DNA from: Trueperaceae bacterium | GTDB lineage: Bacteria > Deinococcota > Deinococci > Deinococcales > Trueperaceae | Direction: 5' to 3' | Length of the DNA: 34,091 nt | Assembly: GCA_019454765.1 (NCBI GenBank) | Contig: JACFNR010000010.1 | Coordinates: 1-34,091, forward strand | Shown: positions 1 to 34,091 of the stretch, piece by piece | How the letters are laid out: each line of letters opens with the position of its first letter | Numbering within the stretch: position 1 is the stretch's first letter | Notes under the pieces: model-generated | Told to the model about the DNA's origin: nothing | Seen by the model: only the letters and a program-made list of their open reading frames with translations | The model's database searches: none | Translations under genes and position numbers: made by a program

Positions 1-925
1 CGCGCGGACCAGGCGAGGCGCTTCGCGCGCGCGAGGTGGCCCCTCCCAGCCCGATCCCCTCGGGGCCGCCCTCGATGGCGGTGACCTGCTCCGCGAACGC
101 CCGGAAGCCGAGCGCGTCGAAGAGCTCGCGGAGCCGCGCCGCGTCGGGCGCGCGGAGGGCGCAGGCGGCGAGGTCGAAGTCGATGGGCGCGTCGCGCGCG
201 AGGGTCACCAGGCGCCGCGTCAGCGCCAGCTGTTCCGCGTGGGCGAGTAGGTTCTCGCGCAGCTTGGGCGTGAGCCGATCGGCGTTGGCGATGGCCGCCT
301 CGGCCGTGCCGTACTCGTCGATCAACCTGACGGCCGTCTTGACGCCCACGCCGCGCGCGCCCGGCACGTTGTCGACCGGGTCGCCAACGAGCGCCTGGAT
401 CTCCACCGCCTGCTCGGGTCCGTAACCCTTCTCGGCGCGGAGCGTCACGTCGTCGAGCAGATCGCCCTTCGACGGGTCCCACAGCTTCACCTTGCGAGAG
501 AGGAGCTGGTGCAGGTCCTTGTCCTTGCTGGCGACGCGGAGCTCGACTTCCTCCCCCTTGAGACGCTCGGCGATGGTGGCGATCAGGTCGTCGGCCTCGT
601 ACCCCTCGAGTTCGAAGACCGGCAGCCCGAAGGCGTCGATCACCTCGCGGATGCGCTCGTACTGCACCTGCAGGTCCTCCGGCGAGCGCTCGCGGTTGGC
701 CTTGTACTCCGGGTAGAAGCCCTTGCGCAGCGTCGTGGCGTCGCTGACGTCGAAGGCGACGGCGAGGTAATCGGGCCTCTCGTTGCGGACGATGTTCAGC
801 AGCATCTGCGTGAAGACGTACACGGCCTTCACTGGCTCACCGCCGGGGCTCGTGAGGTCCCTGAACGGCGCGTAGTAGGCGCGGAAGAGCTGCGCGTGGC
901 CGTCGATGAGATAGAACGTCTTCAT
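1..925 (-). CDS. polA: DNA polymerase I, N-terminal part (cut by window edge)
   Basis: This is the first 308 codons of DNA polymerase I; the rest lies outside the window. The visible part is the 5'-3' exonuclease (FEN-like) domain used in primer removal and excision repair. It begins MKTFYLIDGHAQLFRAYYAP, a typical PolA N-terminus. Further on are the acidic EGYEADDLIATIA motif, SKDKDLHQLLS, and the helix-three-turn-helix DNA-binding stretch ALVGDPVDNVPGARGVGVKT. The ATG at 925 is preceded by GGGAAGGAA at about 8 nt. The gene is divergent from the HerA-like ATPase, sharing the stretch from 926 to 1019. A stand-alone 5'-3' exonuclease cannot be excluded because the polymerase domain is not visible, but PolA is the likelier reading. 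Confidence 0.88.
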   Translation of the reverse strand, partial: MKTFYLIDGHAQLFRAYYAPFRDLTSPGGEPVKAVYVFTQMLLNIVRNERPDYLAVAFDVSDATTLRKGFYPEYKANRERSPEDLQVQYERIREVIDAFGLPVFELEGYEADDLIATIAERLKGEEVELRVASKDKDLHQLLSRKVKLWDPSKGDLLDDVTLRAEKGYGPEQAVEIQALVGDPVDNVPGARGVGVKTAVRLIDEYGTAEAAIANADRLTPKLRENLLAHAEQLALTRRLVTLARDAPIDFDLAACALRAPDAARLRELFDALGFRAFAEQVTAIEGGPEGIGLGGATSRARSASPGPR

Positions 926-1019
926 GTGGGGTTCCTTCCCGGCACCCGCCGCCGCTCCCGGCGGCGTCAACGGGCCGAACCGGATAGCATCGCAGCATAG
1001 CTGCCGACCAGGAGGCGAC

Positions 1020-3461
1020 GTGGACTTCGAGAGACTAGGCGTTTTCTACCTCGGCCGCGAGGTCGACGCGGTGACCATGCGGCCGGGCGGCGACGCCCTG
1101 CTGTACGACTCGGCCGACCTCACCACGCACGGCGTCATCGTGGGGATGACGGGGAGCGGCAAGACGGGCCTCGGCATCGGCCTCATCGAGGAGGCCGCGT
1201 TGGACGGGATCCCCGTCCTGGCCATCGACCCCAAGGGCGACCTCACCAACCTCGCGCTCACGTTCCCGGACCTGGCGCCCGCCGACTTCGCCCCGTGGGT
1301 GAACCCGCGGGAGGCCGAGCGCCTCGGCCTGAGCGTGCAGGAGTACGCGGCCAAGCAGGCGGAACTGTGGCGCGACGGCCTTGCCGCCTCGGGCCAGGAC
1401 GGCGAGCGGATCGCGCGCCTCCGGGAGGCGGCAGAGGTCGCCATCTACACCCCCGGCTCCAGCGCGGGCCGCGGCATCTCCGTGCTCCGCTCGTTCGCGG
1501 CGCCCAGCCGCGCCGTCATCGACGACCCCGACCTGCTGCGCGACCGCCTCGACGCGACCGTGACCAGCGTGCTGACGCTGATGGGTGAGAGCGCCGACCC
1601 GTTGAGCCGCGAGCACATCCTGCTCGCCAACGTCCTCGAGGCGGCGTGGCGCGCCGGCGAGGACCTCGGCATCGCCTCGCTCATCACGGCCGTGCAGCAG
1701 CCCCCGTTCACCAAGCTGGGCGTCATGGACCTCGACACGGTCTTCCCCGCCAAGGAGCGCCTGAAGCTGGCATTGAGCCTGAACGCCCTGCTGGCCGCTC
1801 CCAGCTTCGAGGCCTGGACGCGGGGCGAACCGCTCGACGTCGACGCGCTGCTCCACGCTCCCAGCGGCAAGGCGCGCGTCGCCGTCGTCTCCATCTCGCA
1901 CCTGTCGGACGCCGAGCGGATGTTCTTCGTCACCCTGCTCCTCTCCGAGGTGGTCGCGTGGACGCGGGCACGGTCCGGCACCTCGTCGCTGCGGGCGCTC
2001 GTCTACGTCGACGAGCTGTTCGGTTACCTCCCGCCCGTCGCCGAGCCGCCGTCGAAGCGGCCGCTCCTCACGCTCCTGAAGCAGGCGCGCGCCTTCGGCG
2101 TCGGCCTGGTGCTGGCGACGCAGAACCCCGTCGACCTCGACTACAAGGCGCTGTCCAACGCCGGCACCTGGTTCGTGGGGCGGCTGCAGACGGAGCGGGA
2201 CAAGCAGCGGCTGGCCGACGGCCTGAGCGGCGCGCTGGCGGGCTCGCTGTCGGCCGCGGAGCTCGCCGACGTCATCGGCCGCCTCCCGAAGCGGACCTTC
2301 CTGCTCCACAACGTGCACGCCAAGGGCCAGGCCCTGTTCCAGACGCGCTTCGTGATGTCGTACCTCGCGGGCCCGCTCACGCGCGACCAGCTCAAGGGGC
2401 TGGAGGCGGCGGCGCCCGTTCCGGACGGCACGAGCGCGCCCGTCGGCGCCGGCGGCCCGGCCGCCACCTCCCCGGGGTCGCCCGGGGTGGCCACGGCGGC
2501 CCCAGCTGCCGCTGCCGAGGCGGCGACCACGGAACGACCGTTCCTGCCCCCTCACGTCCCGCAACTCTTCGCCCCGGCGCGAACACCGGCCGGCGCTCGC
2601 TACTTCCCAATGGCCCTCGGGGTCGCGGACGTCCACTACGAGTCCAAGACGCACGGCGTGAGCGCCGACAGGCGCATATCCCGCCTCACGGAGCTGCGGG
2701 AGGGCGTCGTGGCCGTCGACTTCACGGAAGGGGAGCCGGCCGACGTCGACCTGGGGAGCCTCGCGCGGGAACCCGCCGCCGGCGTCTCGTGGGGGGCGTT
2801 CCCCGCGGTCGACACTAGCGCCGCGGCGGTCAAGCGGTGGGCGGACGGCTTCGAGCGCTGGGTGCGCGTCGATGGCGCCCTCACGTTGGCGAGCCACAAG
2901 GAGCTGAAGCTCGTGGCCGCCCCGGGCGAGAGCGAGCAGGAGTTCCGGCTGCGCTGCTCCCAGGCGCTTAGGGAGCGGCGCGACGCCCAGCTCGACAAGG
3001 TGCGGGCGCGGTACGCCGGCAAGCTCGCCACCCTGCAGCGGCGGGCGTTGAGTCAGGAACAGGCGGTGGCCAGGCAGGCGCAGCAGGCGCAAGCGCGCAA
3101 CATCGACACGGTGGTGTCGATCGGGGCGGCGATACTCGGTGCCTTCGGCCGCGGCAGGGGCATCAGCGCCAGCCAGGTCGGCACGGCCGTCAGGAAGGGC
3201 GCGCGGGTGGGCACGGACCAGGGCGACGTCGCCAGGGCCAGGGAGTCGCTGGCGCACACCCGACAGGAGATCGCCGACCTGGAGGCCGCGCTGGAGGGTG
3301 AGCTGGCCGCGATCGGAGCGACGAGCGTGCGCGCCGAGACCATCGAGCTGGACAGCGTGACCGTCAAGGCGACGAGCCGCGACGTGGCTACGCGCTTCGT
3401 CGGCGTGGTGTGGCTACCATACCTACGGGGCGCCGACGGCCGCTGGAGCGTCAGGGCGTGA
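1020..3461 (+). CDS. HerA/DUF87-like P-loop ATPase
   Basis: An 813-residue ATPase of the HerA/FtsK-like superfamily, in which members translocate or remodel DNA or act as secretion-type motors. The exact role here is unknown. The Walker A motif GMTGSGKT is at residues 42-49, followed by an 'AIDPKGDL' strand. A Walker B-like VYVDELFGYLP has D331 and E332. 'LVLATQNPVDLDYKALSN' resembles the sensor region of HerA/VirB4 ATPases. An Ala/Pro-rich linker near residues 465-505 leads to a C-terminal part with charged, Gln-rich, probably coiled-coil segments around residues 650-780. The GTG at 1020 is chosen because AGGAGG at 1010-1015 precedes it; an in-frame GTG at 924 would add 32 low-complexity residues. 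No NurA nuclease is adjacent. The last 11 bases overlap the convergent channel gene. Confidence 0.82.
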   Translation: MDFERLGVFYLGREVDAVTMRPGGDALLYDSADLTTHGVIVGMTGSGKTGLGIGLIEEAALDGIPVLAIDPKGDLTNLALTFPDLAPADFAPWVNPREAERLGLSVQEYAAKQAELWRDGLAASGQDGERIARLREAAEVAIYTPGSSAGRGISVLRSFAAPSRAVIDDPDLLRDRLDATVTSVLTLMGESADPLSREHILLANVLEAAWRAGEDLGIASLITAVQQPPFTKLGVMDLDTVFPAKERLKLALSLNALLAAPSFEAWTRGEPLDVDALLHAPSGKARVAVVSISHLSDAERMFFVTLLLSEVVAWTRARSGTSSLRALVYVDELFGYLPPVAEPPSKRPLLTLLKQARAFGVGLVLATQNPVDLDYKALSNAGTWFVGRLQTERDKQRLADGLSGALAGSLSAAELADVIGRLPKRTFLLHNVHAKGQALFQTRFVMSYLAGPLTRDQLKGLEAAAPVPDGTSAPVGAGGPAATSPGSPGVATAAPAAAAEAATTERPFLPPHVPQLFAPARTPAGARYFPMALGVADVHYESKTHGVSADRRISRLTELREGVVAVDFTEGEPADVDLGSLAREPAAGVSWGAFPAVDTSAAAVKRWADGFERWVRVDGALTLASHKELKLVAAPGESEQEFRLRCSQALRERRDAQLDKVRARYAGKLATLQRRALSQEQAVARQAQQAQARNIDTVVSIGAAILGAFGRGRGISASQVGTAVRKGARVGTDQGDVARARESLAHTRQEIADLEAALEGELAAIGATSVRAETIELDSVTVKATSRDVATRFVGVVWLPYLRGADGRWSVRA

Positions 3462-4737
3462 CCGTCGACCGGACGCCAGGGGCGAGCGAGCGCACGTCGT
3501 CGCCGCTCGGCGCCTGGTAGAGCCGCAGGCCGAACTCGGGCAGTATGGCGATCAGGTGATCGAACACGTCCGCCTGTACGCCCTCGTAGACGACCGCCGT
3601 CACGTCGTCCACGAACGCGTACAGCTCTAGGGGCAACCCGGTCGCGCCCGGCTGGAGCTGCCGCACCATCACGGTCATGTCGGTCACGATCCGCGGGTGC
3701 GCCTGCAGGTAACGCAACGCGTAGGCGCGGAAGGTGCCGACGTTGGTGAGCCGACGCGAGTTCACGTCGGCCCCCGCCGGCCCGGACCGCGCGTCCGCCT
3801 CGCCCGCCAGCTCGGCGCGCTTCTCGGCCAGGTAGGGCGCGAGCAGCGTGAACGCCTCGAGTCGCTCGAGGTCGTCGTCCGTGAGGAAGCCGATGGTGGA
3901 GACGTCGAGGAGGAGGCTGCGCTTCATGCGGCGGGCGCCGGTGGCTTGCATGCCGCGCCAGTTCTTGAAGGCCTTCCCCAGGAAGTTGTGCGCCGGGATG
4001 ATGGTGAGCGTCTTGTCCCAGTTCTGCACCGTGACGCTGTTGAGGCTGATCTCGACGACCTCGCCGTCGGCGTTCATCTCCGGCATCTCGATCCAGTCGC
4101 CCGGTCGCAGCGAGTCGCTGCTGGTGAGCTGGCTGCCGGCGACGAAGCTCAAGATCGTGTTCTGGAAGATGAGGAGCAGCACCGCCGACGCCGCGCCCAC
4201 GCCGGTGAGGATGACGATGGGGTCGCGGTCCAGCAGGAGCCCGAGCGAGACCAGCCCGGCCATGACGTAGGCGACCAGGGCCAGCACCTGCAGGTAGCGG
4301 GTGAGTGACCGGCCGCCGCCGTGGGGCCGGCGGGCGTACAGGTCGCCGAGACCGAACATGATGGCGACGAGCGCGCGGGTCGTCACGACCACCGCGAGGA
4401 TCTCGAGCAGGCGACCGAGCGCCGCGGCCACCCCGGGCGCCAGGGCGGGGACGTACTCGAGGCCCAGCCGGATGAGCGCGATGGGCACGAGGTAGGCGAC
4501 GTGGCCCGCCACCCGGCGGCCCCTGAGGCTGCTGCCGAGGCCGCTTCGTCCTCGAGCGTCGAAGCGGGCCACCAGCAGCGCGAGGAGCCAGCGCGTCAGG
4601 ATGAAGCAGACGTAGGCGGCCAGGCCGAAGGCGGCGGCGATGCCGAGGCTCGTGAGCACGGGGTGCGCGGCCGCCCACTCCTGGGCGCCGCTCCCGAAGA
4701 AGGAGGGCAACGGGCCCGCGGTGGCCGGCTCCCGCAT
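3451..4737 (-). CDS. YbdG-like mechanosensitive (MscS-family) ion channel
   Basis: A 428-residue inner-membrane channel of the MscS superfamily, YbdG/MscM branch, which protects cells against hypo-osmotic shock. About five hydrophobic segments lie at roughly residues 27-50, 75-97, 100-125, 150-170 and 175-200. The last is the pore-lining helix, and it runs into a soluble beta domain with 'RPGDWIEMPE' and 'NSVTVQNWDKTLTIIPAHNF'. The following 'FKNWRGMQATGARRMKRSL' is characteristic of YbdG. I start at the ATG at 4737, because TAGAGT (4750-4745) sits 7 nt upstream as a possible leaderless -10 box. A GTG two codons earlier (4743) is the alternative. The gene ends by overlapping the HerA-like gene tail to tail and is divergent from uxuA. 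Confidence 0.88.
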   Translation of the reverse strand: MREPATAGPLPSFFGSGAQEWAAAHPVLTSLGIAAAFGLAAYVCFILTRWLLALLVARFDARGRSGLGSSLRGRRVAGHVAYLVPIALIRLGLEYVPALAPGVAAALGRLLEILAVVVTTRALVAIMFGLGDLYARRPHGGGRSLTRYLQVLALVAYVMAGLVSLGLLLDRDPIVILTGVGAASAVLLLIFQNTILSFVAGSQLTSSDSLRPGDWIEMPEMNADGEVVEISLNSVTVQNWDKTLTIIPAHNFLGKAFKNWRGMQATGARRMKRSLLLDVSTIGFLTDDDLERLEAFTLLAPYLAEKRAELAGEADARSGPAGADVNSRRLTNVGTFRAYALRYLQAHPRIVTDMTVMVRQLQPGATGLPLELYAFVDDVTAVVYEGVQADVFDHLIAILPEFGLRLYQAPSGDDVRSLAPGVRSTVTP

Positions 4738-4744
4738 GGTCACG

Positions 4745-4750
4745 ACTCTA
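4745..4750 (-). promoter_or_regulatory. Possible leaderless -10 box for the mechanosensitive channel gene
   Basis: On the minus strand TAGAGT is followed by 7 nt and then the ATG at 4737. This TANNNT spacing would start transcription at or next to the initiation codon, as known for many Deinococcota genes. No convincing -35 or Shine-Dalgarno is seen. Confidence 0.4.
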
Positions 4751-4787
4751 CCGCGCCAGCGTGCGGGTGAGCGCCCTTGGGCGGTGC

Positions 4788-4793
4788 TAGACT
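4788..4793 (+). promoter_or_regulatory. Possible leaderless extended -10 box for uxuA
   Basis: TGCTAGACT (TGN plus TAGACT) ends 6 nt before the uxuA ATG at 4800, placing the transcription start at about the A of the ATG. The only Shine-Dalgarno-like sequence, CAGG, touches the start codon, which also favours a leaderless mRNA. No clear -35 is present. Confidence 0.45.
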
Positions 4794-4799
4794 TCCAGG

Positions 4800-5921
4800 A
4801 TGCCCGACCGGCACGGAACCGACGCCGCGCAGGCAGCAGCCGCCGGCCCCGGGAGCGCGGCGCCGGCGCCGCGCATCGAGTTCACGTTCCGCTGGTGGGG
4901 CCCGCAGGACCCGGTCCCGCTGGCGGCCTTCGGGCAGGTGCCCAACGTCGACACGGTCGTGACCTCGCTGGGAGAGGTGCCCGTCGGCGAGCCGTGGAGC
5001 GCCGCCGCCATCGCGGAGCGCCAGGACCTGTGCGCCGCGGCCGGCCTCGAGTGGACGGTGGTGGAGAGCGTCGGGGTGCACGAGGCGATCAAGCTCGCGG
5101 CCCCCGAGCGGGACCGCTACATCGACGCTTACGCGGTGACGCTCGAGCGCCTGGGCGCCGCCGGGGTGCGGACGGTCTGCTACAACTTCATGCCGGTCTT
5201 CGACTGGATGCGCACCGACTTCGACTACCGCCTCCCCGACGGTTCGCGCGTTACCTCCTACTCGCAATCCGACCTCGACGCCATCGACCTGTCGCGCGGG
5301 CTGCCCCGGCTCCCGGCCTGGCCGCAGGCCTACACGGCCGCGGAGCTCGGCGCCCTGTTCGAGCGCTACGCGGGCGTGAGCGACGAGGAGTTCCTGGCGC
5401 GTTACCGCTACTTCGTCGAGCGCGTCGTGCCCGTCGCGGAGGGGGCCGGCGTGAGGCTCGCCGTCCACCCCGACGACCCGCCGTGGCGCCTCTTCGGGCT
5501 GCCGCGCATCGCCAAGACGGCCGCCGACCTCGCGGCGCTGCTCGCCTGCTCCGACAGCCCCGCGCACGGCCTGACCTTCTGCACCGGCTCGCTCGGCGCG
5601 CGCGGCGACGCCGACCTGCCGGCCATGGCGCGCCGCTTCGCCGGCCGCACGCACTTCGTTCACTTGAGGAACGTGCGCCGCCGCGGCCCGCGCGACTTCC
5701 ACGAGGTCGATCACACGCGCGGCGCGGGCGACGTCGACCTGGTCGAGGTCATGGCCGCCCTGCTGGAGGGCGGCTTCGCGGGCCCCCTCAGGCCGGACCA
5801 CGGGCGCATGATCTGGGGCGAGGAGGGCGTGCCCGGCTACGGCCTCTACGACCGCTCCCTCGGGCTCATGTACCTCCAGGGCGTGCACGACGCGCTCACG
5901 CGCGAGGGGGCGGGTTCGTGA
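4800..5921 (+). CDS. uxuA: D-mannonate dehydratase
   Basis: A 373-residue UxuA-family mannonate dehydratase (EC 4.2.1.8). It converts D-mannonate to 2-keto-3-deoxy-D-gluconate (KDG) in the cytoplasm, in the isomerase route of hexuronate breakdown. Family landmarks include FTFRWWGPQDPVPL near residue 29, 'VPNVDTVVTSLGEVPVGEPW', and 'VCYNFMPVFDWMRTDFDYRL', the strongly conserved UxuA core. 'LAVHPDDPPWRLFGLPRI' and 'HFVHLRNV' carry the metal-ligand Cys/His/Asp positions of the TIM barrel. The length matches the family. The N-terminal ~25 residues are Ala/Pro-rich and poorly constrained. It is the first gene of a coupled operon: its stop overlaps the start of the aldolase (GTGA). Confidence 0.95.
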   Translation: MPDRHGTDAAQAAAAGPGSAAPAPRIEFTFRWWGPQDPVPLAAFGQVPNVDTVVTSLGEVPVGEPWSAAAIAERQDLCAAAGLEWTVVESVGVHEAIKLAAPERDRYIDAYAVTLERLGAAGVRTVCYNFMPVFDWMRTDFDYRLPDGSRVTSYSQSDLDAIDLSRGLPRLPAWPQAYTAAELGALFERYAGVSDEEFLARYRYFVERVVPVAEGAGVRLAVHPDDPPWRLFGLPRIAKTAADLAALLACSDSPAHGLTFCTGSLGARGDADLPAMARRFAGRTHFVHLRNVRRRGPRDFHEVDHTRGAGDVDLVEVMAALLEGGFAGPLRPDHGRMIWGEEGVPGYGLYDRSLGLMYLQGVHDALTREGAGS

Positions 5922-6595
5922 CGCGACCGCCGGGCGGCGTCGGGGCGGCCCGGTTGCTGGCGGGGGCGGGCATCGTCCCCGTGCACGCCGACACCGACCT
6001 GGCCGCCGTTGTGGCGCGCGTGCGCGCCTGCTTCGCCGGCGGCGTCCGGGCGTTCGAGTTCGCGGACCGCGTTCCGGGCGCCGTCGAGACGTTCGCGGCC
6101 CTGCGCGCCGTGGTGGAGCGCGAGATGCCCGAGCTGGCGCTCGGCGCCGGCACCGTCACGACCGTCGAGGCGGCCGAGGCGTTCGTGGCGGCCGGCGCCT
6201 CCTTCCTGGTGGGCCCCGTGCTGGCCGCCGACGTGCTCGCCTGGAGCGTCGCCACCGGGACGCCCTACGTGCCCGGCGTCGCCACCCCCACCGAGGCGTG
6301 GCGAGCGCACGAGGCGGGCGCCGAGGTCGTCAAGCTCTTCCCGGCGGGCGCGCTGGGGCCCGCCTACCTCAGGAGCCTGTTGGCCCCGCTCCCGCGGCTC
6401 GCGGTCATGGTGACGGGAGGGATCGAGGCGACGCCGGCGGCGGTGACGGCCTGGTTCGAGGCGGGCGCGGTCGCCGTGGGGCTCGGCTCCGACCTCCTCC
6501 CCCGGAAGCCGGCGACCGCGGCGCGCGCGGCCGAGATCACCGCCAGCTGCCGCGCCCTCATGGCCGCGGCGGCGGCGCGGCGGTCCCGCCCGTGA
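5918..6595 (+). CDS. eda: 2-keto-3-deoxy-6-phosphogluconate (KDPG) aldolase
   Basis: A 225-residue class I aldolase of the KDPG/KHG family. It cleaves KDPG to pyruvate and glyceraldehyde-3-phosphate, the last step of the pathway. K139 in 'VVKLFPAG' is the Schiff-base lysine and E47 in 'AFEFADR' matches the catalytic glutamate. 'GAGTV', 'YVPGVATPTE' and 'VTGGI' are the usual phosphate and substrate loops. The FEFADR segment differs from the EVTLRT of E. coli Eda, so a related 2-keto-3-deoxy acid aldolase specificity is possible. The GTG start overlaps the uxuA stop and is preceded by AGGGGG at 5905-5910. Its stop overlaps the kinase start. Confidence 0.92.
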   Translation: MTRPPGGVGAARLLAGAGIVPVHADTDLAAVVARVRACFAGGVRAFEFADRVPGAVETFAALRAVVEREMPELALGAGTVTTVEAAEAFVAAGASFLVGPVLAADVLAWSVATGTPYVPGVATPTEAWRAHEAGAEVVKLFPAGALGPAYLRSLLAPLPRLAVMVTGGIEATPAAVTAWFEAGAVAVGLGSDLLPRKPATAARAAEITASCRALMAAAAARRSRP

Positions 6596-7560
6596 GCAAG
6601 CCGCTCGTCGTCACGTTCGGGGAGGCGCTCCTGCGCCTCTCGCCGCCCGTCGCCGAGCCGCTGCGCGGGGCCACCGCCCTCTCGCTCCACGTGGGCGGCG
6701 CCGAGGCCAACGTGGCGGTGGGTCTCGCGTCGCTGGGGCTGGCGGCGCGCTACTTCGGTCGCCTCCCCGCCAACGACCTGGGCGAGCGCGTTCTCGGCGA
6801 GCTGAGGCGTCACGGCGTCGATGTGAGCTACGTCGAGCGTGGGCCCGAGCGCATGGGTCTCTACTTCCTCGAGGAGGGCGTCGGCCCGCGGCCGGCCCGC
6901 GTCACCTACGACCGGGCGGGTTCGGCCTTCGCGCACGTCGGGGAGCAGGGAGCCGCCGTCGCGCTTGACGCCGGCCTCATGGGCGGGGCGAGCGCGTTCG
7001 TGACCTCGGGCATCACCATGGCGCTCGGCGCCGGACCGCGAGCCGCGGCGGCTCGGCTCTGGCGAGCGGCGGGGACCGCAGGGGCGACGCGCGTGTACGA
7101 CGTGAACTTCCGTAGCCGTCTCTGCACGGCGGCGGAGGCCGTGGCGCACGCCGCGCCGCTCCTGGCCGACGCCGAGGTCGTCGTGGTGGCCGAACGGGAC
7201 GCCCTGGCCCTGCACGGCGGGGTGCCGCAACTCCGTGCGGCCGCGCCGCGGGCGCTCGTGGTCGTGACGCGCGGGGCGGACGGCGCCACCGCCCACCTGC
7301 CGGCGGGCGACGTCGTCGAGCAGCCGGCGCTGGGCGTGGCCGAGGCGGGCCGGATCGGCCGAGGCGACGCCTTCCTGGCCGGCTTCCTGTTCGGTCACCT
7401 CGGCGGCCGGGGCGTGGCGGGTTCCCTGGCTCTCGGCGTGGCGAGCGCCAGCCTCAAGTCGACGTGGGCCGGCGACCTGCCGGACCTCCGCCTGGCGGAC
7501 GTCGAGGCGCTGGCGGACGCCGCGGCGCGTGGCGGGCCGGGCACGGCCGTGCAGCGCTGA
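6592..7560 (+). CDS. kdgK: 2-keto-3-deoxygluconate kinase (PfkB/ribokinase family)
   Basis: A 322-residue PfkB-family sugar kinase. Its place between mannonate dehydratase and KDPG aldolase chemistry identifies it as KDG kinase (EC 2.7.1.45), making KDPG from KDG and ATP. It starts VSKPLVVTFGEALLRLSPP and has the 'GGAEANVAVGLASLG' substrate loop and 'YDVNFRSRLC' as in KdgK enzymes. The C-terminal signature is unusual: G253-R-I-G-R-G-D259, where the family normally has D-x-x-G-A-G-D. The catalytic Asp (D259) is kept, but the first Asp is Gly and the Ala of the anion hole is Arg. The GTG start overlaps the aldolase stop (GTGA), so translation is probably coupled. Confidence 0.9.
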   Translation: MSKPLVVTFGEALLRLSPPVAEPLRGATALSLHVGGAEANVAVGLASLGLAARYFGRLPANDLGERVLGELRRHGVDVSYVERGPERMGLYFLEEGVGPRPARVTYDRAGSAFAHVGEQGAAVALDAGLMGGASAFVTSGITMALGAGPRAAAARLWRAAGTAGATRVYDVNFRSRLCTAAEAVAHAAPLLADAEVVVVAERDALALHGGVPQLRAAAPRALVVVTRGADGATAHLPAGDVVEQPALGVAEAGRIGRGDAFLAGFLFGHLGGRGVAGSLALGVASASLKSTWAGDLPDLRLADVEALADAAARGGPGTAVQR

Positions 7561-7570
7561 GCGCTGGGCG

Positions 7571-8671
7571 TCAGCGGGGCGCGCGGGCGTAGCGCGCCAA
7601 GACGGCGGGGTCGGGCTCGAAGCCCAGGCCCGGCGCCTCCGGCACGGCGAAAGCGCCGTCCGCTCCCGGAGTCCCCGGGTGCGCCAGCCACGCCGCCGGC
7701 GTCACGAAGTGGTACTCGAGCTCCCTCACGTCAGGCAACGCGGCCGCCAGCTGCAGGCTGGCGAAGAAGCCCGGCCCGAAGTAGGGGCAGTGCGGCTCGA
7801 GCGGCGTGCCGACCGCGCGCGCCGCCTCCGCGACAGCGAGGAACTCGGTGACGCCTCCCACCTTGGTCACGCTCGGCTGGGCGTAGTCGACGGCGCCGGC
7901 CGCCAGGGCGGCGCGGAACTGCTCGGCGGTGCACCAGTTCTCCCCCGCCGCGATCTTGAGGCCATTGCCGCGCAGCGCGCGGAGCGTGCCGTACGCCTCG
8001 GGCGGGAACACGGGCTCCTCGAGCCACGACACGCCCAGCTCGACGAGGCGCGGCGTGACCTCGGCGGCGTGGGCGGCGCTCCAGTTGCAGTTGACGTCGA
8101 CCGCTATGGGCACGCCCTCCCCGACGGCGGCGCGGGCCGCCTCGATCTCCGGCAACGTCACCTCGTGCAGCTTCAGCCCCGTGAACCCGGCGGCGAGCGC
8201 GGCGGTGGCGGTGCGCGCCACCAGCTCGGCGTCGGCGTAGCGCACGAGGCTCGCGTAGAACGGCACCCGGCGGGCGGCGGCCGTGGGCGCGACAAGGCGG
8301 TGGAGCGGCAGCCCCGCCCGTTTCGCCGCGAGGTCCCATAGCGCCATGTCCACCGCCGAGAGCGCGAAGAGCGTGACGCCGTAGCGACCGAACAGGTGCA
8401 GGCGCCGCTGGGTGGCGAGGTTCCAGGCGGCCACGTCCGTGACGGTGGCGCCCTGCAGCACCGGCGCGATGAGGCGATCGACCAGCGCCTTCGTCGCGTC
8501 GACGGTGAAGTAGCCGAAACCCTCGCCCCAGCCGACGTTGCCGGCCTCGTCGGTGAGGCGCACCAGCAGTATCTCCAGGCTGTTCCAGGTCGTGGGCGTG
8601 ATGCCCTCGCCCTTGCCGCCGTCGTCGAAGGGGATCTCGACGATCAGGGTCTCGACGCCCTCGATCCTCAC
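7571..8671 (-). CDS. Enolase-superfamily (mandelate racemase/muconate lactonizing) enzyme
   Basis: A 366-residue enolase-superfamily protein: an N-terminal capping domain (about residues 1-125) and a TIM barrel. The metal ligands are visible as D192 (VDVNCNW), E218/E219 (WLEEP) and E244 (AGENW). The second barrel strand has K167-L-H169 rather than the common KxK. The 'QPSVTKVGG' strand has Ser where mandelate racemase-type enzymes have the Asp of the His-Asp dyad. A candidate catalytic His follows in 'EPHCPYFGPG'. The fold supports proton abstraction next to a carboxylate. Coupling to the uronate dehydrogenase-like gene (GTGA overlap) suggests that it dehydrates or isomerises an aldarate or aldarolactone. 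The exact substrate cannot be read from the sequence. Confidence 0.87.
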   Translation of the reverse strand: MRIEGVETLIVEIPFDDGGKGEGITPTTWNSLEILLVRLTDEAGNVGWGEGFGYFTVDATKALVDRLIAPVLQGATVTDVAAWNLATQRRLHLFGRYGVTLFALSAVDMALWDLAAKRAGLPLHRLVAPTAAARRVPFYASLVRYADAELVARTATAALAAGFTGLKLHEVTLPEIEAARAAVGEGVPIAVDVNCNWSAAHAAEVTPRLVELGVSWLEEPVFPPEAYGTLRALRGNGLKIAAGENWCTAEQFRAALAAGAVDYAQPSVTKVGGVTEFLAVAEAARAVGTPLEPHCPYFGPGFFASLQLAAALPDVRELEYHFVTPAAWLAHPGTPGADGAFAVPEAPGLGFEPDPAVLARYARAPR

Positions 8672-9507
8672 GGGTGGCCGCCCGGCGGGGCCGCTGGCGG
8701 CGTGGCGGCAGCCGCGGCCGCCGGCGGGAGCGGGGCGACCGCGTACGCGCCGCCCACGAAGTCCGGGCCGCGCTCGGGGCCCATGGCGGCTCGACCGAGG
8801 AAGCCCGGCGCGAGGTTGTCCTCCGCGCGGTCGCGCGGCGCGTAGCCGAGCTCCAGGGCGCGGCGGTTGGCGAAGAGGGGCTCGGGGCAGGCGGACGTGC
8901 CGTAGACGATCTCGTAACCGGGCTCCGACCGCTCGAGGCCGATGGCGAAGAGCGCGGCGAGGTCGCGGGCGCTCGTCCACATGCGCAGGCTGCGCTCGTC
9001 GCCCACCTTGGGATCCGCGTTGCCTATCCGCACCACGAAGGTGGGGAGTCCGTGCCGCAGCGCGAACATGGCGCAGGCGGCCTCCCCGAACGCCTTGCTG
9101 AGGCCGTAGTAGGCGTCGGGCGCGACGACTTGGTCGTCGGCGCCGAACCCGGCGCGCGGCCAGGCGCCCAGCACGTGATGGCTGCTCGCGTAGACGAAGC
9201 TGCCGACCCCGGCGTGGGCCGCGGCCTCGAGCAGGTTGAGGGTGCCGCGGTAGTTGACGTCCAGCGATGCCTCGAACGTGAGCGTCAGACCGTGGACGCA
9301 CGCGAGGTGCAAGACGGCGTCGACGCCGTCGACCAGCTCGCGCACGCGGCGCGGGTCGGCCAGGTCGCCGGCCAGGAACTCCTCGCGCGCGCCCGGCGGT
9401 TCCGCCGGCGCCACGAGGTCTGTAAGGCGGAGGTCGAAGTCGCGCCGCAAGTGCGGCCTGATGGCGCTGCCCACGCGTCCGGCCGCGCCGGTGATCAGGA
9501 CCTTCAT
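8668..9507 (-). CDS. udh: Uronate dehydrogenase-like NAD-dependent epimerase/dehydratase family protein
   Basis: A 279-residue extended short-chain dehydrogenase that most resembles uronate dehydrogenase (EC 1.1.1.203), which oxidises D-galacturonate or D-glucuronate to the aldarolactone with NAD+. The Rossmann motif TGAAGRVG is at residues 6-13. Y134-G-L-S-K138 is the catalytic YxxxK pair. The preceding 'FVYASSHHVLGAWP' and the later 'VVRIGNADP' follow the Udh pattern. The C-terminal ~25 residues are an Ala/Pro tail. The ATG at 9507 has GGGAGGAG upstream. The gene is divergent from the GntR regulator across an intergenic region carrying a likely operator, and it is coupled to the downstream enolase-superfamily gene. 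A different sugar dehydrogenase or epimerase is possible. Confidence 0.8.
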   Translation of the reverse strand: MKVLITGAAGRVGSAIRPHLRRDFDLRLTDLVAPAEPPGAREEFLAGDLADPRRVRELVDGVDAVLHLACVHGLTLTFEASLDVNYRGTLNLLEAAAHAGVGSFVYASSHHVLGAWPRAGFGADDQVVAPDAYYGLSKAFGEAACAMFALRHGLPTFVVRIGNADPKVGDERSLRMWTSARDLAALFAIGLERSEPGYEIVYGTSACPEPLFANRRALELGYAPRDRAEDNLAPGFLGRAAMGPERGPDFVGGAYAVAPLPPAAAAAATPPAAPPGGHP

Positions 9508-9539
9508 CTGGACTCCTCCCGGGCGGAGCGTCGGCCGGG

Positions 9540-9568
9540 TTGACACCCTCCGCGCTCGTCGGTATCCT
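9540..9568 (+). promoter_or_regulatory. Promoter of the GntR-regulator gene
   Basis: TTGACA (9540-9545), a 17-bp spacer and TATCCT (9563-9568) form a near-consensus sigma-70-type promoter reading toward the regulator. The start point would be near 9575, just before the predicted operator. Confidence 0.72.
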
Positions 9569-9578
9569 CGCTCAACTC

Positions 9579-9597
9579 TGGTCATACCATAAGACCA
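9579..9597. promoter_or_regulatory. Predicted GntR/FadR-family operator
   Basis: TGGTCATACCA (9579-9589) matches the known FadR-subfamily half-site pattern TNGT-N3-ACNA exactly. It overlaps a second inverted repeat, TGGTC-N9-GACCA, reaching 9597. The site begins about 11 bp after the -10 box of the regulator's own promoter and lies between the divergent udh-like and gntR genes. The regulator could therefore control both directions and itself. Confidence 0.65.
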
Positions 9598-9602
9598 CAG
9601 CG

Positions 9603-9610
9603 AGGCTAGG
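9603..9610 (+). repeat. AGGCTAGG leader octamer (copy 1)
   Basis: AGGCTAGG, sense strand of the GntR gene, 26 nt before its GTG start. The same octamer occurs in the leaders of three other genes in the window, always on the coding strand. Confidence 0.35.
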
Positions 9611-9636
9611 ACGCGGAGCCGGAGGGTCACGGCGAG

Positions 9637-10443
9637 GTGGCGAGCTTGCAGGAGACGACCGCAACCGAACGAACCGCCGAGCTCAAGCTCGAGCCGGCGA
9701 GCCGCGTCTCGCTGGCCGCGACCGTGGCGGACCAGCTGGCCGCGCGCATCCTCGACGACCACCTGTCCCAGGGCGACCGGCTGCCGTCGGAACGCGACCT
9801 CGCCACGCAGCTGCGCGTGAGCCGGCTCGTCGTGCGCGAGGCCTTGCGCACCCTCACGGAGCGCGGGCTCATCGAGGTGCGACCCGGGGTCGGCGCCTTC
9901 GTCGTGCCCATGCCGAGCGGCGCCGTCACCCGCCCGCTCGCCCTCTACCTCCAACGCAACAACGTGGCCCTCGCCCACCTCTTCCAGCTCAGGCACGCGC
10001 TCGAACCCGGCATCGCGGCGGCGGCGGCCGGCGCCGCCCAGCCCGCGGCCCTCGCGCACCTCGCCGCGAACCTGGACGCCACCGCCACCCTCGTTAACGA
10101 GCTCGAGGCCGGCGTGGCCGCGCACGACGAGTTCGCCTGGCTCGACCTGCAGTTCCACCAGCTGCTCGCCGAGGCGACCGGCAACCCGCTCTTCCAGCTC
10201 GTGCTCGACCCCCTCATCGACAGGCAACTCGAGGTGCGGCGCGAGGGCGCCCAGGTCCCCGGCGCGGCAAGGCGCGCCCACGATGGGCACGCCGCCGTCC
10301 TGCGCGCCGTGTCGGCCCGCGACGCGGCCGCCGCCGCCGCCGCCATGGACGAACACCTCACCACCGTCGAGGGGTGGCTCACCGACATCGAGAAGCGAGT
10401 GGCTGCTCGCCGCCTCGACGCGCCCAAGGAGGGCAACGGATGA
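9637..10443 (+). CDS. GntR-family transcriptional regulator, FadR subfamily
   Basis: A 268-residue regulator. The winged helix-turn-helix spans about residues 22-90 ('GDRLPSERDLATQLRVSRLVVREALRTLTERGLIEVRPGVGAFV' read in pieces). A helical FCD ligand-binding domain follows to about residue 240, with the 'DLQFHQLLAEATGNPLF' segment that supplies a metal-binding His in FCD proteins. FadR-type regulators usually sense organic acids; the neighbours point to a uronate, an aldarate or a breakdown product. The GTG at 9637 is used, with GGAGG at 9621-9625 somewhat far upstream; a TTG at 9646 is an alternative. The coding region ends inside the start of the SnoaL-like gene (ATGATG overlap), so the two are probably cotranscribed. 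Confidence 0.9.
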   Translation: MASLQETTATERTAELKLEPASRVSLAATVADQLAARILDDHLSQGDRLPSERDLATQLRVSRLVVREALRTLTERGLIEVRPGVGAFVVPMPSGAVTRPLALYLQRNNVALAHLFQLRHALEPGIAAAAAGAAQPAALAHLAANLDATATLVNELEAGVAAHDEFAWLDLQFHQLLAEATGNPLFQLVLDPLIDRQLEVRREGAQVPGAARRAHDGHAAVLRAVSARDAAAAAAAMDEHLTTVEGWLTDIEKRVAARRLDAPKEGNG

Positions 10444-10946
10444 TGGACGAGAACAAGCGCGAACACATGATAGCGACCGTCAGGGGGTACTTCGACGCCT
10501 GCAACTCCGCCAGTCGCGAGCTGTTCGCGCGCTACCTGGCCGACGACTGCCGCCACTACTTCCCGCCCAAGGCCGGCGGGCCCTACCTCGGACGTAAGGC
10601 GATCGAGGACCTGTGGATCGGCTTCGTCAGGCGCCTCGACTCGCGCTGGACCATCGACCGCCTCGTGTGCGACGGCGAGCAGATCTGTGTCGAGTGGACG
10701 CACTTCAAGCCGCGCGCCGGCGAGTACATCCGCGGCTCCGAGTGGTACGAGTTCGACGAACACGGCAAGATCGACGCCATCTGGGCGCACTACGCGTCCT
10801 CGCGCGACGAGGACGCCAAGGCGAACGTGCTCGAGGGCTACGACTACCCCGCCAACGGCTACCCCGTGACGCCGCCCGTCCTGACGCCCGAGACCCAGGC
10901 GAGGCGCGACGCGGCCCTCGCCGCGGAGGCCGCTCGTGGCGCCTGA
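10440..10946 (+). CDS. SnoaL-like / NTF2-like protein
   Basis: A 168-residue protein with the alpha+beta cone pattern of the SnoaL/NTF2-like family: the helix 'IATVRGYFDACNSASRELFARYLADDCRHYFPP', then 'RKAIEDLWIGFVRR', then beta strands with 'EWTHFKP' and 'GSEWYEFDEHGKIDAIWAHY'. Such folds act as small isomerases, hydratases or binding proteins, and the reaction cannot be assigned here. AAGGAGGG at 10426-10433 fits either ATG 10440 or ATG 10443. The gene is translationally coupled to the regulator before it and overlaps the RraA-like gene after it by 11 bp. It therefore probably belongs to the same uronate/aldarate-related pathway. Confidence 0.78.
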   Translation: MMDENKREHMIATVRGYFDACNSASRELFARYLADDCRHYFPPKAGGPYLGRKAIEDLWIGFVRRLDSRWTIDRLVCDGEQICVEWTHFKPRAGEYIRGSEWYEFDEHGKIDAIWAHYASSRDEDAKANVLEGYDYPANGYPVTPPVLTPETQARRDAALAAEAARGA

Positions 10947-11667
10947 CATCGCGCCTCTCGACCAGGCGACCGCAGACAAGTTGAGGCGGACGAGCACGGC
11001 CACCCTGGCCACGGTCCTCTACATCCACGGCTTCAAGTCGCGCGTCGTGCGGGGCGTGCACCGCCTCAACCCCGAGCGCGGGACGATGGTGGGGGTGGCC
11101 CGCACGCTCCGCTACGTGGCCGCCCGCGAGGACCTGGATTCGCTCGAGCTCTGGAAGCGCGACAGCAACCCGCAGCGCCGCATCGCCGACGAGATCCGCC
11201 CCGGCGAGGTCCTCGTCATCGAGGCCCGTGCGGACCAGTCGTGCGGCACGATGGGCGGGATGCTGGTGGCCAGGATGCAGGTGCGCGGCGCCGCCGGCAT
11301 CGTGTCGGACGCGCCGTTCCGCGACGGGCCGTTCATCGCCGGGCTCGAGATGCCCGGGTACTCGAGCGGCATGAACGCCAACACCAACCTCATCGCGCAC
11401 CACCCCGAGGAGCTCGACGTCACCGTCACGTGCGGCGGCGTGCACGTCAGGCCGGGCGACGTGGTGGTGGGCGACGCCGAAGGCGTGATCGTCATCCCGC
11501 GCCACCTCGCGGAGCAGGTCGCCGCCGAGGCACACGCGAAGGAGCGGGAGGAGGCCTTCATCGAGGGGCGCATCCTCGCCGGCGCCCCGGTGAAGGGCAC
11601 GTACCCGATGGACCAGACCACGCGTGCCGCCTACGAGGCGCAGCAGGGCGGGTCGCGGGAGGGCTAG
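10936..11667 (+). CDS. RraA-like / HMG-aldolase family protein
   Basis: A 243-residue member of the RraA-like family, which includes class II 4-hydroxy-4-methyl-2-oxoglutarate/oxaloacetate aldolases and related keto-acid lyases. The family core is visible: 'GVARTLRYV', 'GEVLVIEA', 'CGTMGGMLVARMQVRGAAGIVSDAPFRD' with the characteristic Arg-Asp pair, and 'VRPGDVVVGDAEGVIVIP'. The GTG start at 10936 has CGGAGG at 10924-10929 with a 6-nt spacer. It may cleave a keto-acid product of the divergent oxidative branch, but that is inference from context. True RraA (RNase E inhibitor) is shorter and is not indicated here. Confidence 0.85.
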   Translation: MAPDIAPLDQATADKLRRTSTATLATVLYIHGFKSRVVRGVHRLNPERGTMVGVARTLRYVAAREDLDSLELWKRDSNPQRRIADEIRPGEVLVIEARADQSCGTMGGMLVARMQVRGAAGIVSDAPFRDGPFIAGLEMPGYSSGMNANTNLIAHHPEELDVTVTCGGVHVRPGDVVVGDAEGVIVIPRHLAEQVAAEAHAKEREEAFIEGRILAGAPVKGTYPMDQTTRAAYEAQQGGSREG

Positions 11668-11700
11668 GCCGCCGGAGTCGACGGGCTCGCCGGGTCGATC

Positions 11701-13125
11701 TCAGTCCTCCGGCGCGTCGGCCGCGTCGGGCCCGACCGGCGCGAAGCGGAACATGGCGTAGTGCGCCTCGAGCAGCGTGGTGTCGTCGGTCTCGCGGAGG
11801 CGGCGCCACATGCGGCGCGCCATCTCCCTCAGCGTGGCCGCGTGCTCGGGGTCGGCCGCCAGGTTGCGCAGCTCGTGCGGGTCGGCGGCCAGGTCGTAGA
11901 GCTCGTCCTCGTCGAAACCGTTGAAGACGTACTTCCAGTCGCCGTGCCACACCACCCGCTGGGTGTAGCCGAGCCGCTGTCCGTGGAACTCGGCGAACGC
12001 CTCGCCCGCGCCCGCGGGCGCCTCGCCGCGCAGCCGAGCGCTCAGGTCGCCACCCTGGCACGGGTACTCCTCGCCGAGGAGGAGGCGCACGAGGGTGCGC
12101 GGCAGGTCGAGCAGGCTCACCGCCTCCTCGACCACCAGGCCGGCCTCGACCCCGGGGCCTCTCACGACCAGCGGCACCCGGTAGGCCTCCTCGAAGGCGG
12201 CCACGCCCTTGAACATGAGCCCGTGGGCTCCCAGGTAGTCGCCGTGATCGGACGTGAAGACCACGAGCGTGTCCTCGGCCTGACCCGTCTCCTCCAGCAC
12301 GGCGAGCAGCCGGCCCACCTCGTCGTCGACCATGCTGCAGCGGGCGTAGTAGCAGGCGGTGGCGAGGGCCAGGTCCTCTTCGGATAGGTCCTCCCACGTG
12401 CGGCGGATGCGCCGGTAGACGGCCGGCCTGTCGGTCATGGGGTCGCGGAAGCTGGCCGGCGGCTCGAGCTGCGCCGGGTCGTACCGGTGGAAGACCTCGC
12501 GTGGCGCGACGAACGGGTCGTGCGGCGCCTCGGTGCTCACCACGAGCGCCCACGGCCTGTCCGGGTCCGCCGCCGCGCGCCGGACGAAGTCGATCCCCCG
12601 TTCGAACAGGGCGTGCTCCCGGGACGCGGAGGCGGGCTCGTCCGTGACCCCGGCCACGAGCAGGTCGCGGTACCCCTCGTCCTTCAGCACCAGCGAGGGT
12701 GAGAACACACCGGGGTGCTCCTGCACGCCCACCAGCTTCAGCTCGACCTCGTACTCCTGGAACCCGAACCGCTCCAGGGCGTCGCTCCGTTCCACGTGCC
12801 ACTTGCCGAAGTAGGCGGTGGCGTAGCCGGCGCGGTTAAGCTCCCGCGACCAGAACGGCATGTCATCCCGCAGCTGCGCCAGCGGGGGCTTGACGGCGTG
12901 CGTCACGTCGGTCACCCCGTGGGAGTGAGGTAGGTAGCCGGTGAAGAGGCTGGCGCGCGTGGGCGAGCAGATGGGGTTGGGCGAGTAGCAGCGCGTGAAG
13001 CGGGCGCCCTGCGCCGCGAGGCCCTGCAGGTGCGGCGTCAGGCACGGACCGCCCGGCACCACGGTGTCGGCGCGCTGCTGGTCCGTGATGAGGAGAAGCA
13101 GGTTGGGGCGCCGCCCCTCGCTCAC
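11701..13125 (-). CDS. Cys-type sulfatase, no signal peptide (sulfatase 1)
   Basis: A 474-residue S1-type sulfatase that hydrolyses sulfate esters. The signature C53-S-P-T-R57 (CxPxR) marks the cysteine converted to formylglycine. 'LLLLITDQQ' near residue 9, 'YFGKWHV' and 'VVFTSDHGDYLGAHG' supply metal and substrate residues. The C-terminal 'KYVFNGFDEDELYDLAADP' is typical of bacterial members. The protein starts MSEGRRPN directly at the fold, with no signal peptide, so it should be cytoplasmic. It would need the FGE encoded at 24630-25589. The GTG start overlaps the stop of the membrane-protein gene (GTGA), and it is the last gene of the transporter operon. The substrate is unknown, probably a sulfated sugar. 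Confidence 0.93.
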   Translation of the reverse strand: MSEGRRPNLLLLITDQQRADTVVPGGPCLTPHLQGLAAQGARFTRCYSPNPICSPTRASLFTGYLPHSHGVTDVTHAVKPPLAQLRDDMPFWSRELNRAGYATAYFGKWHVERSDALERFGFQEYEVELKLVGVQEHPGVFSPSLVLKDEGYRDLLVAGVTDEPASASREHALFERGIDFVRRAAADPDRPWALVVSTEAPHDPFVAPREVFHRYDPAQLEPPASFRDPMTDRPAVYRRIRRTWEDLSEEDLALATACYYARCSMVDDEVGRLLAVLEETGQAEDTLVVFTSDHGDYLGAHGLMFKGVAAFEEAYRVPLVVRGPGVEAGLVVEEAVSLLDLPRTLVRLLLGEEYPCQGGDLSARLRGEAPAGAGEAFAEFHGQRLGYTQRVVWHGDWKYVFNGFDEDELYDLAADPHELRNLAADPEHAATLREMARRMWRRLRETDDTTLLEAHYAMFRFAPVGPDAADAPED

Positions 13126-14465
13126 GGCCGCACCAGCGGCCGCGCCGCCAGACGCGCCAGGACCCGGCGGCTGCGGGCGGCCAACCAGGCGGCCTGCACC
13201 GCGAACGCCACGGAGAAAGCGACCATCCCCACGTACACGCCCGGCACGGTCCCGAGCGCGCCGCCGGCCAACAGGCCGAGAACGCCGACCGCCAGGAACA
13301 GGAGCACGGATTCCATTATCGCCCTCGTCTGCTCGCTGTACATGATGACCCCCTGGAACCAGCTCAGGAGCACGCGGACGCCGGGCAGGAGGGCGCCGCA
13401 CCACAGGGCCGCCGCGGCGTGTCGCGTGTGCTGGGGCTGGTGGCCGGTGCCGGCGCCTAACCAGAGCCGCGTGCGGGGCGTGGCGGCCACCACGACCACG
13501 CGGGCCGTGGTGGCCGCCGCCGCCACGTAGGTCATGCGCCTGAGCACCCCGACGGCACCGGGACGCCTCACGAGGCTGATCACGACCTCCGTGTACGCCA
13601 TCCCCGGGCTCTGCCACAGCATGAGGAAGCCCCAGACGACCGGCCAGACGGCGAGGGACTCGAGCGCGAGGGGCAGGCGCGCCAGCGCCACCGACACGAA
13701 CGTCTGCACCAGCATGGTGAGGACCGTCATGAGGACGAGCGGCCAGACGAAGCTCGCGAAGCGCCGGAAGGTCATGGCCGAACCCACCGGCTGCCGCCTG
13801 AGGGGGCCGGCCAGGATCGGCACCACGCGCAGCTGCGTGTAGGCGGCCTCGGCCAGGACGCCCGTTACGACGGCCGCGCCGGCGGCCACCACGCCGGGCA
13901 CCGCGCCCCATAGCGCCGCCGCCGCCAGCACGAGCGCCACGCACGTCAGGCGGATGACGGAGCCGAAGACGACCACCCGCGCGTCGCCGTAGCGGATCAG
14001 CACCCCCTGCTGGAAGCGCCTGAAGCCGGTGCCGAAGGCGTACGGCGCCATCAGCAGCAGTCCCAGCCGCGCCACGGCCGTCACACCATCGGGCGCGCCG
14101 ATGCCGCGCATGACCAAGCCGTAGGCGGGTGTCGCCGCCAGAACGAGCTGCAACGTGGTGAGCGTCAGCAGCAGCCTCAGCGCGTACGACCGCAACCGCG
14201 CGTAGGCGGGCGCGTCGGACGCCAGGGCCGTGGCGGACGGTAGGAGCGTCTGGGCGGGAGCCTGGATGATGACCGACAGGGCGAACACGATGCCCCAGGC
14301 GGCCAGGTTGATCTCGGGGTCGGCCATGCGCGTCAGTCCGGCCGCCGTGATCACGAGTTCGGACGTCATGATGACCCAGCTGAGGGCCAGGGGCAGCCAC
14401 GTGCCGATGACGGTGGCCGTCCGCAGGGGGTTCGACTCGTCGTACGGGTCCGAGGTCGTCGTCAA
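13122..14465 (-). CDS. Polytopic membrane protein, MATE/flippase-like
   Basis: A 447-residue integral membrane protein with about twelve hydrophobic segments and no signal peptide. The general pattern ('ALSVIIQAPAQTLLPSATALA', 'FGTGFRRFQQGVLIRYGDARVV', 'WPVVWGFLMLWQSPGMAYTEVVISL') recalls the MATE/MOP or ANK-like exporter superfamily, but I cannot name a specific family. The stretch around residues 330-360 ('ATPRTRLWLGAGTGHQPQHTRH') looks like a loop between helices; the frame stays open and hydrophobic afterwards, so I see no frameshift. The TTG at 14465 has a poor ribosome site and is uncertain. It lies between a cupin and a sulfatase gene. Export of a desulfation product or of sulfate is conceivable. 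Confidence 0.7.
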   Translation of the reverse strand: MTTTSDPYDESNPLRTATVIGTWLPLALSWVIMTSELVITAAGLTRMADPEINLAAWGIVFALSVIIQAPAQTLLPSATALASDAPAYARLRSYALRLLLTLTTLQLVLAATPAYGLVMRGIGAPDGVTAVARLGLLLMAPYAFGTGFRRFQQGVLIRYGDARVVVFGSVIRLTCVALVLAAAALWGAVPGVVAAGAAVVTGVLAEAAYTQLRVVPILAGPLRRQPVGSAMTFRRFASFVWPLVLMTVLTMLVQTFVSVALARLPLALESLAVWPVVWGFLMLWQSPGMAYTEVVISLVRRPGAVGVLRRMTYVAAAATTARVVVVAATPRTRLWLGAGTGHQPQHTRHAAAALWCGALLPGVRVLLSWFQGVIMYSEQTRAIMESVLLFLAVGVLGLLAGGALGTVPGVYVGMVAFSVAFAVQAAWLAARSRRVLARLAARPLVRP

Positions 14466-14490
14466 CTACCGGTCAGGCCTGGGCGGCCGC

Positions 14491-14919
14491 TCAGCCTCCG
14501 ACCACGTCGGCCATGTCCCAGCCGTTCTCCGCGCACACGACCCTGACGTGGGACTCCCAGGTCGGTTCGGCGCTCGGCCTGCCGCCGGGGAAGCAGTCGA
14601 CGACGAGGTACCTGAGCGGCTCGCTGGAGACGCAGTGGACACGGTGGAGCGTGGCGGGCGGGATCCTCACCAGGTCGCCGGGCACCAGGTGCCCGGCGAA
14701 CGCGGCGTCCGGGCCCACCTCGAGCCGGCCCTCGCCCGCCAGGACGTAGAACACCTGTTCCGTGTCGTCGTGCTTGTGGAGGGGCGGCGCCTCGCCAGGC
14801 TCCATGACGCTGATGAAGCTCTCGCTCGTCGTCGCCTCGGCGCGGTCCATGACGAGCAGGTTCGTGTGGGTCGGGAAGCGGTAGCGCTTCGGGTCGGTGG
14901 TCTTGAAGACGTAGTTCAT
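14491..14919 (-). CDS. Small single-domain cupin protein
   Basis: A 142-residue cupin_2-type beta barrel. Motif 1 is 'PPLHKHDDTEQVFYVLAGEG', with HxH and the downstream Glu for a metal ion. Motif 2 is 'GDLVRIPPATLHRVH'. Such proteins are sugar isomerases, dioxygenases or binding proteins; the specific job is not readable. The ATG at 14919 overlaps the stop of sulfatase 2 (ATGA), which fixes this start; an upstream in-frame ATG at 14994 would add 25 poorly conserved residues. Its place between two sulfatases suggests that it acts on the same sulfated or desulfated sugar, for instance as an epimerase or isomerase. Confidence 0.85.
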   Translation of the reverse strand: MNYVFKTTDPKRYRFPTHTNLLVMDRAEATTSESFISVMEPGEAPPLHKHDDTEQVFYVLAGEGRLEVGPDAAFAGHLVPGDLVRIPPATLHRVHCVSSEPLRYLVVDCFPGGRPSAEPTWESHVRVVCAENGWDMADVVGG

Positions 14920-16463
14920 GCCTGTGCGTCCGTCCTTCCGGCTCCTCGGTCCGGTCGCGCCTGTCCGGTCGCGCCGTCCGTGGCTGAGGTCCATGCCGTC
15001 AGTATCGCCCCGAGCTCGCCGACCTCGTGGGCGTGACCCATCCGACCGGCGAGGTTCGTGAGTTCTCCCGGATCGGCGCGGAGGTCGTAGAGCTCGTCGA
15101 GGTCACCCAGCTCGTCGTGCACGTACTTCCAGTCGCGGGTCCGGACCATCTTGCGGAAGCCCTCCGCCTCGCGCAGCTTCAGGCTGGCCCGCACCGCGTC
15201 GAGCCCGTGAGTGGTGCCCACGCGCTCCCCGAGGTCGTCGAGGTCGGCCAGCGTGAACGGCGGCCCACCCGCTCCGTACTCGGAGAAGACGACCTCCCGC
15301 GGCGCCGCGTCCGTGAGGGTGGGGAGCGGCCTCCCCTGCACCCCTGGCGGGGCCGCCAGGCCCTGGAGGGCGAGGAGGGTGGGGACCACGTCGACCAGGT
15401 TGGCCATGCCGTCGTCCACCACGCCGGCCGGGGCGTGGCCCGGCCAGGACACGATGAGGGGGACGCGCGTCAGGCAGTCGTAGAACGCTCCGCCCTTGCG
15501 GGCCATGCCGTGTTCGAGCGCGAAGTCGCCGTGGTCGGCGAGGAAGACGACGATGGTGTCTCCATCCAGGCCGGCGCCTTCGATGGCCGCCAGGATGCGA
15601 CCGACACCGTCGTCGACGAACCGGATCATGGCGCGGTAGGTGGTGAGGAGCCGCCGGCGCTCCCGTTCCGGCGCGCTCGCGACGTCGAGCAGCCTCCGCA
15701 GCACCCGCGTCCGTTCCGGCGCGCCCGGCATGTCGGGCGGCTCGGTCTCCGGGAGCACGATCCCGTCGCGAGCGGCCGCCTCGAAGTAGGACCGCGGGGC
15801 CTCGTAGGGCGTGTGCGGGTCGGGGTACGAGACCCAGAGCGCGAACGGCCCGTCCGTGGCCGCTCGCGACTCGAGGTAGCGGACGGCCTGGCCCGTCACG
15901 AGCCCGGTCGAGTAGTCGTCCAGCGGGTGGTCCGTCACGGCGTAGGAGACGGCCGGTGCCTGGTGGGGCATGGCTCGCCGCGTCGCGTGAGCCGCCTCCA
16001 CCGCGGCCGTCGGCCGGTACCACTCCATCCCGCGGGGCGGGCGATCCGGTGGGAGCCCCTCATGACCGATCTCGCACAGAACGTCGAAGAGGGCCAGGTC
16101 GGTGGGCTCCTCGAAGCAGTGGTTCTTGCCGATGAGGGCGGTCGCGTAGCCGGCCTCGCGCCACAGCCTGAAGGCGTGGGCGACGCCCTCCGGCATGGGC
16201 GTCTCGTTGAGGCGCGAGCCGTGCGAGCTCGGGTAGCGACCGCTCCAGAGCGACACGCGCGCCGGCACGCAGAGCGGGCTGGGCGTGAAGGCGTTGCGGT
16301 AGGTGACGCCGCGCTCCGCCAACCGCTCAAGGGCCGGAGTGGCGGTGCCCCCGGCGCCGTAGACGCTGCTGGCCGTCGCCTTCAGCTGATCGGCCATGAT
16401 CACGACCACGTTGGGTGGCGCCCGGCCCGCTCGGCGGGGCGCGGGCGGCGCGGGCGGCGTCAC
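14916..16463 (-). CDS. Cys-type sulfatase, no signal peptide (sulfatase 2)
   Basis: A 515-residue S1-type sulfatase, clearly different from sulfatase 1. C65-V-P-A-R69 is the CxPxR formylglycine site. 'NVVVIMADQ', 'ALIGKNHCF', '[13 protein letters not shown]' and '[20 protein letters not shown]' are the expected active-site segments. '[19 protein letters not shown]' is the usual C-terminal motif. The N-terminus is a short Pro/Ala-rich stretch without a hydrophobic core, so the enzyme should be cytoplasmic. The GTG start at 16463 overlaps the stop of the ABC ATPase gene (GTGA). This couples a sulfatase directly to an importer, which supports desulfation after uptake. Confidence 0.92.
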
Positions 16464-17581
16464 CGGGGCGGCAGGTCGGCGGGGGCGGGGTGAACCGCGG
16501 GGCGCGCCGGCGCGGCGCCGGCGGGCTCGTGCCCCCTGGCGATGCCCGGCAGGTCGAGCTCCTCGGCGCGGTGACAGGCCACGAAGTGCCCGGGGCGCAC
16601 CTCGCGCAGTTCCGGCGTCTCCGTGCGGCAGCGCTCGGTCGCGAACGGGCAGCGCGGGTGGAAGTAACAACCGCTGGGCGGGTTGGCGGGGTTGGCGACC
16701 TCGCCCTCCAAACGGATCATCTCGGCGCGCCGGCGCGGGTCGGCCTGCGGGACCGCGCCCATGAGCGCCGACGTGTACGGGTGGAGCGGCGCCACGAAGA
16801 GCGGCTCGGTGGGAGCGGTCTCCACGATCTTCCCCACGTACATGACCGCCACGCGGTGGCTGATGTGCTTGACGATGCTCAGGTCGTGCGCCACGAACAG
16901 GTAGGAGAGGCCGAGGCGCTCCTGGAGCTCGAGCAGCAGGTTGAGGATCTGCGCCTGCACCGAGACGTCCAGCGCCGACACGGCCTCGTCGGCCACCACG
17001 AGCTTCGGGTTGAGGGCCAGCGCCCGTGCTATCACGACCCGTTGCCGCTGCCCGCCGCTGAAGGCGTGCGGGTAGCGGTGCATGTACTCGGGCCTGAGAC
17101 CCACGAGGCCGAGCAGCTCGGCCACCCGGTCCATGCGCTCCTGGCGGCTCCTCACCCCGTTGACGAGGAGCGGCTCCCCGATGATGTCGAAGAGGTTCTT
17201 GCGGGGGTTGAGCGACCCGAACGGGTCCTGGAAGATCATCTGCATGTCGCGCCAGAGGGGGCGCAGCTCGCGAGTCCTCAGGTGCGCGACGTCGATGACG
17301 TCGTCGTCGAGTCGGAAGAGGATCTCGCCGGCCGTGGGGTCCATGGCGCGCAGCACACAGCGCGAGGTGGTCGTCTTGCCGCAACCGCTCTCCCCCACCA
17401 GGCTGAGGATCTCGCCCGTGTCGACGTGCAGGCTGACGTCGTCCACCGCCTTGACGGCGCCCACCTTCCGCCCGAAGAAGCCGCCTTTGATCGGGAAGTG
17501 CTTCTTGAGGTGCCGCACCTCGAGCAGCCGCTCCGGCGGCAGCTCGCCGGCCACCGCGCGGCGCTCGGCAGCGTCACTCAT
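16460..17581 (-). CDS. Opp/Dpp-type ABC transporter ATPase (OppF-like)
   Basis: A 373-residue ATPase of the oligopeptide/dipeptide importer family, the second of the pair that drives the transporter. Walker A GESGCGKT is at residues 63-70, the signature is FSGGQRQR, and Walker B reads '[12 protein letters not shown]' (DEA instead of the more common DEP). The OppF-type '[11 protein letters not shown]' Q-loop region and the C-terminal oligopeptide-transporter domain with '[15 protein letters not shown]' Cys residues are present. Family members carry peptides or, in Thermotoga and relatives, oligosaccharides. It starts at ATG 17581, overlapping the OppD-like gene by 8 bp, and is coupled to sulfatase 2 downstream. 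Confidence 0.94.
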
Positions 17582-18752
17582 CGGCGGCCCCCAGCGTGGC
17601 GACGCCGCGACCCCGGCGAGCGCGCCCGGCGCGGGCAGCGCCGGCCTCCTCGTCGGCGTACTCGCGGTGGTAGAGGAAACAGGCGACGGGCTGCTCCGAG
17701 TCGGCAGGGTGGAGCGCCGGCACGTGCACGTCGCAGACGCCCGGTATGGCGTCCGGGCAGCGCGGGTGGAACGGGCAGCCCGTGGGCTTGTGGAGCGGGT
17801 GGGGGATCGAACCCTCGATGGTGGGCAACTCGGTGCGAGCGGTGCTGTCCATGCTGGGCACGGAGCGGAGCAGCGCCTTCGTGTACGGGTGCTTGGGGGC
17901 GTGGAAGATGGCGTCGACCGGGCCGCGCTCCATGACCCTGCCCAAGTACATGACGACGACCCGGTCGGCGACCTGCGCGATGACGCCCAGGTCGTGGGTG
18001 ATGAAGATGATGGCGGAGCCGTGCTCCTCCTGCAGGTCCCTGAGGAGCGAGAGCACCTGCGCCTGGGTGGTGACGTCGATGGCGGTGGTGGGCTCGTCGG
18101 CTACGAGCAGCTTGGGGCGGCACGAGAGCGCCATGGCGATGATGGCGCGCTGCCTGAGCCCGCCCGAGAGCTGCCAGGAGTAGGCGTCGACGCGCTCCTC
18201 GGGGCTCGGGACCCCGACCTCGCGCAGCCGCTCGATGGCCATGGCGCGCGCCTCGCGCTTCGACACCCGCTGGTGTAGCCGTATGGCCTCGATGATCTGC
18301 TCGCCGATGGTGTGGAGCGGGCTGAACGAGGCCATCGGTTCCTGGGGGATGAGGGCGATCTCGCCGCCGCGGATGTTGCGCATCCTGCGGCCGTCGGCAC
18401 GCAGGGTGGTGAGGTCGATCTCGTCGACGGCGCCCGAGCGGCCCGCGGGGTCGGGGTGGTAGAGGATCTCGCCGCCCACGATGCGGCCCGGCTTGGCGAC
18501 GAGCCTCAGGATGGACTTCATGGTGATGCTCTTGCCGCAGCCGCTCTCGCCGACGATGCCGAGCACCTCGCCGGACATGACGTCGAAGCTGACGCCGTCG
18601 ACGGCGCGGACCGTGCCCTCGTCGAGCTCGAAGTAGGTCCTGAGCTCGCGCACTGAGAGCAGGGGTCGCTGGCCCCCCTCGCGCGGGCCGGCCGTGGCCG
18701 GCGCCGGAGCCGGGTGGGCCCGGTCGTCAGTGGCTGTAGGGGTCTGCGGCAT
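17574..18752 (-). CDS. Opp/Dpp-type ABC transporter ATPase (OppD-like)
   Basis: A 392-residue ATPase partner of the OppF-like protein. Walker A GESGCGKS is at residues 68-75, the signature is LSGGLRQR, and Walker B is '[13 protein letters not shown]'. '[22 protein letters not shown]' is the family Q-loop region. The C-terminal domain carries '[16 protein letters not shown]', the Cys cluster seen in OppD/DppD proteins. The N-terminal 30 residues are a Pro/Ala-rich extension, so a later start is possible. It overlaps the permease gene upstream by 26 bp and the second ATPase gene downstream by 8 bp. Confidence 0.94.
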
Positions 18753-19857
18753 CGCGTAAACCGTCTCCTAAGATGTTGAGCGCCAGCACGGTGATGATGA
18801 CGAACAACCCCGGGAAGAGTAGCCAGGGAGCGTTGACGACGGACTGCAGGTTCTGCGCCTCCTGCAGCATCACGCCCCAGCTTATGGCCGGTGGGCGCAT
18901 GCCGAGGCCGAGGAAGCTGAGGAAGGTCTCGTTCAGGATCATGAGGGGCACGGCCAGGGTGACGGCGGCGATGATGTGGCTCGCGAAGGAGGGCACCATG
19001 TGCGAGAAGATGATGCGGCTCTGGCTGGCGCCCATCAGGCGGGCGGCCGTGACGAAGTCCTCCTCGCGCAGGCTCAGGAAACGCCCGCGCACCTCGCGCG
19101 CCAGGCGGGTCCAGCCGAGCAACGCCAGGATGACGGTGATCGCGAAGTAGACCCACGTCACGGGCCACGTGCGGGGCAGGGCGGCCGACAGGGCGAGCCA
19201 GACGGGGATGGCGGGGATGGCCTGCAGGAGGTCGATGACGCGTTGGATGACGTTGTCGACGGCGCCCCCGAAGTAGCCCGACACGCCGCCAAGGATGATG
19301 CCCAAGATGGTGCTTATCGCCACGGCCACGAGGCCTATCGAGAGCGAGATGCGCGTGCCGTACATGAGGCGCGACCATTGGTCGCGGCCCAGGCGGTCGG
19401 TGCCGAGGACGTGGGCGGCCTCGGCGCGCTCGGCCGTCCCGAACCCGACGAGGTGCCGGTCGGCCGGGATGATGCCGAACAGCTTGTAGGCGTAGCCGCG
19501 CGCGAACAGCCTGACGGGGATGCGGGTCGACGTGTCGGCCGCCCACTCCATCTTGAGGGTCCGGGCGTTGCGCTGCCCCTCGACCTGGTAGACGAACGGC
19601 CACGTCAGGCGCCCCTCGTGGAACACGCGCACCGTCTGTGGCGGGATGTAGGCGCGCCGGGCGCTGGTGGCGTTCGGGTCGGCGGTGCTGAAGAACTCGG
19701 GCGTCAGCGCCATCAGGGCGACGAGCGCCACAACCCACAGGCAGACCACCCCGAGCTTGTGACGCGTGAAGCGCAACCAGGTGAGCTTCCAGGCGGGCGT
19801 GACGTAGACAGACGGCTCCTTGCCGGCGCGCTTGGCTGAGGCCACCGAGTCGGTCAT
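18727..19857 (-). CDS. Opp/Dpp-type ABC permease (OppC-like) with large extracytoplasmic insertion
   Basis: A 376-residue permease, longer than the usual ~300 residues. An N-terminal cytoplasmic segment leads to TM1 near residues 35-52. A ~95-residue extracytoplasmic region follows ('STADPNATSARRAYIPPQTV' to 'AAHVLGTDRLGRDQWSRL'), then five more helices. The EAA-type loop 'EEDFVTAARLMGASQSRIIFSHMVP' contacts the ATPases. 'GLGMRPPAISWGVML' and the C-terminal '[12 protein letters not shown]' are OppC hallmarks. The ATG at 19857 overlaps the oppB-like stop (ATGA). The long insertion is shared with some sugar-type Opp systems and might shape contact with the large binding protein. Confidence 0.93.
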   Translation of the reverse strand: MTDSVASAKRAGKEPSVYVTPAWKLTWLRFTRHKLGVVCLWVVALVALMALTPEFFSTADPNATSARRAYIPPQTVRVFHEGRLTWPFVYQVEGQRNARTLKMEWAADTSTRIPVRLFARGYAYKLFGIIPADRHLVGFGTAERAEAAHVLGTDRLGRDQWSRLMYGTRISLSIGLVAVAISTILGIILGGVSGYFGGAVDNVIQRVIDLLQAIPAIPVWLALSAALPRTWPVTWVYFAITVILALLGWTRLAREVRGRFLSLREEDFVTAARLMGASQSRIIFSHMVPSFASHIIAAVTLAVPLMILNETFLSFLGLGMRPPAISWGVMLQEAQNLQSVVNAPWLLFPGLFVIITVLALNILGDGLRDAADPYSH

Positions 19858-20843
19858 GCGCTCTCCAGCTTGATGCGCGGGTCGAGGACGGCCAGGAGGA
19901 TGTCGGAGACGAGCGCCCCCAGCACGGCCAGGAGGCAGAAGATCAAGATGATGGTGCCGGCGAGGTACATGTCCTGCCCGATGAGGGCGCGCAGGAGCAG
20001 CGGACCGATGGTCGGAAGGCTCATCACCACCGACACGACGAGGCCGCCCGACAGGAGCTGTGGGAAGTACCAGCCGAGCGTGCTCACCACCGGCGCGATG
20101 GCGACCCGCGTGGGGTACTTGAGCACGAGGCGCCACTCGGGGAGGCCCTTGGCGCGCGCCATCTCCGTGTACGGCTTGCTGAGCTCGTCGAGGAGGTTGG
20201 CGCGCACGACGCGCGCGATCTGCGCGGTGCCCGCCACGCCCAGGACGATCATGGGCAGCCACACGTGGGTGAGCAGGTCGCCCACCCTGGCCCACGACCA
20301 CGGGGCGTCGATGAAGCCGGGCGAGAAGAGCCCCGTGACCGTGACCCCGAACTTGTCGAACGCCACCCACATGAGCACCAGCGCGAGCATGAAGTTGGGA
20401 GTGGCCAGGCCGATGTAGTTGAGGACGGTGAAGACGTAATCGAGGAGAGAGTACTGGCGCGTGGCCGAGAAGATCCCTATCGGGATGGCCACCGCCCAGG
20501 TGAACAAGAGAGAGAAGGTGGTCAGGACGAGCGTGAGGATGAGCCGCTCGCCGATGAGTTCGCTGTTGGGGCGACGCCACTCGAGGGAGACGCCGAGGTC
20601 GCCCCTCAGCAGGTTGCCCACCCAGCGGCCGTACTGCACGTACAGGGGCTGGTCGAGGCCGTAACGCGTCCTGAGGGCGTCGATCTCCGCCTGGTCGATG
20701 GAGGTGCCGCCCGCCGCGAGCTCGGCCACGTAGCTCGTGAGGAAGTCGCCCGGCGGCGCCTGGATGAGGGCGAAGGAGATGATCGAGAAGATGAGCAGCA
20801 GGAACGGCAGCAGCAGTAGGCGCTTGATTATGAACCAGTGCAA
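19854..20843 (-). CDS. Opp/Dpp-type ABC permease (OppB-like)
   Basis: A 329-residue permease forming the import channel with the OppC-like protein. It starts 'HWFIIKRLLLLPFLLLIFSI', a typical OppB first helix, and has 'RTRYGLDQPLYVQYGRWV', the EAA-type loop 'KPYTEMARAKGLPEWRLVLKY', and the C-terminal 'AVLDPRI'. A TTG start at 20843 is chosen because AGGAGA lies 7 nt upstream and the next residues fit the family start. The octamer AGGCTAGG (minus strand, 20861-20854) overlaps this ribosome site. A strong hairpin separates the gene from the binding-protein gene. Confidence 0.93.
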   Translation of the reverse strand: MHWFIIKRLLLLPFLLLIFSIISFALIQAPPGDFLTSYVAELAAGGTSIDQAEIDALRTRYGLDQPLYVQYGRWVGNLLRGDLGVSLEWRRPNSELIGERLILTLVLTTFSLLFTWAVAIPIGIFSATRQYSLLDYVFTVLNYIGLATPNFMLALVLMWVAFDKFGVTVTGLFSPGFIDAPWSWARVGDLLTHVWLPMIVLGVAGTAQIARVVRANLLDELSKPYTEMARAKGLPEWRLVLKYPTRVAIAPVVSTLGWYFPQLLSGGLVVSVVMSLPTIGPLLLRALIGQDMYLAGTIILIFCLLAVLGALVSDILLAVLDPRIKLESA

Positions 20844-20853
20844 GTCTGGGTCT

Positions 20854-20861
20854 CCTAGCCT
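20854..20861 (-). repeat. AGGCTAGG leader octamer (copy 2)
   Basis: AGGCTAGG on the coding strand of the oppB-like gene, 10 nt before its TTG start; it runs directly into the AGGAGA ribosome site. Confidence 0.35.
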
Positions 20862-20892
20862 GTCGTCGCTCGCCGCCCTGGGGCTGGGTCTT

Positions 20893-20926
20893 CCCTTCGG
20901 CCCGCCCGTTGGGGCGGGCCGAAGGG
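20893..20926 (-). terminator. Strong intercistronic hairpin between binding-protein and permease genes
   Basis: A perfect 15-bp inverted repeat, CCCTTCGGCCCGCCC, with a 4-nt loop (positions 20893-20907 and 20912-20926). There is no T-run after it on the minus strand. Such hairpins after binding-protein genes act as partial terminators or as 3' mRNA stabilisers that keep the binding protein more abundant than the permeases. Confidence 0.7.
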
Positions 20927-20951
20927 CCCGTCGCGGGTCAGTTGCCCGCGG

Positions 20952-22892
20952 TCACTGCGCCTTGTAGAAGAACTGCTCGGGGCGCGCGTCGCCCGGGGTG
21001 CGGAGCGGCCAGTCGTTGGCCACGACGGGCGGCACGTTCATGAGCCTGTCGTTCACGACCACGACGCCCTGGACCATCGGCGTGAGGCCGACGGTGCCGA
21101 AGCCGTAGAGCTCGTCGACGGCGTGGCGGAAGAGTTCCTTCGCCAGCTCGATCTGCTGCTCGACCCCGACGGTCTTGGCCTCCTCGATGATGTCGACGAT
21201 GCGGGCGATGCCGGGCGCCGGCTCCTTGCCCTGCGCGCCGTCGGTGGCGTACCAGCGCCGCGACTCGACCGCGAAGATGGTGGCGGGGTCGGAGCGGGGG
21301 TCGATCTTGGGGTTGCCCGTGAAGGGGAACGCGGTGGTGTCCTCGTTCCAGATCTCGACCTGGAGCTCGTTGGCGTCGCGCATCGTGAAGTGGGCGTTGC
21401 GCTCGCGGACCTGGACGTCGGTCGGCACACCCACGGCGGCCCAATCGGCCGCGACGAGCTGCGCCACGTCGGGCCACGGGCCGAAGGCCGGCACGACCGA
21501 GAGCTCGAGACGCAGCGGCTTGCCGCTGGGCAGCAGCCGGTTGCCGTTCGCGTCCTTCTTGAGCCCGATGCCGTCGAGGAGCTCGTTGGCGAGGGCCGGG
21601 TCGTACTCCGTGTACTTCTGCGCGTACTCGTCGCCCGGGTAGTAGGGGTGCCACGGCGCGGGCACGTTCTGGCGGATCTCGCCGAGGCCCAGGAACGCCG
21701 CCTCGCGGATCTCGTCGCGGTCTACGGCGTGGGAGAGCGCCACGCGGAAGTCGTGGTTGGCGAGGATGCTGCCGAGCTCGGGGTCGATCTCGTACTCCTG
21801 GTTGAACCAGACGGCGGCGTCGGAGCCGCCGAAGCTCGGCCAGGTGATGACGTGGTAGTTGGCGCGGTCGGCGTTCTCCATCAGGACCGGGTAGTTGGTC
21901 ATCTGGATGTGGCGCGCCTGGAAGTCGAGCTCGCCGGCGACGGCCGCGAAGTTGAGGGCCTCCACGTCGGCGAAGAAGCGGAACTGCACCTCGTCGATGT
22001 AGGGGAGCTGGTTGCCGGCCGAGTCGACGCCGATGTAGTAAGGGTTGCGGCGCAGCGTGAACACCTGGTCGGAGACGGTCGAGTTGAAGGGGACCCAGGC
22101 GGCCATGGTGGGGCGCTGCGGGTTCTCGGTTGGCATGGCCCTCGTCATGAACAGGTCGACCCAGTTCGACAGGCCGGCCGCCTTGACCTTCTCGTCGAGC
22201 TCGGCGGCTGGGACGAAGTCGGGGTGGAACTGCTCGAGGTAGTGGCCGGGCAGGAAGGCCGCCAGCGTGCGGTCGCCGCCGTCGCGGAACGTCAGTTCCG
22301 TGAGGAAGAGGGTGTTCGGGAAGTCGAACGTGATGCGCACGGTGTCGTCGTCGAGGGCCTCGAGCTTGGCCGGCGTCCCGTCGCGGTTGGCGAACCAGCT
22401 CGGGACGCTCGGCGTGAGGTCCTTGTTGAGGATGACGCGCACGTACCAGAACGTCATGGCGCTGGCGTTGAAGGGCGCGCCGTCGGACCACTTGGCGCCC
22501 TTGCGCAGGTTCAGCGTCCAGCTATGGAAGTCGTCGGAGGCCTCCCACGACTCGACGAGGTGCGGCACGATCTCGGAGCCGTCGGAGCTGAAGCGCACGA
22601 GGCTGTCGTAGACGACGCGCACGTAGTTGTTCATGTCGGCCGGGCCGGTGAAGGCGCGACGCAGGACGCCGCCGTACGTGCCGATCTCGTCGACGGTCTT
22701 GACGACGAGCGGGTTCGTCGGGAGCCTGTCCGCCACGGGCGGGAGCTGCCCCTTGGCGACCAGGTCGGCCAGCATGGGCGCCTCGTGGTACTCCTGGGCG
22801 AACGCCATGCCCCCGAACGCGGCCACCAGGAGGAGTAGCGCGAGGCGCCTCCAGCCCGGGAACCTGCTGCGAGGCGTGAAGCTGTTGGTCAT
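20952..22892 (-). CDS. ABC transporter solute-binding protein, family 5 (Opp/Dpp type)
   Basis: A 646-residue secreted binding protein that delivers the solute to the OppBC-like channel. The signal peptide has RR near residue 15, a hydrophobic core at 17-31 and a likely cleavage after A32 (AFA-Q). Family landmarks are 'YDSLVRFSSDGSEIVPHLVESWEASDD', 'WSDGAPFNA' and 'FRVALSHAVDRDEI'. It is about 100 residues longer than classic OppA. Thermotoga homologues of this family bind oligosaccharides rather than peptides, and the coupling to sulfatases and uronate genes suggests a sulfated sugar here. The ATG at 22892 has GAAAGGAG upstream. It is the first gene of the nine-gene operon. Confidence 0.93.
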   Translation of the reverse strand: MTNSFTPRSRFPGWRRLALLLLVAAFGGMAFAQEYHEAPMLADLVAKGQLPPVADRLPTNPLVVKTVDEIGTYGGVLRRAFTGPADMNNYVRVVYDSLVRFSSDGSEIVPHLVESWEASDDFHSWTLNLRKGAKWSDGAPFNASAMTFWYVRVILNKDLTPSVPSWFANRDGTPAKLEALDDDTVRITFDFPNTLFLTELTFRDGGDRTLAAFLPGHYLEQFHPDFVPAAELDEKVKAAGLSNWVDLFMTRAMPTENPQRPTMAAWVPFNSTVSDQVFTLRRNPYYIGVDSAGNQLPYIDEVQFRFFADVEALNFAAVAGELDFQARHIQMTNYPVLMENADRANYHVITWPSFGGSDAAVWFNQEYEIDPELGSILANHDFRVALSHAVDRDEIREAAFLGLGEIRQNVPAPWHPYYPGDEYAQKYTEYDPALANELLDGIGLKKDANGNRLLPSGKPLRLELSVVPAFGPWPDVAQLVAADWAAVGVPTDVQVRERNAHFTMRDANELQVEIWNEDTTAFPFTGNPKIDPRSDPATIFAVESRRWYATDGAQGKEPAPGIARIVDIIEEAKTVGVEQQIELAKELFRHAVDELYGFGTVGLTPMVQGVVVVNDRLMNVPPVVANDWPLRTPGDARPEQFFYKAQ

Positions 22893-22913
22893 GTGGACTC
22901 CTTTCGGTTGCTG

Positions 22914-22921
22914 CCTAGCCT
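22914..22921 (-). repeat. AGGCTAGG leader octamer (copy 3)
   Basis: AGGCTAGG on the coding strand of the binding-protein gene, 21 nt before its ATG and just ahead of the GAAAGGAG ribosome site. Confidence 0.35.
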
Positions 22922-22952
22922 GCCACGCGGTGCGCGAACCCCACCCTCACGA

Positions 22953-22969
22953 GGGGCGCGATGCGCCCC
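22953..22969 (-). other. Hairpin in the leader of the transporter operon
   Basis: GGGGCGC and GCGCCCC pair perfectly around a 3-nt loop. It lies in the ~157-nt untranslated leader predicted from the promoter at 23084-23056. Apart from this hairpin, the promoter, the operator and the AGGCTAGG copy, the 291-nt gap from 22893 to 23183 shows nothing else I can support. Confidence 0.4.
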
Positions 22970-23020
22970 GAGGATCGCCCTGGTTGCCGGCGTCTCGCCC
23001 ACTGGAACCTCGTCGCCGGT

Positions 23021-23038
23021 TTGCGTTAGCGATAACGC
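23021..23038. promoter_or_regulatory. LacI-type operator of the transporter/sulfatase operon
   Basis: TTGCGTTAGCGATAACGC contains the arms GCGTTA (23023-23028) and TAACGC (23033-23038) around GCGA. The core GTTAGCGATAAC matches the LacI/PurR-family pattern with a central CG. It lies about 11-28 nt downstream of the predicted start point, so a bound repressor would block elongation or promoter escape. A 15-of-16-base copy is present at 26350-26365. Confidence 0.75.
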
Positions 23039-23055
23039 GGATTGCTAGTGCTGGG

Positions 23056-23084
23056 AGGTTAGCACGCACCCCCGGGGCGGTCAA
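23056..23084 (-). promoter_or_regulatory. Promoter of the transporter/sulfatase operon
   Basis: On the minus strand TTGACC (23084-23079), a 17-bp spacer and TAACCT (23061-23056) form a good sigma-70-type promoter. The predicted start near 23049 lies just before the LacI-type operator and gives a ~157-nt leader. Confidence 0.68.
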
Positions 23085-23183
23085 GACTGGCAGGACTCAC
23101 GTCCTGGTGGGTCAAAGACTGCTCCACCGCGCGTCGGCGGGACCCATGACCACGTGGCCGAGGGTCGCCCCGGAGGGCCGCCC

Positions 23184-24509
23184 TCACGCGGCCGTGGTGC
23201 GGGCGCTCGACCCACCCTGCAGCAGCTCGACGAGGAGCATCAGGTTCCGGTTCAGGTGGTATGGGTCCTTCACCGGAAGGCCCACGACGCGGTCGAGGGG
23301 CGCGCCCAGCCTGTCACGGATCTGCACCCACTCTCCCACGCCCTCGTCGGGGTGCGGGAAGGTGGCGAACACGTAATCGAACGTCCGGTCGTGGACGGCG
23401 CGGAGCCGCGCGTCGCCCGTGAGGACGTGGCCCAGCAGCGCGCCGTAGAGGGTCTCCGAGTGGGGCCACCAGATCTTCGTGTCCCAGGTGGCGAGGATCA
23501 GCTCCTCGAACGCTCCCTCGGCGCGGCCGGTCGGGGGCCGCCCGTCGCCACCCACGTACCTGAAGATCCCGCCGTGCTGAGGGTCCCAACCGGCCTCGAA
23601 GGAGGCGAGCAACACGCGCGCCGCCTCCTCGACCGCCGCGTCGCGGCCGTGACGCGCGGCCTCCTCCATGACGAACCACATGGACTCGATGGCGTGGCCC
23701 GGCGTTACGTGACTGGTCAACAACCGACCGCTCGAGGCCGCGCCGGAAGCCGCCGCCGGGCAGATGACCTCCTGCACCAGCCCGTCGGGACGCACGAACT
23801 TGGTGAGCACGGCGTCCATGTGCGCGAGCGCGCTCGCGGCCAGCGCGTCCGAGCGCGGGTCGCCGCGCTGTCGCATGGCAAGTTCGAGCTCCTGCGCGAC
23901 GTTCAGGAGGATCATCGGCTCCGCGTGAGCGCGACAGCCGGCCGGGAGGGGGTACGGCTCGCTCCGGGCGGTTCCCGCCGCGAGCCGCTCGCCCACACGC
24001 TCGTAGGTGGCAACGGCCTCGTCGAGGTAGTCCCACTGGCCCGTGGCGCGCGCCGTCTCGCTCAGGGCCAGCGCCACGAAGCAGTCCGCGAAGTAGCTGA
24101 GGTCGTGCCCCTTGCCCGGCATGAACTCGAGCTTCCGACCGTCCGCCGCGAGCAGGTAGGCGACCGCGCCGTCGGCGAGGAAGGCGTTGGCGCGCAGGAA
24201 CTCGACCGTCTCCACGGCGCGCGCGGTCAGGTCGTCCGCGTCGCCCGTCAGCAGCCCGGCGCGCACGAGCCGTGCCGCGTGCGCCATCAACCACGCGAAG
24301 CGCCCCTGCGACCAGACGAACTTGTCGTCGCTGACGCGCGCTCCCGTGTAGTTGTCGATGCAGGTGAACACCCCGCCGTGCACGCGGTCACTGGGGGCGC
24401 CCAACCAGAAGGGCAACACGTCCCGTTCCAGGTGGCGACGGTAGAAGGCCCCGAGCTCACCCAGGTCGAGGCTGGCGGCCGGCGGCAGGTCGGTGATCGA
24501 CTGGTTCAT
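23184..24509 (-). CDS. AGE-family (N-acylglucosamine 2-epimerase-like) sugar epimerase/isomerase
   Basis: A 441-residue (alpha/alpha)6-barrel enzyme of the AGE superfamily, which interconverts sugars at C2 (N-acetylglucosamine/N-acetylmannosamine, mannose/fructose, cellobiose and others). Supporting segments are 'HGGVFTCIDNYTG', 'KFVWSQGRFAWLMAH' (the WxQGR pattern), 'SHVTPGHAIESMWFVMEEA' with a catalytic-type His, and 'KIWWPHSETLYGAL' with a second. The C-terminus reads 'VKDPYHLNRNLMLLVELL'. The ATG at 24509 has GAGGAG 7 nt upstream, which rules out an in-frame ATG at 24551. Which sugar it acts on is not readable. The neighbours suggest a product of sulfated oligosaccharide breakdown. Confidence 0.88.
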   Translation of the reverse strand: MNQSITDLPPAASLDLGELGAFYRRHLERDVLPFWLGAPSDRVHGGVFTCIDNYTGARVSDDKFVWSQGRFAWLMAHAARLVRAGLLTGDADDLTARAVETVEFLRANAFLADGAVAYLLAADGRKLEFMPGKGHDLSYFADCFVALALSETARATGQWDYLDEAVATYERVGERLAAGTARSEPYPLPAGCRAHAEPMILLNVAQELELAMRQRGDPRSDALAASALAHMDAVLTKFVRPDGLVQEVICPAAASGAASSGRLLTSHVTPGHAIESMWFVMEEAARHGRDAAVEEAARVLLASFEAGWDPQHGGIFRYVGGDGRPPTGRAEGAFEELILATWDTKIWWPHSETLYGALLGHVLTGDARLRAVHDRTFDYVFATFPHPDEGVGEWVQIRDRLGAPLDRVVGLPVKDPYHLNRNLMLLVELLQGGSSARTTAA

Positions 24510-24601
24510 CGAGCGGCTCCTCGTGGTCGCGCGGCTGACCTCTGCGGCCATGCGGCGTCCACCGCGAGCCTAACCGGTCGGTGGGTCGGGACGTCCGTGC
24601 C

Positions 24602-24630
24602 GGGCCCGGCCGCCTGCACGCGCCGGGCCC
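24602..24630 (-). terminator. GC-rich hairpin after the FGE gene
   Basis: GGGCCCGGC (24602-24610) and GCCGGGCCC (24622-24630) form a perfect 9-bp stem with an 11-nt loop, starting at the last base of the FGE stop codon. There is no T-run, so its role as a terminator is uncertain; it may be an attenuator or mRNA end between FGE and the AGE-family gene. The rest of the 120-nt gap shows no clear promoter. Confidence 0.4.
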
Positions 24631-25589
24631 TATCCCTCCTGCGGGGCTTCCGACCTGGCGACCCGGAACCCCATGTGGCCGGTGGCGCTGTCCGGCGTGT
24701 TGAAGGTGCGGGCCGCCACCCGGTAGCGGTTGCAGTAGGAGGCGTGGCAGAGGTAGGAGCCGCCCTTCACGACGCGGCCCGGCCCGTGGCGGGGTCCCTG
24801 CGGGTCCGTGAGCGCGCGCCCGTCCGGCCCGGCGCCGAACCAGTCGGCGCACCACTCCCACACGTTGCCCGCCACGTCGTACAGGCCGTAGCCGTTGGGC
24901 GGATAGGCGCCAACGGGCGACGTGCCCACCCAGCCGTCCTCTCCCGTGTTCCGCCCGGGGAACTCGCCCTGCCAGATGTTGCAGCGGTGCTCGCCGCCTG
25001 GTCGCAGCGCGTCGCCCCACGGGTAACGGCGCCCTTCGAGCCCGCCCCTGGCCGCGCGTTCCCACTCGGCCTCGGTGGGAAGCCGCACCCCCGCCCAGGC
25101 GCAGTAGGCGGAGGCGTCGTGCCAGGAGACGTGCACGACGGGGTGATCGAGACGGTCGTCCACGGCGCTGCCTGGCCCCTCCGGCCGACGCCAGGTGGCG
25201 CCATGAACCTGGCGCCACCAGGGGGCCGCCGGGACGGCCCTGAAGCCCCCGGGGTCGGCGAGGAAGGCCTGGAAGACGAACGACCAGCCGTAACGCTCCG
25301 CCTCCGTCACGTAACCGGTGGCGTCCGCGAACTCCGCGAAGTCGGCGTTCGTCACCGGGAAGCTGTCGATGGCGAACGCCTTCAGGCGCACCTCCCGCAC
25401 GGGCCCCTCGCCGTCGGCCGGGAACCCCTCACCCTCCGCGCCCATCCGGAACGAGCCGGCCGGAACATGAACGAGGCGGTGCTCGTGGCGGCCCAGCCTC
25501 CTCACCCCAGCCAACGACGCGGGCGCGACGGCCGGCGCCGGGGCGCGTGCGGGCGCCGGGCTGCAGCAACCGAGGTTTGCCCTAGCCAC
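24630..25589 (-). CDS. Formylglycine-generating enzyme (sulfatase-modifying factor)
   Basis: A 319-residue FGE of the SUMF1 family. It oxidises the cysteine of the CxPxR motif in sulfatases to formylglycine, using oxygen and copper, and so activates the two sulfatases of this locus. The decisive feature is 'GGSYLCHASYCNRYRVAAR', with the paired active-site cysteines C281 and C286 spaced exactly as in human and actinobacterial FGE, followed by 'NTPDSATGHMGFRVA'. 'VPAGSFRMGAEGEGFPADGEGP', 'VTNADFAEF', 'RLPTEAEWERAARGG' and 'GNVWEWCADWF' are further family blocks. No signal peptide is seen, so it should be cytoplasmic, like the sulfatases. The GTG at 25589 has GAGGAGG 6 nt upstream. The N-terminus reads ARANLGCCSPAPAR, an odd Cys-Cys tail. 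Confidence 0.93.
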   Translation of the reverse strand: MARANLGCCSPAPARAPAPAVAPASLAGVRRLGRHEHRLVHVPAGSFRMGAEGEGFPADGEGPVREVRLKAFAIDSFPVTNADFAEFADATGYVTEAERYGWSFVFQAFLADPGGFRAVPAAPWWRQVHGATWRRPEGPGSAVDDRLDHPVVHVSWHDASAYCAWAGVRLPTEAEWERAARGGLEGRRYPWGDALRPGGEHRCNIWQGEFPGRNTGEDGWVGTSPVGAYPPNGYGLYDVAGNVWEWCADWFGAGPDGRALTDPQGPRHGPGRVVKGGSYLCHASYCNRYRVAARTFNTPDSATGHMGFRVARSEAPQEG

Positions 25590-25605
25590 CTTTCGCCTCC
25601 TCGTG

Positions 25606-25613
25606 CCTAGCCT
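25606..25613 (-). repeat. AGGCTAGG leader octamer (copy 4)
   Basis: AGGCTAGG on the coding strand of the FGE gene, 16 nt before its GTG. It overlaps a short palindrome, CCTAG-C-CTAGG (25606-25616), and the box TAGGCT (25614-25609). Confidence 0.35.
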
Positions 25614-25645
25614 AGGGCGACGCGCGGACCCGCTCGCGTGAACAC

Positions 25646-26275
25646 TCAGAGCTCCTCGAGCGCCAAGCGCACGCCCAGCGCGCAGAAGACGGCGCCGACG
25701 GCCTTGCCCTGCCACCTAGACACCGCCGGGTTGCGCCGCAGGAAGCTGCCCAGCCTCCCGGCGGAGACGGCGAAGACCACGCAGCTGAAGAGGCCGAGCA
25801 GCACGAAGGTGATCCCCAAGACGGTGAGTTGCAGCGCGACCGACCCGCCGGCCTGGTTCACGAACTGCGGCAGGAAGGCCAGGAAGAACAGGGCGGTCTT
25901 CGGGTTGAGGAGCTCGGTCAACACGGCCTGCTTGTAGGCCGTCCCGGCGGAGACCGGCAGGGTCCGTCCCGCGGCCTGCCGGGCGGGAGCCTTCGCCACC
26001 ATCGCCTGAACGCCGAGGAACACGAGGTAGCCCGCGCCCAGGTACTTGACGATGCCGAAGAGCGCGGCGGACGCCGCGACGATGGCCGAGACCCCGCCTA
26101 TCGCCAGGAAGGTGTGGATCACGTCGCCCGTCGCGATCCCGACGCCGGTCGCGATGCCGACCCTCGCGCCCGAGGTCGTCGCCCGAGCGGCGACCAACAG
26201 CGTAGCGGGCCCGGGGATGAACACGAACCCCAGGACGATGGCCATGTAGGTGACGAGCGTCGTGCCGTCGATCAT
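25646..26275 (-). CDS. LysE/RhtB-family exporter
   Basis: A 209-residue inner-membrane protein with six hydrophobic segments. It belongs to the LysE/RhtB family, which exports amino acids and related small metabolites. The N-terminal 'GFVFIPGPATLLVAARATTSGARVGIATGVGIATGD' is the family signature, and 'LTELLNPKTALFFLAFLPQFV' is the second conserved block. The length is normal. The ATG at 26275 has GGGGAGA 7 nt upstream. It stands divergent from the NagB-like gene and 56 nt upstream of FGE on the same strand. The substrate is unknown, and it may have no part in the sugar pathway. Confidence 0.9.
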   Translation of the reverse strand: MIDGTTLVTYMAIVLGFVFIPGPATLLVAARATTSGARVGIATGVGIATGDVIHTFLAIGGVSAIVAASAALFGIVKYLGAGYLVFLGVQAMVAKAPARQAAGRTLPVSAGTAYKQAVLTELLNPKTALFFLAFLPQFVNQAGGSVALQLTVLGITFVLLGLFSCVVFAVSAGRLGSFLRRNPAVSRWQGKAVGAVFCALGVRLALEEL

Positions 26276-26302
26276 ATGCCGGTCTCCCCGTCCATCCGAG
26301 TC

Positions 26303-26331
26303 TTGACATACCCGGGCCTCCACCCTATCCT
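26303..26331 (+). promoter_or_regulatory. Promoter of the uronate catabolic operon
   Basis: TTGACA (26303-26308), a 17-bp spacer and TATCCT (26326-26331) form a near-consensus promoter with the same boxes and spacing as the GntR-gene promoter. The predicted start is near 26338, giving a ~159-nt leader before the NagB-like ATG. Confidence 0.72.
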
Positions 26332-26349
26332 CGTCCCCAGTCGAGCAGC

Positions 26350-26367
26350 TTGCGTTAGCGGTAACCT
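26350..26367. promoter_or_regulatory. LacI-type operator of the uronate catabolic operon
   Basis: TTGCGTTAGCGGTAACCT differs by one base over 16 from the site at 23021-23036. The core GTTAGCGGTAAC is the inverted repeat; the outer right arm is less perfect here. It lies about 12-29 nt downstream of the predicted start point, the same position as in the transporter operon. Confidence 0.75.
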
Positions 26368-26426
26368 AACGTGTCGAACAGGGGGTCGCAGCGACGACTC
26401 ACACCCACTCGCCCGAACCGCTTCAA

Positions 26427-26455
26427 CGGGTACGGAGCGTCCCGGACGCTACCCG
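26427..26455 (+). other. Hairpin in the leader of the catabolic operon
   Basis: AGCGTCC (26436-26442) and GGACGCT (26444-26450) are fully complementary, and the outer arms CGGGT (26427-26431) and ACCCG (26451-26455) extend the stem across a 4-nt bulge. The element lies about 40 nt before the NagB-like ATG. The function is unknown. Confidence 0.4.
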
Positions 26456-26496
26456 CGCGTTCCCCGGCGGTCCACGGCGAGCGAAAGGACGTCCGC

Positions 26497-27279
26497 ATGC
26501 CAGGCGCACCCACACCGGTACGTGAACTCGAGGTCGATTCCCTACCGATCGGCGTGTACGACAGCACGGAGGCCATGGGATCGGCCGCCGCCCTCGCCGC
26601 CCGGCAGGTGCTCGCCGCCGCCATCGCGCAGCGCGGGGAGGCGAACGTCATCCTCGCCACCGGCAACTCGCAGCTGGCGTTCCTCCACGCGCTGCGCGAG
26701 CTGGACGGCATCGACTGGCGACGCGTGCGCGCCTTCCACATGGACGAGTACCTGGGGCTGCCCGACGGGCACCCCGCCAGCTTCCCGCGCTTCCTGCACG
26801 AGCACTTCGTCGATCACGTGCCGCTCGGCGAGTTCCACCCGGTGCCAGGCGACCAGGACGAGGCCGAGGAGAACTGCCGCGCGTACGAGGCGCTCCTGCG
26901 GGCCCACCCGGCCGACCTCGTGGCGCTGGGCTGGGGCGAGAACGGCCACCTCGCCTTCAACGACCCGCCCTACGCCCTCTTCCACGACCCGCGCTGGGTG
27001 AAGGTCATCGAGTTGGCCGAGGCCAGCCGCAAGCAGCAGGTGGGCGAGGGGCACTTCCCCGACCTCGCCAGCGTCCCGACGCACGCCATCACCCTGACGA
27101 TCCCGGCGCTCCTCGCGGCCAAGCGGGTCCTCTGCATCGTGCCGGAGGCTCGCAAGGTGGCGGCCGTGCGCGCCTGCCTCTACGAACCGGTGGACGAGTC
27201 CAGGCCCGGCTCCATCCTCCGCACCGTGCACCACGCCCGCCTCTACCTGGATCCGGCCTCCGCGGCAGGTCTGCGGTGA
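26497..27279 (+). CDS. NagB-like sugar-phosphate deaminase/isomerase with altered active site
   Basis: A 260-residue protein of the glucosamine-6-phosphate deaminase / 6-phosphogluconolactonase fold. 'ILATGNSQLAF' is the phosphate loop and 'FHMDEYLGLP' holds D83, equivalent to the catalytic Asp72 of E. coli NagB. The second motif reads G147-E-N149-G-H151-L-A-F-N-D156-P. The His is kept, but NagB's Asp141 is Asn and its Glu148 is Asp. It may therefore use a different substrate or perform isomerisation only. The ATG at 26497 is chosen for AAAGGA 7 nt upstream; an in-frame GTG at 26371 is less likely. It is the first gene of the LacI-operator-controlled operon, and its stop overlaps the SDR start (GTGA). 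Confidence 0.85.
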   Translation: MPGAPTPVRELEVDSLPIGVYDSTEAMGSAAALAARQVLAAAIAQRGEANVILATGNSQLAFLHALRELDGIDWRRVRAFHMDEYLGLPDGHPASFPRFLHEHFVDHVPLGEFHPVPGDQDEAEENCRAYEALLRAHPADLVALGWGENGHLAFNDPPYALFHDPRWVKVIELAEASRKQQVGEGHFPDLASVPTHAITLTIPALLAAKRVLCIVPEARKVAAVRACLYEPVDESRPGSILRTVHHARLYLDPASAAGLR

Positions 27280-28094
27280 AGGCGGACCTCTTCGACCTCA
27301 CCGGGCGCGTGGCGCTCGTCACGGGCGCCACCGGCGTGCTGGGCGGCGAGATGGCGCGCGGGCTGGCGGCGCGCGGGGCGAAAGTGGCCGTCCTCGGGAG
27401 GAACGCCGAACGGGCGCGGGAGCTCGCCGAGCGCCTGGTTGCCGAGGGCCACGACGCCATCGCCACGCCCGCGGACGTCCTGCAGCGCGCGCAGCTCGAG
27501 GGGGCGCGAGACGCCATCCTCGCGCGGTTCGGTCGCCTCGACGTGCTCGTGAACGCGGCGGGCGGCAACATGCCGGGCGCCACGCTCCAGCCCGGCGCGA
27601 GCTTCTTCGAGCTGGCCGAGGCGCCCATGCGCGAGGTGGTCGACCTCAACTACATGGGCACGGTCCTACCTATCCAGGTGTTCGGCCCCGAGCTCGCGAA
27701 GGGCGGGCACGGTAGCATCGTCAACGTCTCCTCCATGGCGGCGCTGCGCGCCATAACGCGCGTGGTGGGCTACTCGTCGGCCAAGGCCGCGATAGACAAC
27801 CTCACCCGCTGGTTGGCCATGGAGTTCGGGCGGCAGCACGGCGGAGCGTTGCGGGTGAACGCGCTGGCGCCCGGCTTCTTCATCGGCAACCAGAACCGCC
27901 GCCTCCTGCTCGAGGAGGACGGCTCTCTCACGCCGCGCGGTAGCACCATCATCGACCACACGCCCCTCGGGCGGTTCGGCGAACCCGAGGAGCTGGTGGG
28001 CACCCTGGTGTGGCTCTGCTCCGACGCCAGCCGCTTCGTGACGGGGGTCGTCGTTCCCGTCGACGGCGGCTTCGCGGTGACGAGCGGGGTGTGA
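27276..28094 (+). CDS. uxuB: SDR-family D-mannonate oxidoreductase (fructuronate reductase)
   Basis: A 272-residue classical short-chain dehydrogenase of the type that reduces D-fructuronate to D-mannonate with NAD(P)H (as for YjmF/UxuB of Bacillus). The cofactor motif TGATGVLG is at residues 16-23, 'NAAGGNMPGAT' is the NAG-type loop, and Y166 and K170 ('GYSSAK') are catalytic. The 'GFFIGNQNRRLL' and 'GRFGEPEELVG' segments are typical of this oxidoreductase subgroup. The assignment rests on these and on context: it is the one step otherwise missing between UxaC/UxaE and UxuA in this window. The start overlaps the NagB-like stop. A related 2-keto-gluconate-type reductase is the main alternative. 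Confidence 0.8.
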   Translation: MKADLFDLTGRVALVTGATGVLGGEMARGLAARGAKVAVLGRNAERARELAERLVAEGHDAIATPADVLQRAQLEGARDAILARFGRLDVLVNAAGGNMPGATLQPGASFFELAEAPMREVVDLNYMGTVLPIQVFGPELAKGGHGSIVNVSSMAALRAITRVVGYSSAKAAIDNLTRWLAMEFGRQHGGALRVNALAPGFFIGNQNRRLLLEEDGSLTPRGSTIIDHTPLGRFGEPEELVGTLVWLCSDASRFVTGVVVPVDGGFAVTSGV

Positions 28095-28140
28095 GCCGCG
28101 CGTGACGGTCCGGCGGCCGACGGGGCGGTGAGCTGGGGCC

Positions 28141-29154
28141 GTGAAGCGCTCGCGCCGTGTCACCAACGCCGACGTGGCGCGCCGCGCCGGCGTGTCGACC
28201 ATGACCGTGTCGCGGGTGGTGAACGACAACGGCCGCGTCAGCGAGGCCACGCGCCAGCGCGTCCGCCGCGCCATCGCCGAGTTGGGGTACCAGCCGAACC
28301 AGCTCGCGCGCTCCCTCACGCAGGGCCGGACCCGCACGATCGGGATCGTGGTGCCCGACATCACCAACCCGTTCTTCCCCGAGATCGTGCGGGGCGCAGA
28401 GGACGCCGCGTGGCAGGCGGGCTACACGGTGGCGCTCGCCAACGCCGTCGAGGACCCCGCGCGCGAACGCGCCGCCGTGCGCAACCTGGCGGGGCACCGG
28501 GTGGACGGCATCATCGTCTGCTCGCCGCGGCTCGCAGATCACGAGCTGGCCGAGCTGCTGGCGGCGCACTCGGCGGCCGTCCTGATAAACCGCCACGTCG
28601 CGGGCGCGCGCGCCGTGAGCCTGATGGTGGACGACCAGCACGGCGCCGACCTGGCGGTCAGGCACCTCGTGGCGGGGGGGCGGCGCCGGCTCCTCCACCT
28701 CGGCGGGCCGGAACGCTCCGCCAGCGCGCGCTACCGGCGGGCCGGCTTCGTCGCGGCCGTCAAGGCGGCCCGGCTGCCGCAGGACGGGAACCGTCTCCTC
28801 TCCTGCGAACCGACCGAGGAGGCGGGCTACGAGCTCTTGGCCCACTTGGTCGCCGCCGGGGCGCGAAGCCCCGGCGGCTTCGACGGCATCGTCGCGTACA
28901 ACGACCTGAGCGCGCTGGGCGCGGTCCGGGCCCTCCAGGACGCCGGGCTGCGCGTGCCGGAGGACGTGGCGGTGGTGGGGTGCGACGACATCCGCCTCGC
29001 CAGCCTCGCCTCCCCCAGCCTCACGACCCTGCGCATCGAGAAGTACCGGATGGGACGCCTGGCGTGCGAGACGATATTCGAGCTGCAGCGCGGCGCCCAC
29101 CCCGAGGACGTGACCTTCAGGCCGGAGCTGATCGTCAGGGAAAGCGCCCCGTGA
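28141..29154 (+). CDS. LacI-family transcriptional regulator
   Basis: A 337-residue LacI/GalR-type regulator. The helix-turn-helix is at about residues 7-27 (TNADVARRAGVSTMTVSRVV), with the hinge helix 'YQPNQLARSLTQGRT' near residue 50. A periplasmic-binding-like sensor domain starts at 'TIGIVVPDITNPFFPEIVRG'. 'PEDVAVVGCDDIRLASLASPSLTTLRI' is the usual C-terminal block. It lies 46 nt after the SDR gene and 72 nt before uxaE on the same strand, so it is probably cotranscribed and self-regulated. Its likely sites are the twin palindromes at 23021-23038 and 26350-26367. The inducer is probably a uronate or an early catabolite. The GTG start at 28141 has only a weak ribosome site. Confidence 0.93.
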   Translation: MKRSRRVTNADVARRAGVSTMTVSRVVNDNGRVSEATRQRVRRAIAELGYQPNQLARSLTQGRTRTIGIVVPDITNPFFPEIVRGAEDAAWQAGYTVALANAVEDPARERAAVRNLAGHRVDGIIVCSPRLADHELAELLAAHSAAVLINRHVAGARAVSLMVDDQHGADLAVRHLVAGGRRRLLHLGGPERSASARYRRAGFVAAVKAARLPQDGNRLLSCEPTEEAGYELLAHLVAAGARSPGGFDGIVAYNDLSALGAVRALQDAGLRVPEDVAVVGCDDIRLASLASPSLTTLRIEKYRMGRLACETIFELQRGAHPEDVTFRPELIVRESAP

Positions 29155-29226
29155 CGTGCCGCGGCCGACGGCGTGGCCACGCGGCTCGAACACGTGAGGG
29201 CGCCGCCCTCACCCGAGGAGTTGAGG

Positions 29227-30741
29227 ATGACTGATCCGAGAGGCACCAACCGACCCGCGGTGGACGTGGCGGTCCGCGAGGGCACCGCCGCCATACTCGA
29301 GAGCGCGCGCGACCACGAGGGGCTCTTCGCCTGGGCGGAGGCGGACGGCGACGCCGAACGCGTGGTGGTCGCCGCCCCGGCCGCCGACCGGCGCCTGGTG
29401 GGGCTCGCCGGGGAGCGCCACGCCGCGGACGACCTGATCGTCATCCGGGCCGAACGCGACGCGACCACGCTCGCGGCGCTCAGGCGGCTGCTACCAAACC
29501 TGACGCCGCGCCCCCTCGGGCTCGCCACCAGCGCCGGCTTCGGCGACAGGCTCGGCCTCGCCACGCCGGGCCACGTCGACGCCCTGCGGGCGGCCGGGGC
29601 GACCTCGGTGGCGCCGATATTCGCCCAACAGTCGATGCGCGAGAACGCGCGCACCGGCAGGACCCCCCAGGAGGTCGTGGACGACGCGACCTGGGGAGCC
29701 TTCCTCGCCGGCTGGTCAGCCCCGGTCGGCGCCGACGCCGACCACCTGAAGTCGGAGGCCGACGTCGACCTCTGCCTGGCCGCCGGCTACAGCTTCTTCA
29801 CCATCGACCCAGGCGCCCACGTCGACGCGGCCGCGGACGGCATGACGGGCTCGGCGCTCGAGAGCGCCTTCGCGGCGCTGCCATGGGCGGACCTCGACAC
29901 CACCCCCGCCGACCTGCGGGCGCGCCTTGGCGGCGCCACGCTCGACACCGGCGACCGCGCAGTCTCGTTCGGACCGGGCGAGCTGGAGCGGGCCGCCGTC
30001 AAGTACGGTCGCGCCGTGGCGCACGTGGCCCGCCTCGCCGGCCACCTTAGGCGGAGCGCCACCTACCCGACCGAGCTCGAGGTGTCGGTCGACGAGACGC
30101 CGACGCCCACCTCCCTCGGGGAACACCTCTACTTCGCGACCGAGCTCAGGCGCCTGGGCGTCGAGTGGGTGTCGCTCGCCCCCCGCTTCGTTGGCGACTT
30201 CGAGAAGGGCGTCGAGTACCGCGGCGACCTCGCGGCCCTCGCCGACCACCTGCGGGGGCACGCGTCCATCGCGGCGCAGCTTGGACCCTACAAGCTGAGC
30301 CTCCACTCCGGCTCCGACAAGTTCTCGGTCTACGCCCCGGCGACACAGGCCACGGGCGGCCTGGTGCACCTGAAGACCGCCGGCACCAGCTACCTGGAGG
30401 CGCTACGGGTCATAGGCGCCCATGAACCCGAGCTGCTGCACCGCATCGCGCGCCTCGCCGCCGAACGCTTCGCGGAGGACGTGCAGAGCTATCACATCTC
30501 GGGTAGCCCGGCCGGCATGCCCGCCCTCGCGTCGTTGCCGGGCGCCGCCGTCGGCGCCCTCCTCGAGCAGACCGACGCCCGCCAGGTTCTGCACGTCACC
30601 TTCGGGTCGGCGCTGAGGACCTACGGAGCCGAGATCGGCGCCGCCCTCCGCCACCACCCGGCCGCGTACCGCGCGGCGCTGCGGCGCCACTTCGAACGGC
30701 ACCTCGCCCCTCTCGTGACCTCCAGTGAGGTGACGGCATGA
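29227..30741 (+). CDS. uxaE: Tagaturonate/fructuronate epimerase
   Basis: A 504-residue protein of the UxaE family, first characterised in Thermotoga. It epimerises D-tagaturonate to D-fructuronate so that galacturonate can enter the glucuronate branch without altronate enzymes. Characteristic segments include 'PRPLGLATSAGFGDRLGLATPGH', 'PIFAQQSMRENARTGRTPQEV', 'AGADADHLKSEADVD' (here GADADHLKSEADVDL), 'ELEVSVDETPTPTSLGEHLYF', and 'YKLSLHSGSDKFSVY' with a metal-type His. The ATG at 29227 has GAGGAG 6 nt upstream, so an in-frame upstream start at 29173 is unlikely. Its stop overlaps the uxaC start (ATGA), consistent with the two acting in sequence. Confidence 0.9.
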   Translation: MTDPRGTNRPAVDVAVREGTAAILESARDHEGLFAWAEADGDAERVVVAAPAADRRLVGLAGERHAADDLIVIRAERDATTLAALRRLLPNLTPRPLGLATSAGFGDRLGLATPGHVDALRAAGATSVAPIFAQQSMRENARTGRTPQEVVDDATWGAFLAGWSAPVGADADHLKSEADVDLCLAAGYSFFTIDPGAHVDAAADGMTGSALESAFAALPWADLDTTPADLRARLGGATLDTGDRAVSFGPGELERAAVKYGRAVAHVARLAGHLRRSATYPTELEVSVDETPTPTSLGEHLYFATELRRLGVEWVSLAPRFVGDFEKGVEYRGDLAALADHLRGHASIAAQLGPYKLSLHSGSDKFSVYAPATQATGGLVHLKTAGTSYLEALRVIGAHEPELLHRIARLAAERFAEDVQSYHISGSPAGMPALASLPGAAVGALLEQTDARQVLHVTFGSALRTYGAEIGAALRHHPAAYRAALRRHFERHLAPLVTSSEVTA

Positions 30742-32159
30742 CCGCCCCAGCCACGCCGTGGACGCTCGACCCCGACCGCTGCTTCGCGCCCGAACCCACC
30801 CAGCGGAGCCTGGCCCGGGAGCTGTACGAAGGGGTGGCCGGCCTGCCGCTGCTCTCGCCGCACGGGCACGTCTCCCCCGGCCTGTTGCTCGAGGACGCCC
30901 CCTTCGGCGACCCGGCGCAGACGTTCGTCGTCCCGGACCACTACCTGCTGCGCATGCTCCATAGCCAGGGCGTGCCCCTGGCCCGGCTCGGCGTGGCGCC
31001 CCTCGACGGCGCGCCGGTGGAGACGGACCCGCGGGCGATCTGGCGCGAGTTCGCGTCCCACTACCACCTGTTCGCCGGCACGCCGTCCGGGCTGTGGCTG
31101 AAGCAGGAGTTCACGGAACTCTTCGGTCTCGCCGAGCGACCCTCCGCCGCGACCGCCGACCGCACCTTCGACCACCTGAACGACAAGCTCGCCCAGCCCG
31201 CCTTCCGGCCCCGCGCCCTCTTCCGCCGGTTCGGGCTGGAGGTGCTGGCCACCACCGACGCCGCCACGGACGGCCTGAGCGAGCACGCCGCGCTGCAGGC
31301 CGCCGGCCTGCCAGTGGTGCCAACGTTCCGGCCGGACGCTGTCCTCGACCCGAGCCGCGACGACTTCCCGGCGGCACTCGACGCCCTCGAGGAGCGCAGC
31401 GGCGTGGCCGTCGACGGTTACGCCGGCTACGTCGAGGCCCTCGAGCAGCGCCGCGCCGCCTTCAAGGCCGCCGGGGCCACGGCGACGGATCACGCGGCCA
31501 TCAGCGCGCACGTGGCCGAACTGCCGGGCGTCGAGGCGGTGTACGGGCGCGTGCGGGCGGGCACGGCGAGCGCCGACGAGCGCCGCGCCTTCGCCGCCCA
31601 CATGCTGCTGCAGTCCGCGCGCATGAGCGCCGCCGACGGCCTCGTCATGCAGCTCCACGTCGGCTCCCTGCGCGACCACCACGCGCCGACGTTCGCCCGC
31701 TTCGGTCGCGACAAGGGCGCCGACATCCCCGTGGCCGCCACCTTCACGCGCGAGCTGAGGCCGCTACTCGACGAGCTAGGCGACCACCCCACGTTCCGCC
31801 TCGTCCTCTACACCGTCGACGAGACCCCCTACGCCCGCGAGCTGGCGCCGCTGGCCGGCTTCTACCCGAGCGTGCGCCTCGGGGCACCGTGGTGGTTCTT
31901 CGACTCGGTGCTGGGCATGGAACGCTACCTCGACGCCGTGACCGAGACGGCGGGGATCTACAACCTGGCGGGGTTCGTCGACGACACGCGCGCGTTCCCG
32001 TCGATACCGGCCCGCCACGACGTGTGGCGGCGCGTCACCTGCAACTGGCTGGCCGGGCGCGCCGTGCGCGGCCTCATCGACCGGGACGAGGCGCCCGCCC
32101 TGGCGCGCGCGCTGGCCTACGACCTCACGAAGGAGACCTACCGCCTGGGCGCGCCCTGA
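30738..32159 (+). CDS. uxaC: Uronate isomerase
   Basis: A 473-residue uronate isomerase (EC 5.3.1.12) of the amidohydrolase superfamily. It converts D-glucuronate to D-fructuronate and D-galacturonate to D-tagaturonate, the entry step of the pathway. 'LSPHGHVSPG' holds the metal-type H42 and H44. 'VLATTDAATDGL', 'MQLHVGSLRDHH', and the C-terminal 'FVDDTRAFPSIPARHDVWRRV' are UxaC blocks; the last ends in the Arg-rich substrate-binding region. The length agrees with E. coli UxaC (470). The ATG overlaps the uxaE stop and is preceded by GAGGTGA. It is the last gene of the operon. Confidence 0.95.
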   Translation: MTAPATPWTLDPDRCFAPEPTQRSLARELYEGVAGLPLLSPHGHVSPGLLLEDAPFGDPAQTFVVPDHYLLRMLHSQGVPLARLGVAPLDGAPVETDPRAIWREFASHYHLFAGTPSGLWLKQEFTELFGLAERPSAATADRTFDHLNDKLAQPAFRPRALFRRFGLEVLATTDAATDGLSEHAALQAAGLPVVPTFRPDAVLDPSRDDFPAALDALEERSGVAVDGYAGYVEALEQRRAAFKAAGATATDHAAISAHVAELPGVEAVYGRVRAGTASADERRAFAAHMLLQSARMSAADGLVMQLHVGSLRDHHAPTFARFGRDKGADIPVAATFTRELRPLLDELGDHPTFRLVLYTVDETPYARELAPLAGFYPSVRLGAPWWFFDSVLGMERYLDAVTETAGIYNLAGFVDDTRAFPSIPARHDVWRRVTCNWLAGRAVRGLIDRDEAPALARALAYDLTKETYRLGAP

Positions 32160-32207
32160 CCGGGAGCGCGGTTCCGGCCGGCGGCCGACCAGCCCCCTAG
32201 ACCCGCC

Positions 32208-32225
32208 CCGCGGGACTAACCGCGG
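32208..32225 (+). terminator. Possible short terminator hairpin between uxaC and lepB
   Basis: CCGCGG (32208-32213) and CCGCGG (32220-32225) pair around a 6-nt loop, in the 76-nt gap between the convergent uxaC and lepB genes. There is no T-run; it could serve either strand. Weak evidence. Confidence 0.25.
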
Positions 32226-32235
32226 ACGCTCGCGC

Positions 32236-33210
32236 CTACCGACCGGCGCCCGCCGCCGCGAACGCGGCCGGCGCGGCCAACCCCCTGAAGTTCCAGTGCC
32301 CGTCCCGCCTGGGCGGCCAGATGACGGCGGTGGCGCGGCCCGCGATGGCGATGGCGTCCACCGGACCAAAGTAACGCGAGTCCTCGGACCCGCCGGCGGA
32401 GCGGTTGTCGCCCATGACGAAGTACTTGCCGTCGGGCACGACGAGGTCGAGCACCACGGGCGTCCCCTCCGGCGTGCCGGGGGGAACCTCTACGCCGCCC
32501 ACCACGTTCCCGTAGAAGAGCTGGACCCGCGGGTCGTCGACGCTGACGCTGGCGGGGACGAAACCGCCCATCGGCAGCATCGGCACGCTGTTGCCCTTGG
32601 GTGTCGTCTCGAAGCCCATGACCAACGCCGCGACCTCCCCGCCCCGCACCACCACCAACGGGAAGTCGACGGGCGCGACGCGCACGGTGCCCGCGTCGGT
32701 GATGAAACCCTGGTCGATGGCGACGCCGTTCACGAAGACCTGGCCCCGCTCGATCCGCAGCCGGTCGCCCGGCACAGCCACCACGCGCTTGATGAAGAAG
32801 TTGCGCTTGCCCGTCTCCAGCGCGGTGGGGGCGTTGGCCGGCTCGCGCAGCACGACGACGGCGCCCCGCTGGTAGGGACCGAGCACGCCGGCCCGCCGCA
32901 ACCAGGTGTCGTACTTGGGGATGAAGACGCGGTCACCCGTCAGGAGCGCCTGCAGCAGGTTGCCGCGCCCGTTGCCGCCGTCCAGGTTGGGCTCCATCGA
33001 CGTGCCGACGACGCCGACGGTCGTGAAGAGGAAGGTGACGACGAGGAAGGCGATGACGAGCGCCTCGCCGTAGCCCCGCACCTCGCGCCAGACCCGCTGC
33101 CGGAGGGTGAGTGTCTGCGGGCGCGCCGCGCCCGCCGATCCGCCGGGGCGGAGGCGCGCCCGAGCGGTCTCGCGCGGGGAATCCGGCCGTTTCTGGTCTG
33201 ATCTCGTCAT
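32236..33210 (-). CDS. lepB: Signal peptidase I
   Basis: A 324-residue type I signal peptidase (S26 family), which removes signal peptides from exported proteins at the outer face of the membrane. A charged N-terminal cytoplasmic segment of ~46 residues leads to one transmembrane helix (about residues 48-68). S71 in 'GTSMEP' is the nucleophile, and K141 in 'FFIKRVVAVPGDRL' is the general base. 'YFVMGDNRSAGGSEDSRYFG' is box E. Longer loops than in minimal Gram-positive enzymes are seen around residues 75-110 and 175-260. The ATG at 33210 is preceded at 8 nt by TAGGCT, a possible leaderless -10 box. The gene is unrelated to the sugar locus. Confidence 0.95.
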   Translation of the reverse strand: MTRSDQKRPDSPRETARARLRPGGSAGAARPQTLTLRQRVWREVRGYGEALVIAFLVVTFLFTTVGVVGTSMEPNLDGGNGRGNLLQALLTGDRVFIPKYDTWLRRAGVLGPYQRGAVVVLREPANAPTALETGKRNFFIKRVVAVPGDRLRIERGQVFVNGVAIDQGFITDAGTVRVAPVDFPLVVVRGGEVAALVMGFETTPKGNSVPMLPMGGFVPASVSVDDPRVQLFYGNVVGGVEVPPGTPEGTPVVLDLVVPDGKYFVMGDNRSAGGSEDSRYFGPVDAIAIAGRATAVIWPPRRDGHWNFRGLAAPAAFAAAGAGR

Positions 33211-33218
33211 GACGGCAT

Positions 33219-33224
33219 AGCCTA
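33219..33224 (-). promoter_or_regulatory. Possible leaderless -10 box for lepB
   Basis: TAGGCT on the minus strand ends 8 nt before the lepB ATG at 33210. No Shine-Dalgarno is seen between them, and no clear -35 was found. Confidence 0.33.
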
Positions 33225-33245
33225 CCGCGAACGCGGGCGGCCCCG

Positions 33246-33251
33246 TACAAT
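33246..33251 (+). promoter_or_regulatory. Possible -10 box for the PPC-repeat protein gene
   Basis: TACAAT stands out in this GC-rich stretch, about 66 nt before the ATG at 33318. No -35 at the usual distance is convincing. Confidence 0.3.
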
Positions 33252-33317
33252 CGGTGCGAGGCGGGCGCCGCGGTGACATCGGCGAACCCCGGACCGCTCG
33301 CTCGCGAAAGGATCCAC

Positions 33318-34091
33318 ATGCTTCGTCGGCTCGCACCGCTCATCGCCCTCTCCACGCTGGCGCTAAGCCTCACCGCCACCGCCCAGCGACCCTTCATCGT
33401 CCCCAACTACTACGTGTCACAGCTCCCGGTCCTGACCCCGGGGGTCGCCGCCGCCGGCGAGCTGACCGAGGCCGACGGACAGAGCTACAAGGACGGCGCC
33501 CACCTCGATCTCTACCAGTTCGAGGGCGTTGTCGGCGCGTACGTCGAGCTGGAGCTGCGCAGCTACGACTTCGACACCTTCCTCAGCGTCTTCGACCCCG
33601 CCGGCAACCTGGTCGAGGCGAACGACGACGCGGACTACGACGGTGGCGACGCCAACCGCTCGTACGTCTCGCTCTACGTTGATCAGGAGGGCCGGTACAC
33701 GGTCGTCGCCAGCGCGTACGCTCAGTACGGGCTCGGCGCCTACGAGCTGCGCCTCGACGTCCAGCCCAGCTTCTCGCTCGACGACGCGACCGTCGTGACC
33801 GTGCCGGGCGCGATCGACGGCGCCCTCGCCGCGACCGACCCCGTCGTCCCGGAAGGCTGGACCGGGCCGAGCAGGGCCTACCGCTTCACCCTCGAGTCGG
33901 AGGTGGCCCTCAAGATCGACGCCGCTTCCTCGGACTTCGACACCTACCTCTACCTGTTCGACGCGGCCGGGAGGCTCCTCGCCTCCAACGACGATCACGA
34001 CTACAGCGAGGCGAGCGGCTACGCCACCGACTCGCAGATCTTCGCCGCCCTCGCACCCGGCGAGTACGTCGTGTACGTGAGCAGCTGGTCC
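33318..34091 (+). CDS. Secreted PPC-domain repeat protein, N-terminal part (cut by window edge)
   Basis: The first 258 codons of an exported protein; no stop is reached. The signal peptide is MLRRL followed by a hydrophobic core, with likely cleavage after A22 (ATA-Q). Two copies of a bacterial pre-peptidase C-terminal (PPC)-like beta domain follow, at about residues 45-130 and 145-258. Each carries 'FDTFLSVFDPAGNLVEANDD' or the matching 'FDTYLYLFDAAGRLLASNDD', then a 'GRYTVVAS'- or 'GEYVVYVSS'-type strand. Such domains usually accompany secreted peptidases or surface proteins; any catalytic part would lie beyond the window. GAAAGGA 5 nt before the ATG supports this start. Confidence 0.85.
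   Translation, partial: MLRRLAPLIALSTLALSLTATAQRPFIVPNYYVSQLPVLTPGVAAAGELTEADGQSYKDGAHLDLYQFEGVVGAYVELELRSYDFDTFLSVFDPAGNLVEANDDADYDGGDANRSYVSLYVDQEGRYTVVASAYAQYGLGAYELRLDVQPSFSLDDATVVTVPGAIDGALAATDPVVPEGWTGPSRAYRFTLESEVALKIDAASSDFDTYLYLFDAAGRLLASNDDHDYSEASGYATDSQIFAALAPGEYVVYVSSWS

Follow-up and report, generated by a model that had tools for sequence, protein, structure and literature searches.

An Opp-type importer operon with two predicted cytoplasmic sulfatases in Trueperaceae: a probable scavenging locus for a sulfated uronate/hexosamine saccharide

Sulfated glycans represent a large pool of carbon, and in most described degraders desulfation takes place outside the cytoplasm. A locus from a Trueperaceae bacterium, analysed here within a window of 34,091 nucleotides (the whole stretch of DNA under study), raises the question of whether such a saccharide can be imported with its sulfate in place and desulfated inside the cell, and of what that saccharide might be. 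On balance, we favour a catabolic locus with which the cell probably scavenges a sulfated uronate/N-acetylhexosamine (GAG-like) saccharide.

A single run of minus-strand genes encodes a complete Opp-type importer together with two Cys-type sulfatases, termed Sulf2 and Sulf1, and neighbouring genes overlap (table 1). The OppF/Sulf2, Sulf2/cupin and MATE-like/Sulf1 junctions each share 4 nt (GTGA or ATGA, the cupin start meeting the Sulf2 stop via ATGA), in agreement with a preliminary description that placed the Sulf2 start within the stop of the second ABC ATPase gene and made Sulf1 the closing gene of the operon. Gaps of 108 nt and 25 nt separate the binding protein (SBP) gene from OppB and the cupin from the MATE-like gene, respectively, and the FGE gene lies upstream of the run on the same strand. 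The cupin and MATE-like genes between the sulfatases are additions to that description. The MATE-like protein has no Pfam match in any of seven orthologs, even at an E-value of 10; its AlphaFold2 model (pTM 0.83) aligns with a Foldseek TM of ~0.6–0.7 to most of the MATE/MurJ entries among the top hits, and its gene is syntenic in relatives, forming a conserved part of the system.

Table 1. Annotated features of the window, in order of position.
Feature	Position	Strand	Evidence and remarks
UxuA mannonate dehydratase	4800..5921	+	TIGR00695 346 bits, above cut-off
PfkB sugar kinase, KDG-kinase-like	6298..7560	+	PF00294; NF041332 231 bits, below cut-off
GntR, SnoaL-like and RraA-like genes	9637..11667	+	co-travelling with the operon
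Sulf1, S1-type sulfatase	11701..13125	-	PF00884 3e-46, SGSH_C; final operon gene
MATE-like (MOP-fold) membrane protein	13122..14465	-	fold comparison; between both sulfatases
Small cupin	14491..14919	-	Cupin_2 3.8e-16; syntenic in relatives; between both sulfatases
Sulf2, S1-type sulfatase	14916..16463	-	PF00884 5e-45
OppF-type ATPase	16460..17581	-	ABC_tran 8e-29, oligo_HPY 2e-20
OppD-type ATPase	17574..18752	-	ABC_tran, oligo_HPY 7e-21
OppC-type permease	18727..19857	-	BPD_transp_1 3e-30, OppC_N 3e-10
OppB-type permease	19854..20843	-	BPD_transp_1 8e-28
Family 5 (cluster C) SBP, SPH1118-like, with signal peptide	20952..22892	-	SBP_bac_5 2e-53
AGE, N-acylglucosamine 2-epimerase	23184..24551	-	PF07221 4e-25; solved AGEs 9e-41, full length
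FGE	24630..25589	-	PF03781 4.5e-86; C281/C286
NagB-like (glucosamine-6-P deaminase/isomerase family)	26371..27279	+	PF01182 1e-26; solved NagB 7e-26
SDR, D-mannonate oxidoreductase, UxuB-like	27276..28094	+	NF006132 364 bits, cut-off 281
LacI-type regulator	28141..29154	+	PF00356, PF00532
UxaE tagaturonate epimerase	29173..30741	+	PF16257 3e-117
UxaC glucuronate isomerase	30738..32159	+	NF002794 481 bits, above cut-off

Genes for both uronate catabolism (UxaC, UxaE, UxuA and the UxuB-like SDR) and hexosamine catabolism (AGE and the NagB-like enzyme) are present in the locus, the pairing looked for in GAG catabolism. As the products of these flanking genes break down saturated uronates and N-acetylhexosamine, the cargo is likely to be a sulfated uronate/hexosamine (GAG-like) fragment, judging from gene content. 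A uronate in the cargo had already been suggested, and gains support from the flanking uronate genes and the SPH1118-like SBP; the hexosamine half (AGE, NagB-like and, in relatives, NagA) had been missed. The earlier proposal of an oligosaccharide cargo was overstated: a family-by-family search of the genome for GH88, GH20, GH2 and heparinase II/III returned no member of these four families.

The same import-then-desulfate logic would apply to a fragment of ulvan, glucuronofucan or microbial exopolysaccharide, or to a sulfated monosaccharide, and a cargo of this kind is possible, if unlikely. The uronate genes would suffice on their own for such a substrate, GAG depolymerases of the four families are missing from the search results, and within this genus NagA is encoded elsewhere than in the locus. 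The neighbourhood in relatives speaks for a hexosamine, however: AGE adjoins the SBP gene in most genomes, the NagB-like gene adjoins NagA and Sulf2, and in four other genera NagA and the NagB-like gene are found between OppF and Sulf2. Nor does the annotation of the locus include any rhamnose or fucose catabolic gene. The SBP provides a direct handle for identification of the cargo.

Both sulfatases carry the CxPxR site that had been reported for them, CSPTR in Sulf1 (Cys at residue 53) and CVPAR in Sulf2 (Cys at residue 65). The catalytic set of Sulf1 (D15, Q16, C53, R57, K108, H110, H202, D293, H294 and K306) is invariant in eight orthologs; CxPxR together with the Cys, Arg, Lys, His, Asp/His and Lys set kept in orthologs marks an S1 formylglycine sulfatase. 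They are the only CxPxR sulfatases in the genome, which is 97% complete. A third PF00884 match, phosphodiesterase-like and without CxPxR, was rejected as a sulfatase. The nearest solved relatives of Sulf1 are choline sulfatase and PsS1_NC, and its SGSH_C match exceeds the cut-off of that family. Sulf2 is nearest in both sequence and fold to the dimeric SpAS1/SpAS2 of Silicibacter pomeroyi (4upi, 4upl), at only 24–26% identity, and its model is likewise closest to SpAS2/SpAS1; we know of no importer linked to these enzymes. Arylsulfatases and phosphonate monoester hydrolases (PMHs) are among the nearest solved relatives of Sulf2, so the ester that it cleaves may be a sulfate or a phosphonate.

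One or both proteins might instead be superfamily members that hydrolyse phosphonate/phosphate monoesters or diesters, since PMHs (4upk, 2w8s, 2vqr) stand with SpAS1/SpAS2 among the closest models and sequences and also carry formylglycine, and every score against the NCBIfam sulfatase equivalogs (choline sulfatase, PRK13759) is below cut-off for both proteins (for choline sulfatase BetC, TIGR03417, 237.7 and 202.2 bits against 433.45). We consider this very unlikely, as choline and carbohydrate sulfatases are also among the best matches, SGSH_C is over its cut-off, and phosphonate genes are absent from the annotated genes of the locus.

The location of both sulfatases was assessed by hydropathy (the maximum 12-residue mean) combined with a start-codon argument. 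The maxima for Sulf1 (0.75), Sulf2 (1.23) and FGE (1.40) give no leader, compared with 2.55 for the hydrophobic leader of the SBP and 2.97 for OppB; the absence of a signal peptide from both sulfatases and from FGE, as first described, is upheld, and for FGE no in-frame start yields a hydrophobic leader. The FGE start itself (GTG 25589) is uncertain. In Sulf2 orthologs from many phyla (48–72% identity) the protein begins 3–7 residues before the catalytic core: the nearest start lies in this range in 76 of 81, and in 59 of the 81 an in-frame stop restricts any N-terminal extension to less than 20 residues. Because of this placement, non-export appears to be a family property, and the Sulf2 family is predicted to be cytoplasmic, with no room for a leader.

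The FGE matches solved bacterial FGEs over the full domain (1e-108 to 4e-118), and both reported catalytic cysteines, C281 and C286, are present in a CHASYC motif, as expected of a true FGE; relative to the actinobacterial enzyme (5nxl/6s07; 2q17), also a full-domain match with both cysteines, no functional difference is seen. A signal-less, cytosolic FGE is ordinary in bacteria (M. tuberculosis and Streptomyces FGE are examples). It is the only true FGE in the genome and has two client sulfatases; a second PF03781 protein was rejected as an FGE, the Cys pair being missing. The description of the FGE as dedicated thus fits this genome, but not four relatives that possess both sulfatases and have the anaerobic maturase anSME in place of FGE, for which reason FGE was rejected as an obligatory component of the system. 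This exchange around the same sulfatases offers a natural experiment on how the choice of maturation enzyme follows the oxygen regime.

The importer has the make-up of an Opp-type (PepT) system, with SBP_bac_5, two BPD_transp_1 permeases (OppC_N) and two oligo_HPY ATPases. Over its full length the SBP matches 5ipw (1e-110) and the pectin binder SPH1118 (3e-82), its closest ligand-characterised relative. SPH1118, from Sphingomonas sp. A1, is an Opp-type pectin-binding protein with structures 7VEQ–7VEW (PMC7055323, PMC9314435); it binds pectin and scarcely peptides, its ligand is an unsulfated oligogalacturonide, and Arg57 holds sulfonates (PMC9314435). Both proteins belong to cluster C (SBP_bac_5), and SPH1118 is an acidic-sugar binder encoded beside Opp-like genes, so the earlier view that a family 5 carrier for a sulfated sugar is a little-described use of the Opp system was overstated (PMC9314435). 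The parts of the SPH1118 literature considered here mention no sulfatase linkage, unlike the present SBP. Residues N53, R57, E216, R294, R466 and W594 of SPH1118 are identical in this SBP, whereas subsites 2 and 3 (R438, D483, V484, N324, S298, F592) are not conserved. The reducing-end uronate subsite keeps 5/6 residues (p ~0.02, with the subsite picked post hoc), but identity over all contacts is 6/16, not above the 34% background; for this reason the pocket was rejected as proof of a uronate ligand.

The same block is present in 11 other Trueperaceae genomes. Among 111 genomes of the order, 11 encode the SBP and 10 encode Sulf1 (E<1e-150), all of them within the 12 that bear Sulf2, and no SBP ortholog is found without Sulf2. 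The importer/sulfatase set is inherited together more than by chance (hypergeometric 2.5e-14 for the 111 genomes, or 7e-9 when the universe is restricted to ~39 genomes of the same family, without correction for relatedness in either case). The Sulf2 group spans Deinococcota, Chloroflexota, Latescibacterota, Poribacteria and Gemmatimonadota; this breadth raises the prospect that uncultured lineages often desulfate privately, inside the cell. In a Gemmatimonadota MAG, the OppC and OppDF genes of a divergent Opp operon flank a Sulf2 ortholog. A constant Opp linkage of Sulf2 was rejected, as in most other phyla its orthologs have no Opp genes beside them. The least probable alternative is that the importer serves peptides or unsulfated oligouronides and the sulfatase substrate enters separately: the Opp family is mostly peptide-related and SPH1118 takes an unsulfated ligand, but SPH1118 hardly binds peptides, SBP orthologs always accompany Sulf2, the OppF and Sulf2 genes overlap, and an Opp–Sulf2 operon exists in a second phylum.

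Opp-type uptake followed by cytoplasmic formylglycine formation and desulfation, as originally proposed, is the best reading of the overlapping operon, the co-occurrence and the leaderless sulfatases. Here, the periplasmic SBP would capture an acidic, sulfated fragment, which OppBCDF would bring in unmodified; in the cytoplasm, FGE would convert Cys53 of Sulf1 and Cys65 of Sulf2 to formylglycine, and Sulf2 and Sulf1 would then desulfate the sugar that has been taken up. Its uronate would pass to UxaC/UxaE, the UxuB-like SDR, UxuA and KDG kinase; AGE, NagA and the NagB-like enzyme would handle the hexosamine. The MATE-like protein might export a by-product. Gene content, gene overlaps, catalytic residues, missing leaders and joint inheritance are read from the sequences; the identity of the cargo, the order of these steps and the export are what we infer. 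A bolder version, which we regard as quite unlikely, is a conserved Opp-based import-then-desulfate module for sulfated hexosamine-uronate fragments, with FGE and anSME interchangeable, cleavage of the imported disaccharide by a new route that dispenses with all of the standard GAG hydrolases and lyases, and a MOP-fold exporter of a by-product such as sulfate.

The idea of importing first and desulfating in the cytoplasm is not new, having been proposed for Streptobacillus (PMC5430744) and Bifidobacterium (PMC7326374). The GAG locus of Streptobacillus moniliformis has an ABC importer for sulfated GAG disaccharides (Smon0120-0123) beside a predicted cytoplasmic sulfatase (Smon0126) and a UGL (Smon0127; PMC5430744). 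It shares with the Trueperaceae locus ABC import, an adjacent sulfatase predicted to be cytoplasmic (here from sequence features) and uronate and amino-sugar catabolism. The Streptobacillus importer is annotated as aldouronate/multiple-sugar type, whereas that of Trueperaceae is Opp-type; Streptobacillus takes unsaturated disaccharides from PL8/PL12 lyases and splits them with GH88, whereas the Trueperaceae locus has a saturated-uronate pathway, and a search of this genome for GH88 and Hepar_II_III returned neither. In Bifidobacterium breve, the sulfatases for GlcNAc-6-sulfate are intracellular (PMC7326374), and the glycosulfatase clusters of strain UCC2003 (Egan 2016, cited in PMC7326374) likewise act intracellularly, scavenging sulfated sugars freed by others; these clusters are actinobacterial and handle a sulfated monosaccharide, and no Opp importer or uronate genes are mentioned in the part of that account drawn on here. 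No paper about sulfatases of Trueperaceae, or pairing the wording 'cytoplasmic sulfatase' with ABC transporters, turned up in the literature collection searched. The strategy is known elsewhere; the combination of this importer with a conserved gene set looks new.

The stretch forms bases 1–34091 of C10, a 70-kb contig of a 2.9-Mb genome (G000) that is 97% complete and whose closest named relatives belong to Trueperaceae (Deinococcota). On its minus strand lie, in order, the genes for the formylglycine-generating enzyme (FGE), an N-acylglucosamine 2-epimerase (AGE), the family 5 solute-binding protein (SBP), OppB, OppC, OppD, OppF, sulfatase 2, a cupin, a MATE-like protein and sulfatase 1. Starting at OppB, neighbouring genes overlap by 4–26 nt at every junction down to sulfatase 1, the sole exception being a 25-nt gap before the MATE-like gene. 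The coordinates, motifs and cysteine numbers of the preliminary description were correct on re-checking, but it had overlooked the cupin and MATE-like genes. A LysE-type exporter gene immediately upstream of FGE was not seen among the relatives' loci examined, and two sister-species loci (L021 and L023) encode, between FGE and AGE, a protein of 775–790 aa with a signal-like N-terminus that is not found in the window; a Pfam search of the L021 copy gave no match.

Coordinates of features in the window and in related loci
Feature	Locus	Coordinates	Strand
LysE-type exporter gene	window	25646-26275	-
Divergent stretch of MATE-like protein	window	13400-13520	-
775–790 aa protein	L021	8417-10744	
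775–790 aa protein	L023	11125-13497	
Importer–sulfatase run	L064	6021-13583	
DUF3604-related protein	L028	7901-9400	
DUF3604-related protein	L050	15659-17869	

The coupling of importer and sulfatases proposed earlier is borne out by the overlapping genes, by conserved order and by the distribution of SBP across 111 genomes of the order. SBP (E<1e-120) was detected in 11 of them, against 12 for sulfatase 2 and 10 for sulfatase 1 (E<1e-150), and every genome with SBP or sulfatase 1 is among the 12 with sulfatase 2 (hypergeometric 2.5e-14 for the order and 7e-9 for a universe of ~39 same-family genomes, both uncorrected for kinship). The remaining Trueperaceae loci retrieved, short contigs among them, keep this gene order. 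The collection was also scanned for sulfatase 2 orthologs, and the best 80 of 504 candidate stretches (80 loci, 81 copies) were assessed; these come from Trueperaceae, Chloroflexota, Latescibacterota, Poribacteria, Gemmatimonadota, Spirochaetes, Lentisphaerae and others, and outside Trueperaceae they lie mostly away from Opp genes. An exception is Gemmatimonadota locus L064, where sulfatase 2 sits in a single run with SBP_bac_5, OppB and OppC on one side and an OppDF fusion on the other, its Opp proteins being only 25–41% identical to those of the window; genes for a BNR-repeat protein and a porin come after this operon, and a double FGE-domain protein is encoded nearby. DUF3604-related proteins are encoded close to sulfatase 2 orthologs from two phyla.

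Hydropathy places a hydrophobic leader in SBP and none in either sulfatase, in line with the earlier reading of both enzymes as signal-less. Sulfatase 2 orthologs offer a stronger test. Among the same best 80 of 504 stretches, the nearest start codon lies 3–7 residues ahead of the first core strand in 76 of 81 sulfatase 2 copies, and an in-frame stop holds any N-terminal extension to <20 residues in 59 of 81. Judged from these starts and stops together with hydropathy, a signal peptide is excluded for most of the sulfatase 2 family.

PF00884 matches three proteins in G000, namely the two sulfatases and a phosphodiesterase-like protein that lacks CxPxR and was rejected as a sulfatase. PF03781 matches two, and the cysteine pair is present only in the FGE of this locus; the other (L005, contig C27) was rejected as an FGE because it lacks the pair, and adjoins what read as nitrite-reductase-like and SCO-like genes. 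With two CxPxR sulfatases and one such FGE in the genome, this enzyme would, by elimination, serve both. The FGE was described as dedicated, which fits G000 (one FGE, two clients) but not the family, where it is not obligatory. FGE orthologs occur in 7 of the 12 sulfatase 2 genomes: G107, where an anaerobic sulfatase maturase (anSME) is also present, and G000, G091, G093, G094, G102 and G103, where no anSME was found. Four of the five FGE-less genomes (G077, G080, G086 and G089) carry anSME (TIGR03942, above cut-off); in the fifth, G076 (85% complete), neither FGE ortholog nor anSME was found. Since one or the other enzyme accompanies like sulfatases, either appears able to mature the cysteine-type sulfatases of this system. 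Both FGE and anSME work in the cytoplasm.

The MATE-like protein, whose gene keeps its place between those of the two sulfatases, matched no family in a Pfam search, and structure prediction (pTM 0.83) gives it a MOP fold like that of MATE and MurJ; as a guess, it might export sulfate or another by-product. Its residues about 316–342 diverge sharply from six orthologs before returning to register, as if through two compensating frameshifts, real or of assembly.

Genes for saturated-uronate use comprise UxaC, UxuA and a D-mannonate oxidoreductase SDR (NCBIfam, above cut-off), UxaE (Pfam) and a KDG-kinase-like PfkB, while a full-length AGE and a NagB-like protein by the locus represent hexosamine use. 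Four other genera carry NagA after OppF and ahead of the NagB-like gene, the latter just before sulfatase 2; in the window's genus its ortholog (66% identical) sits elsewhere in the genome. Together, the sulfate, uronate and hexosamine genes point to a GAG-like fragment as the cargo that the importer would carry. Degradation of GAG-like or sulfated algal glycans has been discussed for sponge Chloroflexi and Latescibacteria (PMC6306507, PMC4454575), which belong to groups represented among the best 80 of 504 sulfatase 2 stretches. The closest solved relatives of SBP are 5ipw, which has no assigned function, and SPH1118, a Sphingomonas pectin binder; the ligands of SPH1118 are pectin and trigalacturonide, scarcely peptides, and in a crystal its Arg57 holds two sulfonate buffer molecules (PMC9314435). 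N53, R57, E216, R294, R466 and, by alignment, W594 are identical in SBP and R496 is replaced by Lys; the mapped residues are invariant in five Trueperaceae SBPs save E256, the E216 equivalent. Overall identity at SPH1118 contacts (6/16) is at background level, and the 5/6 at the reducing-end uronate subsite (p about 0.02) concerns a subsite picked after the fact, so that the resemblance is a hint, not proof, of a uronate ligand. A search of the genome for four families, GH88, Hepar_II_III, GH20 and GH2, gave no match, which leaves two readings: scavenging of small products, or a cleaving enzyme from outside those four families.

The gene set, its overlaps, the motifs, the missing leaders and the joint inheritance are read from sequence; the cargo, its transport, the order of desulfation and any export are deduced. 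Desulfation would follow import, a principle already known from other systems. In Streptobacillus moniliformis, sulfated GAG disaccharides were proposed to enter by import and to lose their sulfate in the cytoplasm; its sulfatase is predicted to be cytoplasmic, and extracellular sulfatase activity was not found (PMC5430744). Intracellular GlcNAc-6-sulfate sulfatases are reported for B. breve (PMC7326374). The present system is set apart by its Opp-type importer, by a route for saturated uronates, by the lack of matches to GH88 and heparinase, by conserved cupin and MATE-like partners, and by the exchange of FGE for anSME.
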